Below, piece after piece: positions 1-38,030 of a stretch of DNA of 38,030 bases. The notes beneath the pieces are model-generated. The model did no database searches. It was given only the letters and a program-made list of their open reading frames with translations, and was not told the DNA's origin. This stretch comes from Thermodesulfovibrionales bacterium (GTDB lineage: Bacteria; Nitrospirota; Thermodesulfovibrionia; Thermodesulfovibrionales; UBA9159), in NCBI GenBank assembly GCA_035686305.1, contig DASRZP010000106.1, positions 1-38,030 of the forward strand, in the 5' to 3' direction. Made by a program: the position numbers and the translations under genes. Numbering within the stretch: the first letter of the stretch is position 1; every line of letters starts with the position of its first letter.

Positions 1-791
1 GCGGCAGGCTCTTTGTATTTCTTGCCCGGATTCTTTTCTTCCCACTTCTTCTTCCGCTCGGCGAGGATGCGTTTTAAAAGGTGTTCTCCTCTTTCGACGT
101 TGGGATGTGCCTTGCGCCATTCTTCTGTCAGCTTCCCCTCAACAGCGGCCTTAAGGACAGCGGCTTTGTAGCGTTTGAGATTTCCCTTGACGCGCTTGAG
201 CCCCGTCACCGCCTCGTCCAAGCGGGAGAATTGCTTTTCGATTTCGGCGACGATGAGAGGTTGCTGCTTTTTAGGCGCTACTGGAATGGGAAGCTTTCTT
301 ATGATACCAAGATTTACTCTAGGCCTTGTTGTGCCTTTAATATGTTTCTCAAACTGTCGTGCTATAAATGGGGAGTTAATGGCATATGTCAAGTAACGCT
401 TATCCATTCCATTGGTTGTTCTAACCCGCACAATATCCGCGACAATGATTCCGTGTGGAATAGTTTCGGGAACGATGCAGGCCTTTCCTAATGGGTCGCC
501 CAGTTTGGTGATCAGGATATCACCTGAATGGAAACTATGCCTACTAAGCATCTCTGCTTTCTTTTTTGATATGAACTTGATGTTCTTGTGAATAAACTCG
601 TTTCGATTAATGTTCTGTAGACGTGCGACAGGCACACCCTCGTCTAAATATTCTGAAGCCTTAAGATTTGACCCAAATGGGCCGTCGACAATGTCACGCT
701 TAGGCACGCTTATCAAATCTTCTAAGGAGTGCCATTTCCAATCAGAGGGTAGCTGATATAATTCATCAAAATCGATTTCTGCGTTTCTCAT
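1..791 (-). CDS. hsdS: Type I restriction specificity subunit HsdS (3' end outside window)
   Basis: This is the DNA-recognition subunit of a type I restriction-modification enzyme. Reading down from the ATG at 791 gives at least 263 residues with no stop. It starts MRNAEIDFDELYQLPSDW and contains the target-recognition hallmarks 'GPFGSNLK', 'GDILITKLGDP' and 'GTTRPRVNLG', then the linker motif 'QQPLIVAEIEKQFSRLDEAV' and 'YKAAVLKAAVEGKLT'. That corresponds to one TRD plus the first conserved helical spacer; the second TRD would lie beyond the window. The start overlaps the hsdR stop by 4 bp (ATGA), so the two genes are probably translationally coupled. Family assignment is secure; the target sequence cannot be predicted. 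Confidence 0.9.
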   Translation of the reverse strand, partial: MRNAEIDFDELYQLPSDWKWHSLEDLISVPKRDIVDGPFGSNLKASEYLDEGVPVARLQNINRNEFIHKNIKFISKKKAEMLSRHSFHSGDILITKLGDPLGKACIVPETIPHGIIVADIVRVRTTNGMDKRYLTYAINSPFIARQFEKHIKGTTRPRVNLGIIRKLPIPVAPKKQQPLIVAEIEKQFSRLDEAVTGLKRVKGNLKRYKAAVLKAAVEGKLTEEWRKAHPNVERGEHLLKRILAERKKKWEEKNPGKKYKEPA

Positions 792-3613
792 GCCGCAAGC
801 ACTCCATTCAACTCTTCAATAATCTTATTCAACTCATTCCCAAAGACCTGATGCACCTTCCCCAATCCGCCCTGCTGCGCAAAAGGCGCAAGGTCAAAAT
901 CATCCGTCTCGATACTCAAATTCGCGGCGATGTGGTCGCGGATCATTTCGAGCCAGCAGCGCTGCTCGTCAGTGAATTTCTTGCCCTGATTCTCCTGCTG
1001 TGCCATCCATGCGCTGAAGTTGACCTGAACTTTCTCAGGAAAAGGCACAAGCTCATTCTCCTGATGCATGGCAAAGCGGACAAGCGAGACGAGGTCTGTC
1101 AGGATATGCGGGGCGCTGGCGCCGCGGACCTTTGACTTTTCGAGCGAAGCATAAGCGTTCCAGAGGTTATCTACCTTCCAGAAGTAGGGCGGCTTTTCGA
1201 TGAGTCCTGCAAGCTCCTTCACCTGCTCATACTTCAATCTTGTCTTATAGGGTTTGCTGTAAAGAATCTGTAACGCCGTTATCTCGTCTTTATGCTCTTT
1301 GATGAACTGCTCGAAGGACTGGACCATTCCCTTTGCCTTCTCCAGTGCCTCCTTGCTGAAGCCTGCGGCCTTAATCTCGTCAGTGCTGACTGTATCGATG
1401 GTCTGCTCTGTCTTCTTATAAATCTCAAGTATCTTTTCCCTGACTTTAGGGTTATGCAGGGGCTTCACCGCACTCTTGATCAGCTTTTCAGCAGCTTTTT
1501 TTATCTGCTCCTCTGTCAGTTCGCCTGTCCCGCCTGCCTCGCTTTGCTCGGCGCGGGCAAGCTCAATATGTCGGTCAGGATCGAGGGACTGCACAAGAAC
1601 GCTCGTCAGTTCTTTGAGTCCCTTGCCATCGGCAAGTTTCCTTATTTCTGCATTGTCCTCTTTTGTGATTCTGCGCTCAAGCCGTGCAAACCGCGCGACA
1701 ATTGATGAAATGACATCAGTATCAATGCTGCCGAGGGCAACAGCCTGGAGGAGCTTTTCGAGAGAAACTGTCCGCTGCCGGTCCATGGGCCGGGAATCTG
1801 TCTTCGCAGCCTCGCAGACGCCCACCGCATCCACAATCACAAAGTGGTCCTTGGATTTTGCATCAGGAGTGACGGACTGAAGGTCTGTCTCACTAATCAC
1901 TCGCACGCCCCGGCCCTTCATCTGCTCAAAGTAGGCGCGGGACTGGACCTGTCTCATGAAGAAGACGATTTCGAGGGGCTTGATGTCTGTGCCTGTTGCG
2001 ATCATGTCCACAGTAACGGCAATGCGCGGGAAATAGCTGTTTCTGAATTCAGCGATAAGCTCGTCCGTCTTCTTTCCTGTGGTCTTGTAGGTGATCTTCT
2101 GGCAGAACTCGTTGCCCTTGTTGAACTCCTCCCGCACGATCTTCACGATGTCTTCTGCATGGGAGTCGTCCTTTGCATAAATGAGGGTCTTCGGCACCTC
2201 TGTCCTGCCTGGGAATATTTCGGTAAAGAGCTTGTCCCTGAAGGCCCGGACAATGGTACGTATCTGTGGGGGCACGACAACGTCCCGGTCGAGCTGCTCG
2301 GCAGTGTAGGTAAAGTCCTCATCCAGCTTTTCCCAGCGGACAATTCGGGTCTCGCGGTCGCGCTTGTCCACAATATAACCCGCGTCCACCTTTGAGCCTC
2401 CTTCTGTGATCTCTGTGCGTATCTCGTAGACATCGTAATTCACATTCACGCCGTCGGCAACCGCCTGCTCATGGGGATACTCCATCACAAGGTTCTGGTT
2501 GAAGAAGCCGAAGGTCTGCTTGTTCGGCGTTGCGGTGAGGCCGATGAGAAAGGCGTCGAAGTATTCGAGCACCTGCCGCCAGAGGTTATAGATGGAGCGG
2601 TGGCATTCATCGGTAATGATCACATCAAAGGTCTCGATGGGCACCTGGGGATTATATTCTATGGGCGGCGGCTCCTTGTAAACCGTCTCAAGACCGGCCA
2701 CTGTATGTTCATCATCCTCTTCGGAAAGCTCTTCTCCTTTGAGAATCGAATAGAGCCGCTGGATTGTGCAGATGCAGACACGGGCGGTCCTGTCTATCTT
2801 GTTCGAAGTGAGCTGCTGGACAATGTATTCTTCTGTGAACTTGTAAGGGTTGTAGGGTGACCGGTACTGCTGGAACTCCTTGAGTGTCTGGCGTCCGAGA
2901 TTTGCCCTGTCCACAAGGAACAGGACACGCTTTGCCTCTCCGAAGCGGAGCAGTCGGTAGATGAAGGTGACGGCAGTGAAGGTTTTGCCCGAGCCGGTCG
3001 CCATCTGGACAACAGCGCGGGGCTTGTTATCGCTCATCGATTTCTCAAGGTTCGTGAGCGCCTTTATCTGGGCAGGCCAGAGACCTTCCTCAATAAGATT
3101 CGGCATCTTGCGGAGGCGTGAGCGCAGAGTGGAAGGGGGCCAATAAATTTCTGCGATCTCGGCTGCCTTATCGAGCGATACTTCTCCTGAATAGGTGAGC
3201 CACTCATGGAACGTTTCAGGACGATGGAAAGAGAAGACCTGTCTTGATCGGGCGTCGGGTTCAAGATAGCTGGTGAACCTCGTCTCAAGCCCGGTTGATT
3301 CATAACAGAAGGGCAGTGGCCGATGCCAGGCAGGGAGAATATCAGGGAGGCCTTTTTTGTATTTGTCGGACTGGACCTCAACGCCGGTGAGGGTTTCGCC
3401 CTCTTTCTTGGCCTCTATTATACCGGCTGCCTTGCCGTCAATATAGAAGAGATAATCAGCGATGCCGTGTTTTGCTTTTAAGGGAAAATTTCTGATAACA
3501 ACGCCGGGGTGTGCATGGATATTTGCTTCCTTATAATCACAGACATGCCAGCCCGCATTTGTCAGCATCCTGTCAATCTCTTCACGGGCTTTGTCTTCAG
3601 GAGTTCTCGCCAT
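788..3613 (-). CDS. hsdR: Type I restriction enzyme motor/nuclease subunit HsdR
   Basis: This 941-residue ATP-dependent DNA translocase and endonuclease acts in the HsdRMS complex. A PD-(D/E)xK nuclease site lies near the N-terminus (D53, then E67-A-K69 in 'GIIEAKK'). The SF2 helicase core has Walker A 'MATGSGKT' at 204-211, the DECH box at 335-338, 'GLTATP' at 358-363 and a motif VI-like 'QMKGRGVR'. The C-terminal third is charged and helical, as in the EcoEI-type R subunits. Length is normal for that subfamily. A purine-rich site (AGGGAGGGAG) sits directly before the ATG. It is the first gene of its transcript, preceded by the groEL terminator region, and is followed by hsdS. No hsdM is visible, so the methylase must lie downstream of hsdS or elsewhere. 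All catalytic motifs look intact. Confidence 0.95.
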   Translation of the reverse strand: MARTPEDKAREEIDRMLTNAGWHVCDYKEANIHAHPGVVIRNFPLKAKHGIADYLFYIDGKAAGIIEAKKEGETLTGVEVQSDKYKKGLPDILPAWHRPLPFCYESTGLETRFTSYLEPDARSRQVFSFHRPETFHEWLTYSGEVSLDKAAEIAEIYWPPSTLRSRLRKMPNLIEEGLWPAQIKALTNLEKSMSDNKPRAVVQMATGSGKTFTAVTFIYRLLRFGEAKRVLFLVDRANLGRQTLKEFQQYRSPYNPYKFTEEYIVQQLTSNKIDRTARVCICTIQRLYSILKGEELSEEDDEHTVAGLETVYKEPPPIEYNPQVPIETFDVIITDECHRSIYNLWRQVLEYFDAFLIGLTATPNKQTFGFFNQNLVMEYPHEQAVADGVNVNYDVYEIRTEITEGGSKVDAGYIVDKRDRETRIVRWEKLDEDFTYTAEQLDRDVVVPPQIRTIVRAFRDKLFTEIFPGRTEVPKTLIYAKDDSHAEDIVKIVREEFNKGNEFCQKITYKTTGKKTDELIAEFRNSYFPRIAVTVDMIATGTDIKPLEIVFFMRQVQSRAYFEQMKGRGVRVISETDLQSVTPDAKSKDHFVIVDAVGVCEAAKTDSRPMDRQRTVSLEKLLQAVALGSIDTDVISSIVARFARLERRITKEDNAEIRKLADGKGLKELTSVLVQSLDPDRHIELARAEQSEAGGTGELTEEQIKKAAEKLIKSAVKPLHNPKVREKILEIYKKTEQTIDTVSTDEIKAAGFSKEALEKAKGMVQSFEQFIKEHKDEITALQILYSKPYKTRLKYEQVKELAGLIEKPPYFWKVDNLWNAYASLEKSKVRGASAPHILTDLVSLVRFAMHQENELVPFPEKVQVNFSAWMAQQENQGKKFTDEQRCWLEMIRDHIAANLSIETDDFDLAPFAQQGGLGKVHQVFGNELNKIIEELNGVLAA

Positions 3614-3636
3614 CTCCCTCCCTTATTTTTCTTTAG

Positions 3637-3666
3637 ATATTAGTATGTTTCCGCAGTATTTTGCAA
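3637..3666 (-). promoter_or_regulatory. Candidate sigma-70 promoter for hsdR
   Basis: On the minus strand TTGCAA (3666-3661) is followed after 18 bp by TAATAT (3642-3637), about 24 bp before the hsdR ATG. The hexamers are good, but the region is AT-rich and there is no second line of support. Confidence 0.35.
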
Positions 3667-3890
3667 CCGCGGAAAGCTATGGAAGCAGGCTTCCGGAATG
3701 TGGCCTGAAAAGAGTTCTGGTTATATCATGCAGCTTGGACAAGATGTTCTGGAGCGTTTGTTACTGTGATCAGGCATTCCGTTGCTTAATCCGAAATGTC
3801 TTTTGGGGACGCGACAGGCCCTCCTGGTGCGCACATTATTGAAGAAAGGCCGTCTTTGTGTGGCGAGGCTTCATCTGTTTCAAGGCAGAA
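3667..3890. other. Intergenic stretch with no recognisable gene
   Basis: This lies between the hsdR promoter region and the groEL terminator. Open frames here have no recognisable protein motif and no convincing ribosome-binding site. The only structure seen is a tight GGAAGC/GCTTCC dyad near 3681-3694, whose 2-base loop is too small for a meaningful hairpin. It probably marks the junction between the chaperonin operon and an acquired restriction locus. Confidence 0.4.
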
Positions 3891-3928
3891 AAAGAGGGCG
3901 GTTGGAGATTTCTCCAACCGCCCTCTTT
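3891..3928 (-). terminator. Rho-independent terminator of groES-groEL
   Basis: A perfect inverted repeat with 18-bp arms (3891-3908 and 3911-3928) around a TT centre contains a GC-rich GAGGGCGGTTGG core. Read on the minus strand it lies about 30 bp past the groEL stop and is followed by a short T run (TTTTTCTG). The outer A/T pairs would extend the stem. Confidence 0.85.
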
Positions 3929-3958
3929 GAAACTGAATCGCTTCCTGGACGACTTCTC

Positions 3959-5590
3959 TTAGTACATCCCTTCCATGCCGCCGCCGGGCATCGGAGGCAT
4001 CTTCTTCTCCTCTTCAGGGAGTTCCGAGACCATTACCGATGTCGTAAGCATCAGGGAAGCGACGGAGGACGCATTCTGGAGGGCCGTTCTTGTAACCTTT
4101 GTGGGGTCGATGATCCCCGCCTTCATCATGTCGACATACTCTTCGTTCTGGGCATCAAAGCCGTAGTTCGCATCCTTCGATGCCTTAACCTTCTCGACGA
4201 TGACGGATCCCTCAAGACCTGCGTTGTTAACGATCTGGCGGATCGGCTCTTCGAGGGCCTTCATAACGATGCCGACGCCGATCTTCTGATCATGGTTGTC
4301 GAGCTTAAGGTTCTTCAATGAAGAGATGCACCTGAGGAGCGCGACGCCGCCTCCAGGCACAATGCCTTCTTCGACAGCAGCCCTGGTTGCGTGAAGGGCG
4401 TCTTCGACCCGTGCCTTCTTCTCCTTCATCTCCGTCTCAGTGGCTGCCCCCACATTGATCACCGCAACTCCCCCGACGATCTTAGCAAGGCGCTCCTGAA
4501 GCTTCTCACGGTCATAGTCGGAGGTCGTCTCTTCGATCTGTGCCTTTATCTGCTTTACCCTGCCCTGGATCTTTGCAGCATCACCGGCGCCTTCAACGAT
4601 CGTTGTATTCTCCTTATCAACGGTGATCTTCTTTGCCCTTCCGAGGTCGGTGATCTTTACGCTCTCAAGCTTGATGCCGAGGTCCTCGGAGATCATCGTG
4701 CCGCCCGTGAGGATTGCGATATCTTCGAGCATTGCCTTCCTCCTGTCTCCAAAGCCCGGCGCCTTGACAGCGCAAACCTGGAGGGTGCCACGAAGCTTGT
4801 TGACGACGAGCGTCGCAAGGGCCTCACCCTCAACGTCCTCAGCGAGGATGAGAAGGGGCTTGCCCATCTTCGCGGTCTGCTCAAGGATAGGAAGAAGATC
4901 CTTCATGTTCGATATCTTCTTCTCATTAATGAGAATAAATGCATCTTCGAGATTGCACTCCATCCTGTCAGGATCCGTTATGAAATAGGGAGAGATGTAG
5001 CCTCGGTCGAATTGCATTCCTTCGACAACATCGAGTGTTGTAGCCATGCTCTTTGCCTCTTCCACGGTAATAACCCCGTCTTTTCCGACCTTATCCATCG
5101 CCTCAGCGATAAGCTCCCCGATTGACGGATCGTTATTGGCCGAGATCGTACCGACCTGGGCGATCTCTTTCTTGTCTGCCACCGGCTTGCTCAGTTTCTT
5201 GAGGTCTTCAAGGACAATCTCGACAGCCTTCTCGATTCCCCTTTTCAGATCCATGGGGTTTCCGCCTGCCACAACGTTCTTTATCCCTTCCCGGTAAATG
5301 GCATGGGCCAGGACCGTTGCCGTCGTCGTCCCATCACCGGCCACGTCCGACGTCTTGGACGCCACTTCCCTCACAAGCTGTGCACCCATGTTCTCCCACG
5401 GGTCCTTCAGCTCTATCTCTTTTGCAACGGTAACCCCGTCCTTTGTGATGGTCGGCGCCCCATACTTCTTGTCCAGGATCGCGTTTCTTCCCTTCGGGCC
5501 GAGGGTTGCCTTGACGGCTTTCGTCAAGAGGGTGACTCCGCTCAGTATCCCTCTCTGTGCCTCTTCGTCAAAAATCAGTTGTTTAGCCAT
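3959..5590 (-). CDS. groL: 60-kDa chaperonin GroEL
   Basis: This 543-residue ATP-dependent protein-folding chaperonin forms tetradecameric rings with GroES as lid. The sequence is canonical throughout: [14 protein letters not shown] at the start, the ATP-binding '[10 protein letters not shown]' and '[11 protein letters not shown]' segments, '[13 protein letters not shown]', '[10 protein letters not shown]' and the Gly/Met-rich tail ending GGGMEGMY. Length matches the family. It lies 12 bp after groES in the same transcript, with an AGGAGG-like site in the gap, and ends at the hairpin at 3891-3928. Control is through the CIRCE element ahead of groES. Confidence 0.98.
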
Positions 5591-5602
5591 GAGTAACCTC
5601 CT

Positions 5603-5893
5603 TTATTGCTCTACGATTCCTAAGATATCTTCTTCCCTGATGATCAGGTACTCAACATTATCCATCGTGACCTTGGAGCCCGAGTACTTGTCGAAGAGCA
5701 CCACATCTCCGACCTTGACAGACATCGGCTGGAGCTTCCCATCATCCGTAACTCTGCCGGGGCCTACTGAAACAACCTCACCCTTCTGAGGCTTCTCTTT
5801 GGCTGAGTCCGGGATGTAAAGCCCCCCAGCGGTCTTTTCTGCCTCTTCGGTGTATTTCACCAACACCCTGTCTCTCAACGGCTTGAACTTCAT
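5603..5893 (-). CDS. groS: 10-kDa co-chaperonin GroES
   Basis: This 96-residue GroEL co-chaperonin caps the folding chamber. It has the typical [14 protein letters not shown] start, the mobile loop '[19 protein letters not shown]', '[11 protein letters not shown]' and a C-terminal '[12 protein letters not shown]'. An upstream in-frame ATG at 5938 would add 15 residues, but it falls inside the CIRCE operator. The ATG at 5893 gives the family-standard N-terminus and has AGGAG at the right distance, so it was chosen. Confidence 0.97.
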
Positions 5894-5921
5894 AACCTTT
5901 TCTCCTTTCTCAAGAAATTTA

Positions 5922-5948
5922 TTAGCACTCATCCTCAATGAGTGCTAA
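5922..5948. promoter_or_regulatory. CIRCE operator (HrcA binding site)
   Basis: The sequence is a perfect TTAGCACTC-N9-GAGTGCTAA. CIRCE is the established target of the heat-shock repressor HrcA. Its place between the -10 element and the groES ribosome-binding site is the classical arrangement, and it also lies in the 5' leader of the mRNA. hrcA itself is not in the window. Confidence 0.96.
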
Positions 5949-5976
5949 TATAATTTTTTGATAGCGCCGTTGGCAA
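5947..5976 (-). promoter_or_regulatory. Vegetative promoter of groESL
   Basis: On the minus strand TTGCCA (5976-5971), an 18-bp spacer and TATATT (5952-5947) lie directly upstream of CIRCE, the -10 touching the operator edge. The combination supports a housekeeping-sigma promoter repressed by HrcA. Confidence 0.7.
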
Positions 5977-6062
5977 GTGCCCATTACAGCAGAAATAGAC
6001 TGAAAAATAAGAATACTACGAGATATTTTCAAATTGCTCTTTTTTTATGAGAATTACGAAGA

Positions 6063-6971
6063 CTAACTCAATTCTCTTCGTTTCTTCTCTATAAAATTAT
6101 CTATGGCCTCATTGAAAAAGTCACCGGTCCGTCTTATTTCAGCCGATATCCTGGCCTCATAGAGCTTCAATCCCTCCTTCAGATCGGATGCAAAGGCTGT
6201 GTGGAAGGTCCCGTTTTTTATCGCCTCATCTACCTTAGAGCGGTTATAGAGATAGATGTCGGCCACTATGGTCCGTGCGAGACGTCGTGCCTTTTCTACC
6301 ATCTCATTCGGTTTTTTGCGGTCTGATTCGCCGACAGCAGTCGTTACGACCTTTTCTTCTGTTGGCCCTTTCTCAGGAACCTTTGAGGCCGGGACTCTTT
6401 CCTCAGTTCCGCCCCGCATTCTTTCCCTTCCGACGCGTTCCTCAACTTTCTCCGGCGTTATTCCTCTCAGAGAATCGATCTGTTCGATAAGGGAATCCTC
6501 GAGTTCGTGCTCCTCGATATACCCGTCGGCGCCATGAAGGGAGAGGGGTTCCCTGCGGTATCTGTCCTTATCGTAGAGAGAGGCGACGAGGATACTCTTC
6601 ATGTCCCTTGTCTCCGGTCTTTTCTTCAGTCTCGAACCGACTTCGAACCCATAGATCTTGGGAAGGGAAACACTGAGGACGGCAAGGAACGGCAGTTCGC
6701 GCGTGGCATGTACCATTGCTTCTATTCCGTCTGCTGCGGTAATGACTCTAAAGTCCCTTGCCTCAAGGATCGCTTTTGCCCTCTCACGCACGGTGACATC
6801 CTCATGGGCGACGAGGACCTTAAGTGGATCGAGTGGCCTTGCCTGAGAAACGGCTTTCTTCACGAGGAGCACTGTGCTGCACTTCGGGCATTTGAAAGGC
6901 GTGCCCTGAGGGGATAGCTTCTCGTCTCCAACCTTGAGCTTCACCTTGCATTTCGGACAGATGACTACCAT
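6063..6971 (-). CDS. Zinc-ribbon protein with a degenerate response-regulator receiver
   Basis: This 302-residue protein probably has a regulatory role. Residues 1-35 form a zinc ribbon with two CPKC pairs (C5, C8, C28, C31). Residues 50-165 fold like a CheY receiver ('KVLVAHEDVTVRERAKAIL', 'ITAADGIEAM', 'LPKIYGFEVG'), but the phospho-accepting Asp is Ser (S100 in 'AVLSVSLPK'), and the conserved Lys of the 'YIEKP' type is replaced in 'GYIEEHE'. A charged linker follows, then a helical C-terminal domain from about residue 225. The start at 6971 was preferred to one 48 codons upstream: it has GGAG at proper spacing, begins directly with the zinc ribbon and overlaps the rhomboid stop by 7 bp. 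Partner and target are unknown. Confidence 0.75.
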   Translation of the reverse strand: MVVICPKCKVKLKVGDEKLSPQGTPFKCPKCSTVLLVKKAVSQARPLDPLKVLVAHEDVTVRERAKAILEARDFRVITAADGIEAMVHATRELPFLAVLSVSLPKIYGFEVGSRLKKRPETRDMKSILVASLYDKDRYRREPLSLHGADGYIEEHELEDSLIEQIDSLRGITPEKVEERVGRERMRGGTEERVPASKVPEKGPTEEKVVTTAVGESDRKKPNEMVEKARRLARTIVADIYLYNRSKVDEAIKNGTFHTAFASDLKEGLKLYEARISAEIRRTGDFFNEAIDNFIEKKRRELS

Positions 6972-7639
6972 CGCCTCAATCTCCTTCTTTGCAGCCACAG
7001 TTTTATCGTCAACAATCCAAAGAGAAAACCACCGAGATGTGCGAACCAGGCTATCCCGCCCTGACCCGCAAGCCCTTTGGTAACGAGACCGTTGATAAGC
7101 TGTATAATAGCCCAAAAACCGATAACAATCAAGGCCGGGATTTTTACCACTTGCCAGAAGAATCCGAAGAAGAGAAGGGTATAGACTTGGGCTCCGGGGA
7201 ACAAGAGGAGGTAGGCTCCGAGGACGGCCGATACCGCTCCGCTCGCGCCTATCATCGGTATGCGGGAATGTGGTTCGGTGAAAGCATGGGAGTAGGCAGC
7301 TATGACACCCGCAAGCAGATAGAATGCCAGAAATCTCAGATGTCCCATGCTGTCTTCGATGTTGTCACCAAAGATCCAGAGATAAAGCATATTGCCGCCG
7401 AGATGAAGAAGCCCGCCATGGAGAAACATCGAGGAAAAGATGGTAGCGATAGGGCTCACGGGCTGACTCCTTTCGAGGGTGATCAGATTGTGAGGTATCG
7501 CACCGTAAGAAAAGGCGAAGGTCTCTCCTCCGGAAGGAGATACTAATCCCCACAGGTAGGCGGCGACATTGAGGACGATGATCCCGATGGTAACCAAGGG
7601 GAGCGTAGCCGTGGGATTGTCGTCCTTGAAAGGGATCAC
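6965..7639 (-). CDS. Rhomboid-family intramembrane serine protease
   Basis: This 224-residue polytopic membrane protein would cleave transmembrane segments of other proteins. It carries 'HLGGNMLYLWIFGDN' (about 79-93), the catalytic serine in 'GASGAVSAVLGAY' (S133) and the catalytic histidine in 'HLGGFLFG' (H201), with about six hydrophobic helices and a basic C-terminal tail (RRRLRRW). GTG at 7639 is the only plausible start: an in-frame stop lies 9 bp upstream, and MIPFKDDNPT is the usual family N-terminus. The Shine-Dalgarno signal is weak. It lies 51 bp after the nuoG-like gene and overlaps the following gene by 7 bp, so these genes may share a transcript, although no functional link is evident. 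Confidence 0.9.
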   Translation of the reverse strand: MIPFKDDNPTATLPLVTIGIIVLNVAAYLWGLVSPSGGETFAFSYGAIPHNLITLERSQPVSPIATIFSSMFLHGGLLHLGGNMLYLWIFGDNIEDSMGHLRFLAFYLLAGVIAAYSHAFTEPHSRIPMIGASGAVSAVLGAYLLLFPGAQVYTLLFFGFFWQVVKIPALIVIGFWAIIQLINGLVTKGLAGQGGIAWFAHLGGFLFGLLTIKLWLQRRRLRRW

Positions 7640-7690
7640 CCGACTTCACCCCAGCCCCTATCCCTGCCTACCCGATTCATCTTTTTTTCT

Positions 7691-10165
7691 TTACGCTTTT
7701 TCTATCCTCACCGTATCCGTTGGAGCTTCCCCGTTCGCGGCGGGATGGGTCAGTGCATTCACATTTGCGTGAGGGAAATGCGTCGGTGCAAAGAGCGTCC
7801 CTTCGGGCATCTCATCAGACAGCATCGCCTTGAGATATACCTCGCCCCTTCTCGACGTGACCCTTACATACCCTTCATCGTGAATCTTATGCTCCTTCGC
7901 ATCTCTCGGGTTGATTTCAAGATAGGCGTCTGAGACAACGGAACCGAGGTTCTTCGAAAGTACGGAGAGGGCTCCGGAATGCTGCAACAGATTTGACGTA
8001 ATAAGGAGCAGGGGATATTCTCTGTCCGGTTTCTCAGACAACACGTGCGTAACGGGGTGGAATGAGGGTCTTCCTTCATGAGAAGCAGCGGTAATCACCA
8101 TATCCATAATGGACGCCCTGATTTCGGCAAGGTCCTTGAGACCGACGTCCCGATTCATGGTTCTCGCCAGGTTTCTGAATACCTTCCAGTCGGGGATGGA
8201 CTGTCCTGTCTCGGCCAGAAGCTTCGGGACATTCTGGATATCGCCTGTGGCAGCCATGAATGTCCCCTCTTTCTCACCCCAGCTGCTGGCAGGAAGGACA
8301 ACGTCAGCAAGCTTCGCCGTATCTGTCATGATGATGTCCTGCACGATGAGCAGTTCCAGCTCCTTTAAGGCTCTTGTGACTGTCGAGACATCTTTAAAGG
8401 TAACGAGAGGGTTTTCTCCCATTATGTAGAGTGCCTTGACAGCTCCAGGCTTGTAAAGCATCTCAGAGGCGTCTTTTCCTCCCGAATGAGGTCTGACCCC
8501 GACCTTCCACATGCCTAAAGTATTCGAAAACTCAGCAGGAATCTGGAGGGTATCATGGGCGTCGCCCATGAGAAGAACGAGGTTGGCAGCTGCAAGGACC
8601 GTATTCATGCCCTTCGTGTTCTCAGAAGAGCCAAATGTCAGGGCGAGGAGCCTCCGTCTGGCTCGGGCATAGGACCTTGCAAGGCCAATGATCTCATCTT
8701 CAGTCAACCCTGTGAGCTTCGCAACGGCAGGAGGCGTGAAGTGGGTAAGACTCTTTGACCACGCTTCAAAATTCGGTATGGTGAGGGTCTTTTCCGTAAG
8801 GGGAATCTCCTCATCGAGATTATGAAGTCCCTCGTCGAGAATCACCTTTGCAATGCCGTTGAGGAGAGCAAGCCCCGAGCCTGCCTGTATCTGGAGCCAC
8901 GCGGTGCTGTTCCTCGCAAGTTTTGTCTCCTTCGGGTCTGCAACAATAAGTTGTGCCCCCTGTTTCTGGGCCGCAATAAAATTCAGCCCCCATACCGGCA
9001 CCGTGGATGTTATGTCGGACTCAACAACGAGGATAAAATCAGCCTGCAGAGGCGCGTCCCATGTTATCGGTGAAAGTTCAGTCCCGAAGGCCATCTCGAC
9101 GGCCTTCCGTGCCTTCGCATACCCGAAGCGGGCGGCAGAGTCGATATTGTCCGTGCCGATAATCTCCCTCATGAAACGCTGAAGCATGTAGTTGTCTTCC
9201 ATGGTGGCGCGCTGAGAGCCGATGGCGCCGATAGCGGACGGACCATGCTTCTCTTTTATCGCTTCGAGGCGCTGGGAAACGTATTGAAAGGCCTCCTCCC
9301 ACGTTACCGGAACAAGGGCGCCGTCCCTTTTAATCATGGGTGACTTTATTCTGTTTTCAGAATAGATGTAATCAAATCCGAACCTTCCCTTGCTGCAGAG
9401 ATCTCCCTGGTTGATTCCGATGCCTTCCTTCCCTCTTGCCCTGACGATCCTTCCTTCCCTGAGACTCAGGTTTGTGGTGCAGCCGCAGCCGCAATAGGGA
9501 CATACGATCGGATATTCATCCATATACCAGACCCTTGACCTGAATCGGTAAGGCTTGCTTCCGAGGGCTCCAACAGGGCATGCGTCAATGCACTGCCCGC
9601 AGAACTCGCAGTCCAGGGTCTCCTCGAAGGCTGGACTGATCTTTGACTTGAATCCCCTGCCGAGAAGATTTATGGCACCGACACCCTGATGGTCATAACA
9701 GACCCTCACGCACTTGCCGCAGAGGATGCACCTGTTTGGGTTTCTTTCCACGAGCGGCGCGGCGATGCTCTCGGGTTCACGGCTCCTCTCAGCCACAAAC
9801 CTGCTCTCGGAGGGGCCATACTTGAATGCAAGATCCTGGAGCTGGCACTCACCCGCCTTATCGCAGATCGGACAATCGAGGGGATGATGAATGAGCAGAA
9901 ACTCGAGGACCGTCTTTCTCGCCTTATGGAGCTTCGGCGTCTCGGTATGGACCACCATCCCGTTTTCAGCAGGCGTAGAGCATGCCGCGAAAAGCCTTTT
10001 CTGCCCTTCCAATTCAATGACACAGAGCCTGCAGCCACCATAGGGCCTGAGCCGCCTGTCATAACAGAGGTTGGGAATGTAGATCCCGTTCTTCTGGGCT
10101 GCCTGGAGCACGGTGGTGCCGGGCTCAACCTTCATCGTTTTACCGTTTATCGTAAGCTGTATCAT
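7691..10165 (-). CDS. nuoG: NuoG-like iron-sulfur/molybdopterin-fold subunit
   Basis: This 824-residue protein is an electron-wire subunit of a NADH dehydrogenase module. In order it has a plant-type [2Fe-2S] domain (C34, C45, C48, C62), a His-Cys cluster site (H94, C98, C101, C107), two ferredoxin [4Fe-4S] sets (C146/149/152/156 and C186/189/192/196), and a further CPYCGCGC set (C222, C225, C229, C257) that opens a molybdopterin-oxidoreductase fold. A C-terminal MopB-like domain follows. Where formate dehydrogenases have the catalytic Sec/Cys ('CARVUHG'-type), this protein has 'SAARFGY' with Gly at 348. It is therefore unlikely to be an active formate dehydrogenase and is better called NuoG-like. 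It starts 6 bp after nuoF. A 'formate dehydrogenase alpha' label is the likely automated misannotation. Confidence 0.85.
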   Translation of the reverse strand: MIQLTINGKTMKVEPGTTVLQAAQKNGIYIPNLCYDRRLRPYGGCRLCVIELEGQKRLFAACSTPAENGMVVHTETPKLHKARKTVLEFLLIHHPLDCPICDKAGECQLQDLAFKYGPSESRFVAERSREPESIAAPLVERNPNRCILCGKCVRVCYDHQGVGAINLLGRGFKSKISPAFEETLDCEFCGQCIDACPVGALGSKPYRFRSRVWYMDEYPIVCPYCGCGCTTNLSLREGRIVRARGKEGIGINQGDLCSKGRFGFDYIYSENRIKSPMIKRDGALVPVTWEEAFQYVSQRLEAIKEKHGPSAIGAIGSQRATMEDNYMLQRFMREIIGTDNIDSAARFGYAKARKAVEMAFGTELSPITWDAPLQADFILVVESDITSTVPVWGLNFIAAQKQGAQLIVADPKETKLARNSTAWLQIQAGSGLALLNGIAKVILDEGLHNLDEEIPLTEKTLTIPNFEAWSKSLTHFTPPAVAKLTGLTEDEIIGLARSYARARRRLLALTFGSSENTKGMNTVLAAANLVLLMGDAHDTLQIPAEFSNTLGMWKVGVRPHSGGKDASEMLYKPGAVKALYIMGENPLVTFKDVSTVTRALKELELLIVQDIIMTDTAKLADVVLPASSWGEKEGTFMAATGDIQNVPKLLAETGQSIPDWKVFRNLARTMNRDVGLKDLAEIRASIMDMVITAASHEGRPSFHPVTHVLSEKPDREYPLLLITSNLLQHSGALSVLSKNLGSVVSDAYLEINPRDAKEHKIHDEGYVRVTSRRGEVYLKAMLSDEMPEGTLFAPTHFPHANVNALTHPAANGEAPTDTVRIEKA

Positions 10166-10171
10166 GATTTC

Positions 10172-12055
10172 TTATTCCTCCTTTGCCGCAAGGGCCGCTA
10201 TCCGCATATCCTTCAAAGCCGCCTGATCAGTTGTCTCCTTCAGGCTTTCTCTCATGCTTCTTGGGCCGATCTTCACTGAATCGAACTTACATACCTCATA
10301 ACAAGAGCGGCACTGTATGCATTTCGCTTGGTCGATGCGGTGGGCTACCTTCTTTTCTCCGGATACGGCAGCCTGGGGGCAGACCTTTTTGCACTGGCCG
10401 CAGGCCTTACACTTCTCCTCATCGATATAGAAGGTGCAGAGGTCCTTGCATACCCCTGTCTTGCACCACTGCTCGTTTATGTGGGATTCATACTCTTCCT
10501 TGAAATATCTTATCGTCGTCAGTACGGGGTTGGGGGCGGTCTGGCCCAGACCGCAGAGAGATGTGGCTATGATGTCGAGGGACATGTCCTGAAGGAGCTC
10601 GATGTCTCTTGCCTTTCCTTTCCCTTCCGTTATCTTTGTCAGGAGATCGAGCATCATCGTCGTTCCGATCCTGCAGGGCGGGCATTTACCGCATGACTCT
10701 TCAGCGGTAAATTCGAGGAAGAACTTCGCGACGCTCACCATACAGTTCAGGTCATTCATAACAACCATTCCGCCGGAACCAACAATGGCCCCTGTCTGTA
10801 CGATGTCCTCGTAGGTGACCGGCGTATCAAGGAGGTGCTCTGGTATACAGCCCCCAGAGGGCCCGCCCAGCTGGACGGCCTTGAACTTTCTCTTGTTCGG
10901 TACGCCGCCGCCGATATCATAAATGATCTTTCTGAGGGGGATGCCCATAGGAACCTCAATGAGACCGATATTGCTGATCGCGCCGCTCAGGGCGAAGACC
11001 TTTGTTCCTGTAGATTTTTCCGTCCCGAGACTCCTGTACCAGTCAGCGCCGTTCAAAATAATTTGCGGTATATTGGCATAGGTTTCGACGTTGTTCAGCA
11101 CCGAAGGCTTATCCCAGAGCCCTTTCTGAGCGGGGAACGGCGGCCTGGGCCTCGGCATTCCCCTCTTCCCTTCGATCGACCTCATGAGGGCTGTCTCTTC
11201 TCCGCAGACAAAAGCACCGGCCCCCTGGTAGATCTCGATATCGAGGTTGAATCCCGTACCAAGGATATTATCGCCGAGAAGTCCGTACTCTTTCGCCTGG
11301 TCTATGGCGAGCTGTAATCTGTGGACGGCGAGGGGGTACTCTGCCCTCACGTAAATGTATCCCTTATTTGCCCCGATCGCCCTGGCGCCGATTATCATGC
11401 CCTCAAGCACGACATGGGGGTCGGCCTCCATGATGCTCCTGTCCATGAATGCGCCGGGGTCTCCTTCATCGCCGTTACAGAGGATAAACTTCTCGTCCCC
11501 CTTAACCCTTGCACAGAGTTCCCATTTCATTCCCGTGGGGAATCCTGCTCCGCCCCTTCCGCGAAGTCCGGAGCGCTTGAGTTCATCGATGACCTGTTCC
11601 GGCGTCATCTCCGTCAGTGCCTTTGCAGCTGCCTGGTACCCGTCCCTCGCAATGTATTCATCGATCTTCTCCGCATCGATAAGGCCTTTGTTCCGTAAGG
11701 CCCTGAGCACCTGGAGACTGAAGAAGGGGATGTCCTTCATAAGGGGGATCGTCTGCTTCTTGACAGGCTCCTTGTACATGAGCCTCTCGACAGGCCTTCC
11801 CTTGATGAAGTGCTCTTCCACAATGAGGGGGACATCCTTTACGGTGACCTTCTCGTAAAAGATATCGTCGGGATAGACGGTCATGACAGGGCCCTCGGCG
11901 CAGAAGCCGTTACAACCGGTCAGGACGACATGTATTTCATTCTGGAGGCCTCTGTTCTTCAACTCTTCATCAAGGGCGGTCTTTATCTTCAGACTGCCGC
12001 CGGCGATACATCCGGTGCCTCCGCACAACATTACACTTGAACGATATTTTTCCAT
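10172..12055 (-). CDS. nuoF: NuoF/HydB/HndC-type NADH-binding flavoprotein subunit
   Basis: This 627-residue protein is the FMN- and NAD(H)-binding subunit. The N-terminal 90 residues are a thioredoxin-like [2Fe-2S] domain (C11, C16, C48, C52). The NuoF core follows: 'GLRGRGGAGFPTG' for NAD binding (163-175), 'CNGDEGDPGAFMDR' for FMN (193-206), an SLBB-like region and the N3-type [4Fe-4S] site 'SCGKCPPC' (C455, C458, C461, C501). The C-terminus adds two ferredoxin [4Fe-4S] clusters (C549/552/555/559 and C579/582/585/589). This extended architecture is known from the beta subunits of soluble multimeric and electron-bifurcating enzymes (HydB, HndC), not the short NuoF of E. coli-type complex I. 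A GGAGGAG site precedes the start. The 128 bp between it and the upstream gene hold no ORF. Confidence 0.93.
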   Translation of the reverse strand: MEKYRSSVMLCGGTGCIAGGSLKIKTALDEELKNRGLQNEIHVVLTGCNGFCAEGPVMTVYPDDIFYEKVTVKDVPLIVEEHFIKGRPVERLMYKEPVKKQTIPLMKDIPFFSLQVLRALRNKGLIDAEKIDEYIARDGYQAAAKALTEMTPEQVIDELKRSGLRGRGGAGFPTGMKWELCARVKGDEKFILCNGDEGDPGAFMDRSIMEADPHVVLEGMIIGARAIGANKGYIYVRAEYPLAVHRLQLAIDQAKEYGLLGDNILGTGFNLDIEIYQGAGAFVCGEETALMRSIEGKRGMPRPRPPFPAQKGLWDKPSVLNNVETYANIPQIILNGADWYRSLGTEKSTGTKVFALSGAISNIGLIEVPMGIPLRKIIYDIGGGVPNKRKFKAVQLGGPSGGCIPEHLLDTPVTYEDIVQTGAIVGSGGMVVMNDLNCMVSVAKFFLEFTAEESCGKCPPCRIGTTMMLDLLTKITEGKGKARDIELLQDMSLDIIATSLCGLGQTAPNPVLTTIRYFKEEYESHINEQWCKTGVCKDLCTFYIDEEKCKACGQCKKVCPQAAVSGEKKVAHRIDQAKCIQCRSCYEVCKFDSVKIGPRSMRESLKETTDQAALKDMRIAALAAKEE

Positions 12056-12183
12056 CTCTCCTCCTCTAAGAACCGTAATGGCTAAAACCTAAGACGTAAT
12101 AAGGTTCAGCGTATCCCTGTTCCAGATTTTCAAGGGTCCTCATATGCTCATGGTTCATCATTCATCATCCATGACAGAAACGC

Positions 12184-12567
12184 TTAATATGCGGTCTCGC
12201 TTCCCATGACGAGGGCGGAACCCTCAACAATACGGCCGTTCATTACATGCTCCTGGAAGATCCTTCGTATCTTCTCATCGTCCAGCAGCACATACTTCAC
12301 GGGCGCCTCGTTCATGATCTCGACGGTAGCCATAGGCTCCTTGCTGCACAACCCGGCGCAGCCCGATGTCGTCACGATCACATCCTTGACGTCGCTCTTG
12401 GCAATCTCGTCAAGGAGCGCTTCCATTACCTTTCTTGCGCCAGCAGCGATGCCGCACGTACCCATGTGCACGGTTATCTTCGCACGCGAACCTCCCTCCC
12501 GTAATGTCAGGGCGGATTTGTAGTCTTCCTTTATCTTCTTGAGATCATCGATCGTCAACCGTCCCAT
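12184..12567 (-). CDS. Thioredoxin-like [2Fe-2S] ferredoxin, HndB-like
   Basis: This 127-residue protein resembles HndB of NADP-reducing hydrogenases. Key segments are 'HMGTCGIAAGARKVME' and 'TTSGCAGLCSKEPM', which supply three visible cysteines, one fewer than the usual four of thioredoxin-fold [2Fe-2S] proteins. Cluster binding is therefore likely but not certain. The order NuoE-type, HndB-type, HndC-type, large Fe-S subunit matches hndABCD, except that the last gene here is NuoG-like instead of an [FeFe]-hydrogenase. The start has an AAGGAGG site. Confidence 0.8.
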   Translation of the reverse strand: MGRLTIDDLKKIKEDYKSALTLREGGSRAKITVHMGTCGIAAGARKVMEALLDEIAKSDVKDVIVTTSGCAGLCSKEPMATVEIMNEAPVKYVLLDDEKIRRIFQEHVMNGRIVEGSALVMGSETAY

Positions 12568-12627
12568 ACATGCCTCCTTTTACATAGATGTGAGATTTCC
12601 TGTCCTTGAGCAAGCAATCCTCAGTCA

Positions 12628-13494
12628 TTAGTCACTATAATCCTTCAGCAGATTATGTACCTTTACTGCATTGACGGATCCGTGGGTGTCTTTGTCGATC
12701 ACGACTACCGGCGCAAGCCCGCAGGCCCCCAGACACCGGACCGTTTCAAGCGAGAACTTCTTGTCAGCCGTAACGCCTCCGACACTGACCGCGAGGCCGT
12801 CACTCAGCTTCTTAACAATCTCTTCTGCGCCCTTGACATAGCAGGCGGTGCCGAGGCATACCCTGATGTTATGCTTGCCTTTGGGCTTCATGGTGAAGAA
12901 TGAGTAGAATGAGACAACGCCATGGACTTCGCTCACGGGAAGCTTCAAACCCTTCGCAATATGCCTCTGGATAGAGGGGGGAAGGTATCCGATAAGTTCC
13001 TGCGCCTCCTGGAGAACAGGGATGAGACTACCCGGCTTTCTCCGGTATCTCTTAATGATCGTATCGAGTTGCCTTGCTTTCTCCTCGGTATACTCCTCCG
13101 ATGGGGGAGCCTCTGCAATTACCCCTGACTTTCTGAATTCCATTGCCTTTCCCGTAACCTCCAGGAGCAGCCCCGGCGAAAAGGGTTTCGGCAGATAATC
13201 GAGGATCCTCAGACTGAGGGCCTCTTTTATGCTGTCCTGCGAAGGGTAGCCTGTAATTACGATGATCCCGGTATCAGGCTTGGAGTTCCTTATCCACCGG
13301 ATGAGCTCAAGGCCGTTCATGTCCGGCATCATAAGGTCTGTGATAACAAGGTCGTAGCCGTCTTTGCCGAGCTTGTTCGTCGCCTCGTTGCCGTTCGACG
13401 CGCTCTCGACGGTATAACCTTCTGGCGCTAGGATGCGTTCGCAGCTCTTGACGACAACAGGTTCGTCATCTACTACAAGTATCTTCCCTGCCAT
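12628..13494 (-). CDS. Receiver domain fused to NuoE-type [2Fe-2S] subunit
   Basis: This 288-residue fusion has a CheY-like receiver at residues 1-120 with all active-site residues present: D9/D10 in 'VVDDEP', phospho-acceptor D53 in 'VITDLMMPDMNG', T81 and K103 in 'LPKPF'. Residues 135-285 are a complete NuoE/HndA subunit: an N-terminal helical part ('LIPVLQEAQELIGYLP'), 'VHGVVSFYSFF' and the [2Fe-2S] thioredoxin fold with C213, C218, C254 and C258 ('CLGTACYVKGA', 'CLGACGLAP'). NuoE normally passes electrons or tunes flavin chemistry beside NuoF and is about 160 residues, so the extra 120 are the receiver. It is the first gene of the diaphorase operon, behind a candidate sigma-54 promoter. 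Phosphorylation could tune subunit activity or assembly (inference). Confidence 0.92.
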   Translation of the reverse strand: MAGKILVVDDEPVVVKSCERILAPEGYTVESASNGNEATNKLGKDGYDLVITDLMMPDMNGLELIRWIRNSKPDTGIIVITGYPSQDSIKEALSLRILDYLPKPFSPGLLLEVTGKAMEFRKSGVIAEAPPSEEYTEEKARQLDTIIKRYRRKPGSLIPVLQEAQELIGYLPPSIQRHIAKGLKLPVSEVHGVVSFYSFFTMKPKGKHNIRVCLGTACYVKGAEEIVKKLSDGLAVSVGGVTADKKFSLETVRCLGACGLAPVVVIDKDTHGSVNAVKVHNLLKDYSD

Positions 13495-13637
13495 TCCTCA
13501 TATCCTCCTTCGGATGTACTTTATCGAATGGAAACTGCACGTTTACGTACAGGAGTAAGGCTCTCAACCTTCCTCCTCCCTTCGTTCTCGTCTCTTGGCT
13601 TATTCTTGCTTTGTAGCCGAAGAGTCTGAAAAGATCA

Positions 13638-13653
13638 AGCAATTATGTTGCCA
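13638..13653 (-). promoter_or_regulatory. Candidate sigma-54 promoter of the receiver-NuoE/nuoFG operon
   Basis: The minus strand reads TGGCAACATAATTGCT, matching the RpoN consensus TGGCACG-N4-TTGCW at the -24 TGGCA and -12 TTGCT blocks with exact spacing. The transcription start would be near 13627, giving a leader of about 130 nt before the ATG at 13494. A sigma-54 activator is encoded just upstream on the same strand (13998-15383), which fits. Confidence 0.7.
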
Positions 13654-13682
13654 ACATATTTTATCATAAGATGGACTATCGA

Positions 13683-13759
13683 ATAAACAAGAAAGTCTTA
13701 TATATCCATACAGCCATGACCCAGAGTAAGCCATAGACAATAAAGACTTTCTTGTTTAT
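13683..13759. repeat. Perfect 17-bp inverted repeat upstream of the sigma-54 promoter
   Basis: ATAAACAAGAAAGTCTT (13683-13699) is repeated exactly inverted at 13743-13759, with 43 bp between. The arms lie roughly 45 and 105 bp upstream of the -24/-12 element, in the range where NtrC-type activators bind. It could be a pair of opposed activator sites, or a long hairpin in the 3' end of the upstream transcript. No T run follows on the minus strand, so it is not a standard terminator. Confidence 0.6.
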
Positions 13760-13997
13760 GGTGTATGCTTTTTATATACATTTTTCTGTCCAAGACCGTA
13801 GGTTCTGAGGGGCTCACTCTTCCTGAGCAGCGACTGGATTGACAGCGGGACAGTTCTTTACACCTGGCGAGTTGAATATTTTTTTTATACACATGGTATG
13901 TGCCAGTGAAGGGCCGAGGATCCTCTGGGTTATATCAAAGAGAGCGGCGGAGAGCGGCGAACTGTTACGGGAAAGCCCCTCTCCACTCTCAAGTGCA
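13760..13997. other. Intergenic stretch with no recognisable gene
   Basis: This is the rest of the roughly 500-bp gap between the receiver-NuoE gene and the NtrC-type gene. It is AT-rich, with a T8 tract near 13880-13887. Open frames crossing it on either strand lack recognisable motifs and mostly run into the sigma-54 activator gene. No hairpin with a following T run was found. Confidence 0.4.
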
Positions 13998-15383
13998 TTA
14001 TCCCCTCTTGATCCCATATCTCTTCAGAAGTGCCTGGAAATTTGTCCGTTGCATCCCCACCTCCTGAGCCGCCCTTGTAATATTCCACTTGCTGCGGTCT
14101 AATGCATTGACGACAAAAGCCCTTTCGAGATCTTCGACTGACTTGACCCTCAGCTTCTTCTTCATCTGTTTCAACTCTACGCTTGTTTTGGGAATTTCGG
14201 GCTCCTTTCTGCCTGTTATGAGAATATGCTCGGGCCTCAGTGCCTTGCCTTTACAGAGGATGACGGCGCGGTGAATGATATTTTCGAGCTCCCTTACATT
14301 GCCGGGCCAGTCGTGCAGTATGAGGCGTTTCATTGCCTCTGCAGAGATTGAAGATACCTCCTTCTCCGTCTCCCTCCCGAATTTCCTGATGAAATGATCG
14401 GCGAGCGCCGGGATGTCCTCTTTCCTCTCTCTAAGGGGTGGAAGGTTTATCGGGAAGACGTTCAGCCGATAAAAGAGGTCTTCCCTGAATGTTCCTTCCC
14501 GAACCATTGCTGACAGATCTCTGTTTGTTGCAGCGAGGATCCTGACATCGACCTTCGACATGGTCCTTCCTCCCAGAGGCCTGAACTCCTTCTCCTGCAG
14601 CACCCTAAGGAGTTTCGCCTGCATCGGAATGCCGAGGTTCCCTATCTCATCGAAGAGAATAGTCCCGCGATGGGCAAGCTCGAGAAGGCCCCTGCGCGTC
14701 TCCATCGCCCCGGTGAAAGAACCCTTCATATAACCAAAGAGCTCGGCCTCCATGAGGGCGTCGGGGATCGTCCCGCAGTCGACAACAAGGAAGGGCTCAT
14801 TCCTGCGCGGGCTGTTGTGATGGAGCGCCCTCGCAATGAGCTCCTTGCCTGTTCCGCTTTCCCCGGTTATGAGAACCGTTGTCATTGCAGGTGCTACCGT
14901 TGCGATGAGGTGAAAAACCTTCTGCATGGCCGCCGAAGTCCCGGTGATATTCTCCATGCGGTACAGGGCGTGCATCTCCTGTCTCAGCCGCAGGTTTTCG
15001 ACGAGGAGGTGTTTTCTTTCGAGGCAACGTGTCACAGCGTGGAGAAGCTGTTCGGGCGCAAAAGGCTTCTCGATATAGTCGTACGCCCCGTAGCGCAAGG
15101 CCTCGACAGCGGTCTTCACGGATCCGAAACCGGTTATGACGATCACTTCCGTACCGGGCCAGTTCTCCTTGATCATCCTCAGTACCTCCATGCCGTCCAT
15201 GTGGGGCAGGCGAAGGTCTGTGAGCACGAGATCAAAGTGCTCCTTCCTGAGCCTGTTCAGCCCTTCCGTGCTGTTGGCCGAGAACTCCAGTGCATAGCCT
15301 TCAGGAGCGAGTATCTTTCCACAGCTCTTTCTGACGATCTCATCGTCATCAATAATGATAATCTTCTCTTTAGCAGAGATCAT
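13998..15383 (-). CDS. NtrC-type sigma-54-dependent response regulator
   Basis: This 461-residue transcription activator has a receiver (D56 in 'VLTDLRLPHMDG'), an AAA+ central domain (Walker A 'GESGTGKE' 174-181, sigma-54 contact loop 'GSFTGA' 221-226, Walker B 'ILFDEI' 242-247, R-finger region 'FREDLFYRLNVFPI') and a C-terminal Fis-type HTH ('WNITRAAQEVGMQRTNFQALLKR'). All parts for phosphorylation-controlled, ATP-driven opening of sigma-54 promoters are intact. Its nearest downstream target is the sigma-54 site at 13638-13653. The receiver is clearly related to those at 12628-13494 and 15532-15900 (shared 'LAPEGY' with a preceding Cys). The Shine-Dalgarno before the ATG is weak. Confidence 0.93.
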   Translation of the reverse strand: MISAKEKIIIIDDDEIVRKSCGKILAPEGYALEFSANSTEGLNRLRKEHFDLVLTDLRLPHMDGMEVLRMIKENWPGTEVIVITGFGSVKTAVEALRYGAYDYIEKPFAPEQLLHAVTRCLERKHLLVENLRLRQEMHALYRMENITGTSAAMQKVFHLIATVAPAMTTVLITGESGTGKELIARALHHNSPRRNEPFLVVDCGTIPDALMEAELFGYMKGSFTGAMETRRGLLELAHRGTILFDEIGNLGIPMQAKLLRVLQEKEFRPLGGRTMSKVDVRILAATNRDLSAMVREGTFREDLFYRLNVFPINLPPLRERKEDIPALADHFIRKFGRETEKEVSSISAEAMKRLILHDWPGNVRELENIIHRAVILCKGKALRPEHILITGRKEPEIPKTSVELKQMKKKLRVKSVEDLERAFVVNALDRSKWNITRAAQEVGMQRTNFQALLKRYGIKRG

Positions 15384-15531
15384 AGAGGTGCTTGAGGAAG
15401 TTTACCACGTTTCTTCAGGGAAGGCCATGGAACGGCAGTATTCATATCATAAAGATGCAATGCGGGCAGGACAGGCGAGGGAGGTATGCTCATGAAGGAG
15501 GGAGGATGATGTTCCGGCTAAGCCCCGCTCC

Positions 15532-15900
15532 TCATTTCGAATCGAGGGCATCCTTAACCGCGGCAACGAGGGCATCAGGGGTGAACGGTTTTTCGATATA
15601 ATTGAATGCGCCTGATTTGATCGCCTTCACAGCATTCTCGACCGTACTGTATCCCGTTATCATGATCACCTTTGCGGCCGGCCGCTTCTCCCTTGTCTTC
15701 AGGAGAAACTCCATCCCGTCCATGTCGGGCATCTTGAGGTCCGTCAGAATGAGGTCGTAGGCACTCGTCTCAGCCATCTTCATACCCTCGATCCCGCTCG
15801 GTGCAACGTCAACGTCATAGCCCTCAGGCGCCAGGCACTTCTTGCAGCTTACCCGCACAATCTCCTCATCATCGATCACAAGAATCTTCGGCTTGGCCAT
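15532..15900 (-). CDS. Single-domain response regulator (CheY-like)
   Basis: This 122-residue receiver has no output domain. D10/D11, phospho-acceptor D54 ('ILTDLKMPDMDG'), T82 ('MITGYS') and K104 ('YIEKPFTP') are all present, so it should accept and pass on phosphate. It probably acts as a relay between the cassette's kinase or kinases and another component. It sits between a HATPase gene and the sigma-54 activator on the same strand. Its sequence 'SCKKCLAPEGY' is shared in form with the other two receivers in the cluster. Confidence 0.92.
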   Translation of the reverse strand: MAKPKILVIDDEEIVRVSCKKCLAPEGYDVDVAPSGIEGMKMAETSAYDLILTDLKMPDMDGMEFLLKTREKRPAAKVIMITGYSTVENAVKAIKSGAFNYIEKPFTPDALVAAVKDALDSK

Positions 15901-15992
15901 TCATCGCCCTCCTTCCGTGACCCTATATCATACCATGTGCAGCGATCCACGTGTCCCAACCTTTTCCTCGTCTTCCATGGATACTCCTTCGG

Positions 15993-16535
15993 TTAACCCT
16001 GACGGCTTCTTATTCCCCGCTCAATATCTTCCCTTATGGCCTTCAGGACTGCCGGCCTGTTTATAGGTATCTCTCCAAGGTCCTCTCTAATCTCGGCAGT
16101 ACTGAGGCGGTACGTGTAATCATTCTTTTTATACTCAAGGACGAAATCGATCCTCTCATTTCCGGCTATGAGAACCGTCAGCGTTGCCGCGATATTCCCC
16201 AGCGGTTTCCTGTCGATATGGCTGTTCCTGAAACGTGCTGTTATGGTTGTCCCCTTCCCCTGCCCCGAAGTGATCGAAAAGCACCCGTCACACTCCTCTG
16301 CAGACTGCTTCAGGAGGGGCAACCCAAGGCCCACCCTCCTGACGGTCTTTGTGCTAAAGAAAGGGTCTGTGACCATCTTTACGGTCTCTTCGTCCATGCC
16401 CCTTCCGTTATCCCTGATCTCCAGAGTCAGCCGGTCATTTGCCGTATCCTCTTCAACGCGTATCTCCACGAGATCGGCGCCGGCAGTGACAGAGTTCTCG
16501 GCGATGTCAAGGATATGCAGGGAGAGGTCTTCCAT
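15993..16535 (-). CDS. Stand-alone histidine-kinase-type ATPase protein
   Basis: This 180-residue protein has a GHKL ATP-binding domain at residues 1-105: N box 'DIAENSVTAGA' (N14), G1 box 'DNGRGMDEE' (42-50), F-box 'DPFFSTK' and G2 box 'VGLGLPLL' (68-75). There is no upstream dimerisation/phospho-His domain. Residues 110-180 form an unassigned region. The start directly abuts the PHP stop (TAAATG), indicating coupling. It may phosphorylate a partner histidine elsewhere or act as a non-kinase switch. From memory, similar lone ATPases occur beside PHP and DRTGG genes in [FeFe]-hydrogenase operons; this was not checked here. Confidence 0.82.
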   Translation of the reverse strand: MEDLSLHILDIAENSVTAGADLVEIRVEEDTANDRLTLEIRDNGRGMDEETVKMVTDPFFSTKTVRRVGLGLPLLKQSAEECDGCFSITSGQGKGTTITARFRNSHIDRKPLGNIAATLTVLIAGNERIDFVLEYKKNDYTYRLSTAEIREDLGEIPINRPAVLKAIREDIERGIRSRQG

Positions 16536-17285
16536 TTATTCGGTCTCCCAGCAGGTGTCGCGGCCATCCCTCTTCACGAGGGCGAGCCTTATCTCTTCCA
16601 AGGTCGGCTCTTTCAGTCTGAAGGTCGTGACTCTTCTTCCGATATCGGCAACATGGTGAGCATCGGAAAAAGAGACCCAGGGCAAATTCCGCAGCCCCTT
16701 AAACTGCGCCTCTGCAAGGCCCCTTGTCATTTTTGGGGAGAGCTCAAGGGCATCGAATCGCACGTCAGCGGGGATGAAACCCAGCTGAGAAAGAACGCTA
16801 AAGCTCTCACGGTCAATATGACTGGCAATGGCCAGTCCTCCGAGGGAATGAATGGTCTCCACCAATTCGCGGAGGTTCAGCTTCGTCGCCGCTATGAGCA
16901 ATCTCCTGTTGAACGCGAGGACCTCATTGAATTCGTTTGCGATCACCTGATGCCCGTAAAGCCTCTCGTCATTTTCCTGCTCGGGAAGATTCTCATAGAT
17001 AATGTCCTGCATGCGCAACATCTGTCCCGTTTCATTGAAGAGACCAAGGATGTGAACCTCCTCTGAACTTGACACCTCCATCCCGCCGAGGATGGTCATC
17101 CCTGTCCCGTAGGCTGCCCTCTTTGATGCCTCGACATTCTCGCAGGAGTTGTGATCTGTTATGGCGATGATGTCCAGCCCCCGTGCTCTCGCTGCTCCCA
17201 CAAGGTCCCGGGGGCTCATATCCAGATCGGCGCACGGAGAAAGACAGGTATGGAGATGAAGATCGGCCAGAAACGTACTCAACAT
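16536..17285 (-). CDS. PHP-domain metal-dependent phosphoesterase
   Basis: This 249-residue protein has the PHP fold of polymerase/histidinol-phosphatase-type hydrolases. Metal-ligand motifs are present: 'DLHLHT' (H10, H12), 'ITDHNS' (D44, H45), 'GGMEVSS' (E70), 'EEVHILGLF' (H78), 'ASHIDRE' and 'FSDAHH'. It should bind two or three metals and hydrolyse a phosphoester, with the substrate unknown. It overlaps the upstream DRTGG gene by 7 bp and abuts the following HATPase gene, so it is in a tightly coupled operon. Its place among signalling genes suggests it removes or makes a small phosphorylated signal (inference). Confidence 0.88.
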   Translation of the reverse strand: MLSTFLADLHLHTCLSPCADLDMSPRDLVGAARARGLDIIAITDHNSCENVEASKRAAYGTGMTILGGMEVSSSEEVHILGLFNETGQMLRMQDIIYENLPEQENDERLYGHQVIANEFNEVLAFNRRLLIAATKLNLRELVETIHSLGGLAIASHIDRESFSVLSQLGFIPADVRFDALELSPKMTRGLAEAQFKGLRNLPWVSFSDAHHVADIGRRVTTFRLKEPTLEEIRLALVKRDGRDTCWETE

Positions 17286-17614
17286 CGAAGGAACTGATAG
17301 AGCTTGCCCCCCGCCTCAAAGGTCGAATGGGACGTGACAAAAATCGGGATCCTTTCTTCATCGGCCTTCGTCAGGGTCTCTCCTTCGGGATTTCTCTTAT
17401 TCGTCAGGATGATGGCTGCCAGGTTTCTCAGGACAGCCACGGCAACGGTGTTTGGGTGCGTCTGGAGGGTGATCCAGACTTCGCCTTCCTGTGCGTTTGC
17501 CATGACATCAGAGAGCAGGTCGCTGATATAGCACCCGGTCACCTCCCGTTCGAGATCCACATCTGCCGTCCTCGCTTCAAGGGACAATGCCTTGACTACC
17601 TCACCGAGATTCAT
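17279..17614 (-). CDS. DRTGG-domain protein (first of two)
   Basis: This is a 111-residue single-domain protein of the DRTGG type. The core 'GCYISDLLSDVMANAQEG' and 'VAVLRNLAAIILTNKRNP' matches the other DRTGG gene here and the domain seen in phosphotransacetylase and CBS-pyrophosphatase proteins, where it can take part in nucleotide binding. GGAGG lies 8 bp before the ATG. It overlaps the preceding gene by 14 bp and the PHP gene by 7 bp. A small regulatory or ligand-sensing role is likely; the exact ligand is unknown. Confidence 0.8.
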   Translation of the reverse strand: MNLGEVVKALSLEARTADVDLEREVTGCYISDLLSDVMANAQEGEVWITLQTHPNTVAVAVLRNLAAIILTNKRNPEGETLTKADEERIPIFVTSHSTFEAGGKLYQFLRC

Positions 17615-18056
17615 GGCCGTGATCCTCCCTATGAATGGTTATGATTATTTCGAGCGTCGTTCCCTCCCCGACAACAGAATCGACCTTAAAATCGTCGGAA
17701 TTCTTCTTGATGTTGGGCAGTCCTATTCCCGCTCCCCACCCCTTCTCCCTCACCCAGTCGGGAGCAGTCGAGTATCCTTCGGTCATCGCCAGCGGAATGT
17801 CAGGTATGCCCGGACCCATGTCGGTGACAACGATCTTGATCTCCTGGGAGGTAACGGAATAATACATCACGCCGGCAGTTGCATGGATGATCACGTTCAT
17901 TTCAGCCTCGAAGCTGGCGATGGCGGCCCTCCTCACGATCTTCATGTCGATGCCAAGCCCTGTGAGAACGGATTTCAACTCGCTCGACGCCACCCCGGCG
18001 TTCGTAAAATCTCCTCCGATGATATGGAAGCTCCCTTCCCTGTTGCCCTTGTTCAT
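17601..18056 (-). CDS. RsbW/SpoIIAB-like ATPase (anti-sigma-type GHKL domain)
   Basis: This 151-residue protein has only a GHKL ATPase: N box around N54 in 'AEMNVIIHA', G1 'DMGPGIPD' (79-86) and G2 'GWGAGIGLPNI' (107-117). This resembles the serine-kinase anti-sigma factors RsbW and SpoIIAB rather than histidine kinases. The ATG at 18056 was chosen over one 18 codons upstream because it overlaps the preceding stop as ATGA. No STAS-domain antagonist or PP2C phosphatase is visible nearby, so its partner is unknown. It lies between the two DRTGG genes. Confidence 0.82.
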   Translation of the reverse strand: MNKGNREGSFHIIGGDFTNAGVASSELKSVLTGLGIDMKIVRRAAIASFEAEMNVIIHATAGVMYYSVTSQEIKIVVTDMGPGIPDIPLAMTEGYSTAPDWVREKGWGAGIGLPNIKKNSDDFKVDSVVGEGTTLEIIITIHREDHGHESR

Positions 18057-18415
18057 AGCGTTGCATCCTCGGTACAGCTCTGGAGACCTTTTGCATAGAG
18101 GATGCCGCATGAGGTGAATCTCGAAAACCGTGTTGCGATCAATGGGATATCCTTCTCTCTTGCCAGCTCGATCGTCTCCTTGTCGGGTCTCTTGTCGAGA
18201 ACAAAGATGATGGCCTTCAGATCGGCGATTTCCGCCGTTCTCACCACCTGGGGATTGACGAGCCCCGTGATGAGAAGGGATCTCGGCTTTGTCGCAAAAC
18301 AGAGCAGATCGCTCATAAGGTCGGAACTGCAGACCGTACTGACGTCGGAATCCATATCCCCCGCGCTGAGAATCACCTCGCCATCGAGGAGTCTGATCAC
18401 TTCTCGCAGCGTCAT
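18053..18415 (-). CDS. DRTGG-domain protein (second of two)
   Basis: This 120-residue protein resembles the gene at 17279-17614. It has 'STVCSSDLMSDLLCFATK', 'VVRTAEIADLKAIIFVLDKR' and 'DIPLIATRFSRFTSCGILY', against 'IPIFVTSHSTFEAGGKLY' in the other copy. The two are probably ancient paralogues. It starts 7 bp after the sensor kinase stop and shares an ATGA overlap with the RsbW-like gene. The function is likely ligand or signal sensing; no catalytic site is visible. Confidence 0.78.
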   Translation of the reverse strand: MTLREVIRLLDGEVILSAGDMDSDVSTVCSSDLMSDLLCFATKPRSLLITGLVNPQVVRTAEIADLKAIIFVLDKRPDKETIELAREKDIPLIATRFSRFTSCGILYAKGLQSCTEDATL

Positions 18416-18422
18416 CCTTATA

Positions 18423-20027
18423 TTATCCTATCCCCGGTGTGGCTTCCAACGGTAACCGCACAAAAAAGCTCGCACCCTTGCCGAGCTCACTCCGTACAAA
18501 GATGTTCCCCCCATGTTTCTTGATGATCCCGTAACTGACGGAAAGGCCGAGGCCCGTCCCCTTCCCGATCGGCTTTGTCGTGAAGAAGGGCTCGAAGATC
18601 CTGCCGACGTGGTCGGGCGGTATACCGGGGCCCGTATCACTGAACTCGATCTCGATCTGTTTCCTGCCGTTGAGGCTGTCGTCGCTCAACCGCGTCACGA
18701 CGGTCACCTCGCCTCTCTCATTCATTGCGTCAGCCGCGTTTATCAAGAGATTCAGGAAGACCTGCTGCATCTGGTTCGGATCTGCAAGAATGGAGGGGAG
18801 GCTGCTCTCAAGGGTGAGGTTGAACTTTATATTATGGAACTTTGCCTGATTAGTGACGAGGGAGATGGTATTCCGGAGAAGGGCATTAAAGTCCGTCAGG
18901 GTCTTTTCCGCAGAGGTCTTTCTCGAGAACCCGAGAAGGCTCTTGATGATTTTGGAGCACCGGTTTGCCTGTTCGATGATGACTTCAAGGTCTTCGATGT
19001 CCTGTTTGTTCTCGGGGGGTATGCGTTTCTGCATGAGATGAGCAAAGGTGACGATGCCCGTTAACGGGCTGTTCAATTCGTGGGCCACGCCTGCTGCCAT
19101 CCTTCCGAGAGAGGCCAGTTTCTCTGCGTTGATGAGATGATCATGGGCCCTCACAATCTCCGCCTTCTTCTTCTGGACTTCCTCTTCGAGGGCCTTTGTC
19201 CAGTTCTCCATGCTCTCCCGGTATTTCTTGATATCCTTTGCCATGGAATTGAATGTCTGCGCAAGGAGGCCCATCTCATCGTTCGTGGGGATCTCGATCA
19301 CATGATCGAGATTCCCCTTGGATATCTTCCTCATCCCTTCGTCGAGGAGCGAGACGGGCTTCGAGACAAATTTATAGAGAATGATGCAGAGAGAGACGGA
19401 TATGATCATGATGAAGAGACCCCCGAACAGCAGGGTCCCGATGCGACTTTGAGCGATCGCGGCATCCACGGCAGCCATGCTGACATTGGTTTCGAGGACG
19501 CCGAGGATCTTCTGATCTTCCCGATGATAATGGCAGGAGGCCCCGTAGCAGGAAGGCTCATTCGCCATAGGGACAACCCTGGTCAGCGTCTTCGTGCCGC
19601 TGCGGTCAGAGACGATCCTCCAGTTTTCTGAATCGGGAATTGCACTGAGAGGCTTTTCGCTGTCCCGGTGGCAGATCTGACAGGTGGGGTAATCTTTCCC
19701 GACTGAACGGCCCACCTCGCCCTTCTTCGATGAATACGTTATTCTCCCCTTCATGTCGAATATCGTAATTCCCCGGATGCCCGAACCCGAGGCGATCGTT
19801 TCGACCGTCTTCTCTATGGAGTCCCTATCGCCGGCAAGCATGCCGCGAGAGATCCCTCGTTTCACGAGGTCTGCCGTTGCCGTTGCGCTGCTGATGAGGT
19901 TCTTCATCATAATGGTTTCCTGATAGTGGATAAAGATATACCCGAAGATGATGCTGCCCAGAGCCATAAGGCACCCTACGGCCAGGATGAGCTTTCCCGC
20001 CAGGGAATTCAGGGACTTTCTGATCAT
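18423..20027 (-). CDS. Membrane sensor histidine kinase with periplasmic haem-c-type motifs
   Basis: This 534-residue sensor kinase has TM1 at about 12-34, a periplasmic domain at 35-196, TM2 at about 197-219, HAMP at 220-272, a coiled coil, HisKA with phospho-His H316 ('AHELNSPL') and HATPase ('INAADAMNERGE', 'DTGPGI', 'GTGLGLSV'). The periplasmic part carries a CxxCH haem site (C116, C119, H120) and a second, wider C-x4-CH motif (C160, C165, H166, followed by YH). Redox or NO/O2 sensing through covalent haem is therefore plausible. It is the first gene of the signalling block, divergent from nuoA. No Shine-Dalgarno is visible, and a possible -10 lies 6 bp before the ATG (see 20034-20042). 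Candidate partners are the receivers at 15532, 13998 and 12628. Confidence 0.92.
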   Translation of the reverse strand: MIRKSLNSLAGKLILAVGCLMALGSIIFGYIFIHYQETIMMKNLISSATATADLVKRGISRGMLAGDRDSIEKTVETIASGSGIRGITIFDMKGRITYSSKKGEVGRSVGKDYPTCQICHRDSEKPLSAIPDSENWRIVSDRSGTKTLTRVVPMANEPSCYGASCHYHREDQKILGVLETNVSMAAVDAAIAQSRIGTLLFGGLFIMIISVSLCIILYKFVSKPVSLLDEGMRKISKGNLDHVIEIPTNDEMGLLAQTFNSMAKDIKKYRESMENWTKALEEEVQKKKAEIVRAHDHLINAEKLASLGRMAAGVAHELNSPLTGIVTFAHLMQKRIPPENKQDIEDLEVIIEQANRCSKIIKSLLGFSRKTSAEKTLTDFNALLRNTISLVTNQAKFHNIKFNLTLESSLPSILADPNQMQQVFLNLLINAADAMNERGEVTVVTRLSDDSLNGRKQIEIEFSDTGPGIPPDHVGRIFEPFFTTKPIGKGTGLGLSVSYGIIKKHGGNIFVRSELGKGASFFVRLPLEATPGIG

Positions 20028-20033
20028 GACGAA

Positions 20034-20042
20034 ATTCTATCA
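20034..20042 (-). promoter_or_regulatory. Possible extended -10 giving a leaderless sensor-kinase mRNA
   Basis: On the minus strand TGATAGAAT (extended -10 TGn plus TAGAAT) ends 6 bp before the ATG at 20027, which would put the transcription start on or next to the start codon. The lack of any Shine-Dalgarno fits. No good -35 is seen. Confidence 0.3.
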
Positions 20043-20107
20043 CAAAATCACAAAAAATTATTCCTCTCCCTCAAATTAGAATATTAGATCCGTTATTGTT
20101 TTTTTTG

Positions 20108-20137
20108 TTGACACTCTTTTGGCATTTAGTGTATAAA
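20108..20137 (+). promoter_or_regulatory. Sigma-70 promoter of the nuo operon
   Basis: TTGACA (20108-20113), an 18-bp spacer and TATAAA (20132-20137) lie about 45 bp before the nuoA start. This is the best housekeeping promoter sequence in the window and explains expression of nuoA-N. Confidence 0.75.
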
Positions 20138-20181
20138 ATGATGGTTTCGACGGATGGTTACTTCTCCCGAAAGGACATGGT

Positions 20182-20553
20182 ATGACGAGTTCTGTTATCC
20201 CGAGAGAGTATATACCGGCGATCATCACCATGGTCATAGCCCTGGGGTTTGGCCTTGGCGCTCTCCTTGTGGGATCCTTCGTCAGGCTCAGGAGACCCTA
20301 CAGGGAAAAGCTCATGCCCTACGAATCAGGCAATCAGCCTGTCGGAGAACCCCGGTACCGCTTCTCGGTCAAGTTCTATATCATCGCGATGCTCTTTGTC
20401 GTGTTCGATGTCGAAGCCGTCTTCCTCTATCCCTGGGCGATCGTCTTTGACCGGATCGGACTCTATGCGTTCATCGAGATGATGATATTCATCGCTGTCC
20501 TCGTTGTCGGGTATTTTTACGCCTGGAAGAAAGAAGCGTTCAGATGGGACTGA
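20182..20553 (+). CDS. nuoA: Complex I subunit NuoA
   Basis: This 123-residue membrane subunit of proton-pumping NADH:quinone oxidoreductase lies near the quinone site. It has three hydrophobic helices (about 11-33, 64-84 and 94-114), the conserved loop 'KLMPYESGNQPVG' and 'FDVEAVFLYPWA'. An AAGGA site precedes the ATG. It is the first gene of the operon. Confidence 0.96.
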   Translation: MTSSVIPREYIPAIITMVIALGFGLGALLVGSFVRLRRPYREKLMPYESGNQPVGEPRYRFSVKFYIIAMLFVVFDVEAVFLYPWAIVFDRIGLYAFIEMMIFIAVLVVGYFYAWKKEAFRWD

Positions 20554-20644
20554 CACGGTTCCCGCTTGAAGATTCATGATCCTTGCAATCGAATCGTCAT
20601 TCGCTATCAGCAATCATCGCTTTCGTGAGAGGAGGTGAGGGTAG

Positions 20645-21166
20645 ATGGTAATAGACGGCGTAACGGCTGTCGTGGAGGTCGAAGAGGGCCTGAAGGTGAT
20701 CCCCGGTGCCAGTACGATCATCGCCAGCCTTGACAAGCTCATAAACTGGGGAAGGCTTTCATCCATGTGGCCCATGACCTTTGGTCTGGCTTGATGTGCC
20801 ATTGAAATGATGACGACGGGATCGTCACACTATGATCTGGACAGATTGGGAATAATCTTCAGGGGCTCACCGAGGCAGGCCGACTTTGTTATCGTCGCAG
20901 GTACCGTGACAAAGAAGATGGCCCCTATCGTGAGAAGGGTCTATGACCAGATGCCTGAGCCGAGGTACGTGATCTCCATGGGGAGCTGTGCGTGTTCAGG
21001 AAACATCTACGATACCTATAGCACGGTGCAGGGCTGCGACACCTTCCTCCCCGTGGACGTCTATGTCCCCGGATGCCCGCCGAGGCCCGAGGCGCTCATG
21101 CAGGGGATGATAAAACTCCAGGAGAAGATCAGCGGAGAGAGGTTCAAATGGAGCAGGTGGCGGTGA
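20645..21166 (+). CDS. nuoB: Complex I subunit NuoB with in-frame TGA at the first N2 cysteine
   Basis: This 173-codon gene encodes the subunit that holds Fe-S cluster N2, which passes electrons to quinone. Reading from the ATG at 20645, with a strong AGGAGGTGA site, codons 1-49 give a normal NuoB N-terminus ending '[11 protein letters not shown]'. Codon 50 is TGA (20792-20794), and the frame continues 'CAIEMM' and stays intact to 21166. NuoB normally reads '...FGLACCAIEM', so TGA takes the place of the first of the adjacent N2 cysteines. The other ligands are present (C51, C115, C144). Restart at the ATG at 20807 would lose both tandem positions. The possibilities are selenocysteine, a base-call or assembly error, or a disabling mutation. 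Gene-finders would report only a short 3' ORF. Confidence 0.9.
20811..20827 (+). other. SECIS-like hairpin after the nuoB TGA
   Basis: TGACGA (20811-20816), loop CGGGA and TCGTCA (20822-20827) form a 6-bp stem with a 5-nt loop that has G at its second position. The stem starts 16 nt after the TGA. That fits the loose rules used for bacterial SECIS elements, but hairpins of this size arise often by chance. Confidence 0.3.
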
Positions 21167-21249
21167 GGCATCAGGGATGAATCAGTCCCCATTGAGACTC
21201 CTCAAACATCAGCAAGAATGAGAAATATCACATCAGAGACGGAGAAGGG

Positions 21250-21786
21250 ATGGAAGCACGAGAGATCGCCGAGAAGATAAGAGACCGGTTTCCTGAGGAA
21301 GTGAAAGAGATCAGGGAATTCCGCGGTCAGGTATCGGTCCTCATCCGGAGGGAATTGGTCAAGGAGATCATGCGGTATCTCCATGATACACCTGAACTGT
21401 ATTTTGACTTTCTTGAAGACCTTTGCGGTGTCGATCATCTCGGGAGAAAGGAACCGAGGTTTGAAGTCGTCTATCAGCTCTTTTCGATGGAGCACCGGCA
21501 TGCCGTCCGTCTGAAGGCCGAGGTCCCTGCAGACGACTGCACGATCGATAGCGTCGTCGAAATCTGGAAAGGCGCCAACTGGCATGAACGGGAGTGCTAC
21601 GACCTCTTCGGTGTGCGGTTCAAAGGCCATCCCGACCTCCGGAGGATACTCCTCCCTGAAGACTGGACAGGGCATCCCCTGAGAAAAGATTATCCCCTGA
21701 AGAGCGATCTTGGTGAGATGGAGTGGAAGGGGATAAAGGAGGTCATGGAGACCGCCGAGAGGAACAGGCAGTATGAGGTCAGGTAA
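21250..21786 (+). CDS. nuoC: Complex I subunit NuoC
   Basis: This 178-residue 30-kDa-type subunit of the connecting arm is not fused to NuoD. The diagnostic C-terminal signature '[18 protein letters not shown]' followed by '[20 protein letters not shown]' is complete. The start at 21250 has GGAGAAGGG upstream. An 83-bp gap separates it from nuoB, and only one base separates its stop from the nuoD start. Confidence 0.95.
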
Positions 21787-21787
21787 A

Positions 21788-22984
21788 ATGGATCAGGAGA
21801 CGAAGGAACTAAGGACAAAAGAGCTCACCATCAACATGGGTCCCCAGCATCCCGCGACCCATGGTGTCTTGCGTCTGTTTCTCGAACTCGATGGAGAGAC
21901 GGTCATCAAGTGCACGCCCTATGTCGGATACCTTCACCGGGGAACGGAGAAACTCGGCGAAAACAGGACCTATCTTCAGGCGCTGCCGCTCTCAGACAGG
22001 CTCGATTATATATCGTCCATGTCCAACAATGTCGGTTATTGCGTCGCCGTAGAGAGACTGTTCGGTATCGAGCCTCCTGAAAGGGCTAAGTATATCAGAA
22101 CGATGATGGCTGAGATGACGAGGATCAGCAGCCACATCATCGGCGTCTCGACCCATGCCCTCGATATCGGGGCTATGACCATGTTCCTCTACTCCTTTCG
22201 TGAGCGGGAATGGCTCATGGACCTCTTCGAGATGACCTGCGGAGCACGCCTGACCGTGAGCTATCCGAGGATCGGCGGCGTCAGGAACGATGTGAGCCAG
22301 GAGTTCCTTGACAGCCTCTATCAGTTCACCGAGGAGTTCCCCAGGAGGATCGAGGAATACGAGACCTTGATAGATCAGAACAGGATATGGTTGAAGCGGA
22401 CAAAAGGCATCGGCGTCATAAGCGCGGAAGACGCAATAAACTGGGGATTGACAGGTCCAACGTTACGGGGATCAGGAGTCCTCTATGACGTGAGGAAACA
22501 TGCGCCCTATGACGCCTATGATAAGGTTGCCTTTGACGTGCCTATCGGGAAGAACGGCGATGTCTACGACCGGTATCGCTGCAGGATGGAGGAACTCCGG
22601 CAGTCGAACAGGATCATCAGGCAGTGCATTGAACAGCTCCCGAGAGGCCCGATTATGGCCCCTGACGCGCCAAAGTTTACCCTTCCTCCGAAAGATACGG
22701 TACTGCAGAACATGGAGTCGATGATCCACCACTTTGTCCTGATAACAAAAGGTCCGACGACCGCTCCCGAAGGAGAGATCTACGTGGCGACAGAGGTGCC
22801 GAAGGGTGAGCTCGGGTTCTATTTTATCAGCGACGGAACGGGCAGACCGTATCGGATGAGACTACGGTCGCCGTCTTTTGTCCACGTGTCGGTACTTCCG
22901 ACGCTGTGCGAAGGCGCTCTCATAGCCGATGTCATCGCAAATATCGGAACGATCGACATCGTTCTCGGAGAGTGTGACCGGTAA
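21788..22984 (+). CDS. nuoD: Complex I subunit NuoD
   Basis: This 398-residue 49-kDa subunit forms the quinone pocket with NuoB. It contains '[21 protein letters not shown]', '[10 protein letters not shown]', '[10 protein letters not shown]' and a C-terminal '[12 protein letters not shown]'. It is related to the large subunit of NiFe hydrogenases but lacks the Ni-ligand cysteines, as expected. An upstream ATG at 21773 lies inside nuoC; the ATG at 21788, directly after the nuoC stop with GAGGT at about 10 bp, gives the normal N-terminus. Confidence 0.96.
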
Positions 22985-23003
22985 AAGCATCGTTTCCGGC
23001 TCT

Positions 23004-23471
23004 ATGGAAGACGGCGTAATCCAGGGCATCCATATTTTCAGGGACCTGGACAGCTCTGAGAGAGCGATCATCGGGGCCATACTCACGTGCAAAGAGTGTG
23101 CGCCCAATGACGTGATATACACTGAAGGGGACAAGGGCAACAGCCTGAACATTATACTCAAGGGCAAGGTGAGGATCAACAGGGCGACGGTAGAGGGTGA
23201 TCAGTTCTGCATAGCAACCCTGAAGAAAGGTGATATCTTCGGTACCATGTCTTTTCTTGACGGAAGCCCCCATGACGCGACGATTGTGTCAGACCAGCGG
23301 ACTGAGCTGACGGTATTGGAGAAGTCCGATTTTGACCGTCTGATCCAGTCCAGTCCCCTGACGGCCGCCAAGATATTACGGAGGCTTTCGATGCATCTTG
23401 CCGCTCTCGTGAGGAATATGAACAGCCAGTATATGGATGTCATGAACCTCATGTTCAGAAAGGGCAAATGA
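23004..23471 (+). CDS. Cyclic-nucleotide-binding-domain protein inside the nuo operon
   Basis: This 155-residue protein consists of a Crp/Fnr-type effector domain only. It has 'IHIFRDLDSSERAIIGAIL', 'VIYTEGDKGNSLNIILKGKV', 'LKKGDIFGTMSFLDGSPHDA' and 'VLEKSDFDRLI', the usual beta-roll with a phosphate-binding-cassette-like segment. A short C-terminal helix follows, with no HTH, so it is not a classical DNA-binding Crp. The start is uncertain: the ATG at 23004 fits the family N-terminus but lacks a clear Shine-Dalgarno, and a GTG at 22974 overlapping nuoD is the alternative. It occupies the place where nuoEFG stand in many operons. Allosteric control of complex I or its assembly is a guess. Confidence 0.82.
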   Translation: MEDGVIQGIHIFRDLDSSERAIIGAILTCKECAPNDVIYTEGDKGNSLNIILKGKVRINRATVEGDQFCIATLKKGDIFGTMSFLDGSPHDATIVSDQRTELTVLEKSDFDRLIQSSPLTAAKILRRLSMHLAALVRNMNSQYMDVMNLMFRKGK

Positions 23472-23528
23472 CAGAGGGACGTTTGAATGAGGAAAGAGGC
23501 AAAAATTTATTGAAGGCGGAGTGGAGAC

Positions 23529-24542
23529 ATGAACGTTCTTGAACTCTTTGCAGGTCCCGGATCCTTTGATGCCATGATAAAGGTTGTGCTCATGCTGCTG
23601 AAGATCGCCGTTGTGGTCGGGGCGTTGATGCTCCACGTCACCTATGCCACCTACTTTGAGCGGAAGACCATCGGCCATATGCAGGTGAGACTCGGGCCGA
23701 TGAGGACGGGGTTCCATGGCCTGCTCCAGCCGATAGCAGATTTTGTCAAGCTCTTCTTCAAGGAAGACATCATCCCCGCTGATGCCGACAAGCCGATGTT
23801 CTTCATAGCTCCCGTGATCGCGGTCTTTGCTGCAATGACGTCGATAGCGGTCATCCCCTTCTTCGAGGGATTCGTCATAGCCGATATCAATGTCGGTCTT
23901 CTCTTTGTCCTTGCCATGTCTTCCCTCGGCTCCTACGGCATCATCATGGCAGGCTGGGCAGCCAATTCCAAGTATTCCTTCCTGGGAGCCCTCAGGTCAT
24001 CTGCACAGGTGGTCAGCTACGAAATCTCCCTGGGGCTGAGCCTTGTAGGCGTCATGATGCTCGCAGGCTCCTTCAGGCTCACCGATATCGTCAAGGCCCA
24101 GGAACACTACCCCCTCGGCATGTTCCTCTTCCCCCAGATCATCGGTTTTTTTGTCTTCCTCCTGTCGGCGATAGCAGAGACGAACAGGCCGCCCTTTGAC
24201 CTCCCTGAGGCCGAGAGTGAGCTCGTGGCGGGATATTTCGTGGAATACAGCGGCATGAGGTTCGCCCTCTTCTACGTATCCGAGTATATCGGCATGATCA
24301 TCATGGGGTGCATCGGGACCGTCTGTTTCCTCGGCGGCTGGCACGGGCCCTTCGAGATACCCTACCTGCCCTTTGCCTGGTTTCTCGCAAAGGTGTATTT
24401 CATCATCTTCTTTTACTACTGGATACGGGCGACCCTGCCAAGATACCGGTATGACCATCTCATGAGTCTCGGATGGAAGGTGCTCATACCCCTTGCATTG
24501 CTGAACATCGTCCTTACAGGGATTGCGAAGGTGCTGGTATGA
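23529..24542 (+). CDS. nuoH: Complex I subunit NuoH
   Basis: This 337-residue membrane subunit contacts the quinone tunnel and has about eight hydrophobic helices. Conserved loops are present: 'TYFERKTIGHMQVRLGP', 'KEDIIPADADK', 'SAIAETNRPPFDLPEAESEL' and 'IRATLPRYRYDHLM'. The start has GGAGTGGAGAC upstream. Its TGA overlaps the nuoI ATG (ATGA). Confidence 0.97.
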   Translation: MNVLELFAGPGSFDAMIKVVLMLLKIAVVVGALMLHVTYATYFERKTIGHMQVRLGPMRTGFHGLLQPIADFVKLFFKEDIIPADADKPMFFIAPVIAVFAAMTSIAVIPFFEGFVIADINVGLLFVLAMSSLGSYGIIMAGWAANSKYSFLGALRSSAQVVSYEISLGLSLVGVMMLAGSFRLTDIVKAQEHYPLGMFLFPQIIGFFVFLLSAIAETNRPPFDLPEAESELVAGYFVEYSGMRFALFYVSEYIGMIIMGCIGTVCFLGGWHGPFEIPYLPFAWFLAKVYFIIFFYYWIRATLPRYRYDHLMSLGWKVLIPLALLNIVLTGIAKVLV

Positions 24543-25087
24543 AAATGAAAGGTGTCGTAAAGACGGTATTCATGACGGAGATCCTCAAGGGGATGGCGTT
24601 GACCTTGAAGATGATGTTCACTCACCCGGTGACGCGCCAGTATCCCAAAGAAAAGAGGCCTGCGATGCCCGGCTTCAGGGGTCTCCACGCCTTAGTAAGG
24701 GACCAGGAGACAGGAGAGGCCAGATGCGTCGGATGCGGACTCTGTGCTGCCATATGTCCCTCACAATGTATCCATGTTTATACGGCGGACAGCCCCGACC
24801 ACAAGAAAATCGTAGAACGGTACGAGATTGAGGTGCTGAGGTGTGTATACTGTGCTTTTTGCGTTGAGGCCTGTCCCTACGCCGCGGTCGTCCTCACGGA
24901 GCACTACGAATATGCCGATTATACCCGGGAAGCCTTTTTCATGACAAAGGAGAAGCTCCTTGACAACTGGGACAGGTATATGGGGCCGAAAAAGAACATG
25001 GAATATTTCAAGAAGTTCTGGCATCCCCGCACTGCCGACTTCGGATCATCCGAGGCGCAGGCGGTCTTTAGGAAAAGGGAGCGGTAG
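24539..25087 (+). CDS. nuoI: Complex I subunit NuoI
   Basis: This 182-residue ferredoxin-like subunit carries clusters N6a and N6b: C63/C66/C69/C73 ('CVGCGLCAAICP') and C102/C105/C108/C112 ('CVYCAFCVEACP'). A longer in-frame start at 24473 lies inside nuoH; the ATG at 24539 overlaps the nuoH stop by 4 bp, has GAAGGTG upstream and gives the standard length. The C-terminus is basic and ends KRER. Confidence 0.96.
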   Translation: MKMKGVVKTVFMTEILKGMALTLKMMFTHPVTRQYPKEKRPAMPGFRGLHALVRDQETGEARCVGCGLCAAICPSQCIHVYTADSPDHKKIVERYEIEVLRCVYCAFCVEACPYAAVVLTEHYEYADYTREAFFMTKEKLLDNWDRYMGPKKNMEYFKKFWHPRTADFGSSEAQAVFRKRER

Positions 25088-25129
25088 TGTGAAACGGCTG
25101 CCATTAAGGACACGCGGAAGGAGATCTCC

Positions 25130-25642
25130 ATGACTGCCGAATTACTCTTTGCCTATCTCGCAGGCGTAATTATCGTTCTCGCGCTCTTCGTCATATCGAC
25201 GAAGAACCCCGTGCACAGCGTGCTCTTCATGCTCCTCATGTTTTTCCATATAGCAGGGCTCTATCTTACGCTCAATGCCGAATTCCTCGCAGCTATCCAG
25301 GTGATGGTCTATGCCGGGGCGATCCTCGTCCTCTTCCTCTTTGTCGTCTTGCTCCTGAACCTGAAGGAAGAGGTCGTAGTTGAGCGGTTCGTCGGGCGCT
25401 GGCCTTTCGGCTTGGCCACGGCCTTTGTCTTCTTCCTCATGACGGTACTTTCGTTGCAGTCATTCGTTTTGGGGCCTCAGGGTGTCGTGGGTCCTGAGAC
25501 CATAAAGGCAGAGACAAACGCGAGGGTACTCGGGAAAATCCTTTATACGGAATTCCTTTACCCCTTCGAGGTGGTCTCTCTCATCTTGCTCGTGGCGCTC
25601 ATCGGCGCGATTGTGCTTGCCAAGAAAAAGCTAAGGAGTTGA
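25130..25642 (+). CDS. nuoJ: Complex I subunit NuoJ
   Basis: This 170-residue membrane subunit has five hydrophobic helices and the signatures '[16 protein letters not shown]' and '[20 protein letters not shown]'. GGAAGGAG lies before the ATG. It ends 2 bp before the nuoK start. Confidence 0.95.
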
Positions 25643-25644
25643 CG

Positions 25645-25947
25645 ATGGTTCCATTACAATGGTATTTGTGGCTCAGTGCGGGAATGTTTGCGATCGGCGT
25701 CGCCGGGTTCTTGATCAGGAGGAACATCATCATCATGTTCATGTCCATTGAGCTCATGCTGAATGCGGCGAACATCTCTCTCGTCTCCCTGAGCCGTTAT
25801 CTCCAGGATATGAGAGGACAGATCCTCGTCTTTTTCATCATAGCGGTGGCAGCGGCCGAGGCAGCGATAGGCCTGGCCATCATCATCGCCCTCTTCAGGA
25901 ACAGGACAACGACCTATATCGATGAAGTGAACGAGATGAAGGGGTGA
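25645..25947 (+). CDS. nuoK: Complex I subunit NuoK
   Basis: This 100-residue membrane subunit has three helices. '[15 protein letters not shown]' and '[18 protein letters not shown]' carry the two conserved buried glutamates of the proton path. The ATG at 25645 was chosen over a TTG two codons upstream because AAGGAG is spaced 8 bp from it. Confidence 0.96.
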
Positions 25948-26003
25948 TGGCGAAGGCAGGATGAGCACGGGAGAACGAAAAAATACCATGCAGGGAGTGA
26001 TCT

Positions 26004-27920
26004 ATGAATAATTATCTCTTGATACCCTTTCTTCCCCTCGCAGCATTTCTTGTCAATATCCTCCTGGGGAGAAGGTTCATAAAGAACAACGCCCACTGGG
26101 TCTCGACGGGAGCGGTTGTGGTGTCGTGGGTGATCTCGGTCATGACCCTCTTCGACGTCCTCCAGGGCAGGACGATCAACGAAGACCTTTACACGTGGAT
26201 AACGTCAGGAGGGTTCTCGGCATCGGTGGGCTTCCTCATAGACCAGCTCACGGCAGTGATGCTCATCGTCGTCACGACGGTAAGCTCCCTCGTCCACATC
26301 TATTCGATCGGATACATGCACGGAGACAAGGGCTACTACCGGTTCTTTTCCTACCTGAGCCTCTTCACCTTCTCTATGCTCATGCTCGTCATGTCGAACA
26401 ATTTCCTCCAGCTCTATTTTGGCTGGGAAGCGGTCGGGCTCTGCTCCTACTTCCTCATCGGATTCTGGTACGAGAAGAAGTCAGCCTCCGATGCGGGGAA
26501 GAAGGCCTTCATCGTCAACAGGTTCGGTGACTTCGGATTCGGCCTCGGCGTGATCATGGTATTTCTTACCCTTGGCACGCTCCACTATGGTCCGGTCTTT
26601 GCTTCGGTCAAGAGCCTGGCCGGTCAGACCGTCGACTTCCTCGGTCTCGATGTCGATCTCATCACCCTCATCGCACTCCTGCTCTTCTGCGGCGCTGTGG
26701 GAAAATCCGCGCAGCTGCCGCTCCATATCTGGCTCCCTGACGCCATGGAGGGTCCGACACCGGTCAGCGCCCTGATCCATGCCGCCACCATGGTTACGGC
26801 AGGCGTCTTCCTCGTTGCCCGCTGTAACCCGATCTTCAACCTCTCCCCCCTTGCCATGAATGTCGTTGCCGTGGTGGGAGCGGTGACGGCGCTCTTTGCA
26901 GGGACCATAGCGCTCGTGCAGAACGACATCAAGAGGATCGTCGCCTATTCAACGGTGAGTCAGCTCGGATACATGTTCCTGGCCTGCGGCGTCGGCGCTT
27001 ATGGCGCGGGGATCTTCCACCTATACACCCACGCCTTCTTCAAGGCGCTCCTCTTCCTCGGTGCGGGAAGCGTCATGCATGCCATGGCAGGGGAGCTCGA
27101 TATCCAGAAGATGGGCGGACTGAGAAAATACATGCCGGTGACCTACATAACCTTCCTTCTCGCTTCCCTGAGCATTGCCGGAATTCCCGGTTTCGCAGGC
27201 TTTTTCAGCAAGGACGAAATCCTTTGGAGGACCTATTCCTCGGGGCCTCTCGGCCACATTCTCTTCGTGATCGGAGCGCTCACCGCCCTTCTCACGGCTT
27301 TTTATTCATTCAGGATCATCTTCCTTGCATTCCACGGAGACTTCAGGGGCACCCATGAGCAGGAGCACCATCTCCATGAATCGCCCAAGATCATGATCAT
27401 CCCTCTTATCATACTCGCCGTCGGGGCAGTTGCTTCAGGGTGGGTCGGGATACCGCCCCTTCTCGGCGGCGGGGAACACTTTGCGGAGTTTCTTGCGCCT
27501 GTCGTGGGACATGCCAAGGGCGACGGTACCCATGCAGAAGAGATGGCCATCATGGGCCTTTCGGTCATCGTTGGGCTCACGGGTATCGGTGCAGCGATGG
27601 TCATGTATCTCAGGAAGACAGACCTGGCAGAGAGGCTTGGCCGGACCTTCGCGGGGCCCTACCGGATCCTCTGGAACAAATACTACGTTGATGAGTTCTA
27701 TGACTTCATCATCGTGAGGCCGACCCTCTGGGTTGCCAGGAGTGTGATCGTCGGCGTCACCGACGGGAAGATCATAGAGGGCATCGTAAACGGTGTGCCG
27801 GCTGCCATCGGAAAGTTTTCCGAAGTGCTGAGAAAGATACAGACAGGAAAGGTGCAGGAGTATGCGTCGATCATGGCGATCGGTACCTTTGTCCTCATCA
27901 TTATGGTCCTGTTCTGGTAG
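26004..27920 (+). CDS. nuoL: Complex I proton-pumping subunit NuoL
   Basis: This 638-residue antiporter-like distal pump has 'LLQLYFGWEAVGLCSYFLIG'-type and 'LPLHIWLPDAMEGPTPVSAL' signatures, the discontinuous-helix region 'YSTVSQLGYMFLACGVGAYG' and 'HAFFKALLFLGAGSVMHAM', and the long C-terminal extension with a lateral-helix region after about residue 480. Length is standard. A GGGAGTG site precedes the start. Confidence 0.96.
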   Translation: MNNYLLIPFLPLAAFLVNILLGRRFIKNNAHWVSTGAVVVSWVISVMTLFDVLQGRTINEDLYTWITSGGFSASVGFLIDQLTAVMLIVVTTVSSLVHIYSIGYMHGDKGYYRFFSYLSLFTFSMLMLVMSNNFLQLYFGWEAVGLCSYFLIGFWYEKKSASDAGKKAFIVNRFGDFGFGLGVIMVFLTLGTLHYGPVFASVKSLAGQTVDFLGLDVDLITLIALLLFCGAVGKSAQLPLHIWLPDAMEGPTPVSALIHAATMVTAGVFLVARCNPIFNLSPLAMNVVAVVGAVTALFAGTIALVQNDIKRIVAYSTVSQLGYMFLACGVGAYGAGIFHLYTHAFFKALLFLGAGSVMHAMAGELDIQKMGGLRKYMPVTYITFLLASLSIAGIPGFAGFFSKDEILWRTYSSGPLGHILFVIGALTALLTAFYSFRIIFLAFHGDFRGTHEQEHHLHESPKIMIIPLIILAVGAVASGWVGIPPLLGGGEHFAEFLAPVVGHAKGDGTHAEEMAIMGLSVIVGLTGIGAAMVMYLRKTDLAERLGRTFAGPYRILWNKYYVDEFYDFIIVRPTLWVARSVIVGVTDGKIIEGIVNGVPAAIGKFSEVLRKIQTGKVQEYASIMAIGTFVLIIMVLFW

Positions 27921-27963
27921 GCACCATCTCATGGCATCTCTTGGGCGGTAGGAAAGGAGTCTT

Positions 27964-29499
27964 ATGGAGACGTTGACAAACAGCCTCAGCTATCCTATTC
28001 TCAGTACCCTTATCGCTACGCCGCTCATCGGTGCGGCAATACTCCTGCTCGTGGGAAGGAACCAGGAGGGTCTAACAAAGTCGATTGCCCTTCTCGTGAG
28101 CATCGTTGTATTCCTCCTCTCCCTTCCGCTCTTTACGGAATTTGACAAGACGACCCATTTCATGCAGTTTGTCGAGAGGCATCAATGGATACCCTCCTGG
28201 AATATCACCTATTATGTCGGGCTCGACGGCATCAGTGTCCTCTTTGTTCTTCTTACTACACTCGTAACAATTCTCTGCGTATTGATCTCCTGGAATTCCG
28301 TTAAGACCAAGATGAAAGAGTTCTATATCGCCATACTCATTCTCGAAGGCGCGATGATCGGCGTCTTTTCGTCCCTTGATTTCTTCCTCTTCTATCTCTT
28401 CTGGGAAGCGATGCTCATTCCCATGTATCTTCTTATCGGTGTCTGGGGCGGGCCAAAGAGGGTCTATGCGGCCATAAAGTTCTTCCTCTATACCCTTGTC
28501 GGAAGCGTACTCATGCTCGTGGGGATCATCGTCCTCTACTTCCAGGCAGGCAACACCTTTGATATCCTTGAACTCATGAAGAAGACCTACCCCTATGAGA
28601 TCCAGTTCTGGCTCTTCTGGGCATTCTTCGCTGCCTTCGCCGTCAAGGTCCCCATGTTCCCGGTCCATACGTGGCTCCCTGATGCACACACCGAGGCACC
28701 GACAGCCGGGAGCGTCATCCTCGCGGCAGTATTGATAAAGATGGGGGCCTACGGATTCCTCAGGTTCAGCCTCCCCCTGTTCCCTGAGGCATCAAGGGCA
28801 ATGACGGGTCCTATGATGATCCTTTCGGTGATTGCCATTATCTACGGCGCTGTGGTATGCCTTGCCCAGACAGACCTGAAGCGTCTCATCGCATACAGTT
28901 CAGTAAGCCATATGGGGTTCGTGACCCTCGGGATCTTCGCGCTCAACATACAGGGTCTCGAAGGGGGAATACTCCAGATGCTGAATCACGGGGTTGTAAC
29001 CGGCGCGCTCTTCCTCTCGGTCGGCGTGATCTACGACAGGACGCATTCCAGGGAGATCAAAGACTATGGTGGTCTTGCGACGGTGCTTCCCGTCTATGCT
29101 GCATTCTTCATGGTATTTACCCTTGCCTCCATAGGGCTGCCCGGCATGAACGGTTTCATCGGGGAGTTCCTGATCATCCTCGGCGGCTTCGCCGCGAGCA
29201 AGGCGGCCGGCGTCTTTGCTGCCACCGGCATCATTATCGGCGCCGCCTACATGCTCTGGCTTTACCAGAGGGTCTTCTTTATGGAGACGAACGAAAAGGT
29301 TTTCGGCCTTCAGGATATGGACATGCGTGAGATTATCACGCTCGTGCCGATGATGGTCTTTGTCTTCTGGATAGGCATATATCCCGATACCTTCCTGAGT
29401 TTTCTCCACCCTTCTGTCCAGCATCTCATCGAGAGGCTTCATTCAGCAGGCGGACAGGAGCTGCAGGTTGCGGAGAAGATTGCGGAGATACTGCGGTGA
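27964..29499 (+). CDS. nuoM: Complex I proton-pumping subunit NuoM
   Basis: This 511-residue antiporter-like subunit has 'FLFYLFWEAMLIPMYLLIG', 'PMFPVHTWLPDAHTEAPTAG', 'YSSVSHMGFVTLGIFALN' and 'LNHGVVTGALFLSVGVIYDR', which mark NuoM rather than NuoL or NuoN. AGGAAAGGAG stands before the ATG. It is followed 64 bp later by nuoN. Confidence 0.96.
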   Translation: METLTNSLSYPILSTLIATPLIGAAILLLVGRNQEGLTKSIALLVSIVVFLLSLPLFTEFDKTTHFMQFVERHQWIPSWNITYYVGLDGISVLFVLLTTLVTILCVLISWNSVKTKMKEFYIAILILEGAMIGVFSSLDFFLFYLFWEAMLIPMYLLIGVWGGPKRVYAAIKFFLYTLVGSVLMLVGIIVLYFQAGNTFDILELMKKTYPYEIQFWLFWAFFAAFAVKVPMFPVHTWLPDAHTEAPTAGSVILAAVLIKMGAYGFLRFSLPLFPEASRAMTGPMMILSVIAIIYGAVVCLAQTDLKRLIAYSSVSHMGFVTLGIFALNIQGLEGGILQMLNHGVVTGALFLSVGVIYDRTHSREIKDYGGLATVLPVYAAFFMVFTLASIGLPGMNGFIGEFLIILGGFAASKAAGVFAATGIIIGAAYMLWLYQRVFFMETNEKVFGLQDMDMREIITLVPMMVFVFWIGIYPDTFLSFLHPSVQHLIERLHSAGGQELQVAEKIAEILR

Positions 29500-29563
29500 A
29501 GGGATACTTCAGCGATCGTCGGCCAATGGTATTGACATTGAGTTTACGCGTGGAGGTTCTTGT

Positions 29564-30985
29564 ATGCAGATGCCCGATATAAGTCCGATGATGCCCGAGA
29601 TCATCATGCTCTGTCTTGCGCTGGCCGTCTTGATGATAGACCTCGCCGTCAGGAGGAAGGAGATCGTCGCGCTTGTCACTATCATAAGCGCAGGTGTAGT
29701 CATGTACTCTTTGTCGGGCCCATCGGGAGAGATATTCTCAGGCATGTACATAGCAGACGGCTACAGCCTTTTTTTCAAAATCATCTTCCTCATGAGCCTC
29801 GTATTGTCAACGCTCATATCCGTCAAATATATTGAACTGGAGAAGGTGAACTTCGGAGAATATTACGCGCTCATGCTCTTCGCGACCCTCGGTATGATGA
29901 TCATGGCGTCGGCTGGAGACATCATCGTCCTGTACCTCGGCCTTGAGCTCATGGCCTTGAGTACGTATGTCCTGGCGGGCTTTCTCAGGCATGAACGAAA
30001 GTCCAACGAGGCTGCCTTGAAGTATTTTCTCCTCGGGGCCTTTGCCTCTGCCCTCCTCCTTTACGGGGCAGCAATTATCTATGGGCTGACGGGAACGACA
30101 AGCCTGAGGGTCATTGCAGGGTATCTTTCGAAGCAGGGGGTAGAAACAAGCCCTCCGCTCCTGCTTTCGATGATCCTCTTCGTCGTTGCCTTCGGTTTCA
30201 AGATAGCTGCGGTGCCCTTTCACATGTGGGCGCCCGATGCTTACGAAGGTGCGCCGACCTCTGTCACGGCATTTATGTCAGTAGGACCGAAGGCAGCAGG
30301 CTTCGCGGCCCTGGGGAGGGTCTTCTTCATCGCCTTTTCGAGCCTTGAGGTGAACTGGGCGGCGATACTCGCTCCGATCGCAGTCCTCACGATGGCTGTC
30401 GGGAATATCCTTGCCCTCTCTCAGACGAATATCAAGAGGATGCTCGCCTACTCATCGATCGCCCATGCAGGGTATGCGCTCATCGGCGTTATTTCGGGAG
30501 GAGGAGAGGGCATGGCGAGCATGATGAACTACCTCTTCATTTATGCCTTCATGAATATGGGCGCTTTTGCGATCGTGGTTATGCTGAGAACCGAGGAATG
30601 GCGGGGCGAAGAGATATCAGAATATGAGGGCCTCGCAAAGACCCATCCCCTTGCATCGGCCCTGATGCTCGTCTTTATGTTTTCCCTCACCGGTATTCCG
30701 CCGACTGCAGGCTTTATCGGAAAGTTCTACCTCTTCATGGCAGCGGTACACGCCGGTTACGCCTGGCTCGCCATTGCCGCCGTAATCTTCAGCTCTATTT
30801 CGGCCTACTTCTACCTCAGGATTGTTATGCTCATGTATATGAGGGAGCCGAGGGTGGAAGTCCCGCTTTCGACTTCCCCGTACACCGGAATCGCCCTGGC
30901 CGTTAGCGTTTTTGCGGTGCTTTGTCTCGGGGTCCTTCCGCAAACTTTTGTGGAGTTGTCCCGTGCTGCTGTGGCAGGGTTTTAA
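29564..30985 (+). CDS. nuoN: Complex I proton-pumping subunit NuoN
   Basis: This 473-residue antiporter-like subunit is the last of the operon. It has 'LELMALSTYVLAGF', 'VPFHMWAPDAYEGAPTSVTA', 'YSSIAHAGYALIGVISGG' and 'PPTAGFIGKFYLF'. An open frame reaches back into nuoM, but the ATG at 29564 has GGAGG 8 bp upstream and starts with a family-like N-terminus (MQMPDISPMMPEI). Confidence 0.95.
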   Translation: MQMPDISPMMPEIIMLCLALAVLMIDLAVRRKEIVALVTIISAGVVMYSLSGPSGEIFSGMYIADGYSLFFKIIFLMSLVLSTLISVKYIELEKVNFGEYYALMLFATLGMMIMASAGDIIVLYLGLELMALSTYVLAGFLRHERKSNEAALKYFLLGAFASALLLYGAAIIYGLTGTTSLRVIAGYLSKQGVETSPPLLLSMILFVVAFGFKIAAVPFHMWAPDAYEGAPTSVTAFMSVGPKAAGFAALGRVFFIAFSSLEVNWAAILAPIAVLTMAVGNILALSQTNIKRMLAYSSIAHAGYALIGVISGGGEGMASMMNYLFIYAFMNMGAFAIVVMLRTEEWRGEEISEYEGLAKTHPLASALMLVFMFSLTGIPPTAGFIGKFYLFMAAVHAGYAWLAIAAVIFSSISAYFYLRIVMLMYMREPRVEVPLSTSPYTGIALAVSVFAVLCLGVLPQTFVELSRAAVAGF

Positions 30986-31039
30986 GCCGGATCACTCATC
31001 CGTCTTCTCTCGATGCCTACATCCGTTTCTCGGCAAGAG

Positions 31040-31056
31040 AATAGCCCTTGGCTATT
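31040..31056 (+). terminator. Weak candidate terminator after nuoN
   Basis: A 7-bp stem AATAGCC/GGCTATT with a CTT loop is followed by ATTTCG, about 55 bp after the nuoN stop. The stem is short and the T run poor. It lies in a 256-bp convergent gap to ntrX in which no gene is seen. Confidence 0.35.
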
Positions 31057-31241
31057 ATTTCGTCCACACAATCCTAATAATGGTCTGTCTGGTGTCAAGA
31101 GGCGTTTACGGTCCGCATGAGCGGGCCTGCCAATAACCCCGACTCTTGCCTACAAATCGGACATCGATCCCGAAATTTATGACCTATGGAGGTTGAGAAT
31201 GCCCAGTAGGCAAGGGATTCCCTTCCTTGAGCCCCTCGTGG

Positions 31242-32609
<1,368 letters not shown>

Positions 32610-32610
32610 T

Positions 32611-34644
32611 CTATCCCTCCTTCATCGGCATCTCGATCGTGAAGATCGTCCCTCGTGGTTCGTTGTCCCTCACGCGGAGGTAGCCTCTGTGCTCTGCGAC
32701 GATCTTGCTCGCAATCGCTAACCCGAGACCTGTACCACCGTCCTTCGTCGAGAAATACGGAAGAAAGAGCTTTTCTTTGTCCTCTTCCCGTATCCCCGGG
32801 CCGTCATCAGCAACATCGAGAGATACCTTGTTCGATTTGGTGTTATACATGACGCTCACGACGATCTTCCCGCGGCCGTTCATCGCATGGATCGCATTGT
32901 CAAAGAGATTAATGAGGACCCGTTTGAACTGGTCGCCGTCCAGGTCTATCAACGGCGTCTCCGGCGGTATCTGAGCCGTTATCGTAACGTCCTTGTAATC
33001 CCGGTAAAGGTTAACGACCTCTTCTATTATACCACCGAGGGCAGAGGGCGCCTTCACGATCTCAGGCATTTTGCCAAACCGGGAAAATTCGTCCACGAGA
33101 CCCCTCAGGCTGTCGACCTCTCTGATGATGGTTTTTGTCGACCGTTCAAAAACCTGCCCGAAATCACTGTCCTTCTGCTCCCATTTTTTTAGCATCCGTT
33201 CCGTCGAGAGCTTAATGGGTGTGAGGGGATTCTTTATCTCGTGGGCCATCCTCCTCGCGACCTCCTGCCATGCCAATGCCCGCTGTGCCTTTATCATATC
33301 CGTCAGGTCGTCGAAGACGACGAGGAGGCCAAGGTACCCGGAAACGTCGTCCCGCAACCCCATGATCGATACCTTGAGAAGCAGGCGTTTCCCCTTAACG
33401 GTCGCCCAGACCTCCCTTCCGACGCTTCCGAGATCCTTCAGCCGTATCCCGTGAACCATTTCCTGAAGCGAATCAGACTTGATGCGGGAGAGGATCTCGC
33501 GATAATTCTTGCCGATGACATCCTCTGGTCTGACGCCGAGGATAGAGCATGCAGCCCTGTTTATGGTAAGGCTGTTCCCATTCGCATCAAGGGATATGAC
33601 GCCGCTCTGGATGTTTTCGAGGATGTTCTCCATGGAGAGTCGCCTTCTGTCGGATTCGATATAGGCCTCCTGGAGGGATTCCTTTCCGTCTTTCAGCTCT
33701 TTCACCATATGATTGAAGGAGTTTATGAGGAGACCGATCTCGTCATCCCGATCAACGCCGATACTCACATCGAGATTCCCTGATGCAACTTCGCCCGTTG
33801 CCTGGGCGAGACCCTGGATCGGTTCCGTAATGCCTCTCGCGAGCCTGAGGGAGACCCAGAGGGCCATGAAAATAACGATGAGCGTGAAAAAACCGAGGAA
33901 GAGGAGATAATTCAATTTCAGGGGTTGTTTCCAAGCCTCGAGTTTTACGTAGTCCTCATAGGCGTTCTTGATCTTTTCGACGTTTCCTGTGATCTCCCTT
34001 GGCACGCGGGAATCCACGATCAAGACTCCTGTCTTCTTCCCCGGCATTACATCGGGGACTGCTGCCCGGACAATATCACCGTCATCATCCGACAGAACCT
34101 CGGTGCCTTCCTTCCCTTCAAAAGCCTCTCGCACCACGTCGGAAGGGTTTTCAGGCATCTCGGTGAGATGAATGACACTGTATTCTATCGGCAGGGAACC
34201 CCGTGAAATGATCGCTTTCGCCGCCTCCAGGGTCTTCTTCCTCTCTATGTCATACACCGAACTCGCTATGTTCAGCGCGCTGTCGATGGGCTGCCGGAAC
34301 TGGGGTGTAAACCACCGGTCTATGTAATTGGTCACGAGGCCGCTCGCCCCCAGGAAGAGGAGAACAGAAGGGATCGATGTCAGCACCACAAAGATGACGA
34401 CGATCTTGGTCTTGAATTGTGATCCGAGCACCTTCCGTTTCCGTTCGAGGTAGAGCTTTGTCAGGTTCTTCCCGACAAAGAACATCAGCGTCAAGAGTGC
34501 AAGGATATTGACATTCATGAGGATGAGGAGGATGACCTTCGCCGTTATCGACAGAGAGCCGAGCCTCATGAAATGGACTTCGATGGCCGATGCAAGGAGA
34601 ATAAAGAAGAGGAGCGCCGAGAAGACGAGGCCGAGCTTCTTCAC
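32611..34644 (-). CDS. ntrY: NtrY-type membrane sensor histidine kinase
   Basis: This 677-residue protein has several N-terminal hydrophobic segments (about 5-25, 33-57, 80-105 and 244-266) flanking an extracytoplasmic domain, then HAMP (about 267-320), PAS (about 335-450) and HisKA with phospho-His H468 ('RRMAHEIKNPLTPIKLS'). The HATPase has 'LFDNAIHAMNGRG', 'DDGPGIREED' and 'GGTGLGLAIA'. This is the NtrY layout. The start overlaps the upstream stop (ATGA). The cognate regulator is ntrX, immediately downstream. Confidence 0.93.
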   Translation of the reverse strand: MKKLGLVFSALLFFILLASAIEVHFMRLGSLSITAKVILLILMNVNILALLTLMFFVGKNLTKLYLERKRKVLGSQFKTKIVVIFVVLTSIPSVLLFLGASGLVTNYIDRWFTPQFRQPIDSALNIASSVYDIERKKTLEAAKAIISRGSLPIEYSVIHLTEMPENPSDVVREAFEGKEGTEVLSDDDGDIVRAAVPDVMPGKKTGVLIVDSRVPREITGNVEKIKNAYEDYVKLEAWKQPLKLNYLLFLGFFTLIVIFMALWVSLRLARGITEPIQGLAQATGEVASGNLDVSIGVDRDDEIGLLINSFNHMVKELKDGKESLQEAYIESDRRRLSMENILENIQSGVISLDANGNSLTINRAACSILGVRPEDVIGKNYREILSRIKSDSLQEMVHGIRLKDLGSVGREVWATVKGKRLLLKVSIMGLRDDVSGYLGLLVVFDDLTDMIKAQRALAWQEVARRMAHEIKNPLTPIKLSTERMLKKWEQKDSDFGQVFERSTKTIIREVDSLRGLVDEFSRFGKMPEIVKAPSALGGIIEEVVNLYRDYKDVTITAQIPPETPLIDLDGDQFKRVLINLFDNAIHAMNGRGKIVVSVMYNTKSNKVSLDVADDGPGIREEDKEKLFLPYFSTKDGGTGLGLAIASKIVAEHRGYLRVRDNEPRGTIFTIEMPMKEG

Positions 34645-35195
34645 CGCAGGCCTCCGATGGAGAAGACTGAAGAATCTCTCGCTATCTTGAATTCCTTCTC
34701 CGGGACAAAAAAGAGAAGGTATCCGATAACGGGAGGCAGGGACCTCAGACGGGATTCAACGGTAACCCTCACGAAATAATTGGAAGGCTCAAGTTCCCTT
34801 ACATGGACGAGGGGGAGATCTTTGATGGCGAGCGTCCAAGCCAGCATCGAATCGAGGTCTTTGAATCTCCTCTTCACGAGGGTTGTGCCGTCAGAGGCCG
34901 CAGCAGTATATTCCTTTTTCACAGGATCAACCCTGAGGGTCTTCTGGATCTTCCTGCCTGCGATGAATTCGTCAGGCCAGGCGTTCCATACCCGGTAAAG
35001 GTCAAGATAGAAGGTTAGTTCCTTTGATATGCCGTTCTTCACGTCGGCAAGGTTTTTTTCATCGAGGATCAGCGAGGTTGAGACGCAAACTTCATCGTTT
35101 GTCAGCTCGACCTCGGGAGCCACGATCTCCACTCCATGTGCGGCAAGGGGAAGGGCAATGAGGAAAAGGAGAAAGAGGGCGCAGATCTTTGTCAT
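34641..35195 (-). CDS. DUF4390-type secreted protein
   Basis: This 184-residue protein has a clear signal peptide (MTKICALFLLFLIALPLAAHG, cleavage near 20-22). The remainder is soluble, beta-rich in character and resembles DUF4390 proteins found next to NtrY/NtrX-type kinases. The motif 'TFYLDLYRVWNAWPDE' and the C-terminal 'VIGYLLFFVPEKEF' are typical. It is the first gene of the operon with ntrY and ntrX, overlapping ntrY by 4 bp. It may be an accessory to the kinase's periplasmic sensing (inference). No enzymatic motif is visible. Confidence 0.75.
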   Translation of the reverse strand: MTKICALFLLFLIALPLAAHGVEIVAPEVELTNDEVCVSTSLILDEKNLADVKNGISKELTFYLDLYRVWNAWPDEFIAGRKIQKTLRVDPVKKEYTAAASDGTTLVKRRFKDLDSMLAWTLAIKDLPLVHVRELEPSNYFVRVTVESRLRSLPPVIGYLLFFVPEKEFKIARDSSVFSIGGLR

Positions 35196-35230
35196 CTAAG
35201 GCGTGTAATCTCCGAAAAAAGTTTTTTATC

Positions 35231-35252
35231 ATTATATCACAGATGGTATAAT
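35231..35252. promoter_or_regulatory. Divergent pair of extended -10 promoters
   Basis: The minus strand reads TGATATAAT (35239-35231), facing the DUF4390-ntrYX operon. The plus strand has TGGTATAAT (35244-35252), facing the gene at 35351. Both have a perfect TATAAT and the TGn extension, with no strong -35. Their closeness would make simultaneous use difficult. Confidence 0.45.
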
Positions 35253-35350
35253 AGGGCGGTTTATTACGACAAAAAACCTTGGCAGAAACAGGGTATGTCT
35301 TTGCCGGAATACCCTCTCAATCATGATATCCTTTGAAGGAGGAGGGTTTA

Positions 35351-35833
35351 ATGGAACTCAAGGCAATAGGAGTAACCATCCCTGAAGGGTGCAATATCAT
35401 TCTCGGCCAGACCCACTTTATCAAGACTGCCGAGGACCTCTACGAGATCCTTGCCACAACCGTGCCCCAGGCAAAGTTTGGCATTGCCTTTACCGAGGCC
35501 TCGGGCCCCTGCCTCATAAGGGCAGAGGCAAATGACGAGGAACTGGGAGGCCTGTGCGTGAGGATCCTGCAGGACATAGGAGCCGGACATGTATTTTGCA
35601 TATTCCTGAAGGGTGCCTTCCCCATAGCCGTCCTGAATGCGATAAAGAACTGTCCTGAAGTCTGCGGGATCTATTGCGCGACGGCGAATCCCTTGGAGGT
35701 GATCGTCGCCTCGACGAAACAGGGGATGGGCATTATCGGCGTTGTTGATGGATTTCCGCCAAAGGGGCTGGAAGGAGAAGGTGATAGGAAACAGCGGCAA
35801 GGGTTTCTCAGGAAGATCGGTTATAAACTCTAG
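35351..35833 (+). CDS. Adenosine-specific kinase family protein (DUF355)
   Basis: This 160-residue small soluble protein matches the 'adenosine-specific kinase' family: '[20 protein letters not shown]', '[21 protein letters not shown]', '[20 protein letters not shown]', '[14 protein letters not shown]' and '[13 protein letters not shown]'. The family name rests on structure-based naming, and its reaction in cells is poorly established. The ATG at 35351 has GGAGGAGGG at good spacing; an earlier in-frame start at 35333 was rejected. It is followed 13 bp later by hisI. Confidence 0.85.
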
Positions 35834-35846
35834 CGCGGGAGGCGAG

Positions 35847-36194
35847 ATGATACCTGAATTGAAATATGATGATAAGGGTCTTATTCCTGCGATCATCCAG
35901 GACAGTGAAAAGGGCGATGTCCTCATGATGGCCTATATGAATGAGACATCTCTGAAGATGACGCTCGATACCGGATATACCCATTTCTGGTCCCGGTCAC
36001 GCCAAAAGTATTGGAAGAAGGGCGAGACATCGGGCCATGTCCAGGAAGTGAAGGAGGTTTTCTATGATTGTGACGCCGATACCCTTTTGATTAAGGTCAG
36101 GCAGCATGGGGCCGGGGCCTGCCACACTGGCAACAGGACCTGCTTCTACCGTCGGATACCACTGCCGCTGAGAAAGGCGCTCGTCGGTGAGTGA
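35847..36194 (+). CDS. hisI: Phosphoribosyl-AMP cyclohydrolase HisI
   Basis: This 115-residue Zn/Mg-dependent enzyme opens the adenine ring of PR-AMP in histidine synthesis. It has the monofunctional form without HisE. Catalytic signatures are complete: 'DVLMMAYMN', '[20 protein letters not shown]', 'DCDADTLL' and '[11 protein letters not shown]'. GGGAGGCG lies before the ATG at 35847. It overlaps the HIT gene by 8 bp. Confidence 0.96.
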
Positions 36195-36531
36195 CTGTAT
36201 ATTCTGCAAAATCATCAGTCGGAAAATACCGGCAAGGATCGTCCGCGAAGACGACAGCATCCTGGCCTTCGAGGACATCAATCCACAGGCGCCGATGCAT
36301 GTGCTCGTGATCCCCAAGAAACACATCGCAACAACCCTGGAGATCGGGGAGGGGGACCACGTTCTTATCGGCAGTCTCTTCAAGACCGCTAATGAGATCG
36401 CCCGGGAGAGGGGCTTAGCCGAACGGGGCTTCAGGCTCGTGATGAACACAAACCCCGAATCAGGGCAGACAGTCTACCATATCCATCTCCACCTCCTTGG
36501 CGGAAGGCATATGCACTGGCCGCCGGGATAA
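36187..36531 (+). CDS. HIT-family (HINT-like) nucleotide hydrolase
   Basis: This 114-residue protein has an N-terminal '[13 protein letters not shown]' with a zinc-binding CxxC, '[13 protein letters not shown]' and the catalytic triad motif 'HIHLHLLGG' near residues 98-106. It is probably a purine nucleoside phosphoramidase or related enzyme. It starts with GTG inside the hisI 3' end (8-bp overlap), giving the normal family N-terminus. The pairing of hisI and a HIT gene may be for co-expression only. Confidence 0.93.
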
Positions 36532-36593
36532 GGGAAAGGCATCGGACAGATCCCCTTCTGTGAAGGTCTCTTCGACGGGTAATGCTAGAGGAT

Positions 36594-36622
36594 TTGACAA
36601 GAGACAGATTCCGCGGTAGTTT
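36594..36622 (+). promoter_or_regulatory. Candidate promoter of sodC
   Basis: TTGACA (36594-36599), a 17-bp spacer and TAGTTT (36617-36622) are present. The -35 is perfect and the -10 fair. It would give a leader of about 130 nt that includes the hairpins at 36689-36729. Confidence 0.5.
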
Positions 36623-36688
36623 TTAAATAGGAATGATTCCCTCTGAGTGAAGCATCAAGGCGGCATAGAATAATAGTCACGGTACCGG

Positions 36689-36729
36689 GGGGCACGGATG
36701 CCCCGGAGAGACCGGCCGGCATTCCGGCC
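36689..36729 (+). other. Two GC-rich hairpins in the sodC leader
   Basis: GGGGCA/TGCCCC with a CGGA loop (36689-36704) is followed 9 bp later by GGCCGG/CCGGCC with a CATT loop (36714-36729). They lie about 30 bp before the sodC start and upstream of its ribosome-binding site. No U run follows. Both may affect message stability or translation. The shape matches no riboswitch recognised here. Confidence 0.45.
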
Positions 36730-36757
36730 CGGGAACATAAAACCAAGGGAGGAGACT

Positions 36758-37282
36758 ATGTGGAGAACTTCATTAGGTGTGGCAGCATCCGTTTTGTTGC
36801 TTTCCAGTCTTGTCTTTGCTGAAGAGGTAGTCGTCAAGATTAACCTGGTGAACGAACAGGGAGTGGGTAAGGAAATCGGTACTATTACAGCGTCAGACAG
36901 CAAGTATGGCATGATACTCACTCCGCAGTTGAGCGATCTGACGCCTGGACTGCACGGCTTCCATGTCCATGAAAAGCCTGATTGCTCCCATGCCATGAAG
37001 GACGGGAAAGCAGTCCCTGCCCTTGCAGCAGGCGGCCACTATGACCCTGCAAAAACGGGCAAGCATGAGGGACCTTATGGCAATGGACATCTCGGTGATC
37101 TGCCTCCTCTCTATGTCGCTGCTGATGGGAAGGCAACGCTTCCTGTTCTTGCACCCCGGTTAAAGGTGGCGGACATCAGGGGCAGATCGCTGATGATCCA
37201 TGCCGGGGAAGACAACTATTCCGATATGCCAGCACCCCTTGGCGGCGGCGGCGCCAGGGCAGCATGCGGTGTGGTTAAGTAA
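36758..37282 (+). CDS. sodC: Secreted Cu/Zn superoxide dismutase
   Basis: This 174-residue protein has a signal peptide (about 1-21, cleavage after VFA). The mature SodC fold has Cu ligands H69, H71 ('HGFHVHEK'), H94 and H148, Zn ligands H94, H103, H111 and D114, and a disulfide pair C76-C170. It would remove superoxide in the periplasm. An in-frame ATG at 36698 falls in the leader hairpins; the ATG at 36758 has GGGAGGAG and starts the signal peptide, so it was chosen. It is monocistronic, and its presence implies at least occasional exposure to oxygen. Confidence 0.95.
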
Positions 37283-37299
37283 GATGATTCACGGAAGGG

Positions 37300-37323
37300 C
37301 TTCCCTCCCCTATAGGGAGGAAG
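37300..37323 (+). terminator. Weak hairpin after sodC
   Basis: CTTCCCTCCC pairs with GGGAGGAAG around a CTATA loop, with one bulged base, 17 bp after the sodC stop. No T run follows, so intrinsic termination is doubtful. Confidence 0.35.
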
Positions 37324-37358
37324 CAGCCAAACGATGCCTGAGATGAAAGGGAAATCCC

Positions 37359-37655
37359 TCACTCCCGCGCCTCAGAGGTGCAGGTTGCTGATACCTGCAC
37401 CTCTTCAAAGAAATCAGCAATACCCTGCCATAGCATGGAAGAGATATTTCGCGATTGTCTATTGCATACAACCATGTGAGGGAGAAAAAATCCGCTGAGC
37501 CATTTTGTCGAAGGGTATTTTGCTGTTGCCAGAAGAAACGGATCGAACACCGAATAGAAGAACCCGGCAAAGGGGCTTATCATTATCATGATCTCAAGCC
37601 CGATGATAAAGTACAACACTATGGCGCTATTGGCAAGCGCTTTGGTCTTGTTCAT
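37359..37655 (-). pseudogene. Truncated membrane protein (probable methyltransferase-like N-terminus)
   Basis: From the ATG at 37655, which has a GGACGGAGG site, the frame encodes 98 residues. The first 60 or so are membrane-like ('SAIVLYFIIGLEIMIMISPF', 'WLSGFFLPHMVV') and resemble the start of small integral-membrane methyltransferase-like proteins. After that the sequence changes character ('CNRQSRNISS...') and runs through a perfect hairpin to a stop. The conserved C-terminal half expected for such proteins is missing, so the gene is probably cut by a rearrangement. The family guess is from memory and could be wrong; the truncation call depends on it. Confidence 0.45.
37374..37404. repeat. 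Perfect 12-bp hairpin
   Basis: AGAGGTGCAGGT (37374-37385) and its exact inverse (37393-37404) flank a 7-base loop. It lies in the 3' end of the truncated ORF between sodC and the transposase fragment. It could be a REP-like unit or part of a mobile-element end; T runs are lacking on both sides. Confidence 0.6.
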
Positions 37656-37820
37656 AAAGCCTCCGTCCTTAATGTGTTCATTACAGAGAAAGAAACACTT
37701 CCCGTCCTTGCTGAATTCTCCGTGATGACCGAGACCATGTTCTCCTGCTTCGAGAGGAATGGGGATATCCTTGATGACCCTGTCGGTTTCGCTGTCGATC
37801 ACCTGATGGATGTCCTCCGC
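37656..37820 (-). pseudogene. Remnant of a YVTN-type beta-propeller gene
   Basis: In the same frame, directly before the membrane-protein ATG, about 54 residues read like one blade of a YncE/YVTN beta-propeller: 'VIDSETDRVIKDIPIPLEAG' then 'HHGEFSKDGKCFFLCNE'. No start codon of its own kind is present, and the upstream part is cut off at the IS630-type sequence, so this is a broken fragment. Confidence 0.4.
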
Positions 37821-37890
37821 CCTTTGTTGTTTCGTTCGCTGCGTAAAGGAGCTTTCCATCTCTCGATGGATGGAGGTAATGATTTGATCC

Positions 37891-38030
37891 CTAGTGTCCT
37901 GTGTCATTAATAATTGACATAAGTCGTTTTAATTTCTTGAAGATAGAATCAGCGGTAGCGGTCCAAATAAAGGGTGCAGCCTTTTCATTGTAATGGTCCA
38001 CGAAGGTTTGAATATTACGGATCAGCTCTT
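37891..38030 (-). mobile_element. IS630-type transposase, C-terminal end (5' part outside window)
   Basis: The minus strand from 38028 to the TAG at 37891-37893 encodes 'ELIRNIQTFVDHYNEKAAPF' then 'WTATADSIFKKLKRL' and ends 'IINDTGH'. This is the typical C-terminus of IS630-family DDE transposases (pattern 'F.WTATADSI...GTGH'). The right end of the element should lie just after the stop. The neighbouring gene fragments fit an insertion or rearrangement here. Confidence 0.8.

Follow-up and report, generated by a model that had tools for sequence, protein, structure and literature searches.

Two-component sigma-54 regulons of the NtrC, ZraR and AtoC type pair a receiver-AAA+-Fis activator with a -24/-12 promoter and an upstream dyad enhancer, one activator to an operon, and the locus considered here is organized likewise. 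A set from D. vulgaris contains similar co-localised activator-operon pairs, one of them with an AT-rich palindrome (PMC4641369). Cultured Thermodesulfovibrio has been reported to lack NuoEFG in its complex I (PMC5165239). The window (the whole stretch of 38,030 nucleotides that we analysed, from a member of the Thermodesulfovibrionales) shares with it a nuoA-D, H-N operon in which the NADH module is missing, but adds, adjacent to that operon, a separate, divergently encoded and apparently regulated NuoEFG set.

An initial annotation had placed a sigma-54 promoter ahead of this set, with the neighbouring NtrC-type gene as its likely activator and a haem kinase at the head of the circuit. Comparison with relatives brings out a conserved promoter, a conserved dyad, a conserved operon and a linkage of activator to promoter. 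On these grounds we propose, with a probability of about 0.88, that the element is a true sigma-54 promoter of the receiver-NuoE/ferredoxin/NuoF/NuoG operon, that the product of 13998-15383 is its dedicated activator, acting via the dyads, and that the module is conditionally expressed. The features concerned are collected in Table 1.

Table 1. Features of the window that bear on the proposed circuit
Feature	Coordinates	Strand	Evidence
NuoG homologue	7691..10165	-	Pfam/NCBIfam matches
NuoF homologue with extra ferredoxin domains	10172..12055	-	Pfam/NCBIfam matches
Small 2Fe-2S ferredoxin-like protein	12184..12567	-	Weak NCBIfam ferredoxin matches; conserved synteny
Receiver-NuoE fusion that opens the operon in the window	12628..13494	-	PF00072 + PF01257; phospho-acceptor residues conserved
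Sigma-54 -24/-12 promoter core TGGCAACATAATTGCT	13638..13653	-	GG-N10-GC match; conserved counterparts in relatives
Perfect 17-bp inverted repeat, between proximal dyad and promoter	13683..13759 (13683-13699 / 13743-13759)	.	
Proximal enhancer-like dyad TGTATATAAAAAGCATACA, scoring 10/10, centred 118 nt upstream of T(-26)	13762..13780	.	Motif statistics
Distal enhancer-like dyad TGTATAAAAAAAATATTCA, scoring 9/10, centred 229 nt upstream of T(-26)	13873..13891	.	Motif statistics
NtrC-type activator: receiver, AAA+ with GSFTGA loop, Fis-type HTH	13998..15383	-	Domain matches; co-occurrence with promoter
Stand-alone CheY-like receiver	15532..15900	-	Domain match; linked to kinase and activator in relatives
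Membrane histidine kinase, haem-type sensor, CXXCH at residue 116; candidate activator partner	18423..20027	-	Pfam match

The promoter element and the enhancer-like dyad

The core reads TGGCAACATAATTGCT from 13653 to 13638, with G(-24) at 13651 and C(-12) at 13639; rechecked against the letters of the window, its sequence, coordinates, strand and GG-N10-GC spacing are as first annotated. It lies downstream of the NtrC-type gene and 144 nt ahead of the receiver-NuoE ORF, and the start computed from the -12 position falls near 13627, which predicts a leader of about 133 nt to the ATG at 13494. The NtrC-type ORF is indeed adjacent, upstream and on the promoter's strand, with domains confirmed by Pfam match, and rpoN is present in the genome as a single copy.

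The consensus match on which the annotation had relied is correct but is not significant by composition alone. The window holds 12 matches with at most one mismatch, against 14 expected from its composition, and a pattern search of the genome returned 60 exact matches, compared with 39 when the pattern was reversed. We therefore rejected the match as sole evidence and, these counts being uninformative, examined conservation. A scan of 27 loci gave 16 exact sites in the sense orientation and 3 antisense, with 1 in a reversed control, and most of them stand just ahead of the operon's first gene. The base at -22 is A in 48 of 48 promoters, although the search pattern left that position free; the known sigma-54 consensus reads TGGCA, that is, with A at -22. 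A chance match without function would be argued from the genome and window counts above, but position, strand and upstream dyad are conserved, the unselected A is invariant, and the site is gained and lost jointly with the activator (see below), so that we regard coincidence as extremely improbable.

Upstream of these promoters stands a dyad of 19 bp, TGTAT-N9-ATACA, A-rich at its centre, which was first recognised by eye in 14 promoters preceding operons of the receiver-GcvH/receiver-NuoE type; it had been missed in the earlier sequence-only reading and is added here by comparison. All 14 of these have a copy scoring at least 8 of 10, whereas in dinucleotide shuffles the number of promoters with such a copy averages 2.2 and is 6 at most. 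The proximal dyad of the window is the only perfect copy of the motif that a pattern search finds in the 3.23-Mb genome. The distance from dyad to promoter is usually 50-117 nt (median 75, over 48 promoters), compared with 118 nt for the proximal dyad in the window, and at least two dyads accompany 28 of the 48 promoters. Searching 176 genomes with a strict composite (dyad, 48-78 nt, promoter; the window's own spacing falls outside this range) returned this operon in about 26 genomes and about 11 other places, against 0 for the reversed control; the matches away from the operon, not studied singly, are taken as chance or homologous coding sequence. The dyad is likely, from its conservation, to be an enhancer for the activator.

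The inverted repeat that separates proximal dyad and promoter in the window has a 43-nt spacer, is predicted to form a strong RNA hairpin (z -4.4), and may account for the long spacing there. A repeated or mobile element was rejected because a search of the genome gave no second significant copy, and a classical terminator because, for all the strength of the hairpin, no U-tract follows.

Co-occurrence of promoter, dyad and activator across the order

We searched 176 genomes of the Thermodesulfovibrionales (Nitrospirota) for the activator orthologue and for receiver-NuoE, and scored the upstream DNA for site and dyad. Activator E-values are bimodal (5e-135 or better for orthologues, 4e-126 or weaker for paralogues). 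Among the 93 loci scored, site and upstream dyad were found at 47 of the 50 in activator-positive genomes and at 1 of the 43 in activator-negative ones, with a Fisher p of 1e-21 that overstates the association, since the genomes are related. Because of this relatedness, changes were also reconstructed by parsimony on an 85-leaf receiver-NuoE tree (FastTree): the activator changes 17 times and the site 19 times, and 16 of these changes share branch and direction. When the genomes that first revealed the motif are set aside, the counts become 32/34 against 1/33. The relaxed form of the site (one mismatch allowed if the dyad scores at least 9/10) was defined after the exceptions had been seen; with exact sites only, the counts are 36/49 and 1/44, the single negative locus being that of G100, whose activator gene is truncated at a contig end and which was reassigned to the positive class.

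As for the other exceptions, the activator-positive G050 has its promoter on another contig, G012 and G104 have the activator and no scoring site, and in G145, conversely, both site and dyads occur with no activator detected. The link persists where the activator lies far from the operon or on another contig (for example, in G013, G021, G042 and G059), and the two genomes closest to the window by receiver-NuoE identity, G005 and G006, are alike without the activator orthologue, receiver-GcvH at the locus and the site. By these counts, promoter site and dyad come and go across the order in step with one specific activator gene. The sigma-54 promoter at 13638-13653 is thus confirmed as real by comparative evidence: the annotated reading, for which the consensus alone was insufficient, is upheld by conservation, by the upstream dyad and by co-occurrence with this NtrC orthologue.

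The activator combines a receiver retaining its acceptor Asp, an AAA+ sigma-54-interaction domain and a Fis-type HTH. Its sigma-54 contact loop is GSFTGA, and nearly all orthologues have GAFTGA or GSFTGA; the protein falls below every NCBIfam equivalog cut-off shown. The recognition helix GMQRTNFHALLKK is kept, with small variations, in 23 of 23 aligned orthologues and is different in 7 paralogues. The genome encodes at least 12 NtrC-type proteins, any other of which might drive the sigma-54 promoter in place of the 13998-15383 product, but we hold this to be very unlikely: throughout the order, site and dyad follow the orthologue of 13998-15383 despite the constant presence of paralogues, and the HTH of this protein is distinct.

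The target operon and the candidate partner kinase

The gene order in relatives runs kinase, DRTGG, RsbW-like, DRTGG, PHP, HATPase, CheY, [activator], [receiver-GcvH], receiver-NuoE, ferredoxin, NuoF, NuoG, with rearrangements. Where the activator is adjacent, the exact -24/-12 site follows its gene and shortly precedes the gene for a receiver-GcvH (lipoyl-like) fusion, which opens the operon (L065, L066, L067 and others). That gene is missing from the window's locus, where the promoter directly precedes receiver-NuoE, and the long leader is therefore, judging by this comparison, derived. A receiver-GcvH copy does exist elsewhere in the same genome (L300, at G000:C26:7013-7768; 55% identical), beside a second NuoEFG-like set. 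We rejected its relocation there under the same promoter, no such promoter or dyad being found nearby, and the copy is probably a paralogue.

The loss of the original first gene, the long leader and the unusual dyad spacing would all suit an ancestral promoter that works in relatives and survives in the window as a relic, receiver-NuoE then owing its transcription to another promoter or to read-through out of the kinase-activator genes. We think this improbable, because drift would be expected in a promoter undergoing decay, whereas neither the core site nor the proximal dyad shows a mismatch and the activator, too, is intact; in addition, a crude scan found no sigma-70-like site on the promoter's strand.

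The NuoE, NuoF and NuoG homologues carry their cofactor domains (by Pfam), and NuoE has its Cys residues. By our reading of the ORFs, a divergent operon from 20182 encodes subunits of the NuoA-D, H-N type and no EFG, and the promoter's target may be seen as an optional NADH-input module for complex I. A soluble, Hox- or Hnd-like role is also possible, as NuoE, F and G fall below NCBIfam equivalog cut-offs, with HoxE as the best NuoE match. In an 85-row alignment of the receiver on NuoE, the acceptor Asp is present in 84 of 85 rows and D9, D10, D53, T81 and K103 are nearly invariant; because these residues are conserved, the fused receiver is probably still phosphorylated, and the fusion suggests direct signalling control of an electron-transfer subunit. 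Elsewhere in the window, nuoD and nuoH are separated within the nuo operon by an ORF at 22929-23471 (cyclic-nucleotide-binding-domain-like by eye) that overlaps nuoD at the end of that gene, and 31242-34644, beyond that operon, holds a second pair of kinase and sigma-54 activator, NtrY/NtrX-like by eye.

Where the activator is unlinked from the operon, a kinase orthologous to 18423-20027 stands alongside it in 8 of the 9 regions read (the exception is G012), often with a small CheY between the two, which makes this kinase the best candidate for the activator's partner. The circuit of kinase, receiver, activator and operon that had been annotated is supported in so far as kinase and activator genes stay mostly together where relocated, with the correction that the regulatory array also has DRTGG, PHP and HATPase-only proteins. 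In the window this conserved array occupies 15993-18415, between kinase and CheY, and comprises two DRTGG proteins, one PHP protein and two HATPase-only (RsbW-like) proteins.

The periplasmic part of the kinase matches PF21563 (E=1.7e-6), a family that includes the c-haem periplasmic sensors of the Geobacter chemoreceptors GSU0582 and GSU0935 (PMC3460858). It shares with them the PF21563 match and CXXCH, but the protein is a histidine kinase, not a chemoreceptor, has an additional CX4CH, and lacks CXXCH in some of its orthologues. Several such orthologues (for example, L301, L304 and L308) keep CX4CH; the cofactor may differ between families, and the missing CXXCH makes haem sensing uncertain. 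Since c-haem sensor domains of a different class bind NO (PMC12889525), redox or NO is, by analogy, a fair guess at the signal.

Proposed mechanism and relation to known regulons

In the mechanism that we favour, the activator would bind the dyads at 13762-13780 and 13873-13891 and form an AAA+ ring, DNA looping would lead to an open complex by RpoN-RNA polymerase, and transcription of the operon would begin at the predicted start. Most likely, the periplasmic haem-type kinase would turn the activator on by phosphorylating it, either directly or via the CheY of 15532-15900. The predicted outcome is conditional expression of an NADH-input module, which would dock on the complex I whose nuoA-D, H-N genes are encoded divergently without EFG. 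A further, tentative suggestion, which we think has perhaps more against it than for it, is control at two levels, the kinase both inducing transcription of the module through the sigma-54 activator and phosphorylating the NuoE receiver (and the GcvH-like companion in relatives); were this true, a detachable input module of complex I would have its docking or its activity gated directly by signalling.

In the literature on sigma-54, nuo, NuoE receivers and Thermodesulfovibrio(nales) that we covered, with subscription journals largely outside that coverage, the circuit is not described, nor did we find there a published description of the dyad or of the recognition helix; a 2025 comparison of sigma-54 regulons makes no mention of Nitrospir- or nuo. 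What had been a guess from a motif becomes a defined unit of kinase, activator, enhancer, promoter and operon, conserved over a mostly uncultured order and with exact bases that can be mutated.

The proposed circuit is a two-component sigma-54 regulon of familiar type, which differs from regulons of the NtrC, ZraR and AtoC type in its unusual target, a NuoEFG-type NADH module. It touches on the question of how complex I acquires or sheds the part that oxidises NADH. Where cultured Thermodesulfovibrio is reported to lack NuoEFG, relatives seem to express such a module separately and under signal control, with a phospho-receiver on its NuoE, and whether electron input into complex I can be switched becomes directly testable.

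Follow-up and report, generated by a model that had tools for sequence, protein, structure and literature searches.

The window, a 38,030-nucleotide stretch of a Thermodesulfovibrionales genome, encodes a sensor histidine kinase (18423–20027, minus strand) that is fairly probably a periplasmic redox sensor with one or two haems. It would represent a branch of a known family in which the haem motif is widened, and would steer the operon for NuoE-, NuoF- and NuoG-like proteins. This reading is built on two Cys-His motifs, homology to haem sensors, conservation of one of the sites and of a Met, a predicted fold, a conserved operon and sigma-54-like sites; haem on either motif, a Met switch, the phosphotransfer partners and the signal are its proposed elements.

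The kinase is a 534-residue open frame with an ATG start on the minus strand, as are all features of its operon described below. The protein consists of a periplasmic sensor domain with flanking helices (residues 30–202, 19422–19940), a HAMP domain (PF00672, residues 217–266, 19230–19379), a HisKA domain (PF00512, residues 307–372, 18912–19109) and a HATPase_c domain (PF02518, residues 416–528, 18444–18782). The last three all score above their Pfam cut-offs, which places the protein among the HisKA-type sensor histidine kinases. H316 is the likely phosphorylated His, judging from the PF00512 match and the positions of the His residues. The sensor domain matches PF21563 (Mcp40H-20_sensor) at residues 55–184, with 28.7 bits for the whole protein and 33.5 bits for residues 30–202 alone (cut-off 27). 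PF11845, the sCache_heme/Tll0287-like family, gives no match to the window kinase at E 0.01 and matches one of 29 homologous sensor domains (E 0.0095).

The AlphaFold2 model of the sensor domain (mean pLDDT 88.8, pTM 0.82) is a single-Cache fold, with a less confident loop around the wider of the two motifs (block mean 74). VIA aligns the model with WalK (Z 15.2, rmsd 2.2 over 137 residues), DcuS (Z 11.1, rmsd 2.8 over 124 residues) and CitA (Z 10.9, rmsd 2.9 over 120 residues). Foldseek matches the same three proteins, along with the Geobacter haem sensors 3b42 (GSU0935, E 1.6e-5) and 3b47 (GSU0582, E 3.9e-4) at high rmsd, which reaches 14 for GSU0935. The absence of GSU0935 from the 50 best VIA entries and its high Foldseek rmsd may both come from the swapped dimer of the crystal. 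Six loci (L061–L066) encode kinases about 59–66% identical in the core that are missing the periplasmic sensor domain, as seen in the four of the six sequences that were read; the input module is thus separable. These kinases keep the membrane segments and the kinase core, within a gene neighbourhood of the same kind.

Two motifs lie within the sensor domain: C116-x2-C119-H120 (CQICH, 19668–19682) and C160-x4-C165-H166, which extends through a further His at position 168 (CYGASCHYH, 19524–19550). Each is expected by chance at about 0.0005 per 150 residues, given how often Cys and His occur in the proteins of the window; the conservation of the wide site across homologues is stronger evidence that the motif is real. 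A profile from an alignment of 29 homologous sensor domains (A1) finds 3b42 (E 9.5e-6) and 3b47 (E 9.2e-5) in the PDB, and C160 to H166 fall on the single CxxCH of both structures. Met63 (19839–19841) falls on chain residue 26 of 3b42. Chain His110 of 3b42 corresponds to His144 in the published numbering, so that chain residue 26 is Met60 of GSU0935. According to the review PMC8396549, His144 and Met60 are the axial ligands of one haem in the GSU0935 dimer. Five columns are invariant among the 29 rows, and four of these are M63, C160, C165 and H166. A PDB search with just the 27 residues surrounding the wide motif returns nothing at E 10. The wide C-x4-CH thus appears from the alignment to be a widened form of the family's core haem site, with Met63 as candidate distal ligand. 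The aligned place carries C-x4-CH where sCache_heme in the strict sense (PMC12889525) has the canonical CXXCH; the window domain is not filed under that family, yet it probably works like one.

Conservation was surveyed with the A1 profile in 295 Nitrospirota genomes, 138 of which matched; part of the matched loci was fetched, and the set leans towards the window's relatives. A profile search of the fetched loci at E 1e-6 yields 130 aligned domains, or 129 after removal of one short or contained row. Before this, a first scan of genome contigs had found no relative, and a second had found six loci, with titles of Nitrospirae, Nitrospira or Thermodesulfovibrionales. A PF21563 search of the kinase's own genome lists two other proteins and misses the window kinase even though it passes the cut-off, so such counts would run low. 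The core site is present in 128 of the 129 domains, and the sole exception, L133, is truncated where its contig ends. Its spacing is x4 in 78 domains, x2 in 46, x3 in two, and x5 and x7 in one each, which gives 82 domains with a wide site (x3–x7). The C-x7-CH and C-x5-CH forms belong to the single homologues L006 and L116, respectively. Position 63 is Met in 125 of 129 domains, with Thr in two, Ala in one and Leu in one. Of the 82 wide-site domains, 79 have the Met, and the three CX4CH homologues lacking it (T, T and A) weigh against the preferred reading.

A tree built without the motif columns separates the wide and x2 groups by one branch (support 87/89), which recurs in 89% of 200 bootstrap trees. 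The AU test of the wide group gives p 0.027 with the cut row L133 counted as an outsider; with the 46 x2 rows as the only others, a single branch already sets the wide group apart, though its support of 87/89 falls short of decisive. The extra His (CHxH) accompanies the wide site in 81 of 82 domains and is found in none of the 46 x2 domains. At the level of sequence, the core site therefore seems to have switched between CX2CH and CX4CHxH in one piece. The tree itself is unrooted; the Geobacter structures suggest that CX2CH came first.

The coupled His also feeds a quite unlikely alternative, by which CX4CHxH is a Zn, Cu or Fe site that replaces the haem, the CxxCH is the only haem site, and the kinase reads metal, or metal and haem. 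The second His would equally suit a C2H2 metal site and to that extent counts against haem; metals are commonly bound by Cys2His2 ligand sets, the motif spacing ranges from x3 to x7, and the C-x7-CH of one homologue is odd for haem c. The site nevertheless coincides with the haem place of GSU0935 and GSU0582, keeps the axial Met of that haem in 79 of 82 domains and holds its Cys-His pair adjacent at every spacing, while the 10 of 82 wide-site domains without CxxCH would carry no haem at all. A variant of this idea is distinctly improbable: the core site would have turned as a unit into a metal, or joint haem and metal, site with the old axial Met, and a separately acquired CxxCH would carry the haem. 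Such a sensor, if real, would respond jointly to metal and to redox state. The homology of the place, the retained axial Met and the Cys-His pair kept at every spacing favour a haem on the wide motif; in addition, cytochrome c3 contains CXXXXCH twice (PMC10454114). H168 was also considered as an axial ligand of a second haem; this is rejected as its main role because the 10 wide-site domains that lack CxxCH all retain H168.

Haem maturation in this genome bears on the same choice. A ResB gene adjoins a CcsA-type gene and CcmE has no match in the genome, which together indicate cytochrome c maturation System II; the adjoining pair speaks for the haem reading. The multihaem cytochromes of the genome, in 11 ORF segments, contain 74 CX2CH motifs against one CX4CH, so that wide motifs would be rare clients here; this rarity counts against haem on the wide site and favours the metal alternative. 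In-frame CX4CHxH occurs among the genome's long ORFs only in the window kinase and its C79 paralogue, apart from an occurrence in a 117-residue frame that looks fortuitous.

The plain CxxCH is more variable. It is present in 92 of 129 domains (72 of 82 wide, 19 of 46 x2, and L133), with at least seven changes on the tree, and it is degenerate in L028 (L056 in the operon reading), although the operon there is complete. The alignment thus points to an optional, dispensable second site. Trp136 (19620–19622) accompanies it, being present in 61 of the 72 wide-site domains with CxxCH and in one of the 10 without. An apparent link between CxxCH and operon context (43 loci with both, six with neither, and two and two; Fisher p 3e-5) comes down to three independent tree pairs and was set aside. 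The absence of the motif from 37 of 129 domains, its repeated changes and its decay in L028 fit the possibility that CxxCH is a decaying or structural motif and that a single haem sits on the wide site. This is unlikely, since 92 of 129 domains retain all three CxxCH residues, Trp136 goes with the motif, and relatives that have a second haem-binding motif are described in PMC3831638. Under the preferred reading, the window member would probably carry a second haem here. The sequence-only reading had described both motifs, taking CxxCH as the standard haem site and the wide site as an unusual extra that might bind a second haem or a metal. Both motifs are real, within the open 534-residue frame, and both remain plausible cofactor sites; the ranking is reversed, as the wide site aligns with the haem site of GSU0935 and GSU0582. 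The conservation on which that reading depended holds for the wide site and only in part for CxxCH.

By the proposed mechanism, haem c would be covalently bound to C160-x4-C165-H166 of the single-Cache domain and ligated by His166 on the proximal side and Met63 on the distal side. The axial Met of GSU0935 is strongly bound in the reduced haem and released on oxidation, and the haem potentials are −251 mV for GSU0935 and −156 mV for GSU0582 (PMC8396549). By analogy, Met63 would hold the reduced haem and let go on oxidation, or be displaced by NO or CO. Its release would shift the N-terminal helices against the β-sheet and pass the signal through HAMP to the kinase, which would phosphorylate linked response regulators, including an NtrC-type activator. 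Acting at a sigma-54 promoter, this activator would then switch on the operon for the RR-NuoE, 2Fe-2S, NuoF and NuoG proteins and thereby tune NADH-side respiration to the periplasmic redox state.

The same haem could instead serve as a sensor of NO, or CO, with gas binding in place of redox as the signal; this is possible and rather doubtful. A 2026 preprint argues that signalling-fused sCache_heme relatives sense NO, not redox, and reports tight NO binding by that of P. azotoformans (PMC12889525), and GSU0582 and GSU0935 bind CO and NO (PMC8396549). The conserved axial Met, on the other hand, fits the redox-linked ligand switch that the latter source describes for GSU0935, and the kinase lies beside genes for NADH-quinone oxidoreductase, none of the neighbours that family searches identified being a gene for NO handling. 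Because this redox-switched Met is conserved, redox is placed ahead of gas or quinone. Of the signals first suggested for the kinase, namely quinone or periplasmic redox state or gas ligands, redox is thus the best supported; a haem-c-type sensor kinase beside respiratory genes, as then proposed, is supported too, the haem being a predicted one.

Downstream of the kinase, the operon continues with DRTGG, RsbW-like ATPase, DRTGG, PHP and HATPase-only genes (15993–18415), assigned by Pfam and synteny; the first DRTGG copy scores 24.5 bits, slightly below the Pfam cut-off of 25.2. A single-domain response regulator, RR1 (15532–15900, PF00072), and an NtrC-type sigma-54 activator with a receiver domain (13998–15383; PF00072, PF00158, PF02954) follow. 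Both stay with the kinase in relatives and are its candidate partners. The candidate regulated module (7691–13494; Pfam, NCBIfam and synteny) comprises an RR-NuoE fusion, a 2Fe-2S protein and NuoF-like and NuoG-like proteins. In the fusion (12628–13494), a receiver domain is joined to a NuoE-like thioredoxin-fold 2Fe-2S subunit, an arrangement that recurs in many relatives. The NuoG-like protein was considered as a formate dehydrogenase and rejected, since it has no Cys/Sec-His at the presumed FdhF-equivalent place.

The order from the kinase to NuoG is seen again in relatives, entire or as blocks. Context was read for 73 wide-site domains, 50 from close homologues (at least about 42% identity) and 23 from distant ones, and the neighbour counts are lower bounds because some contigs end sooner. 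RR-NuoE lies within 9 kb of at least 26 of the 50 close homologues and of none of the 23 distant ones; nuoABCD does so for at least 29 of 50 and for two of 23. Two loci outside this count, L037 and L038, retain the kinase, the response regulator and the NtrC-type gene only.

A sigma-54 −24/−12-like site (13639–13653), the sole one-mismatch site in the window, precedes the RR-NuoE gene. The gap past the NtrC-type gene contains such a site (at most one mismatch) in six of 11 loci (the window, L034, L036, L062, L068 and L115). Random windows of matching lengths, drawn 2000 times, give 0.13 on average and never more than two. The site was first noticed in the window, without which the count is five of 10. 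The gaps of L050, L144, L146, L147 and L148 have none, that of L144 being just 15 bp long, and these five weigh against the proposed regulation. Sigma-54-like sites are not in excess over the whole window (29 found, 27.6 expected), so only position in the ntrC gap carries weight. RpoN is present in the genome.

On the other side of the kinase, a nuo operon (20182–30985, plus strand) runs from nuoA–D to nuoH–N, with no E, F or G among the genes named; an E/F/G-like set sits in the kinase operon, and further NuoF paralogues lie elsewhere in the genome. The nuoB frame (20645–21166, plus strand) contains an in-frame TGA at 20792–20794 (LA*CAIEMM), on the first Cys of the tandem Cys of the N2 iron-sulfur site. 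Of 34 distinct nuoB segments from the fetched loci, 10 have TGA at this position and 24 a Cys codon; a tRNA-Sec is encoded in the genome (70.6 bits, cut-off 47). The codon pattern suggests a selenocysteine NuoB, recurrently swapping with Cys; one fold of the TGA region gives no signal (z −0.26), and a literature listing on selenocysteine NuoB contains no title about it. Further along, a second two-component pair (31242–34644, minus strand) joins an NtrC-type regulator to a PAS kinase whose N-terminal region is NtrY-like.

Haem-Cache sensors are taken in PMC12889525 to carry CXXCH almost without exception. The wider motif stands at the same place in 82 domains of one phylum, which motif-based searches would miss or misread. 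Its natural series of x2, x3, x4, x5 and x7 spacings offers a test bed for the spacing rules of System II maturation. The operon, in turn, may connect the redox state of the periplasm to the NADH module of complex I, both in Thermodesulfovibrionales and in their relatives.

Geobacter already provides examples of this kind of sensor, and some relatives are known to have an additional haem motif (PMC3831638 and PMC8396549); the branch with a widened CX4CHxH core appears to be new. A literature search for the wide motif in such sensors returned only the general CX2-4CH signature that the review PMC8396549 gives for the Geobacter sensors, and the main text of PMC12889525 does not mention CX4CH or CXXXXCH. 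Like the window kinase, GSU0935 and GSU0582 of Geobacter sulfurreducens (3b42 and 3b47, PF21563) have a periplasmic Cache/PAS-like domain between two membrane helices before HAMP, and the place of their haem and axial Met coincides with that of the candidate site here. Those proteins have one CxxCH and a chemotaxis output, whereas the window kinase has a CX4CHxH core, a second CxxCH and a histidine kinase output. GSU0591, GSU0599, Adeh_2011 and Adeh_3383, compared by description, share a similar sensor domain with an additional haem motif, and the accessible descriptions give them no widened CHxH core. The sCache_heme/DUF3365/Tll0287 proteins (PF11845) share the Cache fold, theirs with a c-type haem on a CXXCH that is conserved at 99 and 99.4% in sCache_heme, where GSU0582 and GSU0935 are also placed (PMC12889525), in contrast to CX4CHxH here. 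Class III cytochrome c3, a tetrahaem protein with CXXXXCH twice (PMC10454114), shares this pattern with the window kinase and differs in being a small electron carrier instead of a sensor domain.
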